IMG/VR virus record: IMGVR_UViG_3300043424_000354
Span: 44,632-108,631 of that record
Origin: a virus
Direction: 5' to 3' (one strand)
DNA: 64,000 bases
The notes under the pieces: model-generated
The model's input: only the letters and a program-made list of their open reading frames with translations
Databases searched by the model: none
Told to the model about the DNA's origin: nothing
Shown here: one piece after another, positions 1 to 64,000 of the stretch
Layout: each line of letters begins with the position of its first letter
Numbering within the stretch: the stretch's first letter is position 1
Made by a program: the position numbers and the translations under genes

Positions 1-340
1 CAATGTAGTTACCGCTGAAATTGCTAGAATAAGTTCCTGCATAGTTACCAGCATAGTTCCTAGAACCTGCGTAATACCCTACGTAGTTGCCAGAGAAATT
101 GCCAGCATAGTTGCCTGCGTAATTTCTAGAACCCGCGTATGATCCAGTATAATTTCCTGTGAAATTGCCTGTATACGTTCCTGAATAGTTTGCCGGACCT
201 ACATAACCGCCACTGAAGTTGTTGGCATAATTACCAGAATATGCGCCAGCATAATTACCAGAGTAATTTCTAGAACCAGCATAGGTTCCTGCGTAGTTAC
301 CTGCGTAGTTACCTGCGTAGTTTTGCGGAGTTACTTGTTC
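1..340. repeat. Tandem 12-bp-period coding repeats (first array)
   Basis: Degenerate 12-bp units read on the minus strand encode G-N-Y-[SAT]-like tetrapeptides, with variants such as G-S-R-N-Y-A-G. They form the C-terminal part of the truncated fibre gene and continue past the left edge. DNA similarity to the second array makes recombination or slippage plausible. Confidence 0.8.
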
Positions 341-1096
341 ACGAGTATCTGCAAACTCATCACCCATTTGCACCCAAGTGCCGCCAGATGGAGCAGTGGA
401 TTGAATCTTATATGTCCCAACGCCGCTATCGATAATTCTATTGCGGAAGTTTGGTAGCATCTGAAGAATCTCAGAAGATGACATTTCTTTGACATCTTTC
501 GTATTGATCAGTTTCAGTGGTTTTAGATTGGCATCCGAAAGAGAAGTAGCAGCAGTTTTCTGCCAAAGATATGTTGTGGTATTCCCACCATTAGCAACAT
601 CGGTTAGCGTGTAACGAGCAACCCACGTCCCGCCTGACGGAGCAGAACCTTGTAGGCGATATTGACCCGCAGTATACGAAGTCTCCGAAACCATCGCATT
701 AATTGCATAGTCCAGAATTTCGGTATCGATTTGACCATCAGTCATTTCGCGGATACCCGAATCATATTTCAGCGGACGATTTGTAATACTTTCTGATGCT
801 GCAGCAGAGACCTGCTTTGCGTAGTATGTAACTGTGTCTAATGCACCAGTAGCAGGGTGAGTGCCTGTTGCTTCTTGGCGATCAGTGTCAGCAAAAGTTC
901 CGATTGCAGTTCCTGCGCCACTATTGTTTGTGGTGATATTTAGTTCGCCAGTGCCAGTACCGTCGGAGTTAGCACCGAAAGAAACTGTCAATGTTTGGGC
1001 GATGTAGTTCTTGACTTCATCAGTAGTCATCTCCTGCAAACCTTGCCAGTTTGCAGAAGAAACAGGTGTTGCCGAGGATTTGTTTCTCAATACCAT
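1..1096 (-). CDS. Tail-fibre-like repeat protein, first copy (truncated by window edge)
   Basis: The start codon is at 1096 and the 3' end runs off the left edge, so about 365 residues are visible. The N-terminal ~240 residues are a non-repetitive domain closely parallel to the next gene upstream: both begin with a short segment leading to EM/TM-x-[TS]-D-E-V-K-N-Y-I-A, and both carry two Gly-Thr-Trp-Val elements. From about residue 250 the protein becomes tetrapeptide repeats of the type G-N-Y-[SAT]. It is a tandem paralogue of the 1100-3091 gene, separated by 3 bases. Location downstream of the baseplate genes suggests a virion fibre or adhesin. The fibre role is inferred; no receptor-binding domain is visible before the truncation. 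Confidence 0.75.
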   Translation of the reverse strand, partial: MVLRNKSSATPVSSANWQGLQEMTTDEVKNYIAQTLTVSFGANSDGTGTGELNITTNNSGAGTAIGTFADTDRQEATGTHPATGALDTVTYYAKQVSAAASESITNRPLKYDSGIREMTDGQIDTEILDYAINAMVSETSYTAGQYRLQGSAPSGGTWVARYTLTDVANGGNTTTYLWQKTAATSLSDANLKPLKLINTKDVKEMSSSEILQMLPNFRNRIIDSGVGTYKIQSTAPSGGTWVQMGDEFADTREQVTPQNYAGNYAGNYAGTYAGSRNYSGNYAGAYSGNYANNFSGGYVGPANYSGTYTGNFTGNYTGSYAGSRNYAGNYAGNFSGNYVGYYAGSRNYAGNYAGTYSSNFSGNYI

Positions 1097-1099
1097 AGT

Positions 1100-3091
1100 T
1101 TACGCAGTTCTAATCCACAACTTAATTGTTGAAACTGTATCTTTAGTCGCTTGAATCGTCGCACCACTATAATTACCAGTAAAGGTATTTATATACGAAC
1201 CAGAATAGTTTCCGGTGTAAGTTCCGCCGCCTGCATAGTTACCACTGAAGTTGCCCGTGTAATTTGATGTTGTAGAGAAGGTTCCTTGATAGTTGCCAGA
1301 GTAGTTTGCTGGTCCTGTGAAGTACCCCGTATAGAAACCTCCTGGTCCAGAGAAATATCCAGTGTATGGAGTTGGAGGAACAAATCCGTTATAGTTTCCA
1401 GTGTATGATGTACCGTATGCTGGACCTTGGAACGAAACTGTTCCGGAATAATTACCAGCAAAGTTACTTACGTATGTTCCGTTATATGTTCTTGAACCTG
1501 AATAATATGCTATACCAGTATATCCTGGACCTGTGCCAGCATAGTTGCCAGAATAGGTTCTGGATCCCGAGTAGGTTGCTGGTCCTACATAATTGCCAGT
1601 AAAAGTGCCTCCTGGCGAAGAGAAGGTGTTGGTATAAAATACAGGCAAGTATCCTATACCTGGAATAAACTGCGTTTCCTGATATGAACCAGAATATGCT
1701 GGACCAGGACCAGTAAAGAATCCAGGACTATAGTAAACTGTCTGCAAACCACTATATGGATCAGGTATCTGATTTGAGAAATAATCAGTGTAATAATTAG
1801 TCCCCGAGTAATACCCTGTATAATAATCTGCCATAAAGGCACCAGTATATCCTGGTCCAGGAGCACCACTATAATTACCTGTATATGTGGCAGTTCCTGC
1901 GTAACTACCAGCATAGTTTCTCGAACCAGAGTAATATGCTACACCAGAATATGTTGCTCCTGTTCCGGCATAATTACCAGCATAGTTTCTTGAACCAGAG
2001 TAGTAAGATGCGTAATTACCAGTATATGATGGACCTGGACCACTAAAGAACGGCGAATAGAATGGGGATCCAGTATAAGTGCCGGAATAACTGATCAGTG
2101 GACCTAGTGGTGCAGTATATGTTGTTCCAGTATAACTTACTGCATTAGTAAAGGTGTTTGAATACCCAGCAGTTCCAGCATAATTACCAGAAAAGTTACC
2201 TGTGTAATTTGAGGTTGTTGAAAAAGTGTTTGAATATGTTCCGCTGTAATTTACTACGCCACCATAGTTGCCGCTGTAGTTACCAGTGAAATTTCCGCTG
2301 TAGTTACCAGCATAATTCTGCGGAGAAACTTGCTCGCGAGTATCGGAAAACTCATTGCCCATCTGAACCCAAGTTCCACCAGAAGGTGCTGATGATTGTA
2401 ATTTATAGGTTCCGATTCCGGTATCGATAATTCTATTACGGAAGTTCGGTAGCAGTTGTTCGATTTCAGATTCTGTCATCTGCTTGCAGTTGCTGCCGTT
2501 GTAACTGCGCAACGGAGTATAATCTGAATTTGGAGAAGATGATGCTACTGTTTTTTGCCAGAGATATGTAACAGTGTTTCCGCCTTGCGCAGTATCTGTT
2601 AGCGTATATCTGGAAACCCAAGTTCCACCCGACGGAGCAGATGCCTGTAGTTTATATTGTCCAGCAGTATAACTAGATTCGGCGACCATCGCCTCAATGC
2701 AGAGATCCAGCACGCCATCAATATCACCATCACTCATCTCTTCAAGATGAGAATCCCATGCGAGTGGTCTGTTGGTGATGCTTTCTGATGCCGCAGCAGT
2801 TACCTGCTTTGCGTAGTACGTGGTAGTTGTAGTATTTCCAGTCGCGGGATGCGTGCCAATCGATTCAGTTCTATTGGTATCAACAAAAGATCCGATTGAA
2901 GTCCCAGAACCCGAATTGTCTGTTGTGATGTTTATTTCAGCAGTACCTGTACCGTCAGTTACTGCTGCGAATTTTTCAGTGATAACATTGGCAATATAAT
3001 TTTTTACCTCTGAATCGGTCATAGTCTGCAAACCGCTGATGTTTGCAGAAGTGATTGGGGACCCTGATGCTTTGACCTTTAGAGGATTCAT
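1100..3091 (-). CDS. Tail-fibre-like Tyr/Asn/Gly tetrapeptide-repeat protein, second copy
   Basis: A 663-residue protein. Residues ~1-240 form a unique domain paralogous to the neighbouring 1-1096 gene, with two copies of a [A/S]-P-S-G-G-T-W-V element. Residues ~255-645 are almost entirely tetrapeptide repeats [GN]-[NT]-[YF]-[SATN], including many N-Y-[ST] and N-F-[ST] sequons. The only relief is Pro/Gly-rich spacers around G-P-G-P and P-Y-T-G. There are no cysteines in the repeat and very few charged residues, consistent with a fibrous beta-structured stalk. The gene lies 2 bases from the short fibre-associated gene upstream and shares its direction with the baseplate genes. I do not recognise a named family. 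A fibre/adhesin role is inferred from composition and position. Confidence 0.75.
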   Translation of the reverse strand: MNPLKVKASGSPITSANISGLQTMTDSEVKNYIANVITEKFAAVTDGTGTAEINITTDNSGSGTSIGSFVDTNRTESIGTHPATGNTTTTTYYAKQVTAAASESITNRPLAWDSHLEEMSDGDIDGVLDLCIEAMVAESSYTAGQYKLQASAPSGGTWVSRYTLTDTAQGGNTVTYLWQKTVASSSPNSDYTPLRSYNGSNCKQMTESEIEQLLPNFRNRIIDTGIGTYKLQSSAPSGGTWVQMGNEFSDTREQVSPQNYAGNYSGNFTGNYSGNYGGVVNYSGTYSNTFSTTSNYTGNFSGNYAGTAGYSNTFTNAVSYTGTTYTAPLGPLISYSGTYTGSPFYSPFFSGPGPSYTGNYASYYSGSRNYAGNYAGTGATYSGVAYYSGSRNYAGSYAGTATYTGNYSGAPGPGYTGAFMADYYTGYYSGTNYYTDYFSNQIPDPYSGLQTVYYSPGFFTGPGPAYSGSYQETQFIPGIGYLPVFYTNTFSSPGGTFTGNYVGPATYSGSRTYSGNYAGTGPGYTGIAYYSGSRTYNGTYVSNFAGNYSGTVSFQGPAYGTSYTGNYNGFVPPTPYTGYFSGPGGFYTGYFTGPANYSGNYQGTFSTTSNYTGNFSGNYAGGGTYTGNYSGSYINTFTGNYSGATIQATKDTVSTIKLWIRTA
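1130..2330. repeat. Tandem 12-bp-period coding repeats (second array)
   Basis: About 1.2 kb of degenerate 12-bp units such as CCAGAATAGTTT / CCAGCATAATTA (plus-strand reading) encode Tyr/Asn/Gly tetrapeptides on the minus strand. The repeats are imperfect but alike enough that misalignment within the array, or with the first array, is likely. Sequence assembly here should be treated with care. Confidence 0.85.
1186..1193 (-). promoter_or_regulatory. Late promoter motif TATAAATA for the first fibre paralogue
   Basis: A perfect T4-type late -10 box reads on the minus strand inside the 3' end of the 1100-3091 gene. Predicted initiation near 1180 would give the downstream fibre gene (start 1096) a leader of about 85 nt. 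Sequence match only. Confidence 0.5.
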
Positions 3092-3093
3092 TA

Positions 3094-3576
3094 TTAATTC
3101 AGCCTGTTACCGCTTGAGTCATAAACAATGAGATTTGTTACGCGATACCAGTCTTGAGTATCCTGAGCAACCAATTCTACCGATGAGTATGGTGCCAAAT
3201 TCACACCAGCGTTGGTTGTTCCACCATCAATAACGTCTGAAGTATTTGGGTATACAACAATGGTAACTGCAGTTGTGTTAACAACTTTGATATTAATACC
3301 CGCAGCAGCAGTAGGTAACTTAACACCCTGCGCCGCACTGGCAGTTGTTACAATATTGACTGTCTTTGTTAGCGCAGTGGCATCACCTTGCGTAGATCCT
3401 GCTGCGGAAACTGTTCCTGACACCGAAGTGGTAAGAGTGCCTGTTAATGTCAAATCTGCAAAAGAAGGACTGTCACCAGATTCATACTTGTCTGTATTCA
3501 AATTGCTGAAGTTGTCATCAACCTCAGTATTTGTCAGCGGAGTCCCCTTTACAGATCTAAGGGTAAGAGTGCTCAT
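3094..3576 (-). CDS. Short fibre-associated virion protein
   Basis: A 160-residue protein. It opens with a Leu-x-Ser-Val-x-Gly-Thr-Pro-Leu-Thr-x-x-Glu-Val-Asp-x-Asn-Phe segment, which I recall at the N-terminus of many marine phage tail-fibre proteins, followed by Thr/Ser/Gly/Val-rich beta sequence with no transmembrane segment. It lies between the large baseplate-distal genes and the repeat fibres in one minus-strand run, and a late motif lies about 70 bp upstream. A fibre or fibre-tip role is inferred from the N-terminal motif and position. Confidence 0.6.
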   Translation of the reverse strand: MSTLTLRSVKGTPLTNTEVDDNFSNLNTDKYESGDSPSFADLTLTGTLTTSVSGTVSAAGSTQGDATALTKTVNIVTTASAAQGVKLPTAAAGINIKVVNTTAVTIVVYPNTSDVIDGGTTNAGVNLAPYSSVELVAQDTQDWYRVTNLIVYDSSGNRLN

Positions 3577-3582
3577 GCTTTT

Positions 3583-3801
3583 TTATCCTTGTTTCTGTAG
3601 AATTTGTGTTAGTAAGTTTTTAATCTCAATCATCTCATTCTTAAGATTATTTATATCGTCGCCATACGATTCAATCTGCATCATGTGTTTTTTACGCGCC
3701 TTATATGCTGCTAAGGCAGGGAGGTCATTCGAAAGTATTGCCTTCGAATGACTGTCCCGTTCGTATTTGTTTGTGTCTGTTAGTTTGATTTTAGTTGACA
3801 T
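3583..3801 (-). CDS. Small coiled-coil protein of unknown function
   Basis: I place the start at 3801 (MSTKIKLTD...), two bases after the preceding gene's stop. GCAGGT lies upstream, and this choice avoids overlapping the 2000-residue gene. The 72-residue product has a basic N-terminal half and a C-terminal heptad-like helix (residues ~45-70) rich in Ile/Leu/Asn/Lys, suggesting a short oligomerising coiled coil. The neighbours are all tail-fibre or baseplate genes, so a minor structural or assembly role is possible. The family is not recognised. Confidence 0.6.
   Translation of the reverse strand: MSTKIKLTDTNKYERDSHSKAILSNDLPALAAYKARKKHMMQIESYGDDINNLKNEMIEIKNLLTQILQKQG
3648..3655 (-). promoter_or_regulatory. 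Late promoter motif TATAAATA
   Basis: A perfect late -10 box reads on the minus strand within the small coiled-coil gene. Predicted initiation near 3642 would lead into the 3094-3576 fibre-associated gene with a leader of about 65 nt. Confidence 0.5.
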
Positions 3802-3802
3802 A

Positions 3803-6800
3803 TTATACCTGCAACGCAATCGCTCTTAGTTCTCTTACACGAGGAACAACAGAACTGTTTGACGAAAGAGGAACAACCTTTACAGCGAACGTCTTATATC
3901 CAGTGAAGTTTGCGCTTCCGACAGCATACTCAAAAACGTCGCTTCCGTTTTTATTCGCAGCAGGAATTGTATATTCATATTCTACAAATCCTGACTTCGA
4001 AGCACTATCAAGTGGCGAATTGGTTAGTTCCAATTGAATCCAGTCAAGATCATCAAAGTTTGAGGCATCAGTTGCATTCTGGAATTTACCGTAAACTGCA
4101 ACATCACATTCAGACGGAATCTTGTTGCTCAGATATACCTTCAAATCTTCTGCATCTTGACCATCATCAAGCACAACTCGGCGAGAGATATACTTCGAAG
4201 CAGCAGAACCATTGTTACCATCTTCATTCGTAGTAAGATTGTTTACATCATTCGCAACTGCGATAATTGAACACTTTCTAGTATCAATAACTGGCGAAAC
4301 AGTAGATGTTTGCGTTACCATACCTGCTCTTACTGTTAGGGATTTATCTCCACCAAGATCTGCTTGCTCGTTCGAATAGGAATATACCTGTGCTTCGTAC
4401 GTCAATTCATGTTCTTGACCAAAGTTGAAACCTTCATGGACCGTTCCACCAGCACCAGCACCTGTTGCAGTTGGTGCAACTGACCAAGAAACTGTCGCAG
4501 GAGTATGATCAATAAACCCGATATTGGTTTCTAGAACGTTCAATTGCTTATTCTCGACTTCAGTGATTTCAGCGTATGTAGTTCCATTACCGACGATGTC
4601 TGTAGCAGTAAATGAACCCTTAGTGATCAACAACTTACCGACATTATAGAGAGTATCGTATTGCTTTACGAAACCTGTATTGAGAACAACGGTAACTACA
4701 GCGCTGGATCCACCGCCACTAGAGATAGTGAGAGTTGGGTTGCTTGTATATCCTGCTCCTGGATCTGTAACGACTACATCAGTAACCAGACCGCTCGCGA
4801 TTGTTACATTAACTGTAGCATTGGTTGTTGCTCCACCCCCCGAGAGGGTATGTGCAATAGTTCCGTCTGTATAACCACTTCCTGGGTTTGAGATCGTGAA
4901 CGTGAAACCGTGAACCGTATCACCTGCCGCAAAATTACCATCGGAGAACGAATCAAATTTCAAATAATCAACGTTCATGTTGCGCATCACAACTGACCCA
5001 ACAGTATTAATTTCGAAGTCGGCACGACGAAGAGTAAACTTAATATCTTCTTTCTGCCATGCAGTCCACGATCTGTTGTTTGCAGAGGTGAATAGAACGC
5101 CGACATGCGGTTGTTCTGAAATTCTGTTCTGTGTTCCCAGTTGGTTTTCGCCAAGTTCCGAAACCCAGATATTGTAATCTGGATTGTTACCAGCAGGAAG
5201 CAGAACAAAGCAATATTCAGTATTGTTTTGCAGATATACTGGTGAAGGGAAGGTGAAGGTTGTTGCTGTTGCAGCAGTTTCGCTTACCGACACAGCAGAA
5301 GGATTCAATGTAACTTCGCCGAACGGAATTACCTTGTTACCAGGATAACCATTTACAACTTCGCGAATCTGTAGAGTGATTGGCGCTGTCGATGACTTCG
5401 TTCTGAAATAGATGTCAAGATTTGTTACATAGCAACCAAAAGGCATACCTTCAACATAGAAAGTTTGAGCGATTGGATCTCTACCACGCGCAGGTTGCGC
5501 ACACGGATTGATCGTGTTACACCCTGCAGGAATTGTTATTGGACTGCTGCTGCCGCCGAATGTGACATCAAAACCACCCAATTCTAAATCAATTGTTGTC
5601 GCTTCCCAACATGTTTCAACTGGTGCGCATGGATCTGGTGTTGGTGTATCCACAACCACGACTTCGCGTGGAGGATCTACTACAGGATCTTCTGTAATAA
5701 CTGGGGGATCTTGAACGATTTGCGTTACATTAGTATTGTTGATTACAGTGGTGTTAGTTACTGTGTTGTCAATGTTAGTAACGTTGTTAACAGTTGTGAA
5801 CGTATTGTTAACTGTTCTTTCGATTACACCAACTTGCCTATCAGCAATTCTATTTTCAGTTCGTTCAGTTTCGAATATCGATCTAGAATCTGATGTTGAT
5901 GACAATTCGACATTAGCAACTCTGGTCGAAACAACGGTATCTTGAACGTTTTGCGAAAGACCGTTTGCTGACCAAGTCTTAGTCGAAGCAGTGGTAATAA
6001 ACGCATCGCGATTGAATTGGTCGTCGCAGAGACGGAAATTCTTATCGCCTGTTCTGAACGTTGCTGCTGGAATTCTAAATTGACCGACGCAAACACCCTG
6101 TGCATTAGTGATCAGTGGATCTCCATAATCACCATCAGCATATGTTGAATATCTAGCAGGGTCGTTTGGTTTCTGGTCTGTCGCTGGGTCAAAGTCTAGT
6201 GGACGACAATGTTCAGCAACTGCAACACCATCAAAGAATGGATAAACTCTGGTATTTGGTTTTAGTCTCTGCGCAATAAACGTAACGATTACAGAGCGCA
6301 TGAACGGAATGATCGAAGTATTCGTTACTCGAGCGCCAGTTCTTTGTGTTTGTGTTTCAGGCGTAACCGATAGCGACACACCCTGACGAGTTTGTCTTTG
6401 TTGGATTGTTGTTGTAACAACTTGTGTTTGCTGCTGTAATAGCAGGTCGCCGCTAAGAGTAGTGTTACCTGCAACAGTTTCTGAAGACTGACCAACTGCA
6501 GTTCTTCCAGTTACGACATCCTGCCAGTCACCCCATTGAGTTCCCCATGCATCTGATAGATTTTCCCAAGCATCATAATTGCCGTCGAAGTTTACGCTAA
6601 CATCTGGTAGTTGTGCGGTATCCGTCCAGTTATCGACTGGTGGATCTAGTTCCATATTTCCGATGTAATTGAATAGTAACTCACCGACGCAATTTCTTGG
6701 TTTGGAGGCAAATGCGTTCTTAGTCATCTCTACGTTGGTGTACGGTAGAGTGATCAGATCACCTGTCTTATAGACATTGGTTGAACTATCCGAATCGTAA

Positions 6801-9800
6801 CCAATATCAATATTTTCTAGATAGAAGAATGGACGCATCTCTTTCTTTGCAGCATCAATTGAGATATGATAAGCAGAATCAAAGACGTTACCAACGTTGT
6901 GACCTGTGAAGGCATCAACGAGAATACCATTCTTGAAGCGATCGAGACCAGAACTGTCAGGGATAGAAAGATCGCTTGCTGCCTTTTCAAGCAGGGATAG
7001 CGAAGTATAATACTCAAGGCGATTGATACGTTGTTCCAGAACGCCGATATCGCGCATTGTGTAACGGCGATTGTCGATAGCGCGGAATGTTACGCCGTAA
7101 TCTGGACGATTAACGGTCTTGGCAACATTCGGTGCAAGCGATGGATATGGAGGAATATTAATGATTGCCAGCGACATCGCATTTTCTGGTTCTGCTGGTG
7201 TCAATGGTGTCAGGGAAGGAGTCCCGTAGATAGAACTGAAGATACCTTCAGAGTCAATTATAAGTCTGTCGGTTCTTCCAAGATAATATTCCAGATCAGT
7301 AATAAACTGTTCAGTTGGAACGGGATTCGTAATACCGACGGATGGTGCTGTGATAGTTGTGCTCTCGGTTGGATTTGTTGTAGCACTACCAACAGTCGTA
7401 GAGTTTGCAGCGGAATCCGAGTAACGAACACGGAAGTCTAGAGTGTCGCGAAGATCAAACGACTCACCAGTGATAGGTGAAGTATAAACAGGAATATCCT
7501 GAGTTTTAATTGTTGCAGCAGTAGCACCAGTATCATCAATTGGATACGAGTCAACTGTAAAGAATGTTCCATCCGCAGAGGAACCATCGTGCGTGAAGTA
7601 GTCTAACTTGATTACAAGTTTCTTGTTTGTAAGAGAAGGACCAGACGCTTTCTTGACGATCTTGGCATTACGATATTCGTTATCTCGTTGACCCTTATCA
7701 AGAGTAAACGAAGAGGCAACATCATTTGCTGCAGCAACTACTGCCGAATCGGAATCAGTATGCGCGCCAATGAAGATATTCTTAATTTGATAAACGTCAG
7801 AAAGACCAAGCGAATATGTTCCACCACTTGTTGATGGGTGAGTGTTGGTATTAATGATCACATAACGATCTTCACGAAGAACCTTTAGAACAGGTTGAGC
7901 ATTCGCTGATTGGACGTTCACATATAGTTTAACTTGCTTTGGAGCAGAAGTTACGCCACCAGTAAGATCAATTGTGATTGACTGTGATGAGTTCTTTGTG
8001 AATGTAGCGCCAGTAAGATCAAGCACTGAACCAATCGGTCTCGAAACTGAGTTGATTGTCGCCGCTTCTTTCATCATCATGGTAAAATTATTTTTGATGA
8101 TTGTTGCAGTAAACGAATCATAAGGGAATGTTTCGTCGCCGCTCAGAGTAATGGTCACTTGACCGTTTGCGTTAAGTTCCCCATCGAATTCTTTGGTGTA
8201 AATAAACGAGTTATCGTAAACAGAACTCGGAGCAATAGTCTTTGTTGCTCTTGCTGGAAGTCTATATAGAGATCTGTTGAAACTTGTTTCTTGGAGAACA
8301 GCATTACCGCCTGTCAAAACTACGTCAGCATGACCATCAGCAGTTGCATCGTTGTAGTAAATACCACGAACGTCTTTGAAATCGCCGCTTGACATTTGAA
8401 TGTCATAGAGATATAATCTATATTCTGCCGCAGCAGCACCCGCAGTCCCAGACTCATAAACAATTTGTCTTACGCGAGCAGTACCGACTTCGGATCCTGG
8501 AGCAGATGTTGCAGAGAACGTTGTTGCAGTTATTGCTCCTGCTGCTGTTCCACGGAGACTTACACGATCGCCACCATTAAGGTCCCAGAGACCACAGAAT
8601 TCGTCAACTAGAATATAGTTACCATACGCAGTGCTGATCGAGGATTCCTGAACGGAAACTGTTGTCAGACCCTTTGGAACTACAACATATTCTGTTTGGA
8701 AAGTTTCATGTTCGAACCCGCGAACATATGCCTTACCTGCCTCGAGACCAATAGCAAGAAGATCTGCGTCGCCGCCACGTTCTGGGTCGGTAGAATTTAA
8801 TTCTTTAAGACCGTTGTTTCCGTCTACGTTCAAGTGCTCTTTGATCAGAACAGGGAATTGTCTGACTGCATAGTTGCCGGATTCATCATATGTGCGCCTT
8901 GCCATGTTCTTGCCAAGTTCGCCGTAGATGTTTGCGGTATATGTTCTTTGAATTTCACCGTTAACAATATCAACAAGTTGGTTGAATGTTGCTGGTAGAG
9001 TTTCCCCTGTGTCATACTTGACAAGAGTTGTTGTTACTTTGTATCTGTCTGCGCCAGGAGCAGCATAGTTAAACGATCCCTGTGCTGGATCAAGTAATGT
9101 CTGGTCGTCTTCAGAAGAAACAGTAGTTTCTGATAGTTGAAATCCAACCTTTACAGAAGGAAGGTTTGAATACTTGGAGAGAATGATTGTTTGCGCTTCG
9201 TGGTTTACGAACTTACCATCAATGTAAACAATACCGTCGTCGACAGTAAGAGCAGAAGCAAGACCCCAGTAACTGTTTGTTGGTTCTGCCTGATCATACG
9301 CAGAATCTACTACGAAAGTGTCACCATTTCGTCCGGAGACTGTAGAAGTAACGGTGAGTGTTTCGCCACCAGTAAAGTGGACCGCAGTAGTTTCACCATC
9401 CCCGCTGGTGTAGCGAAGATAAAGAGTCTTCATATCTGGCGATTCTGCAGCAGTTCCTGTAGCAGTATCTAAAATGACAGCAGTGATACCAGAAGTGCCA
9501 CCAGTTACAGTGTCACCAACATAGTCTGCAAGAGTAGTATTACTTACTGCTGCAGATCCTGCATCAGTATCAAGGATTTTAACAAACGCTCTGGCAGAGT
9601 CGAGTTTAAACTCACAACCCTGTACTACAGAACCGTTCTTGAAGATATGGTCGCCGAATTTACCGATCTGAGATTGCAACAGAGTCTGCAGTTGCGTAAG
9701 TTCGCGTGCCTGAACAGCATATCCAGGTTTAAACAGGACTCGGTTGAAATTCTTTGCATCATCAAAATCATCATAATATGGTGATACATTTAAATTCAGT

Positions 9801-9805
9801 GCCAT
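3803..9805 (-). CDS. Giant DUF4815-type virion structural protein
   Basis: 2000 residues. The N-terminus (YYDDFD...NFNRVLF.PG.AVQARELTQLQ) matches my recollection of the DUF4815 family, large structural proteins of T4-like marine phages. The N-terminal ~900 residues look like baseplate-attached domains. A Gln/Thr/Asn-rich linker with V-N-N-V-T-N-I-type repeats lies around residues 1300-1370. The C-terminal third includes P-G-[AS]-G-Y-T repeats like those in the 537- and 996-residue neighbours, then beta-rich domains. It sits immediately downstream of the gp8-like gene, the position of gp9/gp10 in T4, so a baseplate-to-fibre connector is likely. This role rests on synteny and family, not on a visible catalytic motif. 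Confidence 0.75.
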   Translation of the reverse strand: MALNLNVSPYYDDFDDAKNFNRVLFKPGYAVQARELTQLQTLLQSQIGKFGDHIFKNGSVVQGCEFKLDSARAFVKILDTDAGSAAVSNTTLADYVGDTVTGGTSGITAVILDTATGTAAESPDMKTLYLRYTSGDGETTAVHFTGGETLTVTSTVSGRNGDTFVVDSAYDQAEPTNSYWGLASALTVDDGIVYIDGKFVNHEAQTIILSKYSNLPSVKVGFQLSETTVSSEDDQTLLDPAQGSFNYAAPGADRYKVTTTLVKYDTGETLPATFNQLVDIVNGEIQRTYTANIYGELGKNMARRTYDESGNYAVRQFPVLIKEHLNVDGNNGLKELNSTDPERGGDADLLAIGLEAGKAYVRGFEHETFQTEYVVVPKGLTTVSVQESSISTAYGNYILVDEFCGLWDLNGGDRVSLRGTAAGAITATTFSATSAPGSEVGTARVRQIVYESGTAGAAAAEYRLYLYDIQMSSGDFKDVRGIYYNDATADGHADVVLTGGNAVLQETSFNRSLYRLPARATKTIAPSSVYDNSFIYTKEFDGELNANGQVTITLSGDETFPYDSFTATIIKNNFTMMMKEAATINSVSRPIGSVLDLTGATFTKNSSQSITIDLTGGVTSAPKQVKLYVNVQSANAQPVLKVLREDRYVIINTNTHPSTSGGTYSLGLSDVYQIKNIFIGAHTDSDSAVVAAANDVASSFTLDKGQRDNEYRNAKIVKKASGPSLTNKKLVIKLDYFTHDGSSADGTFFTVDSYPIDDTGATAATIKTQDIPVYTSPITGESFDLRDTLDFRVRYSDSAANSTTVGSATTNPTESTTITAPSVGITNPVPTEQFITDLEYYLGRTDRLIIDSEGIFSSIYGTPSLTPLTPAEPENAMSLAIINIPPYPSLAPNVAKTVNRPDYGVTFRAIDNRRYTMRDIGVLEQRINRLEYYTSLSLLEKAASDLSIPDSSGLDRFKNGILVDAFTGHNVGNVFDSAYHISIDAAKKEMRPFFYLENIDIGYDSDSSTNVYKTGDLITLPYTNVEMTKNAFASKPRNCVGELLFNYIGNMELDPPVDNWTDTAQLPDVSVNFDGNYDAWENLSDAWGTQWGDWQDVVTGRTAVGQSSETVAGNTTLSGDLLLQQQTQVVTTTIQQRQTRQGVSLSVTPETQTQRTGARVTNTSIIPFMRSVIVTFIAQRLKPNTRVYPFFDGVAVAEHCRPLDFDPATDQKPNDPARYSTYADGDYGDPLITNAQGVCVGQFRIPAATFRTGDKNFRLCDDQFNRDAFITTASTKTWSANGLSQNVQDTVVSTRVANVELSSTSDSRSIFETERTENRIADRQVGVIERTVNNTFTTVNNVTNIDNTVTNTTVINNTNVTQIVQDPPVITEDPVVDPPREVVVVDTPTPDPCAPVETCWEATTIDLELGGFDVTFGGSSSPITIPAGCNTINPCAQPARGRDPIAQTFYVEGMPFGCYVTNLDIYFRTKSSTAPITLQIREVVNGYPGNKVIPFGEVTLNPSAVSVSETAATATTFTFPSPVYLQNNTEYCFVLLPAGNNPDYNIWVSELGENQLGTQNRISEQPHVGVLFTSANNRSWTAWQKEDIKFTLRRADFEINTVGSVVMRNMNVDYLKFDSFSDGNFAAGDTVHGFTFTISNPGSGYTDGTIAHTLSGGGATTNATVNVTIASGLVTDVVVTDPGAGYTSNPTLTISSGGGSSAVVTVVLNTGFVKQYDTLYNVGKLLITKGSFTATDIVGNGTTYAEITEVENKQLNVLETNIGFIDHTPATVSWSVAPTATGAGAGGTVHEGFNFGQEHELTYEAQVYSYSNEQADLGGDKSLTVRAGMVTQTSTVSPVIDTRKCSIIAVANDVNNLTTNEDGNNGSAASKYISRRVVLDDGQDAEDLKVYLSNKIPSECDVAVYGKFQNATDASNFDDLDWIQLELTNSPLDSASKSGFVEYEYTIPAANKNGSDVFEYAVGSANFTGYKTFAVKVVPLSSNSSVVPRVRELRAIALQV

Positions 9806-9819
9806 ATTTTATTTCTCTC

Positions 9820-11433
9820 TTAAAATTTTAGAATTGCTCTAATTTTCTCTACTTGATCCTGCTGACGAACGATAAATTCTCTGTTATCAAGATAGATAAT
9901 CTCGCCTGTCTTACCATCAACCTCAGGTTCATCAACACTATTTATTGTCAATCCAGTCAATGATTGCGTAACATTAGTCAATTCGCTTGAAGATGTTATG
10001 ATTGGAATAATTGGAAGAAGGTAAATACTTTCCACAGTTCCATCTTCATCTAAATCAACTTTCTGAACAACAAGAAATCTACCGCCACTATCGGTAGTAA
10101 TTACGTCGTCCAACTCATAACTCTCAGGATCGTCCACATCGATTACATAACAACAAGTTCCGGTTGAATCTTGGAAATTGAGATTACTGTCAAAAATCAA
10201 AGGATTTTTAACAACGCCGATTTGCCTAAAATCATTATTTAAAAATAGATCGGCAGAATCGTTTGTTAGGTTTACAGAGAATCCAAGATTTGTGGCAAAT
10301 AGTTCTTTTTGTGCGTTCGCGCCATGCCCTGCTTTCGGAGACAACACTGCAAGTAATGAAGCGCCAGTTCCTTCTACGCCGTCAACAGTAACTTCGGCAA
10401 AGGTATAACCTGAACCTTGGTTTGTGATTGTTACTGATAGAATCGCACCGTCATCTGGGTCAATGTCAAGAATTGCTTCTGCGCCTGAACCATCACCAAC
10501 GATAGAAACTGATGCATCACCATCAATATAATCGATACCAGAATTGACAATTTCTATGCGGTCAACAGTTCCTGGAGTTGCTGCATTTTCCACATCTTCT
10601 TGCACTGCGCTGGAATCTGGCGCACCAAGATTTACATATGCCTCTGCACCAGAACCGCTTGCGCTGGAGAACGTGATATATGCAAAACTATATCCTTCCC
10701 CAGCAGTTGTTACTGTAACACCAGTAACTTCTCCACCAGAAATAGTAGCGGTAGCAACTGCCCCAGCACCATCACCATTAATGATTACTGTTGGTGCTGT
10801 TAGATAACCAGATCCGCCTTGTGTGACAATAATGTCGTCGATCTGACCGTTTACATCAAATTCAGGATCGCCGGAACCTGCGATCTTTCTGACTGGGATA
10901 TAATCCGTTGTTAGGAACTTGGTTTTATCGGATGCTTCAACCTTGAACATAAACTTCCAGATATATCCATCAGCAGTTTCAATTGCTGATGTAGAAGTTC
11001 CAGAAGGTTTAGTTGTGCTTTCTGCATCATTGTTGTTAGAGATGCATTTATACACATGATCATCGTCAGTAAATACGTAGAACAGCGAGTCTTTCAAAGA
11101 CTGGGCACCACTATATGCAGTATACTGATTTCCATCGGCGTCTAATTCGCCATACTTATCATCGTATTGATCATAAACTGTTCCTGACGCCCAATTGATT
11201 CTTGGGATCATCAAAACAGCATCACTTGACTGAATTCTTTTTACGAACAGCATGTTTCTGTGGGATGTGCTGTCATAACGCACGGAATCTACTGGTGTTT
11301 CAGGAGATTCCTCGTCATCCCACTCGGTTGTTCTGCCCACGCAGAAATAGAAGAAGTCGTTCTCGTTGTAAATATCACGATAGAGACTTCTTGCTATTTC
11401 TGTGCGACCTGCTGATCGAAGAAGAAGTGCCAT
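9820..11433 (-). CDS. 8: Baseplate wedge protein, gp8-like
   Basis: 537 residues. The N-terminal ~200 residues follow the T4 gp8 pattern: an F-Y-x-x-x-G-R-T-x-x-W element, a V-D-S-V-R segment, an M-[IL]-P-R-x-N-W segment, then a V-Y-K-C-I-S-N-N and G-Y-I-W-K-F-M-F stretch. Residues ~200-350 hold inserted P-[TS]-V-x-I / G-x-G-Y repeats shared with the neighbouring structural genes. It lies after the gp25, gp6 and gp7-like genes, matching T4 baseplate wedge order. It is longer than T4 gp8 (~334 residues), and the inserted repeats account for most of the difference. Confidence 0.8.
   Translation of the reverse strand: MALLLRSAGRTEIARSLYRDIYNENDFFYFCVGRTTEWDDEESPETPVDSVRYDSTSHRNMLFVKRIQSSDAVLMIPRINWASGTVYDQYDDKYGELDADGNQYTAYSGAQSLKDSLFYVFTDDDHVYKCISNNNDAESTTKPSGTSTSAIETADGYIWKFMFKVEASDKTKFLTTDYIPVRKIAGSGDPEFDVNGQIDDIIVTQGGSGYLTAPTVIINGDGAGAVATATISGGEVTGVTVTTAGEGYSFAYITFSSASGSGAEAYVNLGAPDSSAVQEDVENAATPGTVDRIEIVNSGIDYIDGDASVSIVGDGSGAEAILDIDPDDGAILSVTITNQGSGYTFAEVTVDGVEGTGASLLAVLSPKAGHGANAQKELFATNLGFSVNLTNDSADLFLNNDFRQIGVVKNPLIFDSNLNFQDSTGTCCYVIDVDDPESYELDDVITTDSGGRFLVVQKVDLDEDGTVESIYLLPIIPIITSSSELTNVTQSLTGLTINSVDEPEVDGKTGEIIYLDNREFIVRQQDQVEKIRAILKF
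9939..9946 (-). promoter_or_regulatory. Possible late promoter, AATAAATA variant
   Basis: A one-mismatch late -10 box on the minus strand in the 3' end of the gp8-like gene. Predicted initiation near 9933 is about 130 nt before the start of the 2000-residue gene. Weak: sequence match alone in AT-rich DNA. Confidence 0.3.
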
Positions 11434-11439
11434 GTTATA

Positions 11440-11901
11440 TTACGAGATCGTTACCGTCCAAGTGATTGTCATGCTGTCTGACGCACCCTTGTTAATGACA
11501 GCAAATTCAGTGCGGCAAAGCATTGTGCCAGAAGACGAGGCATTGAAGATACCTGCTTCAGTAACAGCACCAGTGCCTGTTCCTGCGCCAAAAGTAGCAA
11601 CATATTCAATAGCATTGTCTGTTACAGTTGTTGATGTCAGGGAAACACGAGCAAGTTGGTGTTGAAGAGCAGTATCAGATGCCGCTGGGTTTGCTGCGCC
11701 ACCTGCTTGGTCGCCATCACCGACTGCCATGTGTGACATAGCAGTTTCGGTTGTATCCTTCATGCGCGAAGCAATATAAGCAAGACCTGTGTCAACAACC
11801 AAGTTAGGAACAGTTACTTCTTGAGTAACATTTCCTGCTTCGTCGCGAAGGACGATATTTAGAACGCCCTTAGTTCCCTTTACGTTTTCGATTAGTTTCA
11901 T
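11440..11901 (-). CDS. Small virion-associated beta protein
   Basis: 153 residues. The N-terminal half has a G-V-L-N-I-V-L-R-D pattern and a central M-A-V-G-D-G motif. The C-terminal half is Thr/Ala/Gly-rich with a T-E-A-G-I-F-N segment, typical of small phage tail proteins found near fibres. There is no signal peptide or membrane segment. It sits between the gp7-like and gp8-like genes with a late motif about 140 bp upstream. T4 has no gene at this spot. I infer a baseplate accessory protein. Confidence 0.55.
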   Translation of the reverse strand: MKLIENVKGTKGVLNIVLRDEAGNVTQEVTVPNLVVDTGLAYIASRMKDTTETAMSHMAVGDGDQAGGAANPAASDTALQHQLARVSLTSTTVTDNAIEYVATFGAGTGTGAVTEAGIFNASSSGTMLCRTEFAVINKGASDSMTITWTVTIS

Positions 11902-11917
11902 TTGATTTACCTTCTTC

Positions 11918-14908
11918 TTAGTTAAAATAAGTTACTTGACCAACATAATCCGAACCAAAATCACCATCAACATAGTTTTGAGTATTTACAATACCATCTT
12001 CAGTGACTGTTACTGTTTCGAATAGACCTTTAAGTGTATTTATAAGCGATTGTTCAGTCGTAGCGATAGAATCTATCGTTGCTGCATCATTTGCTATGAT
12101 CAGTAGTTCCGTTGCCCCTGCATTGTCTGTCTTGACAAGATATGGAATAATCCCAGTTGTATCTGTTGAAGTAACAGAATCAGTCAAATATTTATACAGG
12201 TGACTTGTCGCAGAATCTGCTGCATTCAATTCATCTACATTACCTGCTTCTTCGCCTCCAGGTTTTACCAATCCAACGGATGTATATTCGTGTGTTATTA
12301 CGGACTCTGCAAACGTTCTATAATATTCAACTGATCTACCAAAACTTTCGGTCGCAGTAGCAGTATCCGTTACGCCATTTTTAGCGAATGTCACTGCATT
12401 CGTTTCACTTGTATTTGCTACTTCCGCCAGAACTTTAGTGAAGTCATAATTTGCGATATCGGCAGAAACATAATTTTCATCGAAGAAATCATCAGCATAT
12501 GGGGATTGTAGATAGATTGTTTCTTCTAGAACCTTACCAAAATCAGTAATTGCATTTTCAGCAGTGATTGTATTTTCGCTGACTTCTCTTACATATTGAA
12601 CGACTCTCTCAAACACATCAGTTGATATTGTAGTATCATCTTCGTTTTCGTAGATACCAATATCAAAGTCAAAGGCAGTAGTTTCGCTTGTTGTTACTGA
12701 ATCCGCCAGAACTTTGTAAACATGACTTCCATGCGCTTCGGAAGCAGTTGCAGTATCCGAAAGAACCTTGATGAAATCAACAGCATAGTAGAAAGTATCA
12801 GCAGAGAGTTCTTCGAGAACAAACTCATAGATATGCAGACGTTCGATTGGTGTTGTAATGTAATCGCTAATCTCAACAACTTGCTCAATGACAAGTTCGC
12901 CGAAGATCGCAGTACCTGCAGGGTGCGTAGTGTTCTTTACAATGTCAATCCATTTATTGGACGGAACGTTTGAGCGAACAACATACGAGTAATTTTGATA
13001 GTAATAGTTGTCTTGTAGTTTGTTGACGTTTGACAACATACCACGAGAATCTTTAAATCTGCCAGTCTTGACGTTAATCGCGCCTGTTGTGAATGATATT
13101 GTTGCAGTACAACCTAATGTGGATGTGATAGTTGCAGTAAACGATTCGCGTTCGAAATCAAAACCCGTATCAAAAATACTAACTGCCGTAGGGCAACCAT
13201 CCTCGTCTACAGCATCAATTCTAATTGACGCCCTGTTGTCTCTACCAACCAGCGTATATGGGTTTAATCCTATGTCGCTTTCGTTGTATTTGTTTAAGAA
13301 ATACCCGAGTAGATTATTATCATATTGAATGGTGTATGAACCGACAGAACCTGTTTCGTCGATCGAGAAAATATCACCAACATTAAATCCGCATGGTGGT
13401 GTTCCATCACAACTTACTACTTCTGCAGTTGAAAGTTGACGAACAACATATCCGTATGTCGTAGTTGTTCCAGCGTCAGTATCTAAAATTTCAACTGTTG
13501 TTCTGACGGCATCAGTTGAGAAAGATACAGCAGGAGCAGAAGTATATCCGGAACCGCCATCTACAATAACTACGTGCGAAAGAGTTCCGTCATCAGAAAG
13601 GACTGCTCTTGCGGTGGCACCAGTTCCATCAACAGAAGTAAACTCAACAGTAGGAGCAGCATAATAACCGTTACCTGCATCGGTGAGTGGTTCATACAGA
13701 CGCTGCGTTCCAGAACCTACGATAGTTAGATCGACTGCAGTTCCTGCTGACGCATTTGTTGCACTGGTTGCTAATTTTATTGTATTTGAATTTACTACAA
13801 TCGCGTAATAGACATTATAGTTTGTCAGACCAGTAACAATAGTTCCGCCGTTTTTGTCATAAATGACAACGTCACCAGTCGTATAACCATGAGATGAAAT
13901 GGTTATTGTATTGTTTGTCAGGTTTACTGCAGAAGAACCATTGAATGTTTTATAGTTGTCGCCGACTATCGCCACAACTTCCTCGGACGCAGATACTAAA
14001 GCATTACCCACTGCACCAGCGCCTGGAACTAGGATTTCTGCAGTCTTTGATAGACTTGTTACCAATTCATAAACTGCGGGGAAGATATATGCAAACTTGG
14101 TAACATTGGTAACATTGGTTTCTACAATTCTTTGATATAGAACCGAACCAACGTTTTCAAAATATTTTATTCTTACAGTTTTACCTTTTAGGTCAAACGG
14201 ATTAGCAGTAATTCCGCTATCGACTGCAAGTTTTAATGTAACATCTTCAATCCAGATACCATCAGAAGCGCGAAGGATTTGTTCCGACGGATAGAAAATT
14301 TCAGTACTCTCATTGTAAAGAATTCTGAACAGTAATTCTATTGCCTTCTCGGATCCCTTCGCCTCATAAAATTGCTTGATGAATTTGATCAGACGACGAT
14401 CGTCGAGTTGTGCTGTTAACGGGAAATTCTGCGCATATTGATTCTTAAACTTGGGAACAAATGTATCCAAAGTTCTATTGATATCAAAATTCTTCTCATA
14501 GTTTAAGAGGAAATTATTTACTTCATTTTCCTGATCAAGGAACTCGTAGTATTTTTCCAAGAACGTAACAAAAACTGGATATTCATTACGAACGAAATCA
14601 GGAAGTTGGTTTGCAATAAGATGACTTAGTGATTGTTTGAAACCATTATACTCGTCATCAACATATACCATATTTGCAGTTGCTGCTGCGCCAGTTCCGC
14701 TTCCGCCACTAAAGGTGATTGTTGGTGGTGTAAGATAATCAAAACCAGAAAACGTCACAGTAATCGCAGTAACTTTACCACCGGAAACTGTTGCAGTAGC
14801 AGTTGCATTACCACCAACAGTAACCGTAGGCGCAGAAATATATCCTGAACCACCATCAGTTACTGTTATACTTGCAACCTTTTTATAATATGATGTGGTT
14901 TGTGTCAT
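11918..14908 (-). CDS. Large baseplate wedge protein at the gp7 position
   Basis: 996 residues, close to T4 gp7 (1032), and located directly after gp6 exactly as gene 7 follows gene 6 in T4. Residues 1-75 are a G-S-G-Y-I-x-x-P-T-V repeat domain. Residues ~85-230 are helical with F-L-E-K-Y-Y-E-F-L and [16 protein letters not shown] segments that are conserved, as I recall, in the marine T4-like virion protein at this position. The remainder is beta-rich, ending with Ser/Thr/Val repeats around S-D-T-A-T-A-S-E. The gp7 assignment rests on synteny and size; direct similarity to T4 gp7 is not obvious by eye. Confidence 0.65.
12037..12044 (-). promoter_or_regulatory. Late promoter motif TATAAATA
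   Basis: A perfect late -10 box on the minus strand within the 3' part of the 996-residue gene. Initiation near 12031 would give a ~130-nt leader before the 11440-11901 gene. A second identical motif at 12189-12196 is probably coincidental. Confidence 0.4.
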
Positions 14909-14911
14909 CTC

Positions 14912-16804
14912 TTATTCTTGCGAGTTAGCAACCGCCGTAATGGTCAGTCCTGCTGTTACATTTGATACTGAATTTGCTGCGCTTGTATCTAACGTCAAAA
15001 CAGTATTTCTAGCAGCATATGGGAAGACTGCGGAGGTTGAAGATTCTGTGGTTGATGTTAGATCGCTGGTCAAAATATTTGGAGCATCCCCAAACGGTTT
15101 GACGTAAACTCGAAGTTCTGTTTCATCCCCGAGTAGAGAGTCAATAGTTATATTTGAAATTGATACTACTCCAGTATCATAATTAACAGAACCAACGTTT
15201 GATGAAATAATGGTATCATCTGCTGATTTCTTTAACACAAGAGTTCCAATATCACCAACAGTAGACGGATGCCCGTCAGTAATGTATACTTCATACTGCT
15301 GTCCAGAAATCGTCGTATTAAAAAGTGTAGTTCTAACTGATTCTGGTTGCAACTTACTGTTAAATCTTACGTCGTATTGATCGGACACACCCAAGAAAAT
15401 CGGAATTCTTTTGTGCATCTCAATTTGAACGCTGGCAGAGAAGATAGACTTCGTAGTGCCTACGATTGCAGAAAGCAGTTTAGAATAATAGAAGTTCTTC
15501 TGTAACTTGTTTAGATTATTTGTAAAGAAGTTTTGAACGACTGTTCTAATTTCCGTTTCAATTCTCGAGGAAGTGAATGTTGTTTGCGTTTTATTGAAGT
15601 TGGCAGTAACGCCCAGACTAATATAGGTTTCGATCGGATCAACAAACTCAGGTTGAATCGATACCATACTTCTTGGGCGAATGATGTCTCTAGAAATAAT
15701 ATCTTTATCTGCCTGCGTAATAATAGATCCAGGTTGCGGTTGGATTGCAATGAACACCTTACCGTAAATCGGAGGAACATTTTCTTCCCCACCCCAAACG
15801 GAGATAGAGTTGATATTACTAAATCTTGAGGTGATCAACGTCTCATAGTCTGTCACAGTAACTGCTCTGTTCTTAGTAGCATTGAACTTGGGAGCATTAT
15901 ATCTGATGCTGTCAATGCTTTCTTGTTCTGAACCGCCTGTTGCTGCTTCGTTCAGATAGATAATTTTAGATTCACCAGAACCAGTGAAAGTGGTTGAGAC
16001 TGCAAAATTTGGAATAGAATTTGCTGCAGCGCCGCTACTTACAATATAGTCAACAATTACAATATTTCCCGTTACCAACTTTTTGCCAAGGATGTCATCA
16101 CCGAATCTAATTTCATAAAGACCAGATGGACCTTCTTCAACAAAGAATCCCTTTGTTGTAGGATCTACGCTCATAATGTCTTCGTAGTAATTCCATGTTG
16201 TAGTGGTAACAACAGTAGAAGATTCTTGGACTCTTACTCTAATTGTTGAAATATCAATATTCTTATTCGGCAAAACGAATGGACCAGATAGATTTGATAA
16301 ATCAGCAACAAAAGTATTTGTTACGCGCTTACCTTCGATCAATTCTACGTCAAAACTAAAACCAGTATTACTTGTTTCCAATGTAACAAGACCAGAATAA
16401 TAGTCCTGCTTTGGATAAAAAGTATAAGTGTTCTTTACTGTTTTGGCAGTAAAAGGAGTATCTCGCGTCAATGTTAAACTTGTTCCAGTATAACCTGATG
16501 GTGGATCAATTTGTAGAGTAATGTTTGCTCGAGCAGATCTTCTTGATGCACCTGTGTAACCAAGAGTTTTAGCGATTGATGCGACCGAGTTTCTCTTTAC
16601 CGCGCTATCAATAAACATTTCATTTGCTTGAAGATGTGCAAGAGTGGCATTATAGTGAGTGTTGTATGCCAGAATATCAAGCAACATAGAAAGAGCAGAA
16701 CCGTCGAAGTTATAATCTTGAAATTCTTCCTGCGATTGCAAGAAAGTTTTTAGATTTTGTTTGATCGCATCGAAATCTAGTTCCGCTACATTTAGTTGTG
16801 TCAT
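14912..16804 (-). CDS. 6: Baseplate wedge protein gp6 (gpJ-like)
   Basis: 630 residues, near T4 gp6 (660). The N-terminus carries the family signature: F-D-x-I-K-x-x-L-K-x-F-L-x-x-Q, Y-N-F-D-G-S-A-L-x-x-L-L-D-I-L-A-Y-N-T-H-Y-N, then the A-N-E-M-F-I-D-S-A-x-x-R-x-S-V helix. The central region contains an F-x-V-x-E-G-P-S-G-L-Y-E-I-R-F-G-D-D segment also seen in P2 gpJ-like proteins. gp6 dimers join neighbouring wedges into the baseplate ring. It overlaps gp25 context closely: one base separates the two genes, so they are likely co-translated. Confident assignment. Confidence 0.92.
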   Translation of the reverse strand: MTQLNVAELDFDAIKQNLKTFLQSQEEFQDYNFDGSALSMLLDILAYNTHYNATLAHLQANEMFIDSAVKRNSVASIAKTLGYTGASRRSARANITLQIDPPSGYTGTSLTLTRDTPFTAKTVKNTYTFYPKQDYYSGLVTLETSNTGFSFDVELIEGKRVTNTFVADLSNLSGPFVLPNKNIDISTIRVRVQESSTVVTTTTWNYYEDIMSVDPTTKGFFVEEGPSGLYEIRFGDDILGKKLVTGNIVIVDYIVSSGAAANSIPNFAVSTTFTGSGESKIIYLNEAATGGSEQESIDSIRYNAPKFNATKNRAVTVTDYETLITSRFSNINSISVWGGEENVPPIYGKVFIAIQPQPGSIITQADKDIISRDIIRPRSMVSIQPEFVDPIETYISLGVTANFNKTQTTFTSSRIETEIRTVVQNFFTNNLNKLQKNFYYSKLLSAIVGTTKSIFSASVQIEMHKRIPIFLGVSDQYDVRFNSKLQPESVRTTLFNTTISGQQYEVYITDGHPSTVGDIGTLVLKKSADDTIISSNVGSVNYDTGVVSISNITIDSLLGDETELRVYVKPFGDAPNILTSDLTSTTESSTSAVFPYAARNTVLTLDTSAANSVSNVTAGLTITAVANSQE

Positions 16805-16805
16805 C

Positions 16806-17204
16806 TTATCTACTTCTTCTTAGAATTGTTGAAAATGTTACAGGATCATTAACACCTATCACATAAAAATAAATTGTTACTTTAAATGCGTTGTCGTCAA
16901 ATAGCGGAACTACATCAACTTGCTGCGATCTTACTCTTGGTTCATATTTGTTGATCAAAAGTTCTAGGCGCAATTTTAATGAGTTTGCTGTGATCATGTC
17001 AATATTTTCAAACATCATTCCATACACAGGAGAACCGAGTTTCGGTTGGAATGGGCGCTCATAATAATTAGTTAAAATTAAAGTCTTGAGTGCTTGCTTT
17101 ACGGCATTAACATCATACTTCCTCGCGACGTCACCCGTAATTGGATGCGCCGCGAAGGACAGATCTAGATCTGAGTATATTCTGTTTACTTGCTTCGTGC
17201 TCAT
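16806..17204 (-). CDS. 25: Baseplate wedge protein gp25 (gpW/gp25 family)
   Basis: 132 residues, the same size as T4 gp25. It shows the usual order: D-L-D-L-S-F-x-x-H-P-x-T-G-D near the N-terminus, then a V-K-Q-A-L-K-x-L-I-L-T-N-x-x-E-R-P-F-x-P-x-x-G segment, and a C-terminal helix-strand ending in V-x-F-x-x-x-L-x-R. gp25 sits at the inner baseplate and initiates sheath polymerisation. A late box ends five bases before the ATG, so an mRNA made from it would begin at the start codon. No Shine-Dalgarno sequence is visible in those few bases. Confidence 0.92.
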   Translation of the reverse strand: MSTKQVNRIYSDLDLSFAAHPITGDVARKYDVNAVKQALKTLILTNYYERPFQPKLGSPVYGMMFENIDMITANSLKLRLELLINKYEPRVRSQQVDVVPLFDDNAFKVTIYFYVIGVNDPVTFSTILRRSR

Positions 17205-17209
17205 ATGCT

Positions 17210-17217
17210 TATTTATA
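17210..17217 (-). promoter_or_regulatory. Late promoter TATAAATA placed for a leaderless gp25 mRNA
   Basis: A perfect late -10 box on the minus strand in the gap between gp5-spike and gp25. By T4 late-promoter geometry (box at -13 to -6) the first transcribed base would be 17204, the A of the gp25 ATG. Confidence 0.6.
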
Positions 17218-17219
17218 TG

Positions 17220-20200
17220 TTACCACGGGATAAACCTACCTTTACTTAAGAATATTGTTTGACTTCCGCTTTGACGGCAAGTTCCGTTTGCGCTACCGCT
17301 TCTCTTTTGCCCGTTCCATAGAACATATCCAATATGCAACCATGCAGTAGATCCGTTCGCAGTCTCTAGCAGAATTTGGTCGCAGCGTGGTAGAGATGTT
17401 GCTACGAAGTTTGCGATCTCAACCATCTTTTGTTTGTTTGAAGCATACTGCGGCCACTGCAAGTCAACTGCAGCATATCTGTGCGCCGACATGGTGTCGT
17501 GCCTAAATCCAGAGTTAATTCTGAACCCAGGATACTTTTCGCGCAGAGGTTCGAGAATGTTAAGAGCAAGGCATCTATAGTTCTGGATAATTTCCCACTT
17601 ATTATTTTTGCCCTTTGGATAGGCAATGAACTGCGATAGACTTCTAGTTGGGAAGAAGTCTTTCAATCTGTAATTATCTGACAGAACAATATCACCGTTA
17701 ATCTTGTTTCCGCCAAGTGCTGGCAGTGGTTGTTTAGTCTTGTAGTATTTGTCGCACCCAGCAATAGCAGGAGGGACTGTGCCGAAGTCGCCGACTTGTT
17801 CCCCACCAGTGCCCGAACCTGAATCTGGTCCAAGTGGATTGGATGGATCATTTGGACTTACGCAATCCGCGGAACCACTATCTGGCGAATCTGGAACGTC
17901 GTTATCAGTAGTATCCGACGATCCTTGGTTACCACCACCTACACCACCAGCAGACCCACCAACATATTGCGACTTGCCTGCGACGGACTTACTGACTGGT
18001 TTTTCGACAGTCTTGGTATTTGACAACGGAGCAGCAACAGCACAAACTGCCTCTGCTGCTGCAACAGGAGCAGTAACAGTTGCGGTTGTATTACCCTTGA
18101 TGTTAGTGGTATCATCAGGCGAGTTATGAGTTCCCTTGAGGTTTGTTGTTCCTGCATTCAGGGTTGTGATATTTGCAGTTGTAACATCAATTGTGGCGGT
18201 GTCAATCGGCGAAGAAGTAACAAGAGGTGCCTTGAGACTGATATTACCAACACCCTCAACATTTACTCCTGCGCCCGATTTAATTTCAGTCGCTGCGCCA
18301 GACTTAGACTTAATACTTGCATCAGTACAGGTGTTCATATCGCCCGTCGAGTGATTGTAGTATGCACCAGCAGATTTAATGTGGGTATCTGTCTTCGAAG
18401 TGAGGTTAAGTCCTCCATCTGTTGTCAAATTAAATTTACCAGCAGCGTCTGTAGTAAAGTTACCCTTCGCGTCGATGTCAATGTCACCAACATTCTCGAG
18501 TGACATCAATCCGCCATTTCTTGCGTAGATACCTTCACCAACAGACAGCGATAAACGGCCGCCGATATTGACATCAATGTCATTGTGAATATCCATCGAA
18601 ACTCGACCATGCATAGTCAAGTTTGTATCGCTCATAATAATAACATTGCAATTACCTGCAACGTGAACGTTAGCAACACCCTCGATTAAGATATATCCGT
18701 CCTTGTCCAGAATGGTGTAACCATCACCAACAATCTTAGTGACCTTAGTTCCGTCTGGTCCAATCTCATCAAATGTCCCTGAACGGTGAGCAAAGTTTAA
18801 TCGTTCTGAACCAGGAGTGTCATCGATTTCAATAGCGTGTCCTGCCTCAGATCCAAACACCTTATTATATGGATACTGTGCGTTATAAGGTGATTCTGGT
18901 TGCGCCCAAGTTGCACCATTTCTACCAGCAGTTGGAACTTCGCGTTTTCTATTTGCGTTTCTTGCTGCAGGAGATGCACCTGCGCTAAGAGTTTCTCTGT
19001 TACCAGCAGAAGTTTTTGGACTCGCACCAACTTGTGGCGAGTTTACCCCTGTTGCCAGTGGGTTGGTATCAGGTTTATTTACAGAAGATCTTAACGGATA
19101 TACTTTATTAGGATCCTTGAATCCTTTTGAATCATCTTGCATTGATGCTGGAACTACGTCAGCATTTGATGGTTGATTATTTGCTCTAAAGGTTTCAGTA
19201 GAGTTTTCTTTGTTTACTTCTTCTTCAGATGCAGCATTCTTAACCTGCGTCGATGGGGGATCGGTAACATCAGTTTCTGCTGGTTTCGTTTCTAGAACAA
19301 CCTTTTCTTGAGTCTTTTCTTTAGTTCTCGTAGTTCCATCTGCGCTGACAGTTTCAACTGTTGTGGTTTTAGTTCCGTCAGGATTCACAGCAACAGTAGT
19401 TGTTATGCTGTTACCATCAGTATCATAAATCGTTGTGGCAACGGGATCGACAATATTAAGTTGTTTTTTAATTGGCGCAATGTCAGTTTCAAATGAAGAA
19501 ACAATTTGTTGTTTTGCAGACTGCAGTATTTGATATTTTTCTTGCGGTCCAATAATTTTCGCTGCTTGAATTGCTTTGTCTAATTGCGCCGATAAACTGT
19601 CAATAGAAACTGGCATAGAAACAGCAATTTCTATACCAGCATACAGAATCCTACCAGAAATATTTGTTCCAACTGCCTTATATTCTATGGTAAGTTTGTC
19701 GATTGTATTCTCAACCAACGTAGCACCACCTTCTACTGGTGCTACCTCAGGGACATCTGGTTTTGCTGTGCTTACCTCTAGAGGTGTTTCTGCAATAGAA
19801 TTCCAACCAATATCATACCAATACTTGGAAGTAATACCATTGGTATCTTTCTTGATAATTCCCTTAGAATATGCTGCTGCAGTATCATAATTTACGCACA
19901 GCGATACAGAAAGCAATCCAGTAATTACATTAGGATCAGTGCTGTCAGAAATAATTCTGGCAGTATAAAGAAGATTGTAAATAAACTTCAAATAACTATA
20001 AGCAATTTGATCCTGATAATATCCCGAAAGCAGAATATCTGCGCCAGTAGTAATTTGATTGTTTATTGAAACTCCTTCGAGTTTATTTGTTATGAAGTAA
20101 TACTGAGCATTATTTTTCGCTTCAATTTTTGCTTCGGCAAAATCAATCAGAGGATTCTGTTCTTTGGCATACTCGAAATATGATTTTCTGTTTTCGAGTT

Positions 20201-20483
20201 TTTCCGGACCCTCTGGATGATCAACTAATATCTTGTTGATGTATTCTCGTGCGCTACTTCCCAACCAACTAGCGTCGATTAACTGGTTGATGGTGAAACG
20301 ATAGGCACCATATTCACCTTTGTCGTGAACCTTTGAGAATACGTCCTGTGTGCCAGCAACAGGATATTGTTTGGTAATTGCATCTTGACATGCCTTCAAC
20401 AGCGAAGTAATGTTATCTGCTGTTAGTGGACCGATACCTTCTTCAAATGGACCTGAATTTGTTTCATAAGTTATATTTGCCAT
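17220..20483 (-). CDS. Central spike protein (gp5 C-terminal-like beta-helix) with a C-terminal M15-type peptidase domain
   Basis: 1087 residues in three parts. Residues 1-~330 are an alpha-rich domain I do not recognise. After a Lys/Thr/Pro linker, residues ~530-790 are short repeats of alternating hydrophobic strands (D-I-D-V-N-I-G-G-R-L, D-I-D-I-D-A-K-G-N-F), as in the gp5C/VgrG triple beta-helix needle. Residues ~910-1087 resemble VanY/M15 D-Ala-D-Ala peptidases: S-G-F-R, then S-A-H-R-Y-A-A-V-D-L (His and Asp zinc ligands) and W-L-H-I-G-Y (third ligand). The lysozyme and OB parts of T4 gp5 are in the next gene upstream (20495-21433), so gp5 functions appear split across two proteins. Likely the membrane-piercing spike with peptidoglycan peptidase activity. 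Confidence 0.8.
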   Translation of the reverse strand: MANITYETNSGPFEEGIGPLTADNITSLLKACQDAITKQYPVAGTQDVFSKVHDKGEYGAYRFTINQLIDASWLGSSAREYINKILVDHPEGPEKLENRKSYFEYAKEQNPLIDFAEAKIEAKNNAQYYFITNKLEGVSINNQITTGADILLSGYYQDQIAYSYLKFIYNLLYTARIISDSTDPNVITGLLSVSLCVNYDTAAAYSKGIIKKDTNGITSKYWYDIGWNSIAETPLEVSTAKPDVPEVAPVEGGATLVENTIDKLTIEYKAVGTNISGRILYAGIEIAVSMPVSIDSLSAQLDKAIQAAKIIGPQEKYQILQSAKQQIVSSFETDIAPIKKQLNIVDPVATTIYDTDGNSITTTVAVNPDGTKTTTVETVSADGTTRTKEKTQEKVVLETKPAETDVTDPPSTQVKNAASEEEVNKENSTETFRANNQPSNADVVPASMQDDSKGFKDPNKVYPLRSSVNKPDTNPLATGVNSPQVGASPKTSAGNRETLSAGASPAARNANRKREVPTAGRNGATWAQPESPYNAQYPYNKVFGSEAGHAIEIDDTPGSERLNFAHRSGTFDEIGPDGTKVTKIVGDGYTILDKDGYILIEGVANVHVAGNCNVIIMSDTNLTMHGRVSMDIHNDIDVNIGGRLSLSVGEGIYARNGGLMSLENVGDIDIDAKGNFTTDAAGKFNLTTDGGLNLTSKTDTHIKSAGAYYNHSTGDMNTCTDASIKSKSGAATEIKSGAGVNVEGVGNISLKAPLVTSSPIDTATIDVTTANITTLNAGTTNLKGTHNSPDDTTNIKGNTTATVTAPVAAAEAVCAVAAPLSNTKTVEKPVSKSVAGKSQYVGGSAGGVGGGNQGSSDTTDNDVPDSPDSGSADCVSPNDPSNPLGPDSGSGTGGEQVGDFGTVPPAIAGCDKYYKTKQPLPALGGNKINGDIVLSDNYRLKDFFPTRSLSQFIAYPKGKNNKWEIIQNYRCLALNILEPLREKYPGFRINSGFRHDTMSAHRYAAVDLQWPQYASNKQKMVEIANFVATSLPRCDQILLETANGSTAWLHIGYVLWNGQKRSGSANGTCRQSGSQTIFLSKGRFIPW

Positions 20484-20494
20484 GTTAGATCCTC

Positions 20495-21433
20495 TTACGC
20501 CAGTCCGTATTTCTTTTTATAATGAGCAAATTTGTTTATTCTATCGGAAAGTCCATTCACCCCACCATTAACTGCTCTGGTAACTTTTTCAATATCACCC
20601 CATTGATTTCTTGGTCCAATATTTCTTGCGTTACCTTTAGCAAAAAACCAAACAACCGCAGCAGCGCCTGCCTCTTTCAATTGTAATAGTTCTGGAGTGC
20701 TGATTAGATCTTTACTGATATAATTTCCGCAAGCTCTGTAGTTTGCACGCCCTGTAATTTGAATGTATCCACGACCCATGTATTTCTTACCATCTCCTGG
20801 TTGGGTGTTGCCCAGATCTCTTCTACCTTCGTATCCGCTCTGCGCTTTGGTTGGACCCCAAATTTCTTTAAAGAATCTAAAGTTTCCGCTTTCATGCGCA
20901 CATTGCGCCATGATTGCTGCCTTTGCCATTTTACCCCAATTCTTCAAATTCTTTGGACCATTCGCCTCAAGATATTGCTCAAGATAACTTTCATAATCTT
21001 TTGCATTACCAGAAGGTTCAACGAAATCGCCCTTTACTCCACCTGTTCCTGAACCTACTGCATTATCGTTCGCGCCACCAGATCCGTCTTCAGGAGTACA
21101 ATCATTTGACGCCAATCCACCAGGAATAGAACCTACTGTTCCAAAGAACATCGGGTGCTGACCATTCTCGCCATCTGCAAAAAACCCAACAACCCAAGAA
21201 CCTTCTACTGCGCCAGTCGGCGACCAACCAACGCCAGATGAACCTGCTGAATTTGCTGGCATTACTGGCATCGCCCAAGGTAGATTTTCAGTTGGAAGTA
21301 ATTCTAGGTCTGCCGTATGATACCCAAGGATTCTAACTTTACATCTTCCTAATCTCAATGGATCATTTCTGTCTTCAACTGCTCCGAACCACCAATAAAA
21401 ATTTGGGTTATTATTCGAAATAAGATTGTCCAT
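20495..21433 (-). CDS. 5: Baseplate hub protein: gp5-type OB domain fused to a GH19-like lysozyme
   Basis: The start is set at 21433 (MDNLISNNNPNFYWWFG), one base after the preceding stop with AGGAG ten bases upstream; 312 residues. Residues ~8-115 match the gp5 N-terminal OB fold (FYWWFGAVEDRNDPL..GRCKVRI.GYHT, then ..LPWA.P). Residues ~160-312 look like a GH19 chitinase/lysozyme domain: A-x-x-A-Q-C-A-H-E-S-G-N-F with the candidate catalytic Glu, then K-Y-M-G-R-G-Y-I-Q-I-T-G-R-A-N-Y and a late N-G-G-x-N-G-L motif. T4 gp5 uses a T4L-type lysozyme, so the catalytic domain has been exchanged. It should degrade peptidoglycan during DNA injection. Confidence 0.85.
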   Translation of the reverse strand: MDNLISNNNPNFYWWFGAVEDRNDPLRLGRCKVRILGYHTADLELLPTENLPWAMPVMPANSAGSSGVGWSPTGAVEGSWVVGFFADGENGQHPMFFGTVGSIPGGLASNDCTPEDGSGGANDNAVGSGTGGVKGDFVEPSGNAKDYESYLEQYLEANGPKNLKNWGKMAKAAIMAQCAHESGNFRFFKEIWGPTKAQSGYEGRRDLGNTQPGDGKKYMGRGYIQITGRANYRACGNYISKDLISTPELLQLKEAGAAAVVWFFAKGNARNIGPRNQWGDIEKVTRAVNGGVNGLSDRINKFAHYKKKYGLA

Positions 21434-21434
21434 A

Positions 21435-22919
21435 TTATTGCGTCGCTCCTGCATCTTCTGTAACATCATATAACGGGAATGGATATGAGTCTTTTGCGAT
21501 TTCAACGAACATCTTATGCGATAATGGAGTGATTTGATGGTGAATCGCAGTGATCATATACAATCCAGAAATCAGCAGATCCCAAATAAATGGTTCCGCA
21601 GTGTTTTCTGGTTTTTCCCCTACTGATGGATAATAAAATTTAATAAGTTTACCGATTTCAATATCAGTTCTTCCTGGAACAGTCAATTGAATTCTCATTG
21701 TCGTTAGATCCAGTAAAGAACTAGTTCTTTGCGACACGAATGTTTCAGGATGGAGATCTACGGAATCTTCGGTAGAATCAAGCACTCCTGGATTTACTGT
21801 TGAAACGAACATCTTGCCTTCGCCAGATCTCATAACATTTATTGGGAACAGCATGTTATATTTTTTATCTTTATCTAAGGAAAACTTGGAATCCTTAGAA
21901 ATCTTATAATCTTCCATATGATTAATTTCGTTGAAATTAAAACCATGATCATATGTGTACGCCGTGTATTCCTTCTTCACCATATCAAAACTAAAGACTG
22001 TGCTGGCAAAGTGACCGAGATCTTGACTTTGAAGAATATCTAAGTTAGTTAAGAATTGAATTGCCTCAACAGTAGAGTATCCCTTGCTAAGTGCAGAGGT
22101 TGTTTGTAGATTATCTAGATTGGGGTGGTAGACGTAATCCGCAAAAATATCATTTGCTTCTAGTTGAGAAACAATTAAACTTTCAATAGAGGTGAAATAA
22201 AACGCTTTAGTTGATTCAAAAAACAAGAATGTTGGCGACTTTAAGTTTGCACCAAGAGATCTTTTTGCCAACCAATTCATACAATGGATTGGACTCCACA
22301 TAGGAGGAACAAATGTAATATACGACTGGTGCGGAGTATCCGAAATAAACAGTGGAGTATTTTTTTCGCTCTTTTCTTGGAAAGAAGCAGGATCTTTTGT
22401 CGTAACAATTCTTGGGAGAGAAAGATAATCGGAGAAAATCTTATCTGCAAGTTCGTCTGTAGTTCCAGTAAACTTCTCACACACTCTTAGAATGTTATCG
22501 GCGGACGCTTCAACAGAACAGAAAAACAGTTGATAATATTGTTCTCTATCGTTGTTTAATTTTCTATCTTTGATTGCATAAACTGCAAATGACTTATGGA
22601 TTTTATTGAAAAAATCATCTTGCGCTGGAACTTCCTGAAATGGAGTTCTAACATTAATCGTAAGGATTTCATCTCCAAGGATCGGGGTTCTGCCAATCAA
22701 ATTGGTGGCATCTCTGATGACTACGCTGCCATGTAGAGTCGGGGAAAAGATATCCTCGTATAAATTCAATTCAACAAAGAATGGTTTAAGATCCAGCGCA
22801 ACTCCAGTAACCGTGTTAATGAATATTTCATCAATGATCACATCTCCTGGTTTTTGCAAACCACCAGATGCCAGATCTTTGTTGTTGGATGCTGCTTTAT
22901 CAGTCGGGGTATCTACCAT
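21435..22919 (-). CDS. 27: Baseplate hub protein, gp27-like
   Basis: 494 residues. The N-terminal half has the hub-protein pattern of beta segments (F-F-V-E-L-N-L-Y-E-D-I-F-S-P-T-L-x-G-x-V-x-I-x-D-A-x-N-L-I) followed by a Q-L-F-F-C-S-V-E-A segment. The C-terminal part, E-I-G-K-L-I-K-F-Y-Y-P-S and L-I-S-G-L-Y-M-I-T-A-I-H-H, resembles the gpD/gp27 tube-adapter domain. T4 gp27 trimers dock the gp5 spike, and here the gene lies directly upstream of the gp5 OB-lysozyme gene. It is longer than T4 gp27 (391). Assignment by pattern and synteny. Confidence 0.75.
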   Translation of the reverse strand: MVDTPTDKAASNNKDLASGGLQKPGDVIIDEIFINTVTGVALDLKPFFVELNLYEDIFSPTLHGSVVIRDATNLIGRTPILGDEILTINVRTPFQEVPAQDDFFNKIHKSFAVYAIKDRKLNNDREQYYQLFFCSVEASADNILRVCEKFTGTTDELADKIFSDYLSLPRIVTTKDPASFQEKSEKNTPLFISDTPHQSYITFVPPMWSPIHCMNWLAKRSLGANLKSPTFLFFESTKAFYFTSIESLIVSQLEANDIFADYVYHPNLDNLQTTSALSKGYSTVEAIQFLTNLDILQSQDLGHFASTVFSFDMVKKEYTAYTYDHGFNFNEINHMEDYKISKDSKFSLDKDKKYNMLFPINVMRSGEGKMFVSTVNPGVLDSTEDSVDLHPETFVSQRTSSLLDLTTMRIQLTVPGRTDIEIGKLIKFYYPSVGEKPENTAEPFIWDLLISGLYMITAIHHQITPLSHKMFVEIAKDSYPFPLYDVTEDAGATQ

Positions 22920-22921
22920 AA

Positions 22922-23434
22922 TTAACTACCAATTAATGTCATATAATTTGTTACAAATTCCGTTAAATATTTTGGTTCGAGAATGTTTATTTCGCGTTTA
23001 GCATCATTGAGTTCTTCTTCGTACTGAATATTTGTTACTTCTTCAATATCACCATTTGCTAGATCCGCAGCATCATAATCAACAATTAATTTGCTGTCAT
23101 CGGAAGTTCTATAATGGTGTGTTTCATAGATACCTGTTTCGCCATACTTTTTCTTAGCAAAAGAAAGCAAATCTGAATTGCTCATTGGCCATTCTTTTCT
23201 GACATCAACAATATCATTTATCGTGAGAATAACCCAGTGATAATCTGGTCTCTTGTAATACTTATCAGCAACTTGCTCGACAGTAAATCCGTCTGGTACT
23301 GTGATTGTTTGTAAGAATACAAGGTTTTTACCAAATCTATTAAGTGAAATTCTGCGGAAAATATCAGTAACAATTGTGCTTGCGCCTGGAGTTATTGTTG
23401 TTACTTGCAATTTAGGATACATAGAAAATAGCAT
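22922..23434 (-). CDS. 53: Baseplate wedge protein gp53
   Basis: 170 residues (T4 gp53 is 196). It contains the LysM-like core typical of gp53: V-E-Q-V-A-D-K-Y-Y-K-R-P-D-Y-H-W-V-I-L-T-I-N-D-I, preceded by R-F-G-K-N-L-V-F-L-Q-T. It ends with I-N-I-L-E-P-K-Y-L-x-E-F-V. The start overlaps the gp48 stop as TAATG, so translation is coupled. gp53 bridges wedges to the hub late in baseplate assembly. Confidence 0.85.
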   Translation of the reverse strand: MLFSMYPKLQVTTITPGASTIVTDIFRRISLNRFGKNLVFLQTITVPDGFTVEQVADKYYKRPDYHWVILTINDIVDVRKEWPMSNSDLLSFAKKKYGETGIYETHHYRTSDDSKLIVDYDAADLANGDIEEVTNIQYEEELNDAKREINILEPKYLTEFVTNYMTLIGS

Positions 23435-24744
23435 TAGAATCCTCCAACGATTCTGTCGGTTGTAAGTGTTTCCAATTCAGTAAACTGCATTCTAATAACT
23501 GCTTCGGTTGGGCAACCATTTGCGAATGTAGTAAAACCTTCCGATCCATAGTCAACAGTCATGTCCGTCAACGCACAGTTTGAGATCTTTCGCACGAAAT
23601 TATTTTCAGCACCTTTGTGATAGTAAATAATGAGAAACTCCGATGGATATGTTAGGAATAATCCTGTTTGACTTTTGGTTGGATGCATGTGCTTCAAAAA
23701 TGTTTCGATGATTCCTGGTTGCTCTTTTCTATTATCAGGATTTCCGAAAACTTGGATCGCTTCATTTTCGGTTCTTGGAGCAAATCTATAATCAAATCCA
23801 AACTTTCTGAATCCCATTGAACGAAATAACTGTTCTTTGTATGGATTTTCAACCTTCTTCGAGGTTGCTTGAATTACATTATCAAGTGAATCGAACCCTG
23901 CAACACCAGCAATCTTGCCAAGTTTTCTTAGGGCGTAATCGCCCAATTCACCACCACCTGTTGCCAGTTTTTCAAAATCAATGCCACCACCACTATTCAT
24001 GAAACTGTCAGCAGACATCTTACCTGACGCAACAGCGCCAACTAATCCACCAAGATCTGCAGTTTCCCAGTTTGCACTGTAACCATGCGTCACACGATCA
24101 GTGACGTGAAGAACAATTTCAGCATCACCAAATACCAGTCTTTGCTCACCAGCGACTGCCGACATTCCTATTCCAGTTGCTCCGCCAATGGCACCACCTA
24201 CTACGCCTCCAGCAACACCTCCGAGAGCTGCTGCGCCCTTCTCAACAAAGATCTTAGACAGCATCGCTTTAACCCCGAGCGATCCACCAGTTGGTGTTTT
24301 TGATGACCCTGTTTGCTGCCCACCATTCTTCAATAGATTTGCGCCGATATTGGCACCTGCTGCTGCACCAATTGTGGCACCAATTATTGCGCCCGCAGTT
24401 CCAGCGGCTGCATCACCATTTTCTGGGTCTGCGCGATTCTGATCGGATTGATCAAAAACAACACCTTTCCCTGAAGATAGAAGATTCTTTCCAAGGTCTG
24501 TCCCTTCTCTAACTAGAGGATAGAAGACAACATAATGCGGTAATTCTTGCGATCCAACATCAGTAGGATACCGCAAACTAATAGTGGTATTATCCGTCTG
24601 TAGCGGATCCGCGTTTTGAGAAATAAATTTATCTCTATTAAATCTGCTCTCTTTTTTTGGATCTGGTGCTTTTGTTGGAGCCGCAGGTGCGGTTGTTCCA
24701 GGAGCAGGAGTTTGAGTTGGTGGCGCAGGTGCTTGGGTTGCCAT
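23434..24744 (-). CDS. 48: Baseplate tail-tube cap protein, gp48-like
   Basis: 436 residues. A Pro/Ala/Thr-rich N-terminus (residues 1-30) and a large Gly/Ala-rich glycine-zipper insert (residues ~110-210, with G-A-x-x-G-A-x-x-G repeats) flank a tube-fold core. The C-terminal ~150 residues carry the gp48 signature: F-x-Y-x-F-A-P-R, F-L-K-H-M-H-P, Y-P-S-E-F-x-I-x-Y-Y-H, then D-Y-G-x-x-G-F-x-T-F-x-x-G-x-P-T, M-x-F-T-E-L-E-T-L-T. It sits on top of the hub and starts tube assembly. The Gly-zipper insert is absent from T4 gp48 as I recall it and could insert into membrane. Confidence 0.8.
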   Translation of the reverse strand: MATQAPAPPTQTPAPGTTAPAAPTKAPDPKKESRFNRDKFISQNADPLQTDNTTISLRYPTDVGSQELPHYVVFYPLVREGTDLGKNLLSSGKGVVFDQSDQNRADPENGDAAAGTAGAIIGATIGAAAGANIGANLLKNGGQQTGSSKTPTGGSLGVKAMLSKIFVEKGAAALGGVAGGVVGGAIGGATGIGMSAVAGEQRLVFGDAEIVLHVTDRVTHGYSANWETADLGGLVGAVASGKMSADSFMNSGGGIDFEKLATGGGELGDYALRKLGKIAGVAGFDSLDNVIQATSKKVENPYKEQLFRSMGFRKFGFDYRFAPRTENEAIQVFGNPDNRKEQPGIIETFLKHMHPTKSQTGLFLTYPSEFLIIYYHKGAENNFVRKISNCALTDMTVDYGSEGFTTFANGCPTEAVIRMQFTELETLTTDRIVGGF

Positions 24745-24749
24745 CTTCG

Positions 24750-24757
24750 AATAAATA
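24750..24757 (+). promoter_or_regulatory. Possible late promoter AATAAATA for gp4
   Basis: A one-mismatch late box on the plus strand in the 45-bp divergent gap. Predicted start near 24763 leaves about 27 nt before the gp4 ATG. Confidence 0.4.
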
Positions 24758-24782
24758 TCCTATTAAACAGAGATTATTGGAA

Positions 24783-24790
24783 TATTTATA
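24783..24790 (-). promoter_or_regulatory. Late promoter TATAAATA for the gp48-gp53 operon
   Basis: A perfect late box on the minus strand. Predicted initiation near 24777 gives a 33-nt leader before the gp48 start at 24744. Together with 24750-24757 it makes a compact divergent late promoter pair. Confidence 0.6.
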
Positions 24791-25248
24791 TGGGTTACGG
24801 TAAGGATACATTGAAAGGTGTGTATAAAATACAGAACCCCAAAAAATATATAGGTAATCCGAACAATATTATTTATCGCTCCAGTTGGGAACTGAAGTTT
24901 ATGAAGTGGTGCGATAATAATCCAAATATATTGGAGTGGGGGTCTGAAGAGTTACCCATTCCTTATGTTTCTCCTTTAGATAATCGTGTGCACAGATATT
25001 TCGTGGATTTTTATATCAAGGTTCAAGAAAAAAGTGGTGTTGTAAAGAAGTATCTAGTGGAGGTGAAACCGCAGAAGTTTACACAAGAACCCAAGATTCC
25101 TACTAGGAAAACAAAGAAGTTCCTTCAGGAAGTTATGCAATGGGGTGTAAACCAAGCAAAGTGGAAATTTGCTACTGAATTTTGTGAAGATAGAGGATGG
25201 AAATTCATTATCCTGACTGAGAAAGAGTTGGGTATCACTAATAAATAA
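24790..25248 (+). CDS. 4: Head completion protein gp4
   Basis: The ATG at 24790 gives MGYGKDTLKG...; 152 residues, matching T4 gp4 (150). Upstream in-frame codons run into the gp48 N-terminus and are not used. The family pattern is visible: Y-G-K-D-x-L-x-G-x-Y-x-I-x-N-P-x-K-Y-x-G, R-S-S-W-E-L-K-F-M-K-W-C-D, a W-x-S-E-E-x-x-I-P-Y-x-x-P, H-R-Y-F-V-D-F, and L-V-E-V-K-P. The E...D...E-V-K arrangement fits the nuclease-like fold ascribed to gp4. It completes the portal neck so tails can join. Confidence 0.92.
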   Translation: MGYGKDTLKGVYKIQNPKKYIGNPNNIIYRSSWELKFMKWCDNNPNILEWGSEELPIPYVSPLDNRVHRYFVDFYIKVQEKSGVVKKYLVEVKPQKFTQEPKIPTRKTKKFLQEVMQWGVNQAKWKFATEFCEDRGWKFIILTEKELGITNK

Positions 25249-25262
25249 CAAGGAGAATTTCT

Positions 25263-25433
25263 ATGGCAAAGGCAAAATCGGGCGGTGGTTCGAACAAGGG
25301 ACAAAAGGTTTCCTTTACGAGTCAGAAAAAGGGTAAGACCACAATTGGTAATAACCCTGCATCAATTAAGTTTTCCACAATGAACAAGCGCAAACGTGCG
25401 AACTATAAAGCATACAGAGGACAAGGTAGATAA
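25263..25433 (+). CDS. Small lysine-rich protein of unknown function
   Basis: 56 residues starting at 25263 behind an AAGGAG site. It is strongly basic (Lys/Arg/Gly-rich) with no acidic residues that I can see and a C-terminal N-K-R-K-R-A-N-Y-K-A-Y-R-G-Q-G-R. It lies between gp4 and the next neck/tail-region gene, whose TTG start directly abuts its stop. It could bind DNA or act in head completion. The family is unknown to me. Confidence 0.6.
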   Translation: MAKAKSGGGSNKGQKVSFTSQKKGKTTIGNNPASIKFSTMNKRKRANYKAYRGQGR

Positions 25434-26006
25434 TTGGCAAATCCGTTTCAGAGACTTCGCGCCAAGGCAGGTGATGGACAAAAGTCCATGGATTGGTATA
25501 TGAACAACGTGAAAAACCTCGTTGGCGCGAGGTTGTCTCAGAGTAGCGTAATGAAATCAGATATTGGAGAATTAAAAACCAATATCGAAATCGGTTCAAT
25601 GTATCTCTATTTCTACGATCCTAAGTTGAAGGACGAGTTACCGTTTTACGATACATTCCCGTTGGTTTTGCCATTCGGTCCTGCGCCAGGAGGATTTTAT
25701 GGAATTAACCTTCACTATCTACCGTACATGATCAGAGCGCAAGTTCTCGGAGAATTGCTTGATTATAAAACAACAAAGACGTATTCAGAAACAACTAAAC
25801 TGAGAATGTCGTATAACCTATTGAACAATCTGAAGAATGCTAATGAAGTCAAACCTTGCATCAAGCATTATTTGTCTAATCATGTAAATTCACAATTCAT
25901 GAAAATTAATCCTGAAGACTGGCAAGCAGCAATCTTTCTGCCGATCGAAAGTTTCGTTGGTGCCACGAAGGAGCAAGTATTCAGAGATTCTAGGAGCAAA
26001 TTCTAA
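25434..26006 (+). CDS. Conserved T4-like protein of the gp4 region, function unknown
   Basis: 190 residues with a TTG start at 25434, immediately after the previous stop. The alternative Met at codon 19 would cut the conserved N-terminus. The core contains I-G-S-M-Y-L-Y-F-Y-D-P-K-L-K-D-E-L-P-[FY]-Y-D-T, then F-P-L-V-L-P-F-G, and ends with W-Q-A-A-I-F-L-P-x-E-x-F. I recall this pattern from marine T4-like phages next to gp4 and gp19/54 genes. T4 places gp2 (DNA end protector) by gp4, but I cannot show homology. It overlaps the next gene by one base. Confidence 0.65.
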   Translation: MANPFQRLRAKAGDGQKSMDWYMNNVKNLVGARLSQSSVMKSDIGELKTNIEIGSMYLYFYDPKLKDELPFYDTFPLVLPFGPAPGGFYGINLHYLPYMIRAQVLGELLDYKTTKTYSETTKLRMSYNLLNNLKNANEVKPCIKHYLSNHVNSQFMKINPEDWQAAIFLPIESFVGATKEQVFRDSRSKF

Positions 26007-26740
26007 TGGCGATTAAAGCAGCGCACGGTTTCCAAGATTTCCTTTCTCAAGTAAAAGGTATCTCTGGTAAAAATGGAGACTTTGCAAGATCAAATAGATT
26101 CGAAGCAGTGTTTTCACTACCTAGTTGTATGTCTTCCCACAGAGTTTCAGGAGGCGAAACATCAAGACTGATTTCTTTATTCGTCGAAGATGCAATCATT
26201 CCAGGGACTTTAGTTGGAACGAGACCATTTAGAATCAATAATTTGAACGAACAAAGAGCAAATGTTATTGATTTTGGCGGCGACTCAATTAGTTTTACAT
26301 TTCTAATCGATACTACATGGTCTGCTAAAGATTTCTTCGGTGATTGGATGCGTAACATGATTGACCCTGTATCGAGATATGTTATCTATCCAGCAGAATA
26401 TTATTCTACCATTGACCTGTATGCGTTAAATAGCAGAGACGAAAGAATTGTTCACTGGAAAATAATCGACGCATTCCCAAGATCGGTCGCCCCCGTATCA
26501 GTATCAAGCACCAATGCACAGGTTCTTCGTTTGCCTGTGACATTTGCATACAAGAAATGGCAGGTAATCAGCGCGTATACTCCTGCTGGAACAGAATACA
26601 GCACAACAAGTCAAGATCCAACGACAATCGATCCAGAATTTGGTTACGACGAATCCGCAAACTTCGGCGAAGATTTTGACGGACAAGATCTATACTTTGA
26701 CGACACAACAGGCGACTTGACTGAATTTGAAGATACTTAA
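26006..26740 (+). CDS. Tail-tube-fold protein (tube initiator gp54 or tube gp19 type)
   Basis: 244 residues. The N-terminal ~190 residues show the tail-tube pattern: A-R-S-N-R-F-E-A-V-F-S-L-P, V-E-D-A-x-I-P-G, then I-S-F-T-F-L-I-D, D-W-M-R-N-M-I-D-P and V-x-x-W-K-I-I-D-A-F-P-x-S-V-x-P. The last ~50 residues are strongly acidic (Asp/Glu/Thr), perhaps a disordered tail. In T4, gp19, gp48 and gp54 share this fold. Its place beside the gp26-like and tape-measure genes favours gp54, the tube initiator, but gp19 cannot be excluded without seeing the rest of the genome. Confidence 0.75.
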   Translation: MAIKAAHGFQDFLSQVKGISGKNGDFARSNRFEAVFSLPSCMSSHRVSGGETSRLISLFVEDAIIPGTLVGTRPFRINNLNEQRANVIDFGGDSISFTFLIDTTWSAKDFFGDWMRNMIDPVSRYVIYPAEYYSTIDLYALNSRDERIVHWKIIDAFPRSVAPVSVSSTNAQVLRLPVTFAYKKWQVISAYTPAGTEYSTTSQDPTTIDPEFGYDESANFGEDFDGQDLYFDDTTGDLTEFEDT

Positions 26741-26757
26741 AATTAATGGAGTAAATT

Positions 26758-27444
26758 ATGGCATTACCTACAATAGCAGTACCAACATTTGACGTTGAAA
26801 TTTATTCAACAAAACAAACTGTTGAAATGAGACCTTTCTTAGTGAAGGAAGAAAAACTACTCATCATGGCATCTGAATCTGGTGAGAAAGAGAATATGAT
26901 TCGCGCAATGCAGCAAGTAATCAATTCTTGTTCAGAAGGTAAGATTGAGGCGGAAAGACTACCATTCTTCGATCTACAGAACATTTTTATTAAATTGAGA
27001 TCACAATCTATCGGTAACGAATCTGAATTTAATCTTATTTGTGGAGAATGCGGACATAAGACTCCAACTTCTTTAAGTCTGGATGAAATAACATTGACCA
27101 TTTCTCCGGAACATACCAATAAGATCATGATTACTGACGATATTGGAGTTATCATGAAATATCCAACGTCTGATGTTTTGGCAAACGAAGATATGCCAAT
27201 CTTTGATTTAGTGGTATCGTGCGTGGATAAAATCTTCACACAGGATGAAATCCATGATTCTTCCGATTACACAAAGGAAGAACTGGAAGATTATATTGAC
27301 AAACTGACTAGCGAGCAGTTCGAAAAGATCGTTGAATTTTTCGTCACAGCACCAAAGGTGTTCCACAATATTGAATATACTTGCCCGAAATGTCAAACAG
27401 AAAACACGGTGGTTATTGATGGAGTAGAAAATTTTTTCGGTTAA
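26758..27444 (+). CDS. 26: Baseplate hub assembly protein, gp26-like
   Basis: 228 residues. The N-terminus (L-P-x-I-x-x-P-x-F, R-P-F-L-V-K-E-E-K-L-L-I-M-A-x-E-S-G) is the signature of gp26-type proteins that I recall from T4-like phages. Two C-x-x-C pairs, I-C-G-E-C-G near residue 97 and T-C-P-K-C near residue 212, probably form one zinc site. An acidic helical segment lies between them. T4 gp26 is needed for hub assembly. Position just before a 48-residue ORF and the tape measure suggests it works as, or with, a tail assembly chaperone. Confidence 0.8.
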   Translation: MALPTIAVPTFDVEIYSTKQTVEMRPFLVKEEKLLIMASESGEKENMIRAMQQVINSCSEGKIEAERLPFFDLQNIFIKLRSQSIGNESEFNLICGECGHKTPTSLSLDEITLTISPEHTNKIMITDDIGVIMKYPTSDVLANEDMPIFDLVVSCVDKIFTQDEIHDSSDYTKEELEDYIDKLTSEQFEKIVEFFVTAPKVFHNIEYTCPKCQTENTVVIDGVENFFG

Positions 27445-27464
27445 CCCTTTCTCATGACAACCTA

Positions 27465-27611
27465 ATGAATTTTTACAAAGTAAATTTCATTTTGATGCAC
27501 GAGCATAAATATAGTCTAACCGAATTAGAAAATATGATACCGTGGGAAAGGGAAGTATACATCGGGATGTTAATTACACATCTCAAAAAGAAAGCAGAGA
27601 ACCAGGATTAA
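27465..27611 (+). CDS. Small tail-assembly-chaperone-like protein
   Basis: 48 residues, ATG at 27465, stop TAA at 27609-27611 overlapping the tape-measure ATG as TAATG. The sequence has F-I-L-M-H-E-H-K-Y-S-L-T-E-L-E-N-M-I-P-W-E, a pattern I associate with short chaperone proteins preceding tape-measure genes in phages (a helix with S-L-x-E-L-x-x-M-x-x-W-E). Translation coupling to the tape measure supports this. A programmed frameshift with the gp26-like gene is not evident: 20 bases separate them. Confidence 0.7.
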   Translation: MNFYKVNFILMHEHKYSLTELENMIPWEREVYIGMLITHLKKKAENQD

Positions 27612-29785
27612 TGGAAAAACAACAATCTAATAAGGGTATTGGTAAAGAAAGTCAACTTTCTAGGATTGCTGCTGCAGTAAATCCCAGTTCCAATACTGCT
27701 GCAAATCCTGACTCCACTAAATCGATGATTCAAACATTCGTCAAACATTTTGACAGTGTTGCTTTAACAATGGTCAACGAAATAGATGATGATCAAAGAG
27801 ATCTAGTTAAAAACATGGTTGCAGAAATTACTAAACTGCAAACAAAGAATATTCAAGAATTTGAAAAAGCAATTGCTAAAATTGTTAGCATGTCAGAAAA
27901 AATGCTTGAAAGCAACAATCCCAACCTACAACAAATCGGGCAGGGGATGCAAGATCAAGCAAAACAAGAACTGTTTAAGGCAAAGGGTATAACTCTATCG
28001 GGCGAACACGACACGTTCAGAAATCGCCTTAAACGAGAAATGTCTGGTGGAAATTTTGATCCAACCAAACCAAAAGAAAAAACTTCCGGTCTCGGTAAGA
28101 TCAAAGGTTACTGGGCAGATACTAAAAATGAATTCAAAAAGGGTGCGAGAGCTGCTGTTCAAGAGGGCAGTTTTGCAGATAGAGTATTCACAAGCGATGA
28201 AGACAAACGTAACCGCGAATTACAAAAACTAGAAAATTCTACAGGGGAAGATAAATCCGAATCCCTCGCAGATATGTTCAAAAAAACAATTGAACAACTG
28301 CTTGATAAATCTAAAGAAAATAAGGGTGGAACAGAATCCGCAAGTGATCAACAAGAAGATGCTGCTGGTATTTCTAAAGATGCCATGATAGAAGCAGCAC
28401 AAAAGACTGCTGAAACAAGCGGGATGATAGAAAAAAATACCAAGGATACTGCAGATACTCTACAGAAAATCCTAGGTGAAGTAAAGCAAATCTCAGAAAA
28501 ACTGAACACCATGGGATCTATTGGTGGCGATGGTGGAGGTGGTGGATTCGATCCAACGGATTTACTGGATTTTGGCGGAGGCGGATCTAAGAAACCAAGA
28601 AGAGGTATGAGACTTCGCGGCCGAGGTAGACTCCTAAGAATGCGAGCAGGCAGAGCACTGCGAGGCGCAAGGTCGTTTGGTGGTCGTGTATTGGGTGGAG
28701 CAAGATCTCTTGGTGGTAGAGCATTGGGAGCAGCAAGAACTGCTGGTTCTACTCTCTTTAATGTTGGTAGAGCAGCAGTTGGCGGAATCAGTGGAACTGC
28801 AGTGCTGGCAGCAGGTGCAGCGGCAGCAGCAACAGGCGCTATTGTTTATGGCGCAGATAAATTTATTAAATCTACGAACATGGGAGCAAGAAAGAAGCAG
28901 GAAGAGGGAACTGCAAAGTTCGGACTTACTGGCAATAATCTTGATGGATTTTCAATTAACGGAAAACCTGCTGGCAAATATAAAGATCTTCCCGAGTATT
29001 ATAAAAACGTTGCGGATGGTTATGGTGCCAACAGTAGAGGCGGCGCTGCTGAACGAGCAAGACAATACGTCGAAACCCACAATCCAGATGGCAGTAAAAA
29101 GGTTGAGAAAAAACCTGCTGCTGTTGAAAAGGAAAAGAAAAAAACTGATGCCAAGGTAACTCCAAAGACGCCAGCAAAACAAGTAACAACTCCACCACCA
29201 GTTGAGGCGGATGAAATCGTAGTTACTGCTTCAAAGAAAAAGAAAGCAGAAGTCGAGAAACCAAAGCAAGAAAAATCTGCCGCGACTTCTACGGTCAAAG
29301 AAGCAACAAAAGCAAGCGACAAAACTGCTGATTTAACTGCAGTTGACAAAAGCATCAAGGGTAAGGTTGCTGAAATTGATCCGAAAGGAAAATGGGCAAA
29401 ACTCAAAGATGGTAAAATCGTAGATCCTGATTTCCCTAATGATGCCGATTCAAACTATACTGCTCAACAAGCATATAAGTTGAGTCAAAAGTCTGCCAAA
29501 GTTGCACCAAACCAAAATAATTCTGGCGAAACATTAAACGAAACCAGTAAGAAAGCAACAGCAAAAACTGAGACTGGTAGAAACGCAGATGGTGCGCTGA
29601 TTGAAGCAGGAACTGCTGCCACGAAGGACAAAGTTAATGTAAATGTTCCTCCGCCAACAGTGATCAATCAGGGCGGCGGACAAGGAAATTCTGGTCCAAA
29701 CATCACTGCTCCAGGTGGAGTAAGAAATGTCAGAGCAGACGAACCAAGTTGGTTGCGGTTCCAGCAAAAAAGAGCAGGGGGATAA
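27611..29785 (+). CDS. Tape measure protein (gp29 role)
   Basis: I start it at 27611 (MEKQQSNKGIGKE), where the ATG overlaps the upstream stop; an earlier in-frame start at 27542 would lie inside that gene. 724 residues. Residues ~1-290 are helical and charged with coiled-coil character. Residues ~325-395 are Gly/Arg-rich (R-L-R-G-R-G-R-L-L, G-R-V-L-G-G-A-R-S). A single hydrophobic segment follows at ~400-425 (A-V-L-A-A-G-A-A-A-A). The remaining ~280 residues are Lys/Ala/Thr/Pro-rich and low-complexity. A membrane-inserting segment in a long helical tail protein fits a tape measure that exits during DNA entry. T4 gp29 is 590 residues. A strong terminator follows. Confidence 0.8.
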   Translation: MEKQQSNKGIGKESQLSRIAAAVNPSSNTAANPDSTKSMIQTFVKHFDSVALTMVNEIDDDQRDLVKNMVAEITKLQTKNIQEFEKAIAKIVSMSEKMLESNNPNLQQIGQGMQDQAKQELFKAKGITLSGEHDTFRNRLKREMSGGNFDPTKPKEKTSGLGKIKGYWADTKNEFKKGARAAVQEGSFADRVFTSDEDKRNRELQKLENSTGEDKSESLADMFKKTIEQLLDKSKENKGGTESASDQQEDAAGISKDAMIEAAQKTAETSGMIEKNTKDTADTLQKILGEVKQISEKLNTMGSIGGDGGGGGFDPTDLLDFGGGGSKKPRRGMRLRGRGRLLRMRAGRALRGARSFGGRVLGGARSLGGRALGAARTAGSTLFNVGRAAVGGISGTAVLAAGAAAAATGAIVYGADKFIKSTNMGARKKQEEGTAKFGLTGNNLDGFSINGKPAGKYKDLPEYYKNVADGYGANSRGGAAERARQYVETHNPDGSKKVEKKPAAVEKEKKKTDAKVTPKTPAKQVTTPPPVEADEIVVTASKKKKAEVEKPKQEKSAATSTVKEATKASDKTADLTAVDKSIKGKVAEIDPKGKWAKLKDGKIVDPDFPNDADSNYTAQQAYKLSQKSAKVAPNQNNSGETLNETSKKATAKTETGRNADGALIEAGTAATKDKVNVNVPPPTVINQGGGQGNSGPNITAPGGVRNVRADEPSWLRFQQKRAGG

Positions 29786-29789
29786 AAAA

Positions 29790-29817
29790 GGGGAGCGTTT
29801 CGCTCCCCTTTTCTTTT
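29790..29817. terminator. Bidirectional rho-independent terminator between tape measure and gp32
   Basis: An 8-bp GC-rich stem (GGGGAGCG / CGCTCCCC) with a TTT loop is flanked by A6 on the left and TTTTCTTTT on the right. It can therefore stop transcripts arriving from both converging genes. It lies between the stops at 29785 (plus) and 29816 (minus). Confidence 0.9.
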
Positions 29818-30739
29818 AGTCGTCAGCGAGACTTGAGAAATAACTCATAGTATCATCGTCGCTGTCATCATTCCAAGGTGGAGTATCCTCGGTCTTACGA
29901 GCAGCAGGTGCCGACATCATCTTGGTTTCAACGAACAGTTCGTCCTCAGCGTCCAGCGGATTAACCTTCTCAGCAGTTGCTACGCGAGCACCACCTGAAA
30001 GAACTGCATTCAACTTTGCCTTCAGTTCGTCATACGACTTGAAGTTAGCAGGGTCGAGGAACGCTGCAAGAGAGTGAGTGCTTTTCCAAACACGCTCGAG
30101 TTCTGCTTCGTCCTGCGAGAGAGGCGATGGCCCATCAAATTCCGACTTATCGTAGTTACGATAACCTTCAACCTGACGAATGCGCAACTTAAAGTTAGCA
30201 CCTTCCCAGAGATCGAACGGATTGACAGGTTGCTCATCTTCGAACGTAGGTTGCATCACATCCTTGACCTTGTCAAAGATCTTCTTACCATACTTGTAGA
30301 GGAACACCTTACCTTCATTCTCAGGATTAGCAGGGTCACGAACAACCAGTACGTTTGAAACATACGAAAGGCGACGCTTCTGCTTACGAGCGATTTCCTT
30401 GTTCGCTTCGATACCAGAGTTCCACAGTTCGGAGTTAAGTTCTCCGACGGGATCGGGCTTGTTCAGAGTGGTCAGCGAGTTCTCGATATACCACTTACCA
30501 GTTGGACCCTGGAAACCATGGTCCCAGATACGAACCCAAGGAAGTTCTTCGCCAGCAGGAGCAGGAAGAAAACGAAGCACTGCTTGACCGTTACCTGCCT
30601 TATCGACAGTCGGTTTCCAGAAGCGATCATCATCGCCACGCTTTTCGTTTGATGGGTTTGCGATTGACTCAACTGCCTTCATGAGTGAGTCGAAATTTCC
30701 GCGATTCTTGCGGAGATCAGAAAGTGAATTAAAAGACAT
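29816..30739 (-). CDS. 32: Single-stranded DNA-binding protein gp32
   Basis: 307 residues (T4 gp32 is 301). The core is unmistakable: V-L-R-F-L-P-A, H-G-F-x-x-x-x-G-K-W-Y-I-E, Y-V-S-N-V-L-V-V-R-D-P-A-N-P-E-N-E-G-K-V-F, Y-G-K-K-I-F-D-K, W-E-G-A-N-F-K-L-R-I-R-Q-V-x-G-Y. The C-terminus is acidic (D-D-S-D-D-D-T and final D-D), as needed for partner contacts. The Cys ligands of the T4 zinc site are absent from the segment after the K-W-Y-I-E motif, so this gp32 probably folds without zinc. It coats single strands in replication and recombination. AAAGGA lies 9 bases upstream of the start. Confidence 0.95.
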   Translation of the reverse strand: MSFNSLSDLRKNRGNFDSLMKAVESIANPSNEKRGDDDRFWKPTVDKAGNGQAVLRFLPAPAGEELPWVRIWDHGFQGPTGKWYIENSLTTLNKPDPVGELNSELWNSGIEANKEIARKQKRRLSYVSNVLVVRDPANPENEGKVFLYKYGKKIFDKVKDVMQPTFEDEQPVNPFDLWEGANFKLRIRQVEGYRNYDKSEFDGPSPLSQDEAELERVWKSTHSLAAFLDPANFKSYDELKAKLNAVLSGGARVATAEKVNPLDAEDELFVETKMMSAPAARKTEDTPPWNDDSDDDTMSYFSSLADD

Positions 30740-30768
30740 ATCTTTTTCCTTTATATATGCGTTGTATG

Positions 30769-30930
30769 TTAATATTTGCGATTTGTATCATAATCATCAT
30801 AGTCATCATCATCGTGACTACTAGAGTATTTATACAAGTTTTTGCGGTGCTTGTTGGATTTGTCAACACCTTTTCGAACTTCTTTGACTCGAGGTTCGTA
30901 ATCATAATCTCTGCGTCTAGAGTGACTCAT
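30769..30930 (-). CDS. Small charged protein between gp59 and gp32
   Basis: 53 residues, ATG at 30930, directly abutting the gp59 stop. The N-terminal half is basic (R-R-R, K-G-V-D-K-S-N-K-H-R-K-N) and the C-terminal half is an acidic Asp/Tyr run (H-D-D-D-D-Y-D-D-Y-D). I recall similar short basic proteins near gp32 in marine T4-like phages. The mixture of a basic head and an acidic tail suggests nucleic-acid binding or a gp32 partner, but this is inference. Confidence 0.6.
   Translation of the reverse strand: MSHSRRRDYDYEPRVKEVRKGVDKSNKHRKNLYKYSSSHDDDDYDDYDTNRKY
30827..30834 (-). promoter_or_regulatory. Late promoter motif TATAAATA upstream of gp32
   Basis: A perfect late box on the minus strand inside the 53-residue gene. 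Initiation near 30821 would add a late transcript for gp32 with a leader of about 80 nt, as happens in T4, where gene 32 is transcribed late as well as earlier. Confidence 0.45.
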
Positions 30931-31530
30931 TTAATAAACCACTTCACCCTTCTCCTTGTTCCATAGGTGTAAGTATTTTTCTTTGTCGATCTTGACAAAG
31001 ATCCTATACTTTTTAATAAGCAGCGAAATATCCTTCCAGATAAAATCGTATTGAAGAATATTATCATTACTATACTTGAAATCAAACAATTTGTCAAGTA
31101 TAATTACCGTCTCGAGTGAAATTTTTCCCCCGAGATACAGTCGAACAATCAATGGATGTTTACCGTTATTAGCAGTAAACGGATCCTCTAGAGTTTTCTC
31201 TGCTTCGAGTAAGATGTTATTAATATCTTGTTTGAATACATATGAAAGTTTCTGTTGACGTATCTTCCAGTTTTCATATGCTTCTTCTGATTCAGAATCA
31301 AAAACTCCACCATACTTGTCGCCTCGTGTAAAATTGGCAACAAGAAAATCTATGATTTCTTTCTTGGAGTATTTCTCGCCGAGTTTTCTGAAGGCAATAA
31401 TATCTTTACGTTTAAGAAAGGAATTTTTGCAATCCTTGACCATCCCCTTTGTTTTGGAGATGTCATATGATTCTGTAGTGAAGTGCAATTTTATTGCCAT
31501 GTATAGACGATAAACGTCATATGCATCCAT
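30931..31530 (-). CDS. 59: Helicase loader gp59
   Basis: 199 residues (T4 gp59 is 217), all-alpha. It starts M-D-A-Y-D-V-Y-R-L-Y-M-A-I-K-L-H-F-T-T-E-S-Y-D, the typical opening of this family. It continues with R-x-D-I-I-A-F-R-K-L and F-L-V-A-N-F, then P-L-I-V-R-L-Y-L-x-G-K-I-S-L-E-T-V-I-I-L-D. It loads the gp41 helicase at forks through contacts with gp32, whose gene is close downstream. The ATG overlaps the gp33 stop as TAATG. Confidence 0.92.
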   Translation of the reverse strand: MDAYDVYRLYMAIKLHFTTESYDISKTKGMVKDCKNSFLKRKDIIAFRKLGEKYSKKEIIDFLVANFTRGDKYGGVFDSESEEAYENWKIRQQKLSYVFKQDINNILLEAEKTLEDPFTANNGKHPLIVRLYLGGKISLETVIILDKLFDFKYSNDNILQYDFIWKDISLLIKKYRIFVKIDKEKYLHLWNKEKGEVVY

Positions 31531-31790
31531 TAGATTGGCAGTTTGCCAGACTTTCTCTTCAAGAGGTTAAGTTCTTCTGCTTCCGCTCTAATCTTCTCTT
31601 TCAACGAAGAGGTGAGCAAGACAGCGACAGATTCCATTTCAATTTCTTTCTTGACACAATAGTCAACAAGAATATCCATACATGGAACATTATTTGTAAA
31701 TGACTTTTTCTCGATGTACTGAGAAAATTCTGTCGCTGTCTTAAACTCTTTAGTAATCAAAAACTCGTTCGTAATTTGAGTCTCGTCCAT
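31530..31790 (-). CDS. 33: Late transcription coactivator gp33
   Basis: I choose the ATG at 31790 (MDETQITNEFLITKEF); ATG 31799 is also possible. About 86 residues (T4 gp33 is 112). The central helices resemble gp33: F-S-x-Y-I-E-K-K-S, C-M-D-I-L-V-D-Y-C-V-K-K-E-I-E-M-E-S-V-A-V-L-L, S-L-K-E-K-I-R-A-E-A-E-x-L-N-L-L. It links host RNA polymerase to the gp45 clamp at late promoters. T4-like late boxes in this window fit its presence. Unlike T4 gp33, I see no clear clamp-binding motif at the C-terminus, which ends R-K-S-G-K-L-P-I. Confidence 0.85.
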   Translation of the reverse strand: MDETQITNEFLITKEFKTATEFSQYIEKKSFTNNVPCMDILVDYCVKKEIEMESVAVLLTSSLKEKIRAEAEELNLLKRKSGKLPI

Positions 31791-31810
31791 AATTAACATT
31801 TCCAAAGTTG

Positions 31811-32410
31811 TTATCCTGCATAAAAAATATGATCACCGATCTTTGCGACACGTCTTAGATTCCAACGAGGATTAACATAATCCGCATGGTAAAATAAAAC
31901 GTTACGACCTAATATACCGTGATTTGCGCCAGAAAGCAATACTTTTTCTGCTACTTTCTTTGATTCCGCATATTGTTGTGCACTGCGCACACGCTTTTTG
32001 CCTTCGCAAACCCAGGAGAATTGACAAGTCCGTCCCGTTTTCTGATACACCACAGAACAAACTGATTTTGGGAACTTCGGACTTTTTACGCGATTGATAG
32101 TTACGGCAGCAACTGCCAGTTTGCCATTAGTGGACTGATTCCCTGCTTCATAATAGATGTTATCAGCAAGGCATTTTAATTCGCGATTATTTGCTAGGTG
32201 TATATTTTGTGTTTTAATTTTACGAATTGCGGTCTTTTCTTTTTCCGCATCTTCTCGTATTTCTTGAATTACTTCTCCGACGCCGAGGGAATATTCCCTT
32301 GCATCTCTTTCGATAGCATTTTCAGCATATGAATTGATTCCATATAAACTATAAACTAATACTGTAAAAATCGAAAGAAACTTGAAAAACTTCTTATTTA
32401 AGGAAGTCAT
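31811..32410 (-). CDS. Secreted SleB-type cell wall hydrolase (endolysin)
   Basis: 199 residues. An N-terminal hydrophobic segment (residues ~10-30, ending S-Y-A) is a Sec signal or signal-anchor. A Lys/Glu helix follows. Residues ~75-199 are a SleB/Hydrolase_2 domain: C-L-A-D-N-I-Y-Y-E-A with the probable catalytic Glu, G-K-L-A-V-A-A-V-T-I-N-R-V, F-P-x-S-V-C-x-V-V-Y-Q, Q-F-S-W, and F-Y-H-A-D-Y-V-x-P-x-W. It should cleave glycan strands in peptidoglycan. A signal-bearing endolysin could reach the periplasm without a holin, though holin-like genes occur at 54.7-55.2 kb. It has AGGAAA upstream and a structured leader. Confidence 0.85.
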   Translation of the reverse strand: MTSLNKKFFKFLSIFTVLVYSLYGINSYAENAIERDAREYSLGVGEVIQEIREDAEKEKTAIRKIKTQNIHLANNRELKCLADNIYYEAGNQSTNGKLAVAAVTINRVKSPKFPKSVCSVVYQKTGRTCQFSWVCEGKKRVRSAQQYAESKKVAEKVLLSGANHGILGRNVLFYHADYVNPRWNLRRVAKIGDHIFYAG

Positions 32411-32530
32411 CTTATTTCCTAAAGGTTGTTAAACTTGAGAGGGTATTTACCAGTGACTCCCCACACTGGGTCGTAAACGACAAAATCCCCCGATGCTTTG
32501 CTGTCACCAGATCGGCACCGAGGGATTCAT
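32411..32530 (-). ncRNA. Structured 5' leader of the endolysin mRNA (possible tmRNA terminator)
   Basis: The 120 nt between a late box and the SleB start contain two hairpins on the minus strand. One spans 32484-32527, a 13-bp stem with two G-U pairs ending in TTTTGTCGTTT. The other is at 32450-32469, CCAGTG/CACTGG. The first could terminate tmRNA transcription or control the lysis gene. No ORF longer than seven codons is present. Confidence 0.5.
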
Positions 32531-32535
32531 ATAAT

Positions 32536-32543
32536 TATTTATT
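32536..32543 (-). promoter_or_regulatory. Possible late promoter AATAAATA before the endolysin leader
   Basis: A one-mismatch late box on the minus strand. Predicted +1 is 32530, where an ATG begins a seven-codon ORF (MNPSVPIW, stop). Lysis-gene position favours late control. Confidence 0.4.
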
Positions 32544-32549
32544 GATTTG

Positions 32550-32935
32550 AAACCCTATGTTAACTCGTTCCACCGCTGTAATAGAACGGATGGTAGTTTT
32601 TTCTGTTTCGAGGAAAAACTACCAAAACCCAAGGAGATCACGCTGCTAGGCGCATCTCAAAGGCAACATTATCGTTTGCTGCATTTACGTTTTGCGGGCA
32701 CTTTACCCAAGCAATCAGTCTACTCTCGCCTTCAACTCGCAGTCGAATCCTAAGTACGCCCCCATCATAGATACTGCCCGTTACTGACGCATCACGCAAT
32801 CTCGTCTTGGGTTTTTATTTCGCTACGCTGGAAGATACCCTATCTCCCTTGTGCCACTTGACAGTATCTATGGTGGAGGCGAGGGGAGTTGCACCCCTGT
32901 CCTACGAAGCATTCAGTTTGTATCAACAACTGATA
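32550..32935 (-). ncRNA. ssrA: Circularly permuted two-piece tmRNA
   Basis: The acceptor piece comes first: a T-arm (AGGGG-TGCAACT-CCCCT) and the 3' end CGCCTCC-ACCA at 32871-32881. An intervening segment (32764-32870) follows, then the coding piece starting at 32763 with GGGGGCG. This pairs with CGCCUCC to form the 7-bp acceptor stem with one G-U. Just beyond, TAGATACTG (32862-32870) and CAGTATCTA (32768-32776) extend the stem perfectly, as expected of a permuted precursor. The coding piece has GGATTCGACTG, then a tag reading frame at 32638-32682 encoding AANDNVAFEMRLAA and a stop. A 10-bp hairpin lies at 32592-32623. The outer ends are approximate. It would rescue stalled ribosomes and tag products for proteolysis. 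Confidence 0.9.
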
Positions 32936-32938
32936 ATC

Positions 32939-32969
32939 TATTTATACTATACTGATCTTTAAAAGTCAA
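32939..32969 (-). promoter_or_regulatory. tmRNA promoter: sigma70-type with overlapping late box
   Basis: TTGACT (32964-32969), a 17-nt spacer and TATAAA (32941-32946) form a near-consensus host-type promoter. The -10 is also part of a perfect late box TATAAATA (32939-32946). The tmRNA may therefore be made both early and late. It starts a few bases downstream of the zinc-ribbon gene stop. Confidence 0.75.
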
Positions 32970-32974
32970 GTATT

Positions 32975-33148
32975 TTATGCTTCCCAGGGAAGTTTTTTTC
33001 CTACTGAACCCCATTTTCCTATTGGGCAGGATGCTCGATTCAGTTTAGTTTTTGCTGGCATGAGGCAACCGCACTTCATACACAACCGTGCTTTGTAAAA
33101 CTCGCATCCCTTGCAAATTGCCAACCTTTGCTCGGAAAGTTCGCTCAT
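32975..33148 (-). CDS. Small zinc-ribbon-like protein
   Basis: 57 residues. The ATG at 33148 overlaps the nuclease stop as ATGA. Six cysteines are arranged C12-x2-C15, C23-x2-C26-x-C28 and C41, typical of a small zinc or metal-binding ribbon. The C-terminus is basic with W-G-S-V-G-K-K. It is co-translated with the RecB-like nuclease, so a nucleic-acid-related or regulatory role is plausible. I recall similar short Cys-rich proteins in marine phages but no function. Confidence 0.75.
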   Translation of the reverse strand: MSELSEQRLAICKGCEFYKARLCMKCGCLMPAKTKLNRASCPIGKWGSVGKKLPWEA

Positions 33149-33825
33149 GCTGACCAGTAACCGTTTTCGAAGTAATCGCGAGTACGGATTAGTTCTTTTG
33201 TCCAGTCATCACGACGTTCGATGAAGACTTGAGGTTCGTCATCTTCGACAGCAACCAGAATAACCAACCAAGGAATAGGAATCCCAGTCCGTTCCTCATA
33301 CATGATAGCATACGCTGCTGCCTGCATGAAGTAGGAGTGGATCTGCGATTTATATTTTGCCTTATTGGCAGTCTTGAAGTCGATAACTGCACGCTTGCCA
33401 TTGTATTCAGCAATACAGTCTACACGACCTGCCATGCGAAGGTGATCGCTGTAGAGCGCAAGCTCCTGGCAGTGAATATCACCGATGGAATCCAGAACAG
33501 GTTTAAACTTCTTGAACATCTCAACGTCAAGTAGAGATGCCTTCGTAGTTGTATACGCTTCTTCTAGATCTTCGTTTTTGAGATATGCTTCAGTTAGCGA
33601 GTGAATCTTAGTTCCGCGAGTGGTCGCTTTCTTAGAAACCTTGTTCGCTTCTTCTTCGCCAACTCGTTTGCGCCAAGCAGTGATAGCATCACGAGAGAGA
33701 ACAGACAGAACGGTGGTGGCAGAAGGATACGCAGCGCCAGAGGCATTTACGTAAACTCTACCACCATCTTCGTTCGTTACTGATTGGGCGAAATCTTCAT
33801 ATTCATAGATCGTTTTAAACATCAT
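33145..33825 (-). CDS. RecB/Cas4-like PD-(D/E)XK exonuclease
   Basis: 226 residues. The nuclease core is clear: an early R-G-T-K-I-H motif with the family His (residues ~71-76), an L-A-L-Y-S-D segment, then G-R-V-D-C-I-A and V-I-D-F-K-T, supplying the Asp and D-x-K catalytic residues. The final motif is the Q-A-A-A-Y-A helix. Such small exonucleases in T4-like marine phages are thought to act in DNA recycling or recombination. It follows an early promoter and is coupled to the zinc-ribbon gene. Confidence 0.85.
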   Translation of the reverse strand: MMFKTIYEYEDFAQSVTNEDGGRVYVNASGAAYPSATTVLSVLSRDAITAWRKRVGEEEANKVSKKATTRGTKIHSLTEAYLKNEDLEEAYTTTKASLLDVEMFKKFKPVLDSIGDIHCQELALYSDHLRMAGRVDCIAEYNGKRAVIDFKTANKAKYKSQIHSYFMQAAAYAIMYEERTGIPIPWLVILVAVEDDEPQVFIERRDDWTKELIRTRDYFENGYWSA

Positions 33826-33830
33826 AATCC

Positions 33831-33859
33831 AATATACTATAAAATTACAGAAAAGTCAA
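33831..33859 (-). promoter_or_regulatory. Early promoter, TTGACT-N17-TATATT
   Basis: The -35 is at 33854-33859 and the -10 at 33831-33836 on the minus strand, with GGGGC before the -35 as at other early sites here. The -10 lies just 6 bp before the nuclease ATG, so the transcript would start at or just inside that ATG. Confidence 0.65.
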
Positions 33860-33863
33860 GCCC

Positions 33864-34619
33864 CTAATTAAATTTTTCTTCGTATTCCATACGAGCAAGG
33901 ATATATTCCTTAACAAGTTTAGAACGGACGATATCGTTAGCAGAAAACTCCACTGTCTTAAAAGAGGGCATCATGTCAGCAATCGCAATGAATTTTTGCA
34001 ACCCAGACATATCGTTCTTTTTATATAGGTCAGTTTGACGGAAGTCTCCGCAGAAAATAATCTTGGAGTTTTTACCGATTCTCGTCATGATAGAGTTTAG
34101 TTCCATGTCAGTCATATTCTGACATTCGTCGACAATGATAATAGAATTATCAAGAGTTATACCACGCACGAACGAGGTGATTAGGAAATGAACGGTCTTT
34201 TGTTCCTGCAGGCGCTGGAATGGTTGAATATGGTTGATTAAATCTTCGCATATCTCAACGTAAGGTAAAGTATAGACCTCTGTTTTTTCCTTCTCGTCAC
34301 CTGGAAGGTGTCCGATATCTCTTGATGGTACTGCCGAGCGAACCACAACTAAACGCTCGAAAACTGATTCTGGATCTAGAACTTCTTCTAGTGCTTTATA
34401 CATTGAAATGAAAGTTTTACCTGTGCCTGCTACACCATGTAGAAGCATCGCAGTGGACTGTTGATCATAAAGGTCGAAAAATACTCTTTGGTTTTGTGTT
34501 TTTGGTTGAATACCTGTTAGATCTTCGTATTTGACTTTGCATAGTTTACTTTTTTCGATTGTTACCTTTGGTTCAGAATTCGAGACAATTTGTAAATTAT
34601 TTTGTTTTCTTCTCGACAT
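33864..34619 (-). CDS. phoH: PhoH-like P-loop ATPase
   Basis: I start at 34619 (MSRRKQNNLQIVS) with AAGGA six bases upstream; about 251 residues. Walker A is G-V-A-G-T-G-K-T at residues 62-69. The Walker B segment is I-I-I-V-D-E-C-Q-N, followed by a G-D-F-R-Q-T-D sensor motif, all typical of PhoH. A preceding Q-R-x-F-F-D-L-Y matches the PhoH N-terminal pattern. PhoH is widespread in marine phages; its role is unsettled (RNA helicase-like or phosphate-stress related). A strong hairpin terminator lies just upstream, isolating it from the preceding gene. Confidence 0.92.
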   Translation of the reverse strand: MSRRKQNNLQIVSNSEPKVTIEKSKLCKVKYEDLTGIQPKTQNQRVFFDLYDQQSTAMLLHGVAGTGKTFISMYKALEEVLDPESVFERLVVVRSAVPSRDIGHLPGDEKEKTEVYTLPYVEICEDLINHIQPFQRLQEQKTVHFLITSFVRGITLDNSIIIVDECQNMTDMELNSIMTRIGKNSKIIFCGDFRQTDLYKKNDMSGLQKFIAIADMMPSFKTVEFSANDIVRSKLVKEYILARMEYEEKFN

Positions 34620-34650
34620 AACAGTCCTTATTTTATCTAGAGTTGATACG

Positions 34651-34684
34651 AAAAAGGCGACACCACACAAGGTGGAGTCGCCCT
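34651..34684 (-). terminator. Rho-independent terminator upstream of PhoH
   Basis: On the minus strand GGCGACTCCAC / GTGGTGTCGCC forms an 11-bp stem with one mismatch and a short loop, followed by TTTTT. It ends transcripts from the 35.3-34.7 kb genes. Confidence 0.8.
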
Positions 34685-34743
34685 TATTTACCGAGGATAT
34701 CGGTATCTGGAATTGGAATTGGAATCGTTCTTTTTTGTCTCAT
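34684..34743 (-). CDS. Possible 19-codon leaderless mini-ORF
   Basis: ATG at 34743, stop at 34684, giving MRQKRTIPIPIPDTDILGK. Its only support is an AATAAATA late box ending five bases before the ATG, the same geometry as gp25 and two other genes here. Its stop abuts the terminator hairpin. It may be a short peptide gene or chance. Confidence 0.25.
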   Translation of the reverse strand: MRQKRTIPIPIPDTDILGK

Positions 34744-34748
34744 GCAAG

Positions 34749-34756
34749 TATTTATT
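34749..34756 (-). promoter_or_regulatory. Possible late promoter AATAAATA
   Basis: A one-mismatch late box on the minus strand overlapping the end of the 34755-35294 gene. Predicted +1 is the A of the ATG at 34743. Confidence 0.35.
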
Positions 34757-35294
34757 AAATTGCGACGCTCCACCACTCTGGAACAGGACGATTTTTCCAC
34801 TTTGCCATACTTTTTTTCGCACCGATATAATAGTTTCGGTAGGACTGAACCGAGTCGGGAACTTTGTATTCGTCGGGCATAGCAGGAGTCGGTTGAGTTT
34901 TATGACCAACAGGAATATTGACTGGTGGTTTGCGCAACCAGTAAACAAGACGTTCAGTGGAATGATGCTTGCCGTAACGGTGCGTGTATTCTAGTAGAAG
35001 TTCCTGAAACAAACACATCAACCAAGTATAGTTATTGTTGGATTGACGAACCCAAACAGCACTGGGATGATTGACATGCGATGCTTTGTAAAGATGCTGT
35101 TCGAGGTCAGGGTCGGGCAATCGCCAACGCTTAATTTTGCGACCAGAGGAAGCATCAATATATTCCTCGCCGTCTAGCATACGATGCGCAGTTGAAAGCA
35201 ATTGCGCATACTCGAGAATCATCTTGACGACATGTTTGTCAACATGCATTTCGGCGCAGATCTTAGGATCTGGGTGTAGATAAAAGATATTCAT
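34755..35294 (-). CDS. Conserved T4-like marine phage protein, function unknown
   Basis: 179 residues. The N-terminus has D-x-x-x-C-A-E-M-H-V-D-K-H-V-V-K-M-I-L-E-Y-A-Q-L-L-S-T-A-H-R. The His/Asp/Lys-rich helix is strongly conserved in my memory of T4-like cyanophage and pelagiphage proteins. Further on are H-x-x-H-P-S-A-V-W-V-R-Q-S, W-L-x-x-L-F-x-E-L-L-x-E-Y, H-R-Y-G-K-x-H and P-x-x-M-P-D-E-Y. The many invariant His/Arg/Asp residues suggest an enzyme or nucleic-acid binder. No named domain is assigned. It ends at a terminator and probably forms a short operon with the upstream 94-residue gene. Confidence 0.75.
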   Translation of the reverse strand: MNIFYLHPDPKICAEMHVDKHVVKMILEYAQLLSTAHRMLDGEEYIDASSGRKIKRWRLPDPDLEQHLYKASHVNHPSAVWVRQSNNNYTWLMCLFQELLLEYTHRYGKHHSTERLVYWLRKPPVNIPVGHKTQPTPAMPDEYKVPDSVQSYRNYYIGAKKSMAKWKNRPVPEWWSVAI

Positions 35295-35300
35295 AATATA

Positions 35301-35585
35301 TTAGTTCTCAATTTTAAATGGGATCTCTTCAATAGACTTTCGGATGCACTTGATATGTTCTTTAGTCATATTCGAAATATACTCGGATTCTAGAGCAAAG
35401 TCAATACATTTTATCACATCAACTGGATCCATTTTCACCAAATCGTCGATTATTGCTCGTTGTTCAGTTTCGCCGAAAGCATTTACGCAAAAAAGAACAA
35501 TATCAATATCCATATCTGAATACAACGGTATTCGGTATAACCGCTTCCCGAAGAACTTATCAGGGAATTTGAGTATCTCTGCCAT
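35301..35585 (-). CDS. Hypothetical 94-residue protein, likely leaderless late mRNA
   Basis: 94 residues, acidic-to-neutral, with alternating hydrophobic strands (I-P-L-Y-S-D-M-D-I-D-I-V-L-F-C-V-N) and a C-terminal helix. No metal motif is visible. The ATG at 35585 follows an AATAAATA box by five bases and has no Shine-Dalgarno in between. It precedes the conserved 179-residue gene by six bases. Function is not recognised. Confidence 0.65.
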   Translation of the reverse strand: MAEILKFPDKFFGKRLYRIPLYSDMDIDIVLFCVNAFGETEQRAIIDDLVKMDPVDVIKCIDFALESEYISNMTKEHIKCIRKSIEEIPFKIEN

Positions 35586-35590
35586 GATAT

Positions 35591-35598
35591 TATTTATT
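35591..35598 (-). promoter_or_regulatory. Late promoter AATAAATA placed for leaderless mRNA
   Basis: A one-mismatch late box on the minus strand at the very end of the carbamoyltransferase gene. Predicted +1 equals the A of the ATG at 35585. Confidence 0.45.
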
Positions 35599-37030
35599 AA
35601 AAGACCTTCACATTATACATGCCTTGAAACATCTTAGCGTCTTTCTCGTCATTAACCATCGGAAATCCTTTAATGTTCAGACTAGTATTGAGTAGCATCG
35701 GACAACCCGACCACAGATACCATTCGTTCAAGAGATTCCAAAGATCAGGATGCTGTTCTTTTGTTACAGTCTGGACGCGAGAAGTCCCGTCTGCATGAAC
35801 AATAGCAGGAAACTGATCAGGATATTTACATCTTGAAGTATATTGCATATACGGGGATGATTCAACTGGCATGTCAAAATATTCGCTTGCATGCTCTGCC
35901 ATGATGACAGGCGCGAATGGTCTAAATTTTTGCCTTCGTTTGATTGCATTTACTCTATCCTTAATATCAGATCTTGTGGGATCTGCGAGCAAACTCCGAT
36001 TACCCAACGCTCTGGGACCAAACTCCGCAGGTCCATTAGCAACACCAACTATACCTGATTTTCGCAGTTCTGTCAATAGATTTCCAATAGGATATGGTCC
36101 AGGAATATTTTCGCCGAGATATGGACCCTTCCAGTTTAGTTTCCTGCGATTATTAGCAGCGATTGCACCAAGACTGCTTCCTGCGTCTCCTGGGTTTGGC
36201 ATAATCCACAAATTTGGGAAGTATTCTATGGCAATAGAATTTGCGCTGCAGTTTAATGCACATCCACCCATGATAACAAGGTTGCGCTGTTTCCAGTTTG
36301 TCAGGTTGCCTGTTCTTACAATCAAATCTCTGAAGAGAACTTCGTAAACCCACTGCGCAGATGCAGCAATATCATAATGATCTTGCTCAGTATTAAGTTC
36401 TGGTTTCCACCACTGACAACCGCGATGTAGATTTTCTTCATTGTAAAGATTCAATAATTCAAGACCGTATTTGTTTTTACCGTATGCCGCCATACCCATG
36501 AGGATATATTCGTCCTCGTTCGGTTTTAACCCAACACGCTGTGTCATTGCTGAATAAAAAAGACCGATGGACTTGGGATATTCCATCGACCAAACCTTCT
36601 TCATCTTCTCACCAGATGCATTCCATATAGTGGCAGTATCAAACTCACCAATCGCATCGATTACTAACACAGCAGCATCATCGAACGGTGAAGTATAGAA
36701 TCCTGCCGCAGCGTGAGATTCATGGTGATATGCAAACTCTACGGGGATACCTTCCAGACCGAAGTGCTTCAGATACTGGCGAACGCTGAAACGAACTAGA
36801 CCTTGACCTGCTAGAAATCTGCGCATTCCTCGAAGTTTAGGTTTCTCATACCAGTGTATTACTTCTGGTTTACCAAACTCTAATGCTGCGTTGATCAGGT
36901 CAGCATTTAGATGCTTGTCGTTTTTGATTCCGCTGTAACGCTCTGCATGAGAGGCGAATAAAATTTCGTCACCCTCCACTACGGTAAGAGCAGCATCATG
37001 CGCTGCGGCAGAGATTCCCCATTCAATCAC
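35597..37030 (-). CDS. Carbamoyltransferase (NodU/CmcH/TobZ family)
   Basis: The GTG start at 37030 overlaps the preceding stop as GTGA; 477 residues. The N-terminal Kae1-like part begins W-G-I-S-A-A-A-H-D-A-A, then H-H-x-S-H-A-A-A-G-F-Y (metal/nucleotide site) and V-I-D-A-I-G-E. Next come G-G-C-A-L-N-C-x-x-N and N-P-G-D-A-G-S-S-L-G-A. The C-terminal YrdC-like part has N-G-x-x-E-F-G-P-R-A-L-G-N-R-S and F-R-P-F-A-P. It transfers carbamoyl from carbamoyl phosphate to a hydroxyl. The family acts on sugars, antibiotics and, in some phages, hydroxymethylcytosine. It is the last gene of the radical-SAM operon, but a TET-type enzyme at 58-60 kb offers an alternative substrate source. Confidence 0.9.
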   Translation of the reverse strand: MIEWGISAAAHDAALTVVEGDEILFASHAERYSGIKNDKHLNADLINAALEFGKPEVIHWYEKPKLRGMRRFLAGQGLVRFSVRQYLKHFGLEGIPVEFAYHHESHAAAGFYTSPFDDAAVLVIDAIGEFDTATIWNASGEKMKKVWSMEYPKSIGLFYSAMTQRVGLKPNEDEYILMGMAAYGKNKYGLELLNLYNEENLHRGCQWWKPELNTEQDHYDIAASAQWVYEVLFRDLIVRTGNLTNWKQRNLVIMGGCALNCSANSIAIEYFPNLWIMPNPGDAGSSLGAIAANNRRKLNWKGPYLGENIPGPYPIGNLLTELRKSGIVGVANGPAEFGPRALGNRSLLADPTRSDIKDRVNAIKRRQKFRPFAPVIMAEHASEYFDMPVESSPYMQYTSRCKYPDQFPAIVHADGTSRVQTVTKEQHPDLWNLLNEWYLWSGCPMLLNTSLNIKGFPMVNDEKDAKMFQGMYNVKVF

Positions 37031-38355
37031 TTATATAACCATTCAAGTTCTGGAAAGGTTTTCATGAAATCTGTATTTCGAACATTATCAAGTTTGGAAT
37101 ATTCTTCCATATGTTTTAAGTAATCTTCGCCGTCATAATCAAAGAAATCCATGTCTTTTTGATCAATTTTTCGCATTTCTTTGATTTTTTCTATTGAATT
37201 AATAATACTTTGTTTTTTATATGGATTAGAAGCATTCGGTATGACAGTATCCAAATACCATGTTTCAAACTCCTCTAACGACCGAATAACATATTCCCAG
37301 TGTTGCTGTGGAATATTCATTACATTCAAATGCTTTGGTGTTCGTATTAGATTGGTAAACAAGAAATATTCAAAGGTTGGATGATATTTGTTACTTTCCT
37401 GATATATACCTATAGAAAGAAATTCTTGAACCATTTCCTTTAATCTGTGCATATTTAAGGCACTCAATACAGGTGCAATACACAATTTATGCGTAGGATT
37501 ATGTTCAGTGTTTATTTCCTCGAAGCAATCATGAATTTTTTTGAGATTCTGTGAAACACTATCCCATTTTGCGGGCCACCGTATATAATTAAATCTATCC
37601 CCGACTTCATCGATACTCGCCATTATTAACACTGATTTAAACTGTTTCCAGTACTCTAGAACATCTTTATCCTTATTCTTCAGCGTGCTACAATTTGTAG
37701 AATATACAAGATCAATTTCTTTTGCTCGATCTGCCTCTATAAGTTTATCAAGAGTATACCAGTGATATTTTGACAACATCGGTTCGCCTCCAGCAAAATA
37801 AATGTTATCAACGCTGTCCAAATTATCATCAATTAATTGATATGCTATCGTATCGTCAGTTGGTTCGATAAATTTCGGAGAAGTTGGAGGTATATTTAAT
37901 TTTTGCATGAGATCATACCAACTAGAACTCAACGCATGACCGCAAGTAATGCATGCTTGGTTACAATGATTGGAGAATCTAAAATCAATATACTTCAATT
38001 TGTTCGTAGTCATTGATCCATCTTCAAGTAACTGACTCATGTAATAATCATAATTTGATTCGTATTGGGTGTTGCGCCACTTTCTTGAACTGGTATCGGA
38101 AAACTTTTCAGTGTCATAACAGAAAGAACATATTGGATTCTTTTCACCTGCTATCATTCTACGTCGAAATTCTTTATACTCTTCGCCATTCCAAATTTCT
38201 TCCCACGAAGAAACCATGTTTATATTTCCAAGTGGCGGTTTTGTCATGTCCCCCACGCAACAAGGCATAACATTTCCGTTAGGTGCCACGTATGTATGGA
38301 GCAATCCCAACATACAAAAAGAAGGATTTTCTTTGAGATTATAATCTTTAGTCAT
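37027..38355 (-). CDS. Radical SAM enzyme with N-terminal twitch domain (no. 6)
   Basis: 442 residues. The N-terminal auxiliary cluster-type region has C14, the C32-C33 pair after P-N-G-N-V-M, and C76-x2-C79. It is followed by the radical SAM core C131-x3-C135-x2-C138 (H-C-N-Q-A-C-I-T-C), F-A-G-G-E-P for SAM binding and S-T-N-C-S. Further core strands are visible (I-M-A-S-I-D-E), with a helical C-terminus. It is one of five proteins here with the same twitch-then-core order. It starts within the 34-residue ORF's stop region and overlaps the carbamoyltransferase start. The substrate is unknown; peptide, nucleotide and glycan targets are all possible for this fold. Confidence 0.85.
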   Translation of the reverse strand: MTKDYNLKENPSFCMLGLLHTYVAPNGNVMPCCVGDMTKPPLGNINMVSSWEEIWNGEEYKEFRRRMIAGEKNPICSFCYDTEKFSDTSSRKWRNTQYESNYDYYMSQLLEDGSMTTNKLKYIDFRFSNHCNQACITCGHALSSSWYDLMQKLNIPPTSPKFIEPTDDTIAYQLIDDNLDSVDNIYFAGGEPMLSKYHWYTLDKLIEADRAKEIDLVYSTNCSTLKNKDKDVLEYWKQFKSVLIMASIDEVGDRFNYIRWPAKWDSVSQNLKKIHDCFEEINTEHNPTHKLCIAPVLSALNMHRLKEMVQEFLSIGIYQESNKYHPTFEYFLFTNLIRTPKHLNVMNIPQQHWEYVIRSLEEFETWYLDTVIPNASNPYKKQSIINSIEKIKEMRKIDQKDMDFFDYDGEDYLKHMEEYSKLDNVRNTDFMKTFPELEWLYK

Positions 38356-38452
38356 AGATAAATGGATCCAATTTTTTCAATTTCTCTAATCTCTTCTTTA
38401 ATTTTCTTTTGCGAATTAATGCACGAAATAATTCTACTATCTTGTTAACCAT
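38348..38452 (-). CDS. 34-residue basic amphipathic peptide inside the radical-SAM operon
   Basis: ATG at 38452 with GGGAG six bases upstream. It overlaps the SGNH hydrolase stop by eight bases and the next radical SAM gene by eight bases. The peptide opens M-V-N-K-I-V-E-L-F-R-A-L-I-R-K-R-K-L-K-K and ends K-K-L-D-P-F-I-Y-D. It should form a cationic amphipathic helix with a short acidic/aromatic tail. The strong ribosome site and overlapping reading frames argue that it is translated. It could be a modified-peptide precursor, a membrane anchor or an enzyme partner; nothing distinguishes these yet. Confidence 0.65.
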   Translation of the reverse strand: MVNKIVELFRALIRKRKLKKRLEKLKKLDPFIYD

Positions 38453-39248
38453 CTATAACTCCCGTCGTGATTAATTCATCAAACATATGATTGGCGAATT
38501 TCTTGTGAACATCGACAACTGGATGCCCCCATCCATGCGTATATTTCTCTATCTCCTCCACGACCACGAAATTAGAAAGAGAAACTTCCGGAGACAACAA
38601 ATTATCAAACTTTACATTGTCCAACCAAGGTAATTTACTTTTATACCCGCTCAATACTAATCGAATTGATTGTAACGATTGAACTGTCATGACAATTTTC
38701 AACCTATTACCCAAAGATTTTGACAGGTAGTCTAGATATTTTGCATGCTTGATGTATTCCCACATCAAATTACAATCTGTTGCCCACGTGTCTAGTAATG
38801 CATCGTTCAACTTGGCACTGTGCGTCCATCGAGAATCTCCCACGAATTTGGTAATCATTATTCCGGAATCGGAAACCCAAGAAAATCTTACTGGACAAGT
38901 TAAACCAACAAAAATAAGATCAGTTTCTACGATTTCATTGGAAACAATATCGCGTTCAATGTTGTAGATAAACTCGTTTATACTAGTTCCCATTTTAGCG
39001 CGATTTGAACACGAGACCCCCAACCGCTCTGCGATATAATTAGGCCAAGCAAGTTGTGATGACAATAATGTGCAACGAATTCGCGTTTCCTCATTCCCAT
39101 AAACACCCTCGACGCAATGTATACCATGCTTGCGTTTGTAAGCATCAATTTCTTCATGCGGTTTGTTCAAGATAATAGCATCTGCCAGTTCTTGCCCAGC
39201 AGTGTAACTGCAACCATATGCAACTACTCTATTAATATTGAGTGCCAT
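38445..39248 (-). CDS. SGNH/GDSL-type hydrolase
   Basis: 267 residues. Block I is Y-G-C-S-Y-T-A-G with the candidate nucleophile Ser (residue ~14). A G-x-S-x-N equivalent appears as K-M-G-T-S-I-N, and block V is H-P-V-V-D-V-H-x-x-F-A, supplying Asp/His. Such enzymes remove acyl groups from sugars, peptides or lipids. Its first codons overlap radical SAM no. 5 by 25 bases. A second SGNH gene lies at 62188-62967. An esterase acting on the same molecule as the operon's other enzymes is inferred. Confidence 0.75.
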   Translation of the reverse strand: MALNINRVVAYGCSYTAGQELADAIILNKPHEEIDAYKRKHGIHCVEGVYGNEETRIRCTLLSSQLAWPNYIAERLGVSCSNRAKMGTSINEFIYNIERDIVSNEIVETDLIFVGLTCPVRFSWVSDSGIMITKFVGDSRWTHSAKLNDALLDTWATDCNLMWEYIKHAKYLDYLSKSLGNRLKIVMTVQSLQSIRLVLSGYKSKLPWLDNVKFDNLLSPEVSLSNFVVVEEIEKYTHGWGHPVVDVHKKFANHMFDELITTGVIDG

Positions 39249-40378
39249 TCTGGAAAACTTTCGTTAAAATGGTTGTTTCTATACTTATCATGCGAAGAAG
39301 TTACTCGCAGAAATTGATTAAATTCTTCTGAATCGGATATATTACTTCCTAACATATTAGTTATAACATCAAGTTTATCCGAGTATGCAAGCAGACGATC
39401 GCGTACGAGTTCTTTTTTATTTTCTGGTATGTTAGTTATACTGAGATGCGTAGGAGTAAATAACATATTGTAGTATATACCAATATGCGGAAAATTTTCT
39501 CGCATAAATTGATCAAAATTAACTGTATCCCAAATATTATATAGACTTACGGTATAGCAAAAATCAACTGTTATATTATTGTTTTCCTGCATAAGATCTG
39601 AATACTTACGAATAACATCCAGTACAGTATCCCATTTTGCTGGATATCTCATATATTCGAATGCAGAAGCAATACCATCAATGGAAAGAGAAATATTCAC
39701 TTTCTTAAATTGTTTTAGTATTGTTATTTGATCATCAGACGGATATATTGTTGAGTTGGTGTTAAAATGGAGTTCTTGCGTCTGCGCATTACCCTCGTTT
39801 ACGGATTTGCCGAGTATTTCCCACGATCGTTTAATTAATAGAGGTTCTCCACCGTAAAAGTCTATGGTGCTCGCCTTAGGTATCCAATCAACAAGAGTAT
39901 TCCACACATTAGTGTTGCTGTCATCATATATGTGCTGTATCTTTTTATATCTACTAAGAAAATCAGTTTTATTTTGCCAAGAAGCATTAATATCAAACCA
40001 TTCGTTTACCCAAGAACTGCTGCTATCTGGATTACAAGTTCTACAACGCAAGTTACATGCATTGCCAAGTTTTAAATCCAATAATTGCGGAGTTTCCGCT
40101 GCCAACAGATCTCTATTATTTTCTCTCTGTCGTTTGCTTTCTCTACCATTTCTTTCTTCAATCCAGCATATATCACAAGTTGGATTTTCAATTCCTGCTT
40201 CTAAATCCCATAGAAGTTTCTTTCTAGAATCAGATTGCCAAATATCTTGTAAAGAATCTTTACTTAGATTGTATTCCTCGCCTGCTTTATCGGCAAATGG
40301 TTTTGCTAAGCAACATGGTCTTACTCTACCGACAGTATCGATTTCTATACCACATAATGCCTGCAAACAGGTTTTCAT
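39224..40378 (-). CDS. Radical SAM enzyme with N-terminal twitch domain (no. 5)
   Basis: The start at 40378 (MKTCLQALCG) overlaps the preceding stop as ATGA; 384 residues. The N-terminal region has C4, C22-C23 and C68-x2-C71 with I-W-x-S-D-S-R-K-K before it, as in SPASM/twitch segments. The core is C108-x3-C112-x2-C115 (C-N-L-R-C-R-T-C), Y-G-G-E-P, T-N-S-T and S-I-D-G. It shares the R-Y-P-A-K-W-D motif with no. 6 and R-N-P-A-K-W with no. 4, so these three are close paralogues. The target is unknown. Confidence 0.85.
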   Translation of the reverse strand: MKTCLQALCGIEIDTVGRVRPCCLAKPFADKAGEEYNLSKDSLQDIWQSDSRKKLLWDLEAGIENPTCDICWIEERNGRESKRQRENNRDLLAAETPQLLDLKLGNACNLRCRTCNPDSSSSWVNEWFDINASWQNKTDFLSRYKKIQHIYDDSNTNVWNTLVDWIPKASTIDFYGGEPLLIKRSWEILGKSVNEGNAQTQELHFNTNSTIYPSDDQITILKQFKKVNISLSIDGIASAFEYMRYPAKWDTVLDVIRKYSDLMQENNNITVDFCYTVSLYNIWDTVNFDQFMRENFPHIGIYYNMLFTPTHLSITNIPENKKELVRDRLLAYSDKLDVITNMLGSNISDSEEFNQFLRVTSSHDKYRNNHFNESFPEWHSILIE

Positions 40379-41577
40379 AATTGTTCGGCCCAAGGATGCG
40401 TCTCAAAAAGATTTTGTCCGCGAATACCGTCCAAAAGTTTCTGTTTTTCCACAAACTTTTTCTGCAACACACTGTTAGTCAAATTAGATGTATTACTTTC
40501 AAGGTAATTGATTGTGTTTCTAATTTCATGACGATTGATTGTAATTTTTTCTTTAATGTTTTTTAGTTCTTGTAGATAGGAATAATAATAGGACTCCGGC
40601 ATTACATCTGCTTGTAAGAAATCCGGACGGTTAACAGGAATAACACCCATAGAAAGACCAAGTTCTTCGCACCACAAGAATAAATCACGAAGCGAGTTAT
40701 TAGACAAAGTGAGATTTTGCAAAGTCGGCGTCACACCGCATTCAATATTTTTGAATTCGGAAATTTCCGACATCAGCAATTTCATATTTCCTTCGATGGT
40801 TGTCCATTTAGCAGGATTGCGGATATACTCATATTGTTTACCCATTCCGTCGATACTCACGTTCAACTGAACAAACTTAAACTTCTTCCACATATCAATG
40901 AATTTCTTACCCAAGAAAATACCATTTGTATTGTATACGAGTTTAATTTTTGAAGAACTACCCGTCTCAATCAAGTAAGTCAGAAGTTCTTCATGCGCAT
41001 CAATAATAAGAGGTTCCCCTCCGATCATATAGATTTCCTGCAGAGTATCTAGATGTGGAGTAACAACATCACGCATATTGACGTTATCAACCCACTCAGA
41101 GGAATCATATCCCATCTCATAATATTCTCTAGACTCAGCATGAGTTTGAACTTCCTTGCCAATCAGAGAACTACTAAACGGTGCGCACATTCTGCACCTG
41201 AGATTGCATTTTTTACCCAGATCAAATTCTATTCTGAAAATTCCCAGTGGTTGCTCATCTTTTATTTGCTCGTAGATATCTGAATATCTCTGATTAATTG
41301 ACTGACGAAAACTCTGCATACCAGAATCTTCCATCTTCCAGCAGCGTCCACACAAAGGATGCCTTTTTCCTTCTAACATATATTCGCGCAATTCTTTGTG
41401 CGTGTGTGTATTCAGAAATCTGTCGACAGAATAATCTTCAAGTTGATTTATATTTGCCTTAACACCCTTCTCGCTTTCGATCTCAGCATAGATTGCATTA
41501 CAGCAAGGTCGCAATCCTCCATTAGATCCGATACTCAACAACATCCAAGGATAGGCGCATACTGTGTTATTTTCCAT
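40375..41577 (-). CDS. Radical SAM enzyme with N-terminal twitch domain (no. 4)
   Basis: 400 residues. Auxiliary cysteines are C7, C25-C26 (after S-N-G-G-L-R-P) and C76-x2-C79. The core motif is C124-x3-C128-x2-C131 (C-N-L-R-C-R-M-C), then I-G-G-E-P, Y-N-T-N-G and V-S-I-D-G-M. The last ~100 residues are helical, with the W-A-E-Q-L tail overlapping the next gene. It is a near paralogue of nos 5 and 6. The start overlaps no. 3 by 11 bases. Expect an iron-sulfur radical enzyme with a second cluster; the substrate is unknown. Confidence 0.85.
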   Translation of the reverse strand: MENNTVCAYPWMLLSIGSNGGLRPCCNAIYAEIESEKGVKANINQLEDYSVDRFLNTHTHKELREYMLEGKRHPLCGRCWKMEDSGMQSFRQSINQRYSDIYEQIKDEQPLGIFRIEFDLGKKCNLRCRMCAPFSSSLIGKEVQTHAESREYYEMGYDSSEWVDNVNMRDVVTPHLDTLQEIYMIGGEPLIIDAHEELLTYLIETGSSSKIKLVYNTNGIFLGKKFIDMWKKFKFVQLNVSIDGMGKQYEYIRNPAKWTTIEGNMKLLMSEISEFKNIECGVTPTLQNLTLSNNSLRDLFLWCEELGLSMGVIPVNRPDFLQADVMPESYYYSYLQELKNIKEKITINRHEIRNTINYLESNTSNLTNSVLQKKFVEKQKLLDGIRGQNLFETHPWAEQL

Positions 41578-42847
41578 CGGATTGTTCTCGTTCTTTTTGT
41601 TTGATTATCCCACGACTTGTTGTTCCTAGTTCGCCCTGATCCAGATTGTTATATTCTTCACCACAACAAGCACTGCACTGATAACTTCTCATTTCATGTT
41701 CGCGGTTAAAACTCAACGGAAGATACCGTTGATACAAAGGCGAAGCAATGATTTCTTCGATTGAATTTTTATGAAGAGAAATAGATTCCATACCACCATT
41801 CAAATCGATCATTCTTACCGATGAATCGTTTGTATTCCAAGTATCTGAATTTGATCTCCACTGTTCCCCGCCAAGGAAACAGCACGGATACACATTACCT
41901 GCACCATCGACAAAGATTTCATTCAAATTTTGATACTTGGATTTTCTTGCTCTACAAACAATCCCTAATGAGTTATGTTTGATTGAAGTATATTCCTTGC
42001 TCTCTGGATCGAAAACGTATATTTCCTTTTTAGATTTTGGATCCGGTGATAGTCTGTTAAACTCATCATTTGTAATATACTGCGGAATTAATCCCTTTGC
42101 TGCACGTTTGAACTCTACCGAGTTTTCATTTTGATAGATAGGATTAGTTGGTTGCTGCAGAGTATGGGTGTGCTGATCATTATCATAAACATCGAAGTAT
42201 CCCATACCGTCTTTGTATGAATGCCACCTTGTTGTCTTCTTGATATTAAAGAATGTAAATCCCAATTCCTCTGCAATCTTTCTTGCTTCTTCTACCTGAT
42301 GTTCATTGTGCTTGAATACAATATAATCCCATCGCGCCTTACCGCCAGCAGAGGTAAATGCTTTCATGTTTTCGTAAATCTTATCGAAATTAGTATTTCT
42401 TCTATAGAGATGGTTTGTATCCCACAATCCGTCTACTGAAAAGATGACATAATCCTGTCGTGTTCCATCCGGACCGCCATTCATAACGGTTGCCAATTCT
42501 TCCCACCAAGACTTAGATCTGGCGCTCCCATTAGTATGAATAACCAACCCAACGCGATCATTACACGATCTAATATATTTGTAAATTTCTAACGTGTCTT
42601 TTGCAGCGACTGGATCGCCGTAGTTACCGCATGCATAAATTCTTCGCATTTGCGAAAGGAATTCCGGAGAGAACCAAGTTTTGAACTGTTCTAGAGTGAT
42701 TTCCGTCATTGGTAAAATAGGATTCAGCATATTTCCGTGACTTATATAACGCGGACACATTGGGCATGCAGCATTACATCTAGTCGTCAGTTCTAAATGC
42801 ATACCAGTAAGTTCGCGATGAGATGCGTATAACGGTTCAACCATCAT
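41567..42847 (-). CDS. Radical SAM enzyme with C-terminal SPASM domain (no. 3)
   Basis: 426 residues. Unlike its neighbours, the core is at the N-terminus: C24-x3-C28-x2-C31 (R-C-N-A-A-C-P-M-C-P), preceded by M-H-L-E-L-T-T. The C-terminal ~130 residues form a SPASM-type domain: I-V-C-R-A-R, V-D-G-A-G-N-V-Y-P-C-C-F-L-G and a final C-S-A-C-C. The family includes peptide- and sulfatase-maturing enzymes. It overlaps both flanking genes. The different architecture suggests a distinct step, possibly on a peptide. That is inference only. Confidence 0.85.
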   Translation of the reverse strand: MMVEPLYASHRELTGMHLELTTRCNAACPMCPRYISHGNMLNPILPMTEITLEQFKTWFSPEFLSQMRRIYACGNYGDPVAAKDTLEIYKYIRSCNDRVGLVIHTNGSARSKSWWEELATVMNGGPDGTRQDYVIFSVDGLWDTNHLYRRNTNFDKIYENMKAFTSAGGKARWDYIVFKHNEHQVEEARKIAEELGFTFFNIKKTTRWHSYKDGMGYFDVYDNDQHTHTLQQPTNPIYQNENSVEFKRAAKGLIPQYITNDEFNRLSPDPKSKKEIYVFDPESKEYTSIKHNSLGIVCRARKSKYQNLNEIFVDGAGNVYPCCFLGGEQWRSNSDTWNTNDSSVRMIDLNGGMESISLHKNSIEEIIASPLYQRYLPLSFNREHEMRSYQCSACCGEEYNNLDQGELGTTSRGIIKQKEREQSDGK

Positions 42848-44246
42848 TTAATTCCTTGCACATGTAATAAAAATTCTCGTATGCTGGGAACAATTCCAAC
42901 AGACCAAGACCAACAGTTCTCTTATCGTATTCAGTAAAGAATTTATAAAAATCCTTTCTACCGTTTTCAATCAATTTTTCATCAATGCGAGGACCGCCTT
43001 GGTAAAAGTAATTCCGAACACGCTTCATCTTTTCGAACTCTTGTTCCTGAAATCCATGCACTAATCCTGGTGCAGAGATATTATCCTGAATGAACAGAAG
43101 ATCCGAATCAATATACTTTCCGAACTCTTCCTTTGGTAGAAGATTGATCATCCAGTGAGGAGGTTCTTTCAGATATGGAGTGTCAAACATAATACGATTT
43201 TCATAAGGGTTGACATTCCACTTCTTACGAAGTTCTAGAATCTTTTCTAAGAATGGGCGGAAAGAAGCAACACACAGAATATTATAAGTGCACATAATAC
43301 TAATTGAAACATTAGGAACAGTTTCTAGAAATGTTTCAACATTCTTCAACCAAAGATCCTGATTCAATCCTCGACGCATATACTCTGCTTGCGGACCCCA
43401 CGCTTCAAGAGAAGTATAGAGTTTAAAGTCCTTGATCTTTTTCTTTTCTAAAAGATTTTTGGCAGAATCCGATAGACGTTGAACTCGATTATTACTAACA
43501 CCAAGATTACTGTTGATATTCAATTCTAAATGTTTCGTATCATCACCTTCTTCCAACATCTTCATGAGTTTCATGGTGTTGGGATTGATCATCGCTTCAC
43601 CACCCGTAAGACGAAGAACGCGAAGATCTTTCTTTAGATCAGGCCACCACTTCCAGAATGCATCGACGTATGGATTTTCTTCGTCGTCGCGGTAAACCTT
43701 TGTATTCTTCAGGTAATCAATTCCGTATTGATTGTAACTGATGTCATAGTTACCATGTTCGCGAATTTCCTGTTCCCATAGAGATGATGCTTGCGGGCAA
43801 CAATAACCGCATTTGAAGTTGCAACCATTACCGAAACTTACTTCTAAGAAATATGGATTATAATCCTGATCCCAAGGAAGGTTTTTTACCCTTTCGGTTT
43901 CTTCCTTTGCATCAATCCAAGTACTCGCATTATGAAACATTCTATCGCTGAAGTGTTCTCCGGGAAGATTTTCCACGTTCCAGCAGTAATAACATTCTTC
44001 TGGTCGACCGCCCTCGAGCATGATCTTGCGTTGCTGCTTTTTCCACTTTGTATTGTGAAGAGCAGAAGGGTTCTCTGCAATTTCTTCAAGAGGAATGCGT
44101 TGTGGTCGAGGGTGGTAACAACTATGATTGTCACCCATATGCAAATATAGAGTTTCGTGCCTCCATTTCTGCAGACAGAAACCGTTTCCGACTGTATTAA
44201 GAGTATCGCGTACTTCGCGAACTCTGTCTAGATAACTATTGCTCAT
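42837..44246 (-). CDS. Radical SAM enzyme with N-terminal twitch domain (no. 2)
   Basis: I start at 44246 (MSNSYLDRVREV); 469 residues. The N-terminal region has F-C24-L-x-K-W, H-S-C43-Y-H-P and C85-x2-C88-W. The core is C142-x3-C146-x2-C149 (C-N-F-K-C-G-Y-C), then L-T-G-G-E-A and I-N-S-N-L-G. It is closely paralogous along its whole length to no. 1: the same H-S-C-Y-H-P, E-N-P-x-x-L-H-N-T and R-P-x-x-C-x-Y-C-W elements recur. Nos 1 and 2 form a subfamily distinct from nos 4-6. The substrate is unknown. Confidence 0.85.
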   Translation of the reverse strand: MSNSYLDRVREVRDTLNTVGNGFCLQKWRHETLYLHMGDNHSCYHPRPQRIPLEEIAENPSALHNTKWKKQQRKIMLEGGRPEECYYCWNVENLPGEHFSDRMFHNASTWIDAKEETERVKNLPWDQDYNPYFLEVSFGNGCNFKCGYCCPQASSLWEQEIREHGNYDISYNQYGIDYLKNTKVYRDDEENPYVDAFWKWWPDLKKDLRVLRLTGGEAMINPNTMKLMKMLEEGDDTKHLELNINSNLGVSNNRVQRLSDSAKNLLEKKKIKDFKLYTSLEAWGPQAEYMRRGLNQDLWLKNVETFLETVPNVSISIMCTYNILCVASFRPFLEKILELRKKWNVNPYENRIMFDTPYLKEPPHWMINLLPKEEFGKYIDSDLLFIQDNISAPGLVHGFQEQEFEKMKRVRNYFYQGGPRIDEKLIENGRKDFYKFFTEYDKRTVGLGLLELFPAYENFYYMCKELNDG

Positions 44247-45759
44247 TTTTGCATCTCTCATAAAAATTAATTAATTCAGGAAACGTTTGTTTAAAATTCG
44301 TGTCTCTGCGTCTATCTAACTCGTCAACGTATTGAGAAAAGCGAATCATATCCACATACAATTCTTCTGGTTTTTGCCCTGCTCGCATTATATCTAGGTC
44401 GCGCTGAACCTTGTCAATTTCATACTGCCTGAAACCAGTAAAGCACAGAGCAGCAGGATAAACATTGTCAGAGGTATCGAGATTATCTCTCATAAACTGC
44501 AGGCAATCCTCCATAACATCAATCATCTCAGTTCCAGCAAGCATCTTGATATTCAACCATGTTGGTGTGTGTAAAATGGGAATATCAAACCAAATTCGTT
44601 GACGCTTCTTACGAACTATAGAGGGATGCCCTTCTATCCCCATCATCTTTTCTGGTTGCGCGTCAGAACCGAACTCTTGGCGCAATTTTAAAATCCACTG
44701 TAAAAATTGTTTTAGGTTCGGGACGCTCAAGATATTAAAGGTGTTAATAAATGTAACATTGGTACCGTCGGTGGATCTCAAGAATTCTCTGACATTTGCA
44801 TCCAAACGTTGAAAATTCATACCTGTTCGAATGTATTCTGCTTGTTCTCCATAAGAATCGCAAGATACGAACAATGAGAAATGTTTGATCGCGGGAGCAA
44901 CATACGAATGATTGCCGCTGTCGTAGTTGAATTTGTCAGGATCTTCCCAGATTCTAACCTGTTCTAATTTCTGAACTGAAGAAACAAACTTGTCAAACAA
45001 TTCTTGCTTTGGTGGGCACAGATTACTAGTAATACTCAACTCAAGATCAGCATTGGGATGCTTGTCTACATAATCAAGAACCTTGAACGTGTTATTATCC
45101 ATTAAAGGTTCTCCGCCAGTCATGCGGAAAATTTTAAGGTTCTTATAGAGTTCGGGCCACCATTTCCAGAATGCTTCGACGTAGGGATTTTCTTTTTGAG
45201 AAACTTTCTTTGGCATCAATCCATATGAAGTCAATGCACCAAGATCATTGTGCGCTGCTTGCTTTAAAATATATGGACCAAACTTCTCTGCTTCTTCGTG
45301 CCAAGCAGTACTAAGATGAGGACTGCAGTAGATGCATTTAAAGTTACACGCCTGATTGAAGTTTACTTCCACGTATGCGGGAGTAATTTGATCATCGATG
45401 TCTTTGTTAAATGCAATCTTCTCAAAATCAATAGAGTTCCACCATTCGCTGCTGCGATAGTGTCGATCACTAGTATGCCCTGCGTCCTCGATACGCCAAC
45501 AATACGAACATCCCTTTGGTCGTTCGCCCCTGCGCATCATAGCACGTTCTTCGATTTTTTGTGGAGTGTTGTGAAGTAATCCAGGATTTTCTGCTAACCC
45601 ATCAACAGGAATGTCATGCGCGGGCGGGTGATAGCAACTATGCGTCTTACCATTAGTAAGGTGCATACTTACCATATTCCATTTTGCTAGGCAGAAAGTT
45701 GGACTTATGTCATCAAGTTTTCTTTTTGTCTCTTGCGCAGAATCACTATAATCCGTCAT
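44236..45759 (-). CDS. Radical SAM enzyme with N-terminal twitch domain (no. 1)
   Basis: 507 residues. N-terminal cysteines are C23 (F-C-L-A-K-W-N), C42 (H-S-C-Y-H-P-P-A) and C84-x2-C87-W. The core motif is C138-x3-C142-x2-C145 (C-N-F-K-C-I-Y-C), then M-T-G-G-E-P-L-M-D and I-T-S-N-L, and a long C-terminal region with aromatic motifs (F-T-G-F-R-Q-Y-E). It is the first radical SAM gene of the operon, and its ATG overlaps the methyltransferase-like stop as ATGA. It pairs with no. 2 as recent duplicates. The substrate is unknown. Confidence 0.85.
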   Translation of the reverse strand: MTDYSDSAQETKRKLDDISPTFCLAKWNMVSMHLTNGKTHSCYHPPAHDIPVDGLAENPGLLHNTPQKIEERAMMRRGERPKGCSYCWRIEDAGHTSDRHYRSSEWWNSIDFEKIAFNKDIDDQITPAYVEVNFNQACNFKCIYCSPHLSTAWHEEAEKFGPYILKQAAHNDLGALTSYGLMPKKVSQKENPYVEAFWKWWPELYKNLKIFRMTGGEPLMDNNTFKVLDYVDKHPNADLELSITSNLCPPKQELFDKFVSSVQKLEQVRIWEDPDKFNYDSGNHSYVAPAIKHFSLFVSCDSYGEQAEYIRTGMNFQRLDANVREFLRSTDGTNVTFINTFNILSVPNLKQFLQWILKLRQEFGSDAQPEKMMGIEGHPSIVRKKRQRIWFDIPILHTPTWLNIKMLAGTEMIDVMEDCLQFMRDNLDTSDNVYPAALCFTGFRQYEIDKVQRDLDIMRAGQKPEELYVDMIRFSQYVDELDRRRDTNFKQTFPELINFYERCKNEQ

Positions 45760-46340
45760 TTATATCCGACTGCCATATATCTATAGAAATGCCCGCACTT
45801 CAACATACCTGCATACTGCGGTTCTTTAATATTGTTGATTTCTAAGAATTGCTCCAGATTATCGGCAAGACGAACATGCTCAGGATTTTCTAGATTATTT
45901 CCTTGGACGATATATTTAGTTCCTGTTGGAATAGAGTTCCACCAAGCATCATAAACTTCTTGGGTCACATGCTCGCTGCTGGTGTTGATCACCAAATCGG
46001 GATATGAATAATTGAGTGGCATACCATTTTTCATGTCGTGCTGACGAAATGTGATTTCATGATAGCACTCATCGATAGCAGCAAATACCTTTTTACATTC
46101 GGGGTCTAAGTCGGTGGTCAGAATTCTAGCATCGGGGAACTTATGCGCAATAAACTGCGCAAGAACTCCATACCATCCACCGAAAATTATGATAGATCTA
46201 TCCATGTGAGTTACATGTTCGAGTAACCACTTCTTGCTCTCGATCTGACTCGGCCAAAAGTTCTCCGAGAATCGATATGCATTCTCTGGATTATTACGGA
46301 TATATTGCATCCAAAGCATTACTACATCAAAATTAACCAC
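45756..46340 (-). CDS. Class I SAM-dependent methyltransferase-like protein
   Basis: 194 residues. Motif I is I-I-I-F-G-G-W-Y-G-V-L-A, followed by an acidic T-T-D-L-D-P-E-C (motif II, Asp binding SAM ribose), D-M-K-N-G and D-L-V-I-N-T-S-S-E-H (motif IV region). No target-recognition domain is visible and it is short, so a small-molecule, peptide or sugar substrate is likelier than duplex DNA. It overlaps the gene before it by eight bases and radical SAM no. 1 by four. It is probably part of the same modification pathway. Confidence 0.7.
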   Translation of the reverse strand: MVNFDVVMLWMQYIRNNPENAYRFSENFWPSQIESKKWLLEHVTHMDRSIIIFGGWYGVLAQFIAHKFPDARILTTDLDPECKKVFAAIDECYHEITFRQHDMKNGMPLNYSYPDLVINTSSEHVTQEVYDAWWNSIPTGTKYIVQGNNLENPEHVRLADNLEQFLEINNIKEPQYAGMLKCGHFYRYMAVGYK

Positions 46341-46743
46341 GGCGCATCCTCGCTACTTCATGTGCTTGTTCTTCGTTGATAATAGGAACAGCATTCGACT
46401 TGTGCATCGTTGCGATACCTTTGATCAGAGTTCCCGTATATACGTTTTCCTTACGACCAACCATAACACCAATGCCGACTCCACCCTCATACTTAGGTGT
46501 TTCGCGGCGATAGGTCGTAGCATCCATTGGACCTTTGACTCCACCTTTTAGTTTAGTGTTAGATTTACCTTGACGATACGCGACATACTCGTCGAACGTC
46601 TTAGTTTTAGCACCAAGACGCTTCATCTGCTTGTTGTAATCGACCCAATCCTGAGCATACCTGGAGGTCACACCCTTGTTCGCAGTCTTGCGCTTCCTGG
46701 TGTTCGTGGTGGTATACGCATGGGACATAAGATGCATAGTCAT
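46333..46743 (-). CDS. Conserved marine phage protein, first gene of the radical-SAM operon
   Basis: The start is placed at 46743 (VM-TMHLMSH, preceded by AAAGGAAA); 136 residues. It is basic with K-R-K-x-A-N-K-G, W-V-D-Y-N-K-Q-M-K and Y-V-A-Y-R-Q-G-K. The C-terminal half is highly characteristic: G-T-x-I-K-G-I-A-T-M-H-K-S-N-A-V-P-I-I, which I recall in small proteins of many T4-like marine phages. Function is unknown; it may not belong functionally to the radical SAM set. It follows an early promoter by about 30 bp. Confidence 0.7.
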   Translation of the reverse strand: MTMHLMSHAYTTTNTRKRKTANKGVTSRYAQDWVDYNKQMKRLGAKTKTFDEYVAYRQGKSNTKLKGGVKGPMDATTYRRETPKYEGGVGIGVMVGRKENVYTGTLIKGIATMHKSNAVPIINEEQAHEVARMRRG

Positions 46744-46773
46744 AACACAATTTCCTTTCAAATCCAACATACT

Positions 46774-46802
46774 CTTATACCCTACTGGAGTAAAAATGTC
46801 AA
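46774..46802 (-). promoter_or_regulatory. Early promoter of the 11-kb radical-SAM operon
   Basis: TTGACA at 46797-46802, a 17-nt spacer and TATAAG at 46774-46779 on the minus strand, preceded by GGC. It is back-to-back with the plus-strand promoter at 46819-46847. It would transcribe everything down to the carbamoyltransferase. Confidence 0.75.
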
Positions 46803-46818
46803 GCCATAATTTAGCGGC

Positions 46819-46847
46819 TTGACAATTTGATTAAAATGGAGTAGAAT
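46819..46847 (+). promoter_or_regulatory. Early promoter, TTGACA-N17-TAGAAT
   Basis: The -35 is at 46819-46824 and the -10 at 46842-46847, with GCGGC upstream. It drives the 92-residue gene at 46874 and, with the divergent minus-strand promoter, forms an early control region. Confidence 0.75.
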
Positions 46848-46873
46848 GAACATTCACAATTGGAGGAAAAATA

Positions 46874-47152
46874 ATGTCTATTTTTTATGAAACGTCTGGT
46901 AATGCTAAGAACAAAAAAGATTTTGATCCGTTCCTGATTCGTAAAATGAACCCTAATAGTGCTTGGGCGAATCATTCCTATAACCATTTTGTTCTACGTC
47001 ACATTTTCGGGAATTCGCCTGATCCTCTTGAGAAAATTCAAGCTGGAAAAGAAATTGAAATCGCTGAACGGAAAATGTCTTTCTGGGAACGCCACAACGA
47101 ATTTCACCTTGAGTCTGCGTTATATTATCGGCAAAAATATTACCGAATGTAA
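46874..47152 (+). CDS. Small early protein of unknown function
   Basis: 92 residues behind GGAGG seven bases before the ATG. It is rich in aromatic and His residues (W-A-N-H-S-Y-N-H-F-V-L-R-H-I-F-G), with a Glu/Lys helix then F-W-E-R-H-N-E-F-H. No domain is recognised. Early promoters precede it and both following short genes, so this is a small block of early genes probably aimed at host takeover. That role is inferred. Confidence 0.7.
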   Translation: MSIFYETSGNAKNKKDFDPFLIRKMNPNSAWANHSYNHFVLRHIFGNSPDPLEKIQAGKEIEIAERKMSFWERHNEFHLESALYYRQKYYRM

Positions 47153-47161
47153 TTTAGGGGC

Positions 47162-47190
47162 TTGACTTTTTCGATGAGATAAGGCATAAT
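47162..47190 (+). promoter_or_regulatory. Early promoter, TTGACT-N17-CATAAT
   Basis: The -35 is at 47162-47167 and the -10 at 47185-47190, with GGGGC before the -35. It lies between two short plus-strand genes. Confidence 0.75.
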
Positions 47191-47210
47191 TGTATAATAA
47201 GGAGACTGAT

Positions 47211-47357
47211 ATGAAAAACTTAGTTATTAATCAGATTTTAGAACTTAAAACCGACGCGATCAATAAAGGGTACGATTTTCCGACCGAAAACCCCGAAAAC
47301 GCGACGCTAGAAGAATTAGAATTATTTTTAGCGGAAATTAAAGAATTTTTAAAATAA
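47211..47357 (+). CDS. 48-residue acidic early protein
   Basis: ATG at 47211 preceded by AAGGAG with a six-base spacing. The product is acidic and helical (L-E-E-L-E-L-F-L-A-E-I-K-E-F-L-K at the C-terminus), with no cysteines or membrane segment. It has its own early promoter. Perhaps an inhibitor or regulator, but nothing in the sequence proves it. Confidence 0.7.
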   Translation: MKNLVINQILELKTDAINKGYDFPTENPENATLEELELFLAEIKEFLK

Positions 47358-47361
47358 GGGA

Positions 47362-47390
47362 TTGACTTTTTCTACAAAATAGGGTATAGT
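47362..47390 (+). promoter_or_regulatory. Early promoter, TTGACT-N17-TATAGT
   Basis: The -35 is at 47362-47367 and the -10 at 47385-47390. It starts five bases after the previous stop and leads into three overlapping short genes. Confidence 0.8.
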
Positions 47391-47414
47391 GGATATATTG
47401 TTATGGAGATTGAT

Positions 47415-47609
47415 ATGGTTATTGATATTACCCAGCGCGAAGAAGAACTGCTAAAACTTCTCGGCGTCTCGTGGAATGGTTGGCAGTATGAACACCAAGA
47501 TTTCCTTGAGATTAATTTTGAACTCTCGGCGAACGGTGTTCCCACTTATAAATCTTTCGAGGAATACCTTGAAGGTCGTCTTGCATATAAACAAAGGATT
47601 GCAGCATAA
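47415..47609 (+). CDS. 64-residue early protein of unknown function
   Basis: The start at 47415 is chosen because GGAG lies six bases upstream; the ATG at 47403 has no site. The product has an N-terminal charged helix (T-Q-R-E-E-E-L-L-K-L-L-G-V-S) and a W-N-G-W-Q-Y-E-H-Q-D-F aromatic patch. Its stop overlaps the next ATG (TAATG). The family is unknown. Confidence 0.65.
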   Translation: MVIDITQREEELLKLLGVSWNGWQYEHQDFLEINFELSANGVPTYKSFEEYLEGRLAYKQRIAA

Positions 47610-47824
47610 TGGTTAGTATTACAACTGAAGTCGAAGTTTACATGGACGACTTTGAGGATGAAGATTTGATCGAAGAACTCACAGAACGAGGTTACTACGT
47701 TAGCAAGTCAAGCGGCGACATTCCTGTCGTGCAGAGTCTGTATGATGCATGGGTCTACAAGACTGGTAATTTCGAGGATCTATTTCGGCAATTTTGCCAA
47801 CAATCAATTGGGAGAAGTTTTTAA
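47609..47824 (+). CDS. 71-residue acidic early protein
   Basis: It starts within the previous stop (TAATG). Acidic N-terminal half: E-V-E-V-Y-M-D-D-F-E-D-E-D-L-I-E-E-L-T-E-R-G-Y-Y-V. The beta-then-helix ordering with an R-G-Y pattern is common in small phage proteins that act by binding. It overlaps the next gene as TAATG. No function is known to me. Confidence 0.65.
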   Translation: MVSITTEVEVYMDDFEDEDLIEELTERGYYVSKSSGDIPVVQSLYDAWVYKTGNFEDLFRQFCQQSIGRSF

Positions 47825-47994
47825 TGTCTACATCAATCCACGACCAGGAACTCGATACGCACTTCGGTCGAGTCGAGAGCGAACTCTACTCACTAAAGGA
47901 AGAACCATCCGAAGATATTGTGTATTTTGATTTCAAGAATCCAAATACATTCCTACTTACTTGGACGTTGCACGATATATTCCGTCGAAGTTAG
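47824..47994 (+). CDS. 56-residue protein converging on the cyclase gene
   Basis: I use the ATG at 47824 (MSTSIHDQELD), overlapping the previous stop. 56 residues, charged, ending F-L-L-T-W-T-L-H-D-I-F-R-R-S. Its last 38 bases overlap the 3' end of the minus-strand cyclase gene, so the two genes converge with no terminator between them. The family is unknown. Confidence 0.6.
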   Translation: MSTSIHDQELDTHFGRVESELYSLKEEPSEDIVYFDFKNPNTFLLTWTLHDIFRRS

Positions 47995-50008
47995 CAGGAG
48001 GTTCTCCCTCCATGCGCTCAAGCATCATATCGTAATAATTAACTAACTCACCTTGCCAGCACTTCTTTAAGTCGCTGGCAAATTGTTTAGCAACTTCCCA
48101 TTTACCTGCACGATATAAAGTCAAGAACTTCTCGTGTTGAGTTTGTCCTAGATGATCAAAGTTTTCTAGAACAGTATAGATTCTAGCAGGTTCAGTCTTA
48201 CCCTTGACTGCGATAAGATCAAGTTCGACTACTTGGTATGTATCCAGAACCTGCTCAGCAGTCTCGGGTCCAATGACGATTTTAACGCCGTAAGGTTTGC
48301 TTTGACCTTCGAGACGAGAGGCAAGATTAACCCCATCACCAAGGCAAGTATAATCAAAACGCTGATCGCTGCCCATATTGCCAACAACCACAGTGGCAGT
48401 GTTAATGCCAAGACCCATTCCAAAGGGTGGGGTTCCTTCTGCCACGACTTCTGCATTAAACTTCTCCAAATCTTTAAGCATCTGGAAAGCAGTTCTTACT
48501 GAATCCAAAGCATGTTGTGGGTTATCAACGGGAGCATTCCAGAATGCCATCTGAGCATCCCCGATATACTTATCTAGCGTTCCCTTGTTCTCTAGAATCG
48601 CTCGAGTCATTACTGTCATATAACGATTCATGATTGAAGTAAGACCTTCTACATCTTCACCGTAGTGTTCCGAAATAGCAGTAAATCCACGAACGTCGGT
48701 GAACATAATTGACAGTTGTTGTTTTGTTCCACCCAACTTGAGCAACTCTGGTTGTTTCTGTAGTTGAGCGACAAGATCTGGTGACAGATAAGTTCCGAAC
48801 TGCTTCTTAATTTGCTGCTTCTGTAGATATTCACTTATGAATTTGGCAGTGTAGATATGGATATAGATTAGCGCGATCGCGAAAACGTTAAACGTCACAT
48901 CGAGAAGAATACCCTTACTCGCGAATAGATATACTGGTAGATAGAAATATCCACCGAGTAAAACAGCAATATAAATTATAGAGAAACGAAATCTCGAGAG
49001 AATGATCAATGCAAGAGCAAGACCCAGAAAAGCAGCAAGATCTGCAAGTTGACCCCACACAGGAATCGAAACAGAGTCTCCATTTATCAGAGTTTCAAGA
49101 ATACTCGCCTGAAGGAAGTGGGGATGTTGCGCACCTGATGGAGTCGCTACAGGATTCGAAATACCAGCAGCAGTTACGCCAACAATCACAATTTTACCAT
49201 TCAGGTCAGGTAAAGGATCCTCTCCAATTTCGACTGACGAAAATTGGTAATTCGGATTAACAAACACGCGACCGTATTCATCGGTCTTTATAGTATCAAA
49301 TTGAGGAACACGTAATGCTTCAACACCAGTCTGATTTATCTTCGCTTGATACGAAGAGTCTCCTGCAGCTACACGCAGCATCTCTATCGCAAATGCAGGA
49401 TAGTATTCGCCATTTGATTGAGATAGAAGAGGAACTCGCCTCACAACCCCATCAGTCTCGGGTAGAGTCGACGTTATTCCTACACCGACAGCTGCTTCTT
49501 GCAGAACTGGAATATTACTTAGAACGCATGGGTATTGAGGAAGAAATTCGTTCGGTTGTCCGTCGCCGACGACAGCAACGCCAGTCCGAGCAATATTCTG
49601 GACTCCCTTACATGAATCAGTTGTTGTCTGACTCAGGACTACTGGATACTGCGTCAGAGTAGTCGCAAGAACTCCGTCAGTCCCCATCCGATCAGACTCA
49701 GGCATAAGTATAGTGCTACCAACAAGAGAAGCCCCTCTACCATAAATGTCACCAATAATTTTAGCATGGACCTCGCGTGGAAACGGCCACTGACCATATT
49801 TCTCAATTGCTTTCTCCCCGATATTGACAGTAACGATTTGTTCCGAATGCTGTGGCGAACCAAGCATTAAATAATCATAAAACTTCAGTCTGGTTGATTC
49901 AACCAGATAAGGATCAGCAAGTTTTACCGTAAGCAAAATACTAAAAGTAAATAACGCCAACCATGGCGAGAGTAGAACTTTTTTAGTTTTTTGTATAAGA
50001 GTATCCAT
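47957..50008 (-). CDS. CHASE2-domain class III adenylate-cyclase-type protein
   Basis: 683 residues, last gene of the curli-like cassette. One N-terminal membrane helix (residues ~12-30), a periplasmic CHASE2 sensor (~35-318) with F-Y-D-Y-L-M-L and W-P-F-P-R, then three membrane helices (~320-395) and a cytosolic cyclase domain (~425-620). Catalytic residues look intact: metal-binding D438 (F-T-D-V-R-G-F) and D484 (K-Y-I-G-D-A), adenine-selecting K480 and T554, transition-state N561 and R565 (G-V-N-L-A-S-R). It therefore should make cAMP. Bacteria often encode CHASE2 cyclases beside FecR-domain proteins, as here. A membrane cyclase in a lytic phage is unusual. Confidence 0.92.
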   Translation of the reverse strand: MDTLIQKTKKVLLSPWLALFTFSILLTVKLADPYLVESTRLKFYDYLMLGSPQHSEQIVTVNIGEKAIEKYGQWPFPREVHAKIIGDIYGRGASLVGSTILMPESDRMGTDGVLATTLTQYPVVLSQTTTDSCKGVQNIARTGVAVVGDGQPNEFLPQYPCVLSNIPVLQEAAVGVGITSTLPETDGVVRRVPLLSQSNGEYYPAFAIEMLRVAAGDSSYQAKINQTGVEALRVPQFDTIKTDEYGRVFVNPNYQFSSVEIGEDPLPDLNGKIVIVGVTAAGISNPVATPSGAQHPHFLQASILETLINGDSVSIPVWGQLADLAAFLGLALALIILSRFRFSIIYIAVLLGGYFYLPVYLFASKGILLDVTFNVFAIALIYIHIYTAKFISEYLQKQQIKKQFGTYLSPDLVAQLQKQPELLKLGGTKQQLSIMFTDVRGFTAISEHYGEDVEGLTSIMNRYMTVMTRAILENKGTLDKYIGDAQMAFWNAPVDNPQHALDSVRTAFQMLKDLEKFNAEVVAEGTPPFGMGLGINTATVVVGNMGSDQRFDYTCLGDGVNLASRLEGQSKPYGVKIVIGPETAEQVLDTYQVVELDLIAVKGKTEPARIYTVLENFDHLGQTQHEKFLTLYRAGKWEVAKQFASDLKKCWQGELVNYYDMMLERMEGEPPANFDGIYRATSK

Positions 50009-51437
50009 TACATGGTCCAGTCGTGCATGTTATTTCCATTTTCGCAGAGTCAGCGGCAGTCAAATTATTTTGCGAGACAGTCACACCAATTCCTGGATTA
50101 TTTAGTAAAAGTTGAAATTGCTTAGTAGAAGAACCAAGTTGAGTTACAGACGCAGTAACTCCACCGAATGGGGCATTGATTTCTAAGAAGTGATTTCCTA
50201 TACCTTCTTGTAAAGCACTGATATTATTAGAGTTTCCTAAAGCATTGATAAACAACGATTTTCCGTTTGCATCTTTTTGTTGTGCAGAGATTTGATTACC
50301 AATACCATTAGTAATAATTTCAGCATATTTACTTCCGTGATGTTGCGTCAGCGATACTACATTGTTATCACCAGATACAGAAACTTCAGCCAAGTTTTTA
50401 CCAATCGCTGTTGCCGCTGTTCCTTGATTAATAGTAATGCTGTTACCGCTACCATTGATAGTCATTGCTTGTGCGCCATTCACTCCGCGAACTTGATTCT
50501 GCTTAGAGAACTGTTCGATGTAAACCGAATTGTTAGAACCTGTTGCTGTAATGTAGATAGAGTTTTGCGTGACTGCGTTGGTTTGATTAATCTTCAATGA
50601 TTGTGCATTAGATATCGCAGCGGCAGGATATGTCGGAGCAGAAGGTTCTGGCGCAGGCGCTGGTGGAGCAGAAGATCCAGCATTCGGAGCAACTGGTGTG
50701 AACGTTGTTCCGTTCAATGATGTAGTTCCCTGCATCTGATCAATGAATAGAATTGGTGACAATGCAGTATCACCGAGGTTGAACGAGGCAAATCCAAGAA
50801 GATAATTGCCATCTGTTGGAACAGTAAACACTGCGACCTGCCAACCAGTGGCACCATAAGATCCTACTGAATAGTTACCTGTGCCTTGGTTTGTGAACCC
50901 TAGAAGCGCATAGTCTTGCGTCTGCCCATTGATAGTTGCAGTTCCAGGTCCACCAGTAACAGTGATCAGAGAACCATCGTTATATGGAACATAGTCAGTT
51001 GAAAGATATTGCCAAGCATAGGTGTATGTAACACCTGCCTGTAGAAAGACTGTTCTACTAATCGAAGTCGCATTAGTTGGATACATGTTACCATTAGAAT
51101 AAATTGTATTTCTAATTGCCGTGATGGCAGAACTTTGTAGACCGAGTGTTGTCATCGCAGCATTAAACTGGGGAGAACTACCACCTGCTTGTAGAGAAAC
51201 CATGTATGAACCGTAAGGTGTGATAGTCCAACACTTACCGCCACCAGGACAATAGTTTTGCACACCAGTAGTTACTTGAACACCAGAACCATCGGAACTC
51301 CAGTTTGTTTTTAGCGCAGTAGAACCATTACTTGCTGTCCACCCAGCATAGTCGCCGTTCTCAAACCCGTAGTTCGTTACTTGTGCGAATGTTGGCATCG
51401 CAAAGAACAGTAGAAATAGAGTGATTAGTTTTTTCAT
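49983..51437 (-). CDS. Secreted curlin-repeat protein with N-terminal beta-sandwich domain
   Basis: 484 residues. A Sec signal (M-K-K-L-I-T-L-F-L-L-F-F-A-M-P-T-F-A) is followed by a ~230-residue beta-sandwich-like domain (N-Y-G-F-E-N-G-D-Y-A-G-W-T start, as in secreted sugar-binding or adhesion domains) and a Pro/Ala linker (~255-275). Residues ~280-455 are curlin-type repeats with alternating polar strands around G-[SI]-[GN]-N-x-[IV] and x-x-Q, e.g. G-S-N-N-S-V-Y-I-E-Q. It is probably exported through the CsgG pore. It overlaps the cyclase start by 26 bases. A role as an amyloid-forming surface fibre subunit or nucleator is inferred. Confidence 0.8.
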   Translation of the reverse strand: MKKLITLFLLFFAMPTFAQVTNYGFENGDYAGWTASNGSTALKTNWSSDGSGVQVTTGVQNYCPGGGKCWTITPYGSYMVSLQAGGSSPQFNAAMTTLGLQSSAITAIRNTIYSNGNMYPTNATSISRTVFLQAGVTYTYAWQYLSTDYVPYNDGSLITVTGGPGTATINGQTQDYALLGFTNQGTGNYSVGSYGATGWQVAVFTVPTDGNYLLGFASFNLGDTALSPILFIDQMQGTTSLNGTTFTPVAPNAGSSAPPAPAPEPSAPTYPAAAISNAQSLKINQTNAVTQNSIYITATGSNNSVYIEQFSKQNQVRGVNGAQAMTINGSGNSITINQGTAATAIGKNLAEVSVSGDNNVVSLTQHHGSKYAEIITNGIGNQISAQQKDANGKSLFINALGNSNNISALQEGIGNHFLEINAPFGGVTASVTQLGSSTKQFQLLLNNPGIGVTVSQNNLTAADSAKMEITCTTGPCNGYSYTKN

Positions 51438-52579
51438 CTTGCACCTGTTTCTTGCATTACGGTGATATTACCTTGTGGTCTACCAGTTCCCGATGTTGTC
51501 CACTTATCGTCCATAAAGTTGTAAACATCTACTAATCCATTTTGAACAGATACGACTTGCGCTTCCGTTCCTTTTTCTAACCAGACAGTAATTGCTTGTT
51601 GTTTGTCATCTGACAATCTTGTATATACCCAACCGACTTGAACGTTCTTCTTGAATGTCGGTGACACATTAGTATAAACTGTTTCCGCTGGTTTACTTCC
51701 TTCATTAAACTCGGCGTAAACTTCTAGAAGTTCTTGTGGCGTTGCTTGACGAATCATAGCAACTGTAACTTGTTCTGTATTATCATTCGTGCCTGCATCT
51801 GGGTCTTTGTTATCATCTGATGCTGCCTTTGCTGGATTAGTAAATTTCTTTAAACTATCTCTAGCAAGTTGCAGGAGACTTTGTCCATCATCTGTTTCCA
51901 ACGGAACAATCTGAACGTTATTATCTAACGCCTTCATCAAAGGATTAATAATTACTGGTGGAGCAGGAGGAGCAAAGTTGTTTTCAACAACTGTTGCTTG
52001 GAATGGTTGAGTTAATGTGACTACGCCAGATGCTGTAATAACATCAATCATACCATTCGGACATTCTGCGGTCTGTTTAGTAATGTCTAATTCGTTATAG
52101 CATTCGGGAACAAGCACGACCGTAGAACGACCTGCTTCATCAACCGACATAACGAAGTCTGTGCCGCGAACTGCGATAGTGGCAGTTGGTGTGCGAATGT
52201 TTACACCTCGTGGGTTTGTTTTTGCGACTTTACCTGATGCGTATCTGACGGTACCAAGTGCGACCCGAAGTCCAAGTTTGCCCTTCGTCTTCCCTCCCCC
52301 ATCATAGACAAAGTCATCCACAAGAAGTCGAGAGTTTTCCGTAATGTTAACAGTAGTCGAGTCATTGAATGTAATCCTAAATCTGCCTTGACTGTTTGTA
52401 GAAACAGTATCCATTTTCTCAACGCCAGCACCTTTAGATGCTGGTGTAGTCTTGGCGCCACGCTTAATAGCACCACCGCCTCTGAAATCTGTTATCGACC
52501 CAATACCCGCAAAGGCAGGAGTCGATAACAGAAAAATCAGTAGAAGATTAGTGACCAGTCTTGATATTAAAGACACCAT
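51434..52579 (-). CDS. Secreted FecR-domain protein
   Basis: 381 residues. A signal peptide (residues 1-24, ending A-F-A) is followed by a FecR-type domain (~30-190): G-S-x-x-x-F-R-G-G-G, an R-F-R-I-T-F-N-D-S-T-T-V-N-I-x-E-N-S-R-L segment, I-R-T-P-T-A-T-I-A-V-R-G-T-D-F. A Gln/Asp-rich C-terminus follows. FecR domains sense periplasmic ligands or bind peptidoglycan, and often sit by CHASE2 sensors. It overlaps the flanking genes by 32 and 4 bases. A periplasmic partner of the cyclase or curli assembly is inferred. Confidence 0.82.
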   Translation of the reverse strand: MVSLISRLVTNLLLIFLLSTPAFAGIGSITDFRGGGAIKRGAKTTPASKGAGVEKMDTVSTNSQGRFRITFNDSTTVNITENSRLLVDDFVYDGGGKTKGKLGLRVALGTVRYASGKVAKTNPRGVNIRTPTATIAVRGTDFVMSVDEAGRSTVVLVPECYNELDITKQTAECPNGMIDVITASGVVTLTQPFQATVVENNFAPPAPPVIINPLMKALDNNVQIVPLETDDGQSLLQLARDSLKKFTNPAKAASDDNKDPDAGTNDNTEQVTVAMIRQATPQELLEVYAEFNEGSKPAETVYTNVSPTFKKNVQVGWVYTRLSDDKQQAITVWLEKGTEAQVVSVQNGLVDVYNFMDDKWTTSGTGRPQGNITVMQETGAR

Positions 52580-53321
52580 TTGATCCCACGCTGTTAATAT
52601 TGATCACAGTTTCAGAAACACCATATTGTTGTGTTGTTACAGTGTTGAGTGAACCTGTCAGATTAACATAAAGCGAGTGACCGAATGTTCCACCAGTACC
52701 AGTTTGCGTAACATCAAAGTCATTATAGTTACCTGTCACCAGAATAGTTTGTGACGCATTTGGCGATAGTGCATCCATATTGATTGTGTTATTGTTACCA
52801 CTGAAGTCCATCGAGTTACGGATATTAGCACCCGAACCGTGGAAAACAAACGAGTTGTTGTTACCAGTGAATCTTGCATTCATATCAAGTTGATTACATG
52901 ACGAATCTGTTTGTAATGTTCCGCAACGGATATCTGCTGTATTCAGATCGCCGATTTGACGAATAGTCACATCTGCTATTCCATTGGATCCCGTGTCGGA
53001 TACGATACCCATGTAGAGGGAGTTTCCGTTACCTGTTTGAGTGACGATGACACTTTGGTTATCACCACGTAGGTAAATAGGATCAACGGAAGAACCAATA
53101 ATATTGGCAGTACCAGTTTGAACAATGTTAACATCTACGTTTCCACCTTCTTGATCAATGTATACTTTATTTGTTGTTGCAACAGCATTCGCATCTGTTT
53201 CATTAGGCGAAGTTGTTACGATTGCTGGAGGAGTTGGTGCTGTTGGTAGCACAGTTTGTGCGATCGCAGATGTTCCATAACAAAGAGCAGCGCCAACTAA
53301 TAAAAACTTACTTAGTTTCAT
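52548..53321 (-). CDS. Secreted curlin-repeat protein (CsgA/CsgB-like)
   Basis: The start at 53321 (MKLSKFLLVGAALC) has AAGGA eight bases upstream; 257 residues. A signal peptide is followed by a Pro/Thr-rich stretch, then from residue ~55 by repeats of the curlin kind: I-D-Q-E-G-G-N-V-D-V-N-I-V-Q-T-G-T-A-N, V-I-V-T-Q-T-G-N-G-N-S-L, D-V-T-Q-T-G-T-G-G. The Q-x-G-x-x-N spacing matches amyloid repeats of CsgA/B. It overlaps the CsgG gene end by 14 bases. Probably the major or minor amyloid subunit secreted through CsgG. Confidence 0.82.
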   Translation of the reverse strand: MKLSKFLLVGAALCYGTSAIAQTVLPTAPTPPAIVTTSPNETDANAVATTNKVYIDQEGGNVDVNIVQTGTANIIGSSVDPIYLRGDNQSVIVTQTGNGNSLYMGIVSDTGSNGIADVTIRQIGDLNTADIRCGTLQTDSSCNQLDMNARFTGNNNSFVFHGSGANIRNSMDFSGNNNTINMDALSPNASQTILVTGNYNDFDVTQTGTGGTFGHSLYVNLTGSLNTVTTQQYGVSETVININSVGSNGVFNIKTGH

Positions 53322-54132
53322 TTGTTGTTTCCTTTTGTTTGAATCTCCATAGATTTTTGGTCTCACCATCCTTGATCAACTCAACAACGGCCGTTTCTAT
53401 GGCAGAACGGATCGCATAACTACCTGCTTCATTACTTGTTTGTTGTCCATCAAATTCAAACGCTTTAGTCGCCATGTCGAAGAATTTAAAAGCAGTAACA
53501 CCTTCAGATGTAGAAAGAACAGTCTTTTCTACTGTAACCGAATTGAGAACTTCGCCAGTCTGGACAGAAACCAGACGAAGACTAATTGTTACCTGATCTT
53601 GGGTGTACTGCTGATATGGACCGATGCCAAGGAATCTAGCACCAGTACCACCAGTTTTAATGTTCGAGTTATAATCAATGATACCACCTTCTAAGATGAT
53701 ACCAGCAACCTTGAGTGGTGGCAGAGGTTCAGCACCCTCGCCAGAAAGTTGTTCGCGCATTTGGCGAACAAGTTGACGTTCTTTGATCAGCGAATCAATA
53801 CCTACACGTTCGACTGGTGTAAACCATTTTCCACCACCAGTATCCTGTAGCGTCTTGATCAAATATGCATCAGCACCTTGAGTTACCGCAGTCGAGAAAC
53901 TTGCAAGAGTTGAAGATGGTTTACGTTGACCAGTTCTATCGGTGAATGAATACAGCGCGATAGGAATTGGTTGACCATCCAACTCTGGTAGATTCTTGAA
54001 TAACTTTGGATTAGCAAAACGCTTTACTTCTGCATCTTCTCTCAGAAGATATGATTGGTTGGTTGCAGGATGAAGTGCACCAACACAACCTGTAGTTGCT
54101 AGAAGAAGCGGAAGAAGAATAAACTTTTTCAT
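53308..54132 (-). CDS. csgG: CsgG-type outer-membrane curli secretion channel
   Basis: 274 residues (E. coli CsgG 277). A lipoprotein signal ends T-G-C-V with Cys16. Family segments align by eye: P-I-P-I-A-L-Y-S-F-T-D-R-T-G-Q-R-K-P, F-S-T-A-V-T-Q-G-A, W-F-T-P-V-E-R-V-G, I-L-E-G-G-I-I-D-Y-N-S-N-I-K-T-G-G-x-G-A-R, Q-Y-T-Q-D-Q-V-T-I-S-L-R-L-V-S-V-Q-T-G-E-V-L. It forms the nonameric pore that exports curli subunits. The gene is flanked by csgF and curlin-like genes, so it is likely functional rather than a stray fragment. Confidence 0.95.
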   Translation of the reverse strand: MKKFILLPLLLATTGCVGALHPATNQSYLLREDAEVKRFANPKLFKNLPELDGQPIPIALYSFTDRTGQRKPSSTLASFSTAVTQGADAYLIKTLQDTGGGKWFTPVERVGIDSLIKERQLVRQMREQLSGEGAEPLPPLKVAGIILEGGIIDYNSNIKTGGTGARFLGIGPYQQYTQDQVTISLRLVSVQTGEVLNSVTVEKTVLSTSEGVTAFKFFDMATKAFEFDGQQTSNEAGSYAIRSAIETAVVELIKDGETKNLWRFKQKETTNETK

Positions 54133-54141
54133 GACTTCTCC

Positions 54142-54591
54142 TTAAAATGCAAATGTAGCAATAGGAACGACAACAACCGTAGTATTGCCATTCTTATCGA
54201 CCACTGTTAGTTTAACTTCTGTTCCAGTCTTGACATAACTCACCGAATTACCATCAAGATTGAATGTTCCAGCATTTGCTGTTCCGCCCTCGGCAAACAG
54301 ATTATTGGAAAGTTGCGTAGCAAGTTGGGCATAAACCTGTGAAGTAAACAGCGCCATGAATTTTGCAAGAGGAGTATTTGCTGCTTCCGCTTTTGCGAGT
54401 GCTGCCTTTGCTGCCTCGGCGTCCTTAATTGCTTGTTCGCGCGAACGTTCTTGCGCATCAATCGACTGAACGTGCGAAGACCACCCATAACCTGTAAAGG
54501 AAGGCGACTTAAACTGTTGTACTATTGGGTCTGCGTATACTGGACTACTTAGACTTAGTAGCGTCAGGAGCACCATCGCTCGTTTTAGCAT
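54142..54591 (-). CDS. csgF: CsgF-type curli assembly factor
   Basis: 149 residues. After a signal peptide (cleaved near A-D-P-I-V), the mature N-terminus Q-Q-F-K-S-P-S-F-T-G matches the F-Q-F-R-N-P-N-F-G-G region by which CsgF plugs into CsgG. The central ~40 residues are an Ala/Glu/Lys helix not seen in E. coli CsgF. The C-terminus has V-D-K-N-G-N-T-T-V-V-V-V-P, as in CsgF. It couples secretion to fibre nucleation. It lies nine bases upstream of csgG. No CsgE homologue is visible. Confidence 0.85.
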   Translation of the reverse strand: MLKRAMVLLTLLSLSSPVYADPIVQQFKSPSFTGYGWSSHVQSIDAQERSREQAIKDAEAAKAALAKAEAANTPLAKFMALFTSQVYAQLATQLSNNLFAEGGTANAGTFNLDGNSVSYVKTGTEVKLTVVDKNGNTTVVVVPIATFAF

Positions 54592-54659
54592 CTTTCTCTT
54601 CCTTTTTGTTTTTGTTGTCAGAAGAAAAATTTAAGTCAAAAGTAAATACTTTGAGGATC

Positions 54660-54926
54660 TCAATCTTTAGGTTTAATGTCATTGCTATGATCCTCTTTGA
54701 TTTGTAATACTACGCTCACCTTCTGGTTTAATCTAATTAAATCGTTATCTAGCATACGAATGCGGTCAATTAGCGCGATTAGAATTACATTCGTCTCACC
54801 AATCAACGGCATCAATTTATCAGTAACAAACTTATAGATGAACCAAACAAAGTAACCCATGCCGACAGCGGCAACGATAGGGAACCCGTATTGTTTAACT
54901 AGTTCTGCAATTACGGTAGGATCCAT
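54660..54926 (-). CDS. Small membrane protein, holin-like (second of a tandem pair)
   Basis: 88 residues with one membrane segment (residues ~15-37: F-P-I-V-A-A-V-G-M-G-Y-F-V-W-F-I) and a charged helix that could form a coiled coil. It parallels the upstream 95-residue gene in architecture: a short hydrophilic start, G-F-P-I-A/V, one membrane helix, then heptads of Ile/Leu/Asp/Arg. The stop/start overlap is TAATG. Holins of this topology are common in phages, but other membrane roles are possible. Confidence 0.6.
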   Translation of the reverse strand: MDPTVIAELVKQYGFPIVAAVGMGYFVWFIYKFVTDKLMPLIGETNVILIALIDRIRMLDNDLIRLNQKVSVVLQIKEDHSNDIKPKD

Positions 54927-55213
54927 TAATCCCTCCGTGCGTCATTCTTCCCGTCTGCTCTTGCTATTCTATCCAAGTCTGGTTTAAGACCTAGTGCGGA
55001 ACTAACAACTGCATCAACGCGAATAATATCATGGTTCATCGTTTTCACTCGGTTGTCTAACCCCATGATAATACCCTGCATCCCCTTGATCGCCTTAACA
55101 ACGCTCTCGAGAATGTAGTTGATAACAAAGTATACGAAGACACCCGCGAGTAATGCACCCGCGATAGGAAAACCTACGTCTCCGATTAATTTGAATATAA
55201 CGTCGTATGTCAT
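54926..55213 (-). CDS. Small membrane protein, holin-like (first of a tandem pair)
   Basis: 95 residues. One membrane helix (~residues 12-32, F-P-I-A-G-A-L-L-A-G-V-F-V-Y-F-V-I) and a C-terminal amphipathic helix ending in Asp/Arg residues. It is a paralogue of the next gene. Its ATG (55213) follows a perfect late box by five bases, so its late transcript would be leaderless. With the SleB-type lysin, these may form the lysis set. Alternatively they serve the adjacent curli cassette's membrane complex. Confidence 0.6.
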   Translation of the reverse strand: MTYDVIFKLIGDVGFPIAGALLAGVFVYFVINYILESVVKAIKGMQGIIMGLDNRVKTMNHDIIRVDAVVSSALGLKPDLDRIARADGKNDARRD

Positions 55214-55218
55214 ACGAC

Positions 55219-55226
55219 TATTTATA
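55219..55226 (-). promoter_or_regulatory. Late promoter TATAAATA for the holin/curli cassette (leaderless)
   Basis: A perfect late box on the minus strand. Predicted +1 is 55213, the A of the first holin-like ATG. All genes down to the cyclase (47957) follow in the same direction without an evident terminator. Confidence 0.6.
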
Positions 55227-55230
55227 AGAA

Positions 55231-56346
55231 TTAACGTATAATGTCGATTTTATTAATGGAATCTTCGTTCCAGACTTCAAGTTCCCGACGCAATCTTCCT
55301 TCAGCGGACAAATTCTCGTATCTAGACGTTGCTTTTCGCTTCCACCAAGAAATAATGTTCTCTAAATTGTGTTTTTCATAATTTTCGCTGGGAATTAAAG
55401 TTTTTTCTTGCCCGAGAATGACTTCTTTAGAGTTTTTGAACCCGTAAGTTGAAATGTAAAACCGTTTTTGGGTTGTTACGTCCTTATTTGCCTTAATTGC
55501 GTCGCAAAATATTGAAAAATAAGGAGAATTATGCGCTTTTAGCGAATTTTTGATGACTGACATCATTTTATTTTGCATTTTCATCTTATACGAAGCAATT
55601 CCTTCCCTTCCGAAGAGAGGTTGTCCGTTATTTTTGCTTGCAAACCATTCCATGATCTCATTCCAGAAGTCATCGGAGAATGAAAGGAGAAAATTACTCA
55701 CTGTATCACCAGTATAACGAATAAAAGGTTTCAATCCATCGTATTGGGATGCTTGTTTAATGTTTCCATAGAGCGATGTCGTCTCAAAAAGGCAAATGTC
55801 GGTACCATACTTCTTATTGAACATTTCACGGAACTCATGCGAAGCGCAAATAAGCGAAAGAAGTTTGCCACCCAGATAATTAAACCCGAACGGTTGCGCT
55901 GGGACGATGATGAACCCCATGACTGCGTGCTTGTTAAAAGATCGTAGATCTGGAACACGACCAAACCAATCATTACGAGGTTTAGAATTAATGAATGGAG
56001 AGGCGACTCGACAAAATCCAACATACTTTCCTGTATTCTTTTCCCTTACGATGAACTTAATTTCCTTACCAAAGGAATTTTCGTTGCAAAATGATGATGT
56101 GATTTCCACCATGGTCGAGAATTCTGCAGGAGAAGGTTCGAAAATCTCAAAGTCCATATCCTGTGGGTGCATGTCGAAGTCGGAAAACAACATATGCTCT
56201 GGTTCGCAACCTGGAAGAGTCCCAGGAAGCGAACGTAAACGTTCAATTTTCTTCATACGCATGTGATCATCGATCCGACCATAGTTTGACATATAGTCAA
56301 CGAATCGATTAGCAATATATTCTGCGTCTTGGAGTTCTAATATCAT
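55231..56346 (-). CDS. DUF4338-like protein
   Basis: 371 residues. The middle (~110-230) has V-G-F-C-R-V-A-S-P, R-N-D-W-F-G-R, L-R-S-F-N-K-H, G-F-I-I-V-P-A-Q-P-F-G-F-N-Y-L-G-G-K-L-L-S, K-Y-G-T-D-I-C-L-F-E-T-T-S-L-Y-G-N. This matches the pattern of DUF4338 proteins (the DruA component of Druantia defence carries one). The N-terminal ~100 residues and the basic C-terminus are not recognised. It follows an early promoter directly. Whether it helps or counters defence, or has another function, is unknown. Confidence 0.65.
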   Translation of the reverse strand: MILELQDAEYIANRFVDYMSNYGRIDDHMRMKKIERLRSLPGTLPGCEPEHMLFSDFDMHPQDMDFEIFEPSPAEFSTMVEITSSFCNENSFGKEIKFIVREKNTGKYVGFCRVASPFINSKPRNDWFGRVPDLRSFNKHAVMGFIIVPAQPFGFNYLGGKLLSLICASHEFREMFNKKYGTDICLFETTSLYGNIKQASQYDGLKPFIRYTGDTVSNFLLSFSDDFWNEIMEWFASKNNGQPLFGREGIASYKMKMQNKMMSVIKNSLKAHNSPYFSIFCDAIKANKDVTTQKRFYISTYGFKNSKEVILGQEKTLIPSENYEKHNLENIISWWKRKATSRYENLSAEGRLRRELEVWNEDSINKIDIIR

Positions 56347-56352
56347 TAATGC

Positions 56353-56381
56353 ATCATACTATAGAATTGACGAAATGTCAA
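56353..56381 (-). promoter_or_regulatory. Early promoter, TTGACA-N17-TATGAT
   Basis: The -35 is at 56376-56381 and the -10 at 56353-56358 on the minus strand. It is upstream of the DUF4338-like gene (start 56346), leaving almost no leader. Confidence 0.7.
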
Positions 56382-57475
56382 TGAAGATATTTAAAATCGC
56401 ACATCATTCTTGTGGGATAACCATCAGTTCCTTGAGTGTCTCTGATGTTCAGTTTGAATTCATATGTCGAACTTTTAACAACGATGTCAATACGTTTACC
56501 CATACCACCTTTACCGCCATAGTAAATTTCTTGCGATGTTGGCGATGCGGCAGTTCTCATATACTGCTCGTTTACTTCATAGGATTTAATTTTTCCTGGC
56601 ATCTTGTGAATAACATGATAGTTGTGTCCGATACCAGTTTCAAGAAGAGTCTTCAATCCTGTCTTATTAGGAATAACAACTTCTTTACTTCCCTGTTTCA
56701 TAGTTCCGTTAAAGATCTCACAGAATTTCTCCGGATCGATCTTAAATAATTCGAGCAATGCAAGACCGTCTTTGTTGGTAATAGTTCCTGACTGAATTTC
56801 GCTCTTCGTCAAGATTGTTTTGATACCGACATTAAAGAACGTAACAGTGCTTTCGAATTTCAAACTGAGATAAAGAGTCTTATCGATACCAAGTTTGTTT
56901 TTCCAGTTAACAGTTACGTCAGTTACAAGTTTGCCAACATCTGTTCCCGATCCATTAGGATTAGAAACTTTAATTCCATTTGTAAAAGTCAGTGGTCGTC
57001 TGTTATTGGCAGCACCCTCTGCGGCAACCTTGAAGTTGCTCGGATCGCCCTCACCAATTCCATATTTGGCATCGAGTCCTTCGATGGTCTCTAGAACTGT
57101 TCTTTCAATTCCGTCAATGTTACCTTCTCTCCACTTGATCAGAGAGTTGACGAATTCGTACTCAAAGGCATTACCTCTGTTCTGCGCACCACGGTTGCCC
57201 GATGATCCATCGCCGAATTTAATCTTAAACGGTTGCTGAACTTTTGCCTGCAACAGTATTTGAGATTCTGTCAGAGAACCTTTGATAGCACGAACGACAT
57301 TGATTGCGGTACCTTCACCTTTCGTTGTGTCGATATTGATCGGTGCTTCTATTGACGGATACTTAGACTTGAGATATTCGTAGACCTTAGAACAATTGTC
57401 CCTGTATTTCTGGGTCTTGTTCTTTAGTTTATCGTTTATTTCTTTTTTAGATTTAGGGAAAAAATCGTATGCCAT
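56378..57475 (-). CDS. Hypothetical protein with possible PD-(D/E)XK-like core
   Basis: 365 residues, ATG at 57475 with AAGGA seven bases upstream. The N-terminal ~50 residues are a Lys-rich helix. The central segment A-F-E-Y-E-F-V-N-S-L (helix with Glu), then G-T-D-V-G-K-L-V-T-D-V-T-V and L-Y-L-S-L-K-F, could supply the E...D...x-x-K residues of a restriction-type nuclease. Late G-Y-P-T-R-M-M-C-D-F-K-Y follows. I recall marine T4-like homologues without function. The nuclease idea is tentative. Confidence 0.5.
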   Translation of the reverse strand: MAYDFFPKSKKEINDKLKNKTQKYRDNCSKVYEYLKSKYPSIEAPINIDTTKGEGTAINVVRAIKGSLTESQILLQAKVQQPFKIKFGDGSSGNRGAQNRGNAFEYEFVNSLIKWREGNIDGIERTVLETIEGLDAKYGIGEGDPSNFKVAAEGAANNRRPLTFTNGIKVSNPNGSGTDVGKLVTDVTVNWKNKLGIDKTLYLSLKFESTVTFFNVGIKTILTKSEIQSGTITNKDGLALLELFKIDPEKFCEIFNGTMKQGSKEVVIPNKTGLKTLLETGIGHNYHVIHKMPGKIKSYEVNEQYMRTAASPTSQEIYYGGKGGMGKRIDIVVKSSTYEFKLNIRDTQGTDGYPTRMMCDFKYLH

Positions 57476-57496
57476 CAATAGTCCTTCTTTAGGAAC

Positions 57497-57504
57497 TATT
57501 TATT
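57497..57504 (-). promoter_or_regulatory. Possible late promoter AATAAATA
   Basis: A one-mismatch late box at the end of the glycosyltransferase gene. Predicted +1 near 57491 gives a ~16-nt leader with AAGGA before the 56378-57475 gene. Confidence 0.4.
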
Positions 57505-58312
57505 AGAATAGATCCTCTAAGGAAGATTCCACCTTACGATACTTCTTACCTCGATCGTGCAGTTTCAGTTCTGCATGCCCAGTAGTTTCGCGGATATACA
57601 TTGTGCAAAGTTCTGGGAAGGTATCGGCGATAACCTGAATACTGTTGTGAACATATTCCTTAGTACGGAAATCCTGAAGTCCACCTTCTTCCTTATAATA
57701 CCGCGACTTGACTGTATAATTGTCTAGACGAACGAGAACACCATTCTTCACATACTGACGAAGCGAGTATTCATAATCTTCACCGTGGTTAGTGATGCGA
57801 GCAAGGTAATCGTCATGCTCAACAATAACACCAAACATCGAAGCAATGATATAGCAGAGATCGTTGTAAACACGATCCTTCATGAAGTATGCGTTAGCAG
57901 CAGCATAGATCCCGAAAGTCTTAGCGCCTACCTTATCGCACTCGTCGAACCCTTGCTGAATAATCTCCTTTTCGAGATCTTCAACTCGACCCAACTTCTG
58001 TTCGCTAATCTTTACCTGCACTTCTTCAATGTCATCATCGAACATCATCAGACGTGTTCCTTCAGGATACCACTTCTCGATAAAGTTGCGCTGAGCACCA
58101 ATAGTAGGAACACCGCGAATAATCTCAATATCCTTTGCGTAAGGATTATCCTTCAGCGCATTAGCATAACGATCGTACTCACCTTCTTCCTGATCATTAA
58201 CAAAGATCTTAATCTTTGCTGGATCAATGTTATACGATTCAAGAACCTTTAACGTCTTATTCTGAACAGTTTGTTCGCGATGATAAGACGGGATAGCAAT
58301 ACAATAATCCAT
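57503..58312 (-). CDS. Glycosyltransferase paired with the TET-type dioxygenase (TAGT-like)
   Basis: 269 residues, GT-A-like fold. It starts Y-C-I-A-I-P-S-Y-H-R-E-Q-T, then F-V-N-D, G-A-Q-R-N-F-I and the metal motif F-D-D-D-I-E-E (Asp92-94). H-G-E-D-Y-E-Y-S-L-R (catalytic-type acid) and R-Y-Y-K-E follow. This pattern matches TET/JBP-associated glycosyltransferases that add sugar to hydroxymethyl bases in phage DNA. Its ATG overlaps the dioxygenase stop as TAATG. The C-terminus S-S-L-E-D-L-F is identical to the dioxygenase's and resembles a sliding-clamp-binding tail. The sugar is unknown. Confidence 0.82.
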   Translation of the reverse strand: MDYCIAIPSYHREQTVQNKTLKVLESYNIDPAKIKIFVNDQEEGEYDRYANALKDNPYAKDIEIIRGVPTIGAQRNFIEKWYPEGTRLMMFDDDIEEVQVKISEQKLGRVEDLEKEIIQQGFDECDKVGAKTFGIYAAANAYFMKDRVYNDLCYIIASMFGVIVEHDDYLARITNHGEDYEYSLRQYVKNGVLVRLDNYTVKSRYYKEEGGLQDFRTKEYVHNSIQVIADTFPELCTMYIRETTGHAELKLHDRGKKYRKVESSLEDLF

Positions 58313-59688
58313 TAAAACAAATCCTCTAGTGATGAACCCACTTCATATGCCTTGGGGTGATATTTCTCGACTATCTCTCGCCCAAGTTTTTCTTCGAGAT
58401 AATCATACCATTCCTGGTCGTCCCACATTCCAGGCGATACGCCATTCCACAGTGGACGATAGAATTTATGTTCCTTGTTAATCCTGCGATCAACAACATA
58501 CTGTTCTCGTGTTTGCTCGTACTCAAACGAACCAAGTTCTAACATTGCTTCTCGGAAATAACATACGAGCGAGATACGTTCAGCATCTGGTCGAGTCAAC
58601 ACAATCTCAGTGTTACCATGCATAATTTCATGGTTATTGACCAGCAGAAGATCGCCTGGACGCACATTGACAGCAATACGATATTCCGGGAATACTAGAT
58701 AACCGCCAGTATAGTCCCCACTACCAACAACAAGCAGGTTGCTGAGACCATCGTCGAGATCGCCAGCATCGCGATGAGCTGCTGTTCGGAAGGACTTGTT
58801 GACGGTGATTGTAGTGAATACCGTTTCAGGGACCACGAATCGACCATCGATTTTATCCACGGCACTCTTTTGATTAGACCAACGCCAAGGGAGGAGTTCT
58901 TTAAAACCGCGATCGAGAGATTGAAGAAAAGGGAAGGAAAGCTTGAACTTATCAAAATTATCGCGGGTATAAGAAGTAGCACGCCCAAAAGGAATTCGAG
59001 GGTAGCGGTCATACCATCCCGCAACTCCAGAAAAAACCGACTTTGCATAGTTAGTCGTGGAGATCCACTTGTTGGCAACCTTTGTTGCGTCATTTACGAT
59101 TTCCTCTTTGCTCTTACCTTCCAGACTGTCGACCCATGTATCGAACCAACCAAAGTATTCTGGATAAACCTTACAAACCTGACTGCGCAACCAGACTGCA
59201 CCACGTGTTTCATCTGCGTTCGAACGAGGTGCGCCTGCATGCTTAGCACGAATGCTCTCGATTGATACGTCATCGATTAACTTACCGCTGGTATCCATCA
59301 GATAGTCTAGAACTTCTAGTTCGTAGTCAGTTACCCAGTCGCGACCACCGCGACCTTCAACACCAAGCATCTCGCCACGTGGACCTGCTGCCAGACCACG
59401 ATTCTGCGATTCGGTTGCTGCTTCACGCAGACCGATATATGCCTGATCCTGTTCTTCCTTGGTGAACCAGTTCTTACGAAACTTAAATGCGATACGTCGT
59501 TCATCTGCGCCAACGTCGCAGTCGCTACAATCCTTATCGCAACTTACCTTTGTTTCGAGACCACAGTCTGCTTCCATATAGCAATCGGTGTCTTCATTGA
59601 TTACCGTGTCGAAATGACTCTCATCTAGATATTGACCGAGCAGATGCTCGCAATCTAGTTTAGACTCAGCGACAATAACTTTTACCAT
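58312..59688 (-). CDS. TET/JBP-family 2-oxoglutarate/Fe(II) dioxygenase
   Basis: 458 residues. Fe(II) ligands are H305-x-D307 (T-A-A-H-R-D-A-G-D) and H357 (I-M-H-G-N), with R371 for 2-oxoglutarate (E-R-I-S-L-V-C-Y-F-R-E). Between them are N-L-L-V-V-G-S-G-D-Y-T-G-G-Y-L-V-F-P and R-P-G-D-L-L-L-V, the TET/JBP core. A Cys-rich N-terminal region (C36, C42, C50, C54, C57) may bind metal. It should hydroxylate the methyl of 5-methylpyrimidine in DNA, feeding the adjacent glycosyltransferase. A cytosine-5 methyltransferase to make the substrate is not in this window. It ends S-S-L-E-D-L-F. AAGGAG precedes the ATG. Confidence 0.88.
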   Translation of the reverse strand: MVKVIVAESKLDCEHLLGQYLDESHFDTVINEDTDCYMEADCGLETKVSCDKDCSDCDVGADERRIAFKFRKNWFTKEEQDQAYIGLREAATESQNRGLAAGPRGEMLGVEGRGGRDWVTDYELEVLDYLMDTSGKLIDDVSIESIRAKHAGAPRSNADETRGAVWLRSQVCKVYPEYFGWFDTWVDSLEGKSKEEIVNDATKVANKWISTTNYAKSVFSGVAGWYDRYPRIPFGRATSYTRDNFDKFKLSFPFLQSLDRGFKELLPWRWSNQKSAVDKIDGRFVVPETVFTTITVNKSFRTAAHRDAGDLDDGLSNLLVVGSGDYTGGYLVFPEYRIAVNVRPGDLLLVNNHEIMHGNTEIVLTRPDAERISLVCYFREAMLELGSFEYEQTREQYVVDRRINKEHKFYRPLWNGVSPGMWDDQEWYDYLEEKLGREIVEKYHPKAYEVGSSLEDLF

Positions 59689-59728
59689 AATAACTCCTTA
59701 TTAAAACCTACCTAGTATATAGACAGGT

Positions 59729-60280
59729 TTAACGAGACATAAATTCTGCAAGCAAATCTTCTTTGATCAGTTCGTTCATATACAAGATAAGATTCTTGCG
59801 TTCATCGTTGGTGAGTTTCTCAGCAAGAACAGTAGCATTGGTATAGTTACCGTCTGTTCCGCCTGATGCCTCGCGCCACTTAAACGTGTATCCGAATTGC
59901 TTCAGTGTTTCTTGTTGAATCTCTTGTTCTAGTGCTGCGAAAGAATTCTCATCAGTATACAAGCAACGAACATAGCAATTATCAATGTCAAGATTCTTAC
60001 GAATGAACACGCCAACGCCATGAGAGGTGGCAGTCCGAGAGTTCGCAGTCATTCGAATATGATATGTTCGATCGTGGATATTTCCTGACTTACCAGTATA
60101 TCCAATATGCGGACTAACAAGGTCATCTCCGATCAAGTCAATATCTGCTTCTTCTGCGACCTGATAAACACCATACTTACTGAACTGCTCGTCCAATGCC
60201 ATCTGGCGGTTGGGAGTAGAAGGAAGTTCTGAAACCTTACGCCATTCTGACACATGAATAATCTTGCGCGTATCAATCAT
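59729..60280 (-). CDS. GIY-YIG-like nuclease domain protein
   Basis: The start at 60280 (MIDTRKIIHVSEW) has AAAGGTG upstream; 183 residues. Residues ~35-75 have Y-G-V-Y-Q-V then H-I-G-Y-T-G-K-S-G-N-I-H-D-R, resembling GIY...YIG...R. E-Q-E-I-Q-Q-E-T-L later could supply the metal-binding Glu. A homing or repair nuclease is possible, but the motif spacing (~20 residues) includes an insert. Early promoter upstream. Confidence 0.6.
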   Translation of the reverse strand: MIDTRKIIHVSEWRKVSELPSTPNRQMALDEQFSKYGVYQVAEEADIDLIGDDLVSPHIGYTGKSGNIHDRTYHIRMTANSRTATSHGVGVFIRKNLDIDNCYVRCLYTDENSFAALEQEIQQETLKQFGYTFKWREASGGTDGNYTNATVLAEKLTNDERKNLILYMNELIKEDLLAEFMSR

Positions 60281-60310
60281 AATTATCACCTTTCATTATA
60301 TAAGAATACT

Positions 60311-60339
60311 ACCATACCCGATTTCTCGAGAAATGTCAA
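60311..60339 (-). promoter_or_regulatory. Early promoter, TTGACA-N17-TATGGT
   Basis: The -35 is at 60334-60339 and the -10 at 60311-60316 on the minus strand. It overlaps the stop region of the phosphoesterase and drives the GIY-YIG-like gene. Confidence 0.75.
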
Positions 60340-60869
60340 GTCATTTTCATGACATCGTCAAAAGAAATCGGAGTGTAGTTAATCTGCTCCACGCATACGC
60401 ACAGATATCTTTCGTCTATCTGTTCCTCGCCCATCTTCCAGCGCATGATACGATTACCATGCAGGTGACCATGGACGTTACGCTTGAACCGCTCACCTAC
60501 ACAGTCTGGGTGAAGGGGAATATGAGACAGGATGAACTGATCCACAAACACGCGAACGCCATGGATCTGCTCGAATCCTGCCTCATAATAGTCCTTATCC
60601 CTGAAAATGTCATGGTTTCCACGGATAAGGATCTTCCGCCCATTCAGACGCTTCACTGTTTCCAGATTGCGTCGGGCGATTACTACATCCCCAAGATGAT
60701 ACACTGTATCTTGCGGACGAACTGTCTTGTTCCAGTTGTCTACCATCGCTTCGTCCATCTCCTCAGTGGAAGTGAATGGACGCAGAGGACTACCATCTGC
60801 TAGGGTAAACTTTTCCCATGTGTTGGTGTGACCAAAATGGGTATCACTGATTAGAAATCTATTTGGCAT
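60336..60869 (-). CDS. Calcineurin-like metallophosphoesterase
   Basis: The start at 60869 (MPNRFLISDTHFGH) has GGAAAG upstream; 177 residues. Motifs are complete: S-D-T-H-F-G-H, G-D-V-V-I, R-G-N-H-D, then L-S-H-I-P and V-H-G-H-L-H-G. Small phage proteins of this type hydrolyse phosphodiesters or nucleotides; the exact substrate cannot be read. An RNA- or cyclic-nucleotide-directed role is possible given the phage's cyclase, but that is speculation. It overlaps the upstream 48-residue gene by 11 bases. Confidence 0.85.
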   Translation of the reverse strand: MPNRFLISDTHFGHTNTWEKFTLADGSPLRPFTSTEEMDEAMVDNWNKTVRPQDTVYHLGDVVIARRNLETVKRLNGRKILIRGNHDIFRDKDYYEAGFEQIHGVRVFVDQFILSHIPLHPDCVGERFKRNVHGHLHGNRIMRWKMGEEQIDERYLCVCVEQINYTPISFDDVMKMT

Positions 60870-61005
60870 TTTGCTTTCCAATGTATATTCGAGTTGCTTC
60901 TACACTGAGGGACAATACGGCAGTTGCATTGATACGACAAGCGATGTTCAAAACAATCCACTTGGCGATGTATGCAGTGATACGTTCTTTACGACTTAAA
61001 TTCAT
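60859..61005 (-). CDS. 48-residue protein with a hydrophobic helix
   Basis: ATG at 61005 overlaps the preceding stop (TAATG). The product is basic at the start (M-N-L-S-R-K-E-R) with a mainly hydrophobic helix (A-K-W-I-V-L-N-I-A-C-R-I-N-A-T-A-V-L-S-L). Possibly membrane-associated. It is tightly coupled to both neighbours. Function is unknown. Confidence 0.55.
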   Translation of the reverse strand: MNLSRKERITAYIAKWIVLNIACRINATAVLSLSVEATRIYIGKQNAK

Positions 61006-61169
61006 TACTTCGAAACCCTTGCTTTATACATCGCCTTAATATAAGGAGCATTACATCCATTATCACGGAGACGTTGCTCTGCTTCTTTTGCTGTTGCAGC
61101 ATCTACAAGAACATGATCACGGTCAATTTGATTATAATTGATACGGACTACCCAATATTCAGTTGCCAT
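61005..61169 (-). CDS. Small protein of unknown function
   Basis: 54 residues starting at 61169 (MATEYWVVRINYN) with GGAGG seven bases upstream; ATG 61172 is possible too. A V-V-R-I-N strand, a D-A-A-T-A-K-E-A-E-Q-R-L helix and a K-A-M-Y-K-A-R end suggest a small alpha/beta fold like many phage host-interaction proteins. Its start overlaps the HExxH protein stop. The family is not recognised. Confidence 0.6.
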   Translation of the reverse strand: MATEYWVVRINYNQIDRDHVLVDAATAKEAEQRLRDNGCNAPYIKAMYKARVSK

Positions 61170-61639
61170 CATGCTGCCTCCTGCGCTGCGCACCACTTGT
61201 GATAAAGACCGACTTCGCGACCATATGCCTCGATCTCCCAAGGCGAATCATAGTAGTGGCATTCCTTGCCCTTGGGTTTCCAGAGTTGACCCATCCACCG
61301 ACTGGACATCTTGAGACCGCCACGAGCAGGGACCATTACTCCACTCTGCAGTTCGTTCTTCGCATGCTGCTTGACGTGAACCATTTCGTGCCCAAGCACC
61401 TTAATCATCTCGTCGATATCCTGCGACTTCAATCCGATGGTAAACCAGCGGGGATTACGAACACCGTCCTCATCAACACACTCACCCTCGACATCGAGAC
61501 CCTTACGAACTTCGATATCTACCGTCAGGTTGCGAACCATGCGAGGGTCCATCAGTTGCGCAGCAAAGAACTCCGCTGCCTCGATCAACTTCTGCTTATC
61601 AGCGCGACGACCAACCATGCCTGTTACCGTGATATCCAT
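61169..61639 (-). CDS. SprT/zincin-like HExxH protein
   Basis: I start at 61639 (MDITVTG) with AAAGG eight bases upstream; 156 residues. L-G-H-E-M-V-H-V-K-Q-H is the zinc-binding HExxH helix. A third ligand could be the Glu in S-P-W-E-I-E-A-Y-G-R-E near the C-terminus, as in gluzincin-like peptidases. No signal peptide, so it acts in the cytoplasm. Early promoter upstream. It might cleave a host protein early in infection; that target is inferred. Confidence 0.7.
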   Translation of the reverse strand: MDITVTGMVGRRADKQKLIEAAEFFAAQLMDPRMVRNLTVDIEVRKGLDVEGECVDEDGVRNPRWFTIGLKSQDIDEMIKVLGHEMVHVKQHAKNELQSGVMVPARGGLKMSSRWMGQLWKPKGKECHYYDSPWEIEAYGREVGLYHKWCAAQEAA

Positions 61640-61677
61640 AATCAAAACCTTTTTGTTTCACTCAAACTTATAATATC

Positions 61678-61706
61678 ACTATACTCTAAAACGGCAGAAA
61701 TGTCAA
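61678..61706 (-). promoter_or_regulatory. Early promoter, TTGACA-N17-TATAGT
   Basis: The -35 is at 61701-61706 and the -10 at 61678-61683 on the minus strand, with GGGC before the -35. It overlaps the end of the 161-residue membrane protein and drives the HExxH gene set. Confidence 0.78.
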
Positions 61707-62188
61707 GCCCTCTTTTTCACAAACTTCCATAAAAGATACAGCGCTACTGCACCCAGCAGGTAGGGATAGATATAAGGCAGTGCAAAGATAAACATCACGG
61801 TTGCCGGAAACACCACTACTGCTCCAAAAAACAAGAAAAGCAATCCAACGATAGCGCCGATAAAACTACCACCGCCTGCTGCTATTAGATTCAGATTATT
61901 AGTTCCGGAGGATCTTCGTACTGGTTTGCCGTTGGTAGTATACGAACCAAAGGAACTACTCTTGTTCTGTTTGGTCTTTGTTCGCTTGGTCGAACCATCA
62001 CCATTGGTAATCGTTTCGGTAAGATAAACATCGCCGTTTGACTTTACTGTCTTGGTGATGTGCTGACCCAATGAACTCTGCTTACGCCCAGGAGCATGAT
62101 GCGTATGCGTAACACTACCCGTATTCATATTCCGAGTAGTAGAAGGTGCTCCATTTTTACCCTTCTTGCGCTCAAACATATTACCCAT
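61703..62188 (-). CDS. Membrane protein with two C-terminal transmembrane helices
   Basis: 161 residues. The N-terminal ~100 are hydrophilic, basic and Thr/Ser/Gly/Lys-rich (probably disordered). Two membrane helices occupy residues ~105-135 (F-I-G-A-I-V-G-L-L-F-L-F-F-G-A-V) and ~136-157, with a K-F-V-K-K-R end. It could be a superinfection or envelope-active protein. No family recognised. Its start overlaps the SGNH stop. Confidence 0.65.
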   Translation of the reverse strand: MGNMFERKKGKNGAPSTTRNMNTGSVTHTHHAPGRKQSSLGQHITKTVKSNGDVYLTETITNGDGSTKRTKTKQNKSSSFGSYTTNGKPVRRSSGTNNLNLIAAGGGSFIGAIVGLLFLFFGAVVVFPATVMFIFALPYIYPYLLGAVALYLLWKFVKKRA

Positions 62189-62967
62189 TACAGCAAACCT
62201 TCCATCTTCTTCATAACACCATCGGCAACATATTCATTCCACTCTCTACCAGGATGCAGTAGATCCCTCCCGTGCGAAAGTAGTTTCAATATTCTCTCAT
62301 CCGTAATCGGTACTTCCTCAGAAGTTACAATAAACTCCTCCACTGGGATCTCGAGTAGCGGAACGCCAATGCCGTTGCACACCGTCTGCACGCCCATCAC
62401 AGACTTCAGTCGATTCATATCCGCGTTAGCAGGGTGCGACAACCAATCCATATAGAACTGCGTCTTTTTGCCATAATGCTCTACCATATTTGGCAGGAAC
62501 ATAACATCATCGTCTGGCACCATAACCTCGAATCGGGAGGCATTGGGAGTGACCATAATCACATACTTCGGTCGTAAACGTGGTATCCAATGATACGCGA
62601 GACGGAAACACATATCAGGTCCACCACCTCCGACTCCAAGATTGTATCGACGCAGTCCAAGGTTCTGCGCTACTCTATATGCCCAACTACTTTCAAGATC
62701 CATGCCAACACCCATAGTGAGCGAACAACCCAGGAATACTACCGAGTCATTCTCTTCGTATGTAAACTCATCAGCGCGAAACCCGTCAGTATTGAATGTA
62801 TAGGAAATACTCTCAGGAGTCCAACCAGACCGCTCCAATCTCTTTCGAGTGATAGTATCTCCCATATTATTGTTAAAACGTTCTTCAGTATCACTAGGAC
62901 ACCATGTCACCGTCTTACCAGCATATCCATTGAGTTTATACCAACTATCTCCGTAACTCTTCATCAT
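62188..62967 (-). CDS. SGNH/GDSL-type hydrolase (second copy)
   Basis: 259 residues. Block I is F-L-G-C-S-L-T-M-G-V-G with nucleophile Ser (~residue 82). Y-N-L-G-V-G-G-G-G-P-D supplies block II, and L-L-H-P-G-R-E-W-N supplies the His in block V. The N-terminal ~70 residues carry the Y-x-x-N-x-x-G-F-R preamble common before SGNH domains in O-acyl hydrolases. It is only distantly like the 38445-39248 enzyme. Likely substrates are acylated glycans or lipids. Confidence 0.75.
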   Translation of the reverse strand: MMKSYGDSWYKLNGYAGKTVTWCPSDTEERFNNNMGDTITRKRLERSGWTPESISYTFNTDGFRADEFTYEENDSVVFLGCSLTMGVGMDLESSWAYRVAQNLGLRRYNLGVGGGGPDMCFRLAYHWIPRLRPKYVIMVTPNASRFEVMVPDDDVMFLPNMVEHYGKKTQFYMDWLSHPANADMNRLKSVMGVQTVCNGIGVPLLEIPVEEFIVTSEEVPITDERILKLLSHGRDLLHPGREWNEYVADGVMKKMEGLL

Positions 62968-63140
62968 GCTTCCTTAGTATCGGCGAAACCCTTTTTAACC
63001 TCGCGCTTCCGTGCTGCTTGTGCTTTCTTGACTTCCTTATCCTTGATGCCAAGACCTCGGGCCCATTCATACTGATCAAGTAGCACAACTACACCATCAG
63101 GTGTTATGTATTCATAGTAGAAAGGTTTAACCTTTGGCAT
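62964..63140 (-). CDS. Small basic protein of unknown function
   Basis: The start at 63140 (MPKVKPFYYEYITPDG) is chosen to limit overlap with the upstream gene; 58 residues. A beta-like P-F-Y-Y-E-Y-I-T-P-D-G-V-V-V-L-L-D segment precedes a Lys/Arg/Ala helix. Function is unknown. It overlaps the SGNH start by four bases. Confidence 0.55.
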   Translation of the reverse strand: MPKVKPFYYEYITPDGVVVLLDQYEWARGLGIKDKEVKKAQAARKREVKKGFADTKEA

Positions 63141-63345
63141 CGATGTAGTCCTCCACCATCTGAAAGAAACGGTCGTGCTCATGCATCATCATGTGCAGTA
63201 GTTCGCTCTCTAGTATATCAGCATCCACTGTAGCACCATATGCCTGAATATACCACCTCATCACATCAACTATAGTGTCCATACCAAAGTATGCAATGAC
63301 TGGGTGTGTATTAAAGATAGGGAGCATTTCGGGTTTATAAAGCAT
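63127..63345 (-). CDS. Small acidic helical protein
   Basis: About 72 residues from the ATG at 63345; an earlier ATG at 63357 is possible. Rich in Asp/Glu/Met/His, with M-H-E-H-D-R-F-F-Q-M-V-E-D-Y-I-D-A near the end. The next gene upstream has N-E-H-K-D-L-Y-T-L-L-E-D-H-I-D-Y at its centre, so the two may be diverged paralogues. Function is unknown. Confidence 0.55.
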   Translation of the reverse strand: MLYKPEMLPIFNTHPVIAYFGMDTIVDVMRWYIQAYGATVDADILESELLHMMMHEHDRFFQMVEDYIDAKG

Positions 63346-63697
63346 GTCGCACCTCATTGTATTCTATGGGAAGAGTCAAACGCTCATGCGTTGCTTCCAT
63401 AGTGATGTAATCAATATGATCTTCTAATAGTGTATATAGATCTTTATGTTCGTTTACCAGTGAGTCAAGAAACTCACCAACAGACATTTCCATAATACTA
63501 TCATACTCTTCTAAGAATATGTCCATTTCTAGAGTTTCCACCACATTAAGCAGCATTACTGTCGCACCTTTCAGAGTCGTTTTTTGGCCTGCGTAATTTT
63601 TTGTCTTGGGATATTTGAAGTTTTTTGGCAGTGTGTCGGTGAATGGGTAGGTCACTAAACCCCTTTCATGGAGAGGGGACCCGAATATCAAAACCAT
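63335..63697 (-). CDS. Small acidic protein, paralogue of its neighbour
   Basis: 120 residues from ATG 63697; a shorter start at 63556 (MLLNVVETLEMD) is equally reasonable. Acidic, helical, with V-N-E-H-K-D-L-Y-T-L-L-E-D-H-I-D-Y resembling the next gene downstream. It overlaps that gene by about ten bases. Function is unknown. Confidence 0.5.
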   Translation of the reverse strand: MVLIFGSPLHERGLVTYPFTDTLPKNFKYPKTKNYAGQKTTLKGATVMLLNVVETLEMDIFLEEYDSIMEMSVGEFLDSLVNEHKDLYTLLEDHIDYITMEATHERLTLPIEYNEVRHAL

Positions 63698-63756
63698 AGC
63701 TCAAATCCACAAGGTCTTAACTACTCGAGTTCCCGCTACACATGTTCCTTCGTCAC

Positions 63757-63999
63757 TCAGATCCCGCGAGATCCCCGCAACTCACGAGGGACACGAAGAA
63801 GGCGACCGACATCCTCATCCAGGAAGTCACCAGTGGCACTCCAGACACGGAACGCGACACACTCAGTCATAGCGACACCACACGCATCTACACGTGGGCA
63901 ACCCTCACATGGCACATCGCGAACGTTCTCAGGGATAGGGAGAAGAATCTTCGAGTGCTGGCACGGATCCATGTTATAATACTGATCAAATCCAATCAT
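63757..63999 (-). CDS. Small Cys-rich zinc-binding-like protein
   Basis: 80 residues, or 71 from Met10 (MDPCQHSK). Five Cys lie at 13, 31, 34, 40 and 47 (P-C-E-G-C-P, A-C-G, E-C-V), which could hold zinc or a small cluster as in WhiB-like folds. I recall similar short proteins in marine T4-like phages (M-D-P-C-x-H-S, L-P-I-P-E-N-V). Function is unknown. The 5' end reaches the window edge. Confidence 0.65.
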   Translation of the reverse strand: MIGFDQYYNMDPCQHSKILLPIPENVRDVPCEGCPRVDACGVAMTECVAFRVWSATGDFLDEDVGRLLRVPRELRGSRGI

Positions 64000-64000
64000 A

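Follow-up and report, generated by a model that had tools for sequence, protein, structure and literature searches.

An exchangeable phage operon of six radical-SAM genes and its possible role in glycan tailoring

The operon of six radical-SAM genes described here is an exchangeable cassette, the interior of which is swapped between fixed ends among related phages. It is located on the minus strand at positions 35597-46743 of the window (the whole 64-kb stretch of DNA analysed, from a marine phage), where a first-pass annotation had placed it, and all of its open reading frames (ORFs) are present in the ORF list of that window (Table 1). Interchangeable radical-SAM modules are already known from Campylobacter phages CP220/CPt10 and from pelagimyophages; the direct demonstration of cassette exchange is new. 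As for function, there is about an even chance that the operon encodes the tailoring of a phage-specified glycan, carried either by the host envelope or by the virion's own fibres. The exchange provides a handle on this question. Phages alike in all but the cassette interior are expected to be told apart by a single chemical trait, and comparing the two cassette types should reveal the modified molecule. If it is a glycan, phages would carry natural-product-grade sugar chemistry altering the surface of host or virion; in the case of DNA, a new hypermodification route would be at hand.

Exchange of the interior between fixed ends

The exchange is seen in the comparison of two loci, L012 and L018. 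Upstream, the two are 88-89% identical at the nucleotide level across 3.4 kb, then 78% identical to about 770 bp inside radical-SAM gene no. 1. In the following interior of about 8 kb, nearly nothing can be aligned and a different radical-SAM set is encoded. Identity is found again in the carbamoyltransferase gene (91% over 1,412 bp), so that the swapped part runs from the 5' half of gene no. 1 to the carbamoyltransferase. Orthologous interiors define two sets, one found in the window, L011, L012, L014, and L056, the other in L013, L015, and L018, and gene order is kept inside each cassette type. With these breakpoints and two cassette types, the block is replaced as a unit, as in a CP220-type module.

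Both ends of the cassette are conserved: on the left the methyltransferase-like gene, which keeps 71-91% identity whichever cassette type a relative carries, and on the right the carbamoyltransferase (73-76% identity in close relatives with a differing interior). The SGNH-like gene is the most variable, with 26-39% identity where its neighbours match at 57-92%. Purifying selection acts on every operon gene, with for instance a dN/dS of 0.035 for radical-SAM no. 2 against L012. It is therefore very improbable that the operon is a loose assembly of unrelated enzymes that recombination has brought together, with no shared product. Gene order and number do vary among phages, as such an assembly would have it, but the genes overlap, depend on a single promoter, keep their order within a type, and are all under purifying selection. 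Interior exchange with kept ends happens at loci of surface-sugar or DNA-modification chemistry.

Operon layout and encoded enzymes

Table 1. Features of the operon and of its surroundings (positions in the window).
Feature	Position	Strand	Evidence
O-carbamoyltransferase (NodU/CmcH/TobZ family)	35597..37030	-	PF02543 E 3e-40, PF16861 E 9e-51, phrog_1601 E 9e-99
N-terminal-twitch radical SAM no. 6	37027..38355	-	NF033640 331 bits; Radical_SAM + SPASM-type Cys region
SGNH-like protein, motif-level only	38445..39248	-	GCSYTAG block I
N-terminal-twitch radical SAM no. 5	39224..40393	-	NF033640 289 bits
N-terminal-twitch radical SAM no. 4	40375..41577	-	NF033640 309 bits
Radical SAM no. 3, C-terminal SPASM	41567..42847	-	PF04055 residues 19-187, PF13186 residues 309-394
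N-terminal-twitch radical SAM no. 2	42837..44261	-	NF033640 283 bits
N-terminal-twitch radical SAM no. 1, island marker in other phages	44236..45759	-	NF033640 311 bits
Small class I methyltransferase-like protein	45756..46340	-	NF010703 E 7e-4, weak
First operon gene, phrog_27048	46333..46743	-	phrog_27048 E 9e-20
Sigma-70-type promoter TTGACA-17-TATAAG	46802-46774	-	11/12 consensus bases
Palindrome TGTCAAGCC...GGCTTGACA	46797..46847	.	Holds -35 boxes of both divergent promoters
TAGT, TET-associated glycosyltransferase, outside operon	57503..58312	-	PF20691 E 1e-10
TET/JBP-type dioxygenase, outside operon	58312..59688	-	PF12851 E 4e-24

Operon genes overlap by 4-26 bp, except at one place. 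The chain, first described as unbroken, is interrupted at 38356-38444, where 89 bp separate the SGNH-like gene from radical-SAM no. 6. It is preceded by a sigma-70-type promoter, and no T4-type late motif (TATAAATA) is found just upstream of the operon, while several copies stand ahead of other minus-strand genes. The proposal of one early promoter is supported, the word "early" being deduced from sequence alone. A divergent plus-strand promoter occupies 46819-46847, with its -35 box in the palindrome. The ORF of the first gene is open up to an ATG at 46770; because the -10 box ends only 4 bases before this ATG, the start at 46743 already chosen at first pass is the more likely one. In relatives, TATAAATA is scarcer within the islands of such genes than in the preceding tail genes, and a call of late vs. 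early expression based on this motif was dropped, read-through being possible.

Five of the six radical-SAM proteins (283-331 bits) belong to N_Twi_rSAM, the NCBIfam family NF033640, which has a curated cut-off of 170 bits. Protein no. 3 scores 46 bits, below that cut-off, and is distinguished by its C-terminal SPASM domain. The comparison with NCBIfam and Pfam subfamilies hence bears out the family membership and the five-plus-one division of the first-pass annotation, no. 3 standing outside N_Twi_rSAM. The proposed split into two paralogue groups is also found in the twitch motifs, which read SCYHP...CxxCW in nos 1-2 and PCC...CxxC in nos 4-6. The CxxxCxxC motif is present in all six proteins. 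In no. 1, cysteines C23, C42, C84, C87, C138, C142, and C145 do not vary among 48 homologues from phages and bacteria, a conservation that speaks against non-functional cysteine motifs.

We know of no function assigned to the N-twitch family. One collection has 498 viral stretches that encode relatives of no. 1; cultured phages showed no relative of it. Those of no. 4 in cultured phages, namely vibriophages, reach only about 22-26% identity, as does one single-cell marine contig. The cultured vibriophage K566 has a radical-SAM block of smaller size. The AF2 model of no. 1 has a pLDDT of 93 and gave no Foldseek match at E <= 0.001. Among its weak matches, enzymes of sugars or nucleotides (viperin, BlsE, DesII, MoaA) stand beside peptide enzymes (anSME, SuiB). 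Identification via PDB sequences was given up, with weak viperin or MoaA matches only, and a viperin-type nucleotide antiviral was rejected (NF038283, 23-29 bits vs. a cut-off of 180).

The carbamoyltransferase call is supported, with both Pfam domains above cut-off, phrog_1601, and the HHESHA and EFGPRALGNRS motifs. PDB relatives include the novobiocin carbamoyltransferase, GdmN, and TobZ. The protein has the two domains, HxxxH, and GPRALGNRS in common with TobZ, NodU, and novobiocin carbamoyltransferases but is shorter (477 aa). The two other tailoring candidates are called at motif level. The SGNH-like protein has block I, but a block V Asp or clear DxxH is not visible, and neither Pfam, PHROG, nor NCBIfam gave a match for the gene. 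The methyltransferase-like protein is recognized at motif level and by a weak NF010703 match.

Radical-SAM islands and their sugar partners

Eighty IMG/VR loci, 50 of them non-redundant, were surveyed for islands of this kind. At least two such radical-SAM genes occur together in 44 of the 50 non-redundant loci (mean, 4.7 per locus), so that in phages these are not isolated genes with unrelated neighbours. The islands often come after tail-fibre and glycosyltransferase genes and, in the commonest relatives, directly after tail-fibre genes. This position weakens the earlier argument that an early promoter disfavours a virion target. In 29 of 49 loci, a GT-A-like protein, c0, is encoded upstream of gene no. 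1 at a distance of no more than two genes, and c0, the GT8-like c1, UDP-glucose dehydrogenase, NeuB, epimerase, or FkbM is present in 35 of 50. c0 carries an invariant DxD motif and the best PDB matches of its model are glycosyltransferases, as weak fold matches (TM about 0.3), while c1 matches glycogenin (E 7e-8). A third cluster, c2, was not retained as a glycosyltransferase, the resemblance being by eye alone with no PDB match. In the Pfam tally, the island genes match carbamoyltransferases, epimerases, GDP-mannose dehydratases, and UDP-glucose dehydrogenases, whereas control genes of the same loci match tail-fibre and replication families. The window has neither a glycosyltransferase inside the operon nor a c0 homologue; its own genome encodes an FkbM methyltransferase and an epimerase.

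Glycan tailoring is the best explanation of family membership, cassette exchange, sugar-gene partners, the genome's own FkbM and epimerase, and purifying selection. The sugar would be made or attached by glycosyltransferases encoded elsewhere in the genome. A single C-H reaction on this sugar might then fall to each radical-SAM enzyme, be it dehydrogenation, epimerisation, deoxygenation, or C-methylation; small groups could be added or removed by the methyltransferase and the SGNH-like protein, and the carbamoyltransferase would act last, capping a hydroxyl. Product variety may be selected because the changed surface is recognized by receptors, rival phages, or defences. The multi-step tailoring of one molecule proposed at first pass is in this way partly supported, as the best reading of a co-transcribed set with multi-gene counterparts in most loci. 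Against a glycan, the partner glycosyltransferases are mostly those of relatives, TET and TAGT are present in the clade, and the gene no. 1 model has no close structural relative, its weak matches being to both sugar and peptide enzymes. Bacterial contexts are also mixed. Bdellovibrionota chromosomes have 3-26 family matches per genome, often among housekeeping genes (ATP synthase, dnaX, obgE), with glycan genes at some sites only. Bacterial neighbourhoods (Bacteriovoracaceae L114, Pelagibacterales L123) were consequently rejected as glycan proof, most Bdellovibrionota arrays lying among housekeeping genes.

Peptides are often the substrates of SPASM and twitch enzymes. Maturation of a peptide, or of a virion protein (a tail fibre, for instance), in the manner of RiPP maturases would agree with this, with weak matches to many RiPP maturases, with the islands that follow tail-fibre genes, and with the peptide S-glycosyltransferases SunS/ThuS at the top of the c0 fold list. 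We nevertheless hold it to be quite unlikely. Every RiPP model is far under its cut-off, the Pfam scan of the operon gave no recognition domain, and its ORF list contains no precursor peptide gene, although very short ORFs could escape such a list. Moreover, the companions of the islands are sugar-nucleotide enzymes, not peptidases or exporters. The same recurrence of sugar-nucleotide genes makes it rather improbable that the operon reprograms the host, in the manner of a broadly defined auxiliary metabolic pathway, through modification of one of the infected cell's own small molecules, lipids, or cofactors; interior exchange between conserved ends is also not what one would usually expect of a core metabolic function. 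Such reprogramming is favoured by fatty-acid desaturase and PaaD-like Fe-S genes in some islands, and Fe-S-rich marine phages are so interpreted in one report (PMC5332604).

DNA hypermodification and known radical-SAM modules

Cassette exchange, glycosyltransferase and sugar-nucleotide partners in relatives, and a TET/TAGT pair 12 kb from the operon are observations beyond the first-pass annotation. The pair recurs in the closest relatives and raises the possibility of DNA hypermodification, in which TET would oxidise a methylpyrimidine, TAGT or another transferase would add a sugar, and radical-SAM enzymes and carbamoyltransferase would remodel it against restriction or CRISPR nucleases. Cassette exchange would fit selection by restriction systems, and a phage carbamoyltransferase of the same family acts on 5hmC in DNA (PMC8670742). 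We nonetheless consider this route unlikely. In records that may be fragments, TET accompanies the island in only 4 of 49 cases, all from the window's own clade (45 lack it), TAGT likewise in 4 of 49, and cytosine C5-methyltransferase in 0 of 14. TET is absent even from island-bearing records of 180-363 kb, and was discarded as an obligatory island partner. Thymidylate synthase occurs in 6 of 29 records; PF00303 has no match in the 108-kb record of the window, itself possibly a fragment. The window's carbamoyltransferase shares only 27% identity with the 5hmC enzyme; it has ALGNRS in place of ALCNTT, in a region named as discriminating (PMC8670742). 5hmC carbamoylation as described there was rejected on these grounds. 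A more specific variant, that of a chemotype locus, appears doubtful: swapped radical-SAM sets would each specify a phage-specific, carbamoyl-capped, radical-remodelled group, placed here on a TET/TAGT-derived DNA sugar as protection against nucleases.

Known modules bear on the preferred glycan reading. Campylobacter phages CP220/CPt10, also T4-like, harbour an interchangeable module in which some five radical-SAM genes are joined by an amidinotransferase gene and, in CP220, by two nucleotide-sugar-transferase-like genes; it is swapped between relatives and left without assigned function (PMC2853527). The same sugar-type partners in CP220, an unrelated phage, were counted in favour of a glycan. 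A tblastn search for the window's no. 1 gave no match in CP220/CPt10, and for no. 4 a twitch-family match is likewise lacking there; in contrast to their module, the present one has constant ends, discernible breakpoints, and a carbamoyltransferase as its closing gene. TARA_ERS488813_N000010, a marine T4-like environmental genome, resembles the present one in its many radical-SAM genes, 12 in number and interpreted as Fe-S metabolism; the available part of that report does not describe cassette exchange or tailoring partners (PMC5332604). In pelagimyophages, marine T4-like phages that share CsgG/CsgF curli genes with the window, a passing mention is made of radical-SAM cassettes gained in a hypervariable host-recognition cluster with glycosyltransferases and tail fibres (PMC7029224). 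The window's block is located elsewhere, adjoined on one side by pyrimidine-dimer-glycosylase/PhoH-type genes and on the other by phrog_27048.

Composition and expression of the operon

The minus-strand gene chain reported by the first-pass annotation is present, with overlaps of 4-26 bases, but an 89-base gap before radical-SAM gene no. 6 means that it is not unbroken. Five of the six radical-SAM proteins score far over the N_Twi_rSAM cut-off (NCBIfam), and the sixth has a radical-SAM domain followed by a C-terminal SPASM domain. The carbamoyltransferase, too, was correctly named, since both family domains and the HHESHA and GPRALGNRS motifs were found. Support for the methyltransferase label is weak, and a block I motif suggests the SGNH one. 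In gene no. 1, which encodes an N-terminal-twitch (N-twitch) radical-SAM protein, every cluster cysteine is conserved without exception across 48 homologues from phages and bacteria. For the genes of the operon, dN/dS against close relatives, where computable, is 0.03-0.35, with dS often near saturation. From these cysteines and ratios, the operon pattern exceeds chance.

The -35 box of the operon promoter is one arm of a palindrome, the other arm holding that of a divergent promoter; the palindrome is possibly a shared operator. The late motif TATAAATA precedes other genes of the same strand and is absent just upstream of the operon. Because a sigma-70-type promoter is present and this motif is not adjacent, the proposed early expression class is plausible from sequence.

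Features of the window, the rest of its record, and related loci (window positions unless stated)
Feature	Position	Strand	Remark
Permuted tmRNA gene	32547-32963	-	Two-piece type; tag AANDNVAFEMRLAA; Rfam RF04321, 75 bits
Operon	35597-46743	-	
Radical-SAM/SPASM gene	41567-42847	-	
Gene no. 1	44236-45759	-	
Sigma-70-type promoter, TTGACA-17-TATAAG	46802-46774	-	From sequence
Palindrome with -35 boxes of two divergent sigma-70-type promoters	46797-46847	both	One -35 box per arm
Curli-secretion-like row	47957-54591		CHASE2-guanylate cyclase, FecR, curlin-repeat protein, CsgG, CsgF
DruA-like gene	55231-56346		PF14236, E 8e-11
TAGT glycosyltransferase adjoining TET/JBP dioxygenase	57503-59688		Likely DNA-modification pair
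Tandem genes resembling paralogous glycosyltransferases	record 38078-41689 (window -6553 to -2942)	+	Beside tail-fibre-like genes
Radical-SAM genes of cultured vibriophage K566	L132 11977-16379		Three, clustered
Bacterial N-twitch array	L142 5736-15518		Seven consecutive genes

The window comprises bases 44,632-108,631 of a 108,631-base record that is possibly incomplete. The record is T4-like: its terminase shares about 49% identity with the terminases of Kyanoviridae cyanophages, and the comparison revealed no close cultured relative. Permuted two-piece tmRNAs are typical of alphaproteobacteria, and the tmRNA type hints at an alphaproteobacterial host.

Exchange of the operon interior

Relatives retain both ends, the methyltransferase and the carbamoyltransferase, but differ in the middle. 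One set of interior orthologues is common to the window and loci L011, L012, L014, and L056, and a second to L013, L015, and L018, whose first three interior genes are 84-97% identical to one another and about 30% identical to the window-type set. The sharpest case opposes L012 and L018, where 3.4 kb of upstream DNA is 88-89% identical, identity is then 78% to about 770 bases inside gene no. 1, and some 8 kb beyond this point are almost unalignable. Alignment resumes just past the start codon of the carbamoyltransferase gene (91% over 1,412 bases). The L012 carbamoyltransferase protein is 94% identical to that of L018, of the other type, vs. 76% to its own, window type, which matches the prediction of recombination in the ends. 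The SGNH-like gene is the most variable (26-39%, even among cassettes of one type). The operon is very probably an exchangeable, co-expressed tailoring cassette.

IMG/VR contains 498 relatives of gene no. 1, and 50,697 phage records contain none. Eighty loci were examined, 50 being non-redundant by gene no. 1; at least two radical-SAM genes of the N-twitch family occur in 44 of these 50 and at least three in 40 (mean 4.7 per locus), frequencies which describe near relatives since the 80 loci are best matches. In vibriophage K566, a PagP-like lipid A gene lies about 6 kb from the radical-SAM genes.

Possible product of the cassette

In other phages, whose blocks of N-twitch genes we call islands, a member of protein family c0 is encoded no more than two genes upstream of gene no. 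1 at 29 of 49 non-redundant loci. Its DxD motif is invariant, and the best PDB matches of its confident model (pLDDT 90) are GT-A glycosyltransferases, with modest TM-scores. Further upstream comes family c1, which has a match to the GT8 enzyme glycogenin. Islands also include genes for UDP-glucose dehydrogenase, NeuB-like, epimerase, FkbM methyltransferase, and amidinotransferase-like proteins, as well as sulfotransferase-like and APS-kinase-like ones (both labelled from sequence). When genes of these loci were taken as controls, the families matched were those of tail fibres, endolysin, and replication, and the top 25 included none for sugar nucleotides. Many loci show the order tail-fibre genes, glycosyltransferase-like genes, c0, gene no. 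1, array. No c0 homologue was found in the window's own record, where genes for FkbM methyltransferase, epimerase, and TAGT are the remaining ones of glycan type. Three of its tandem glycosyltransferase-like genes, when scanned, gave no Pfam match. A glycan on the envelope or virion is the product we favor, at about even confidence.

The cassette might instead modify DNA, as the window encodes TET/JBP and TAGT, reportedly a recognised DNA-modification pair (Iyer and colleagues). Were this the pathway of the islands, TET should accompany them repeatedly; however, TET was detected in 4 of 49 records, each a near relative of the window, TAGT in 4 of 49, thymidylate synthase in 6 of 29, and C5-methyltransferase in 0 of 14. 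Despite the pair, the window's record yielded no cytosine C5-methyltransferase. The window carbamoyltransferase diverges from the 5hmC enzyme that has been characterised. Since records may be fragments, these results together lower the case for DNA without removing it, and weigh least against the window's clade; we consider a DNA modification unlikely. A peptide or protein is a poorer candidate still, and another small molecule a similarly poor one.

Relatives of gene no. 1 also sit in one Pelagibacterales locus, which is rich in glycosyltransferase-like genes, and in Bdellovibrionota chromosomes, with 3-26 N-twitch family matches per genome, some in arrays. The Bdellovibrionota neighbourhoods are mixed: many arrays lie amid housekeeping genes, c0 is paired with a gene no. 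1 relative in L114, and family copies in L155 have a carbamoyltransferase and a glycosyltransferase-like gene in their vicinity. The L142 array directly follows an ATP synthase operon, in a metagenome-assembled bacterial genome (also that of L125) with 26 family matches.

Known radical-SAM clusters and other window genes

Phages CP220 and CPt10 carry, at one place, differing clusters of 10-12 genes, both of which comprise five radical-SAM genes plus an amidinotransferase and are termed an “interchangeable module” by the authors (PMC2853527). Two nucleotide-sugar-transferase-like genes are further members of the CP220 cluster. Other studies report that the host-recognition cluster of pelagimyophages acquires radical-SAM cassettes and that these phages also encode CsgG/CsgF (PMC7029224), and that one TARA genome holds 12 radical-SAM genes (PMC5332604). 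The portions of these three papers used here assign no function to the clusters. In contrast to all of these, the window block belongs to another protein family, and its constant ends, visible breakpoints, and carbamoyltransferase are its own features.

Of the window's curli-secretion-like row, CsgG/CsgF operons are known in pelagimyophages, and the excerpted text mentions neither cyclase nor FecR (PMC7029224). Finally, a further phage-encoded protein matches DruA of the Druantia defence system.
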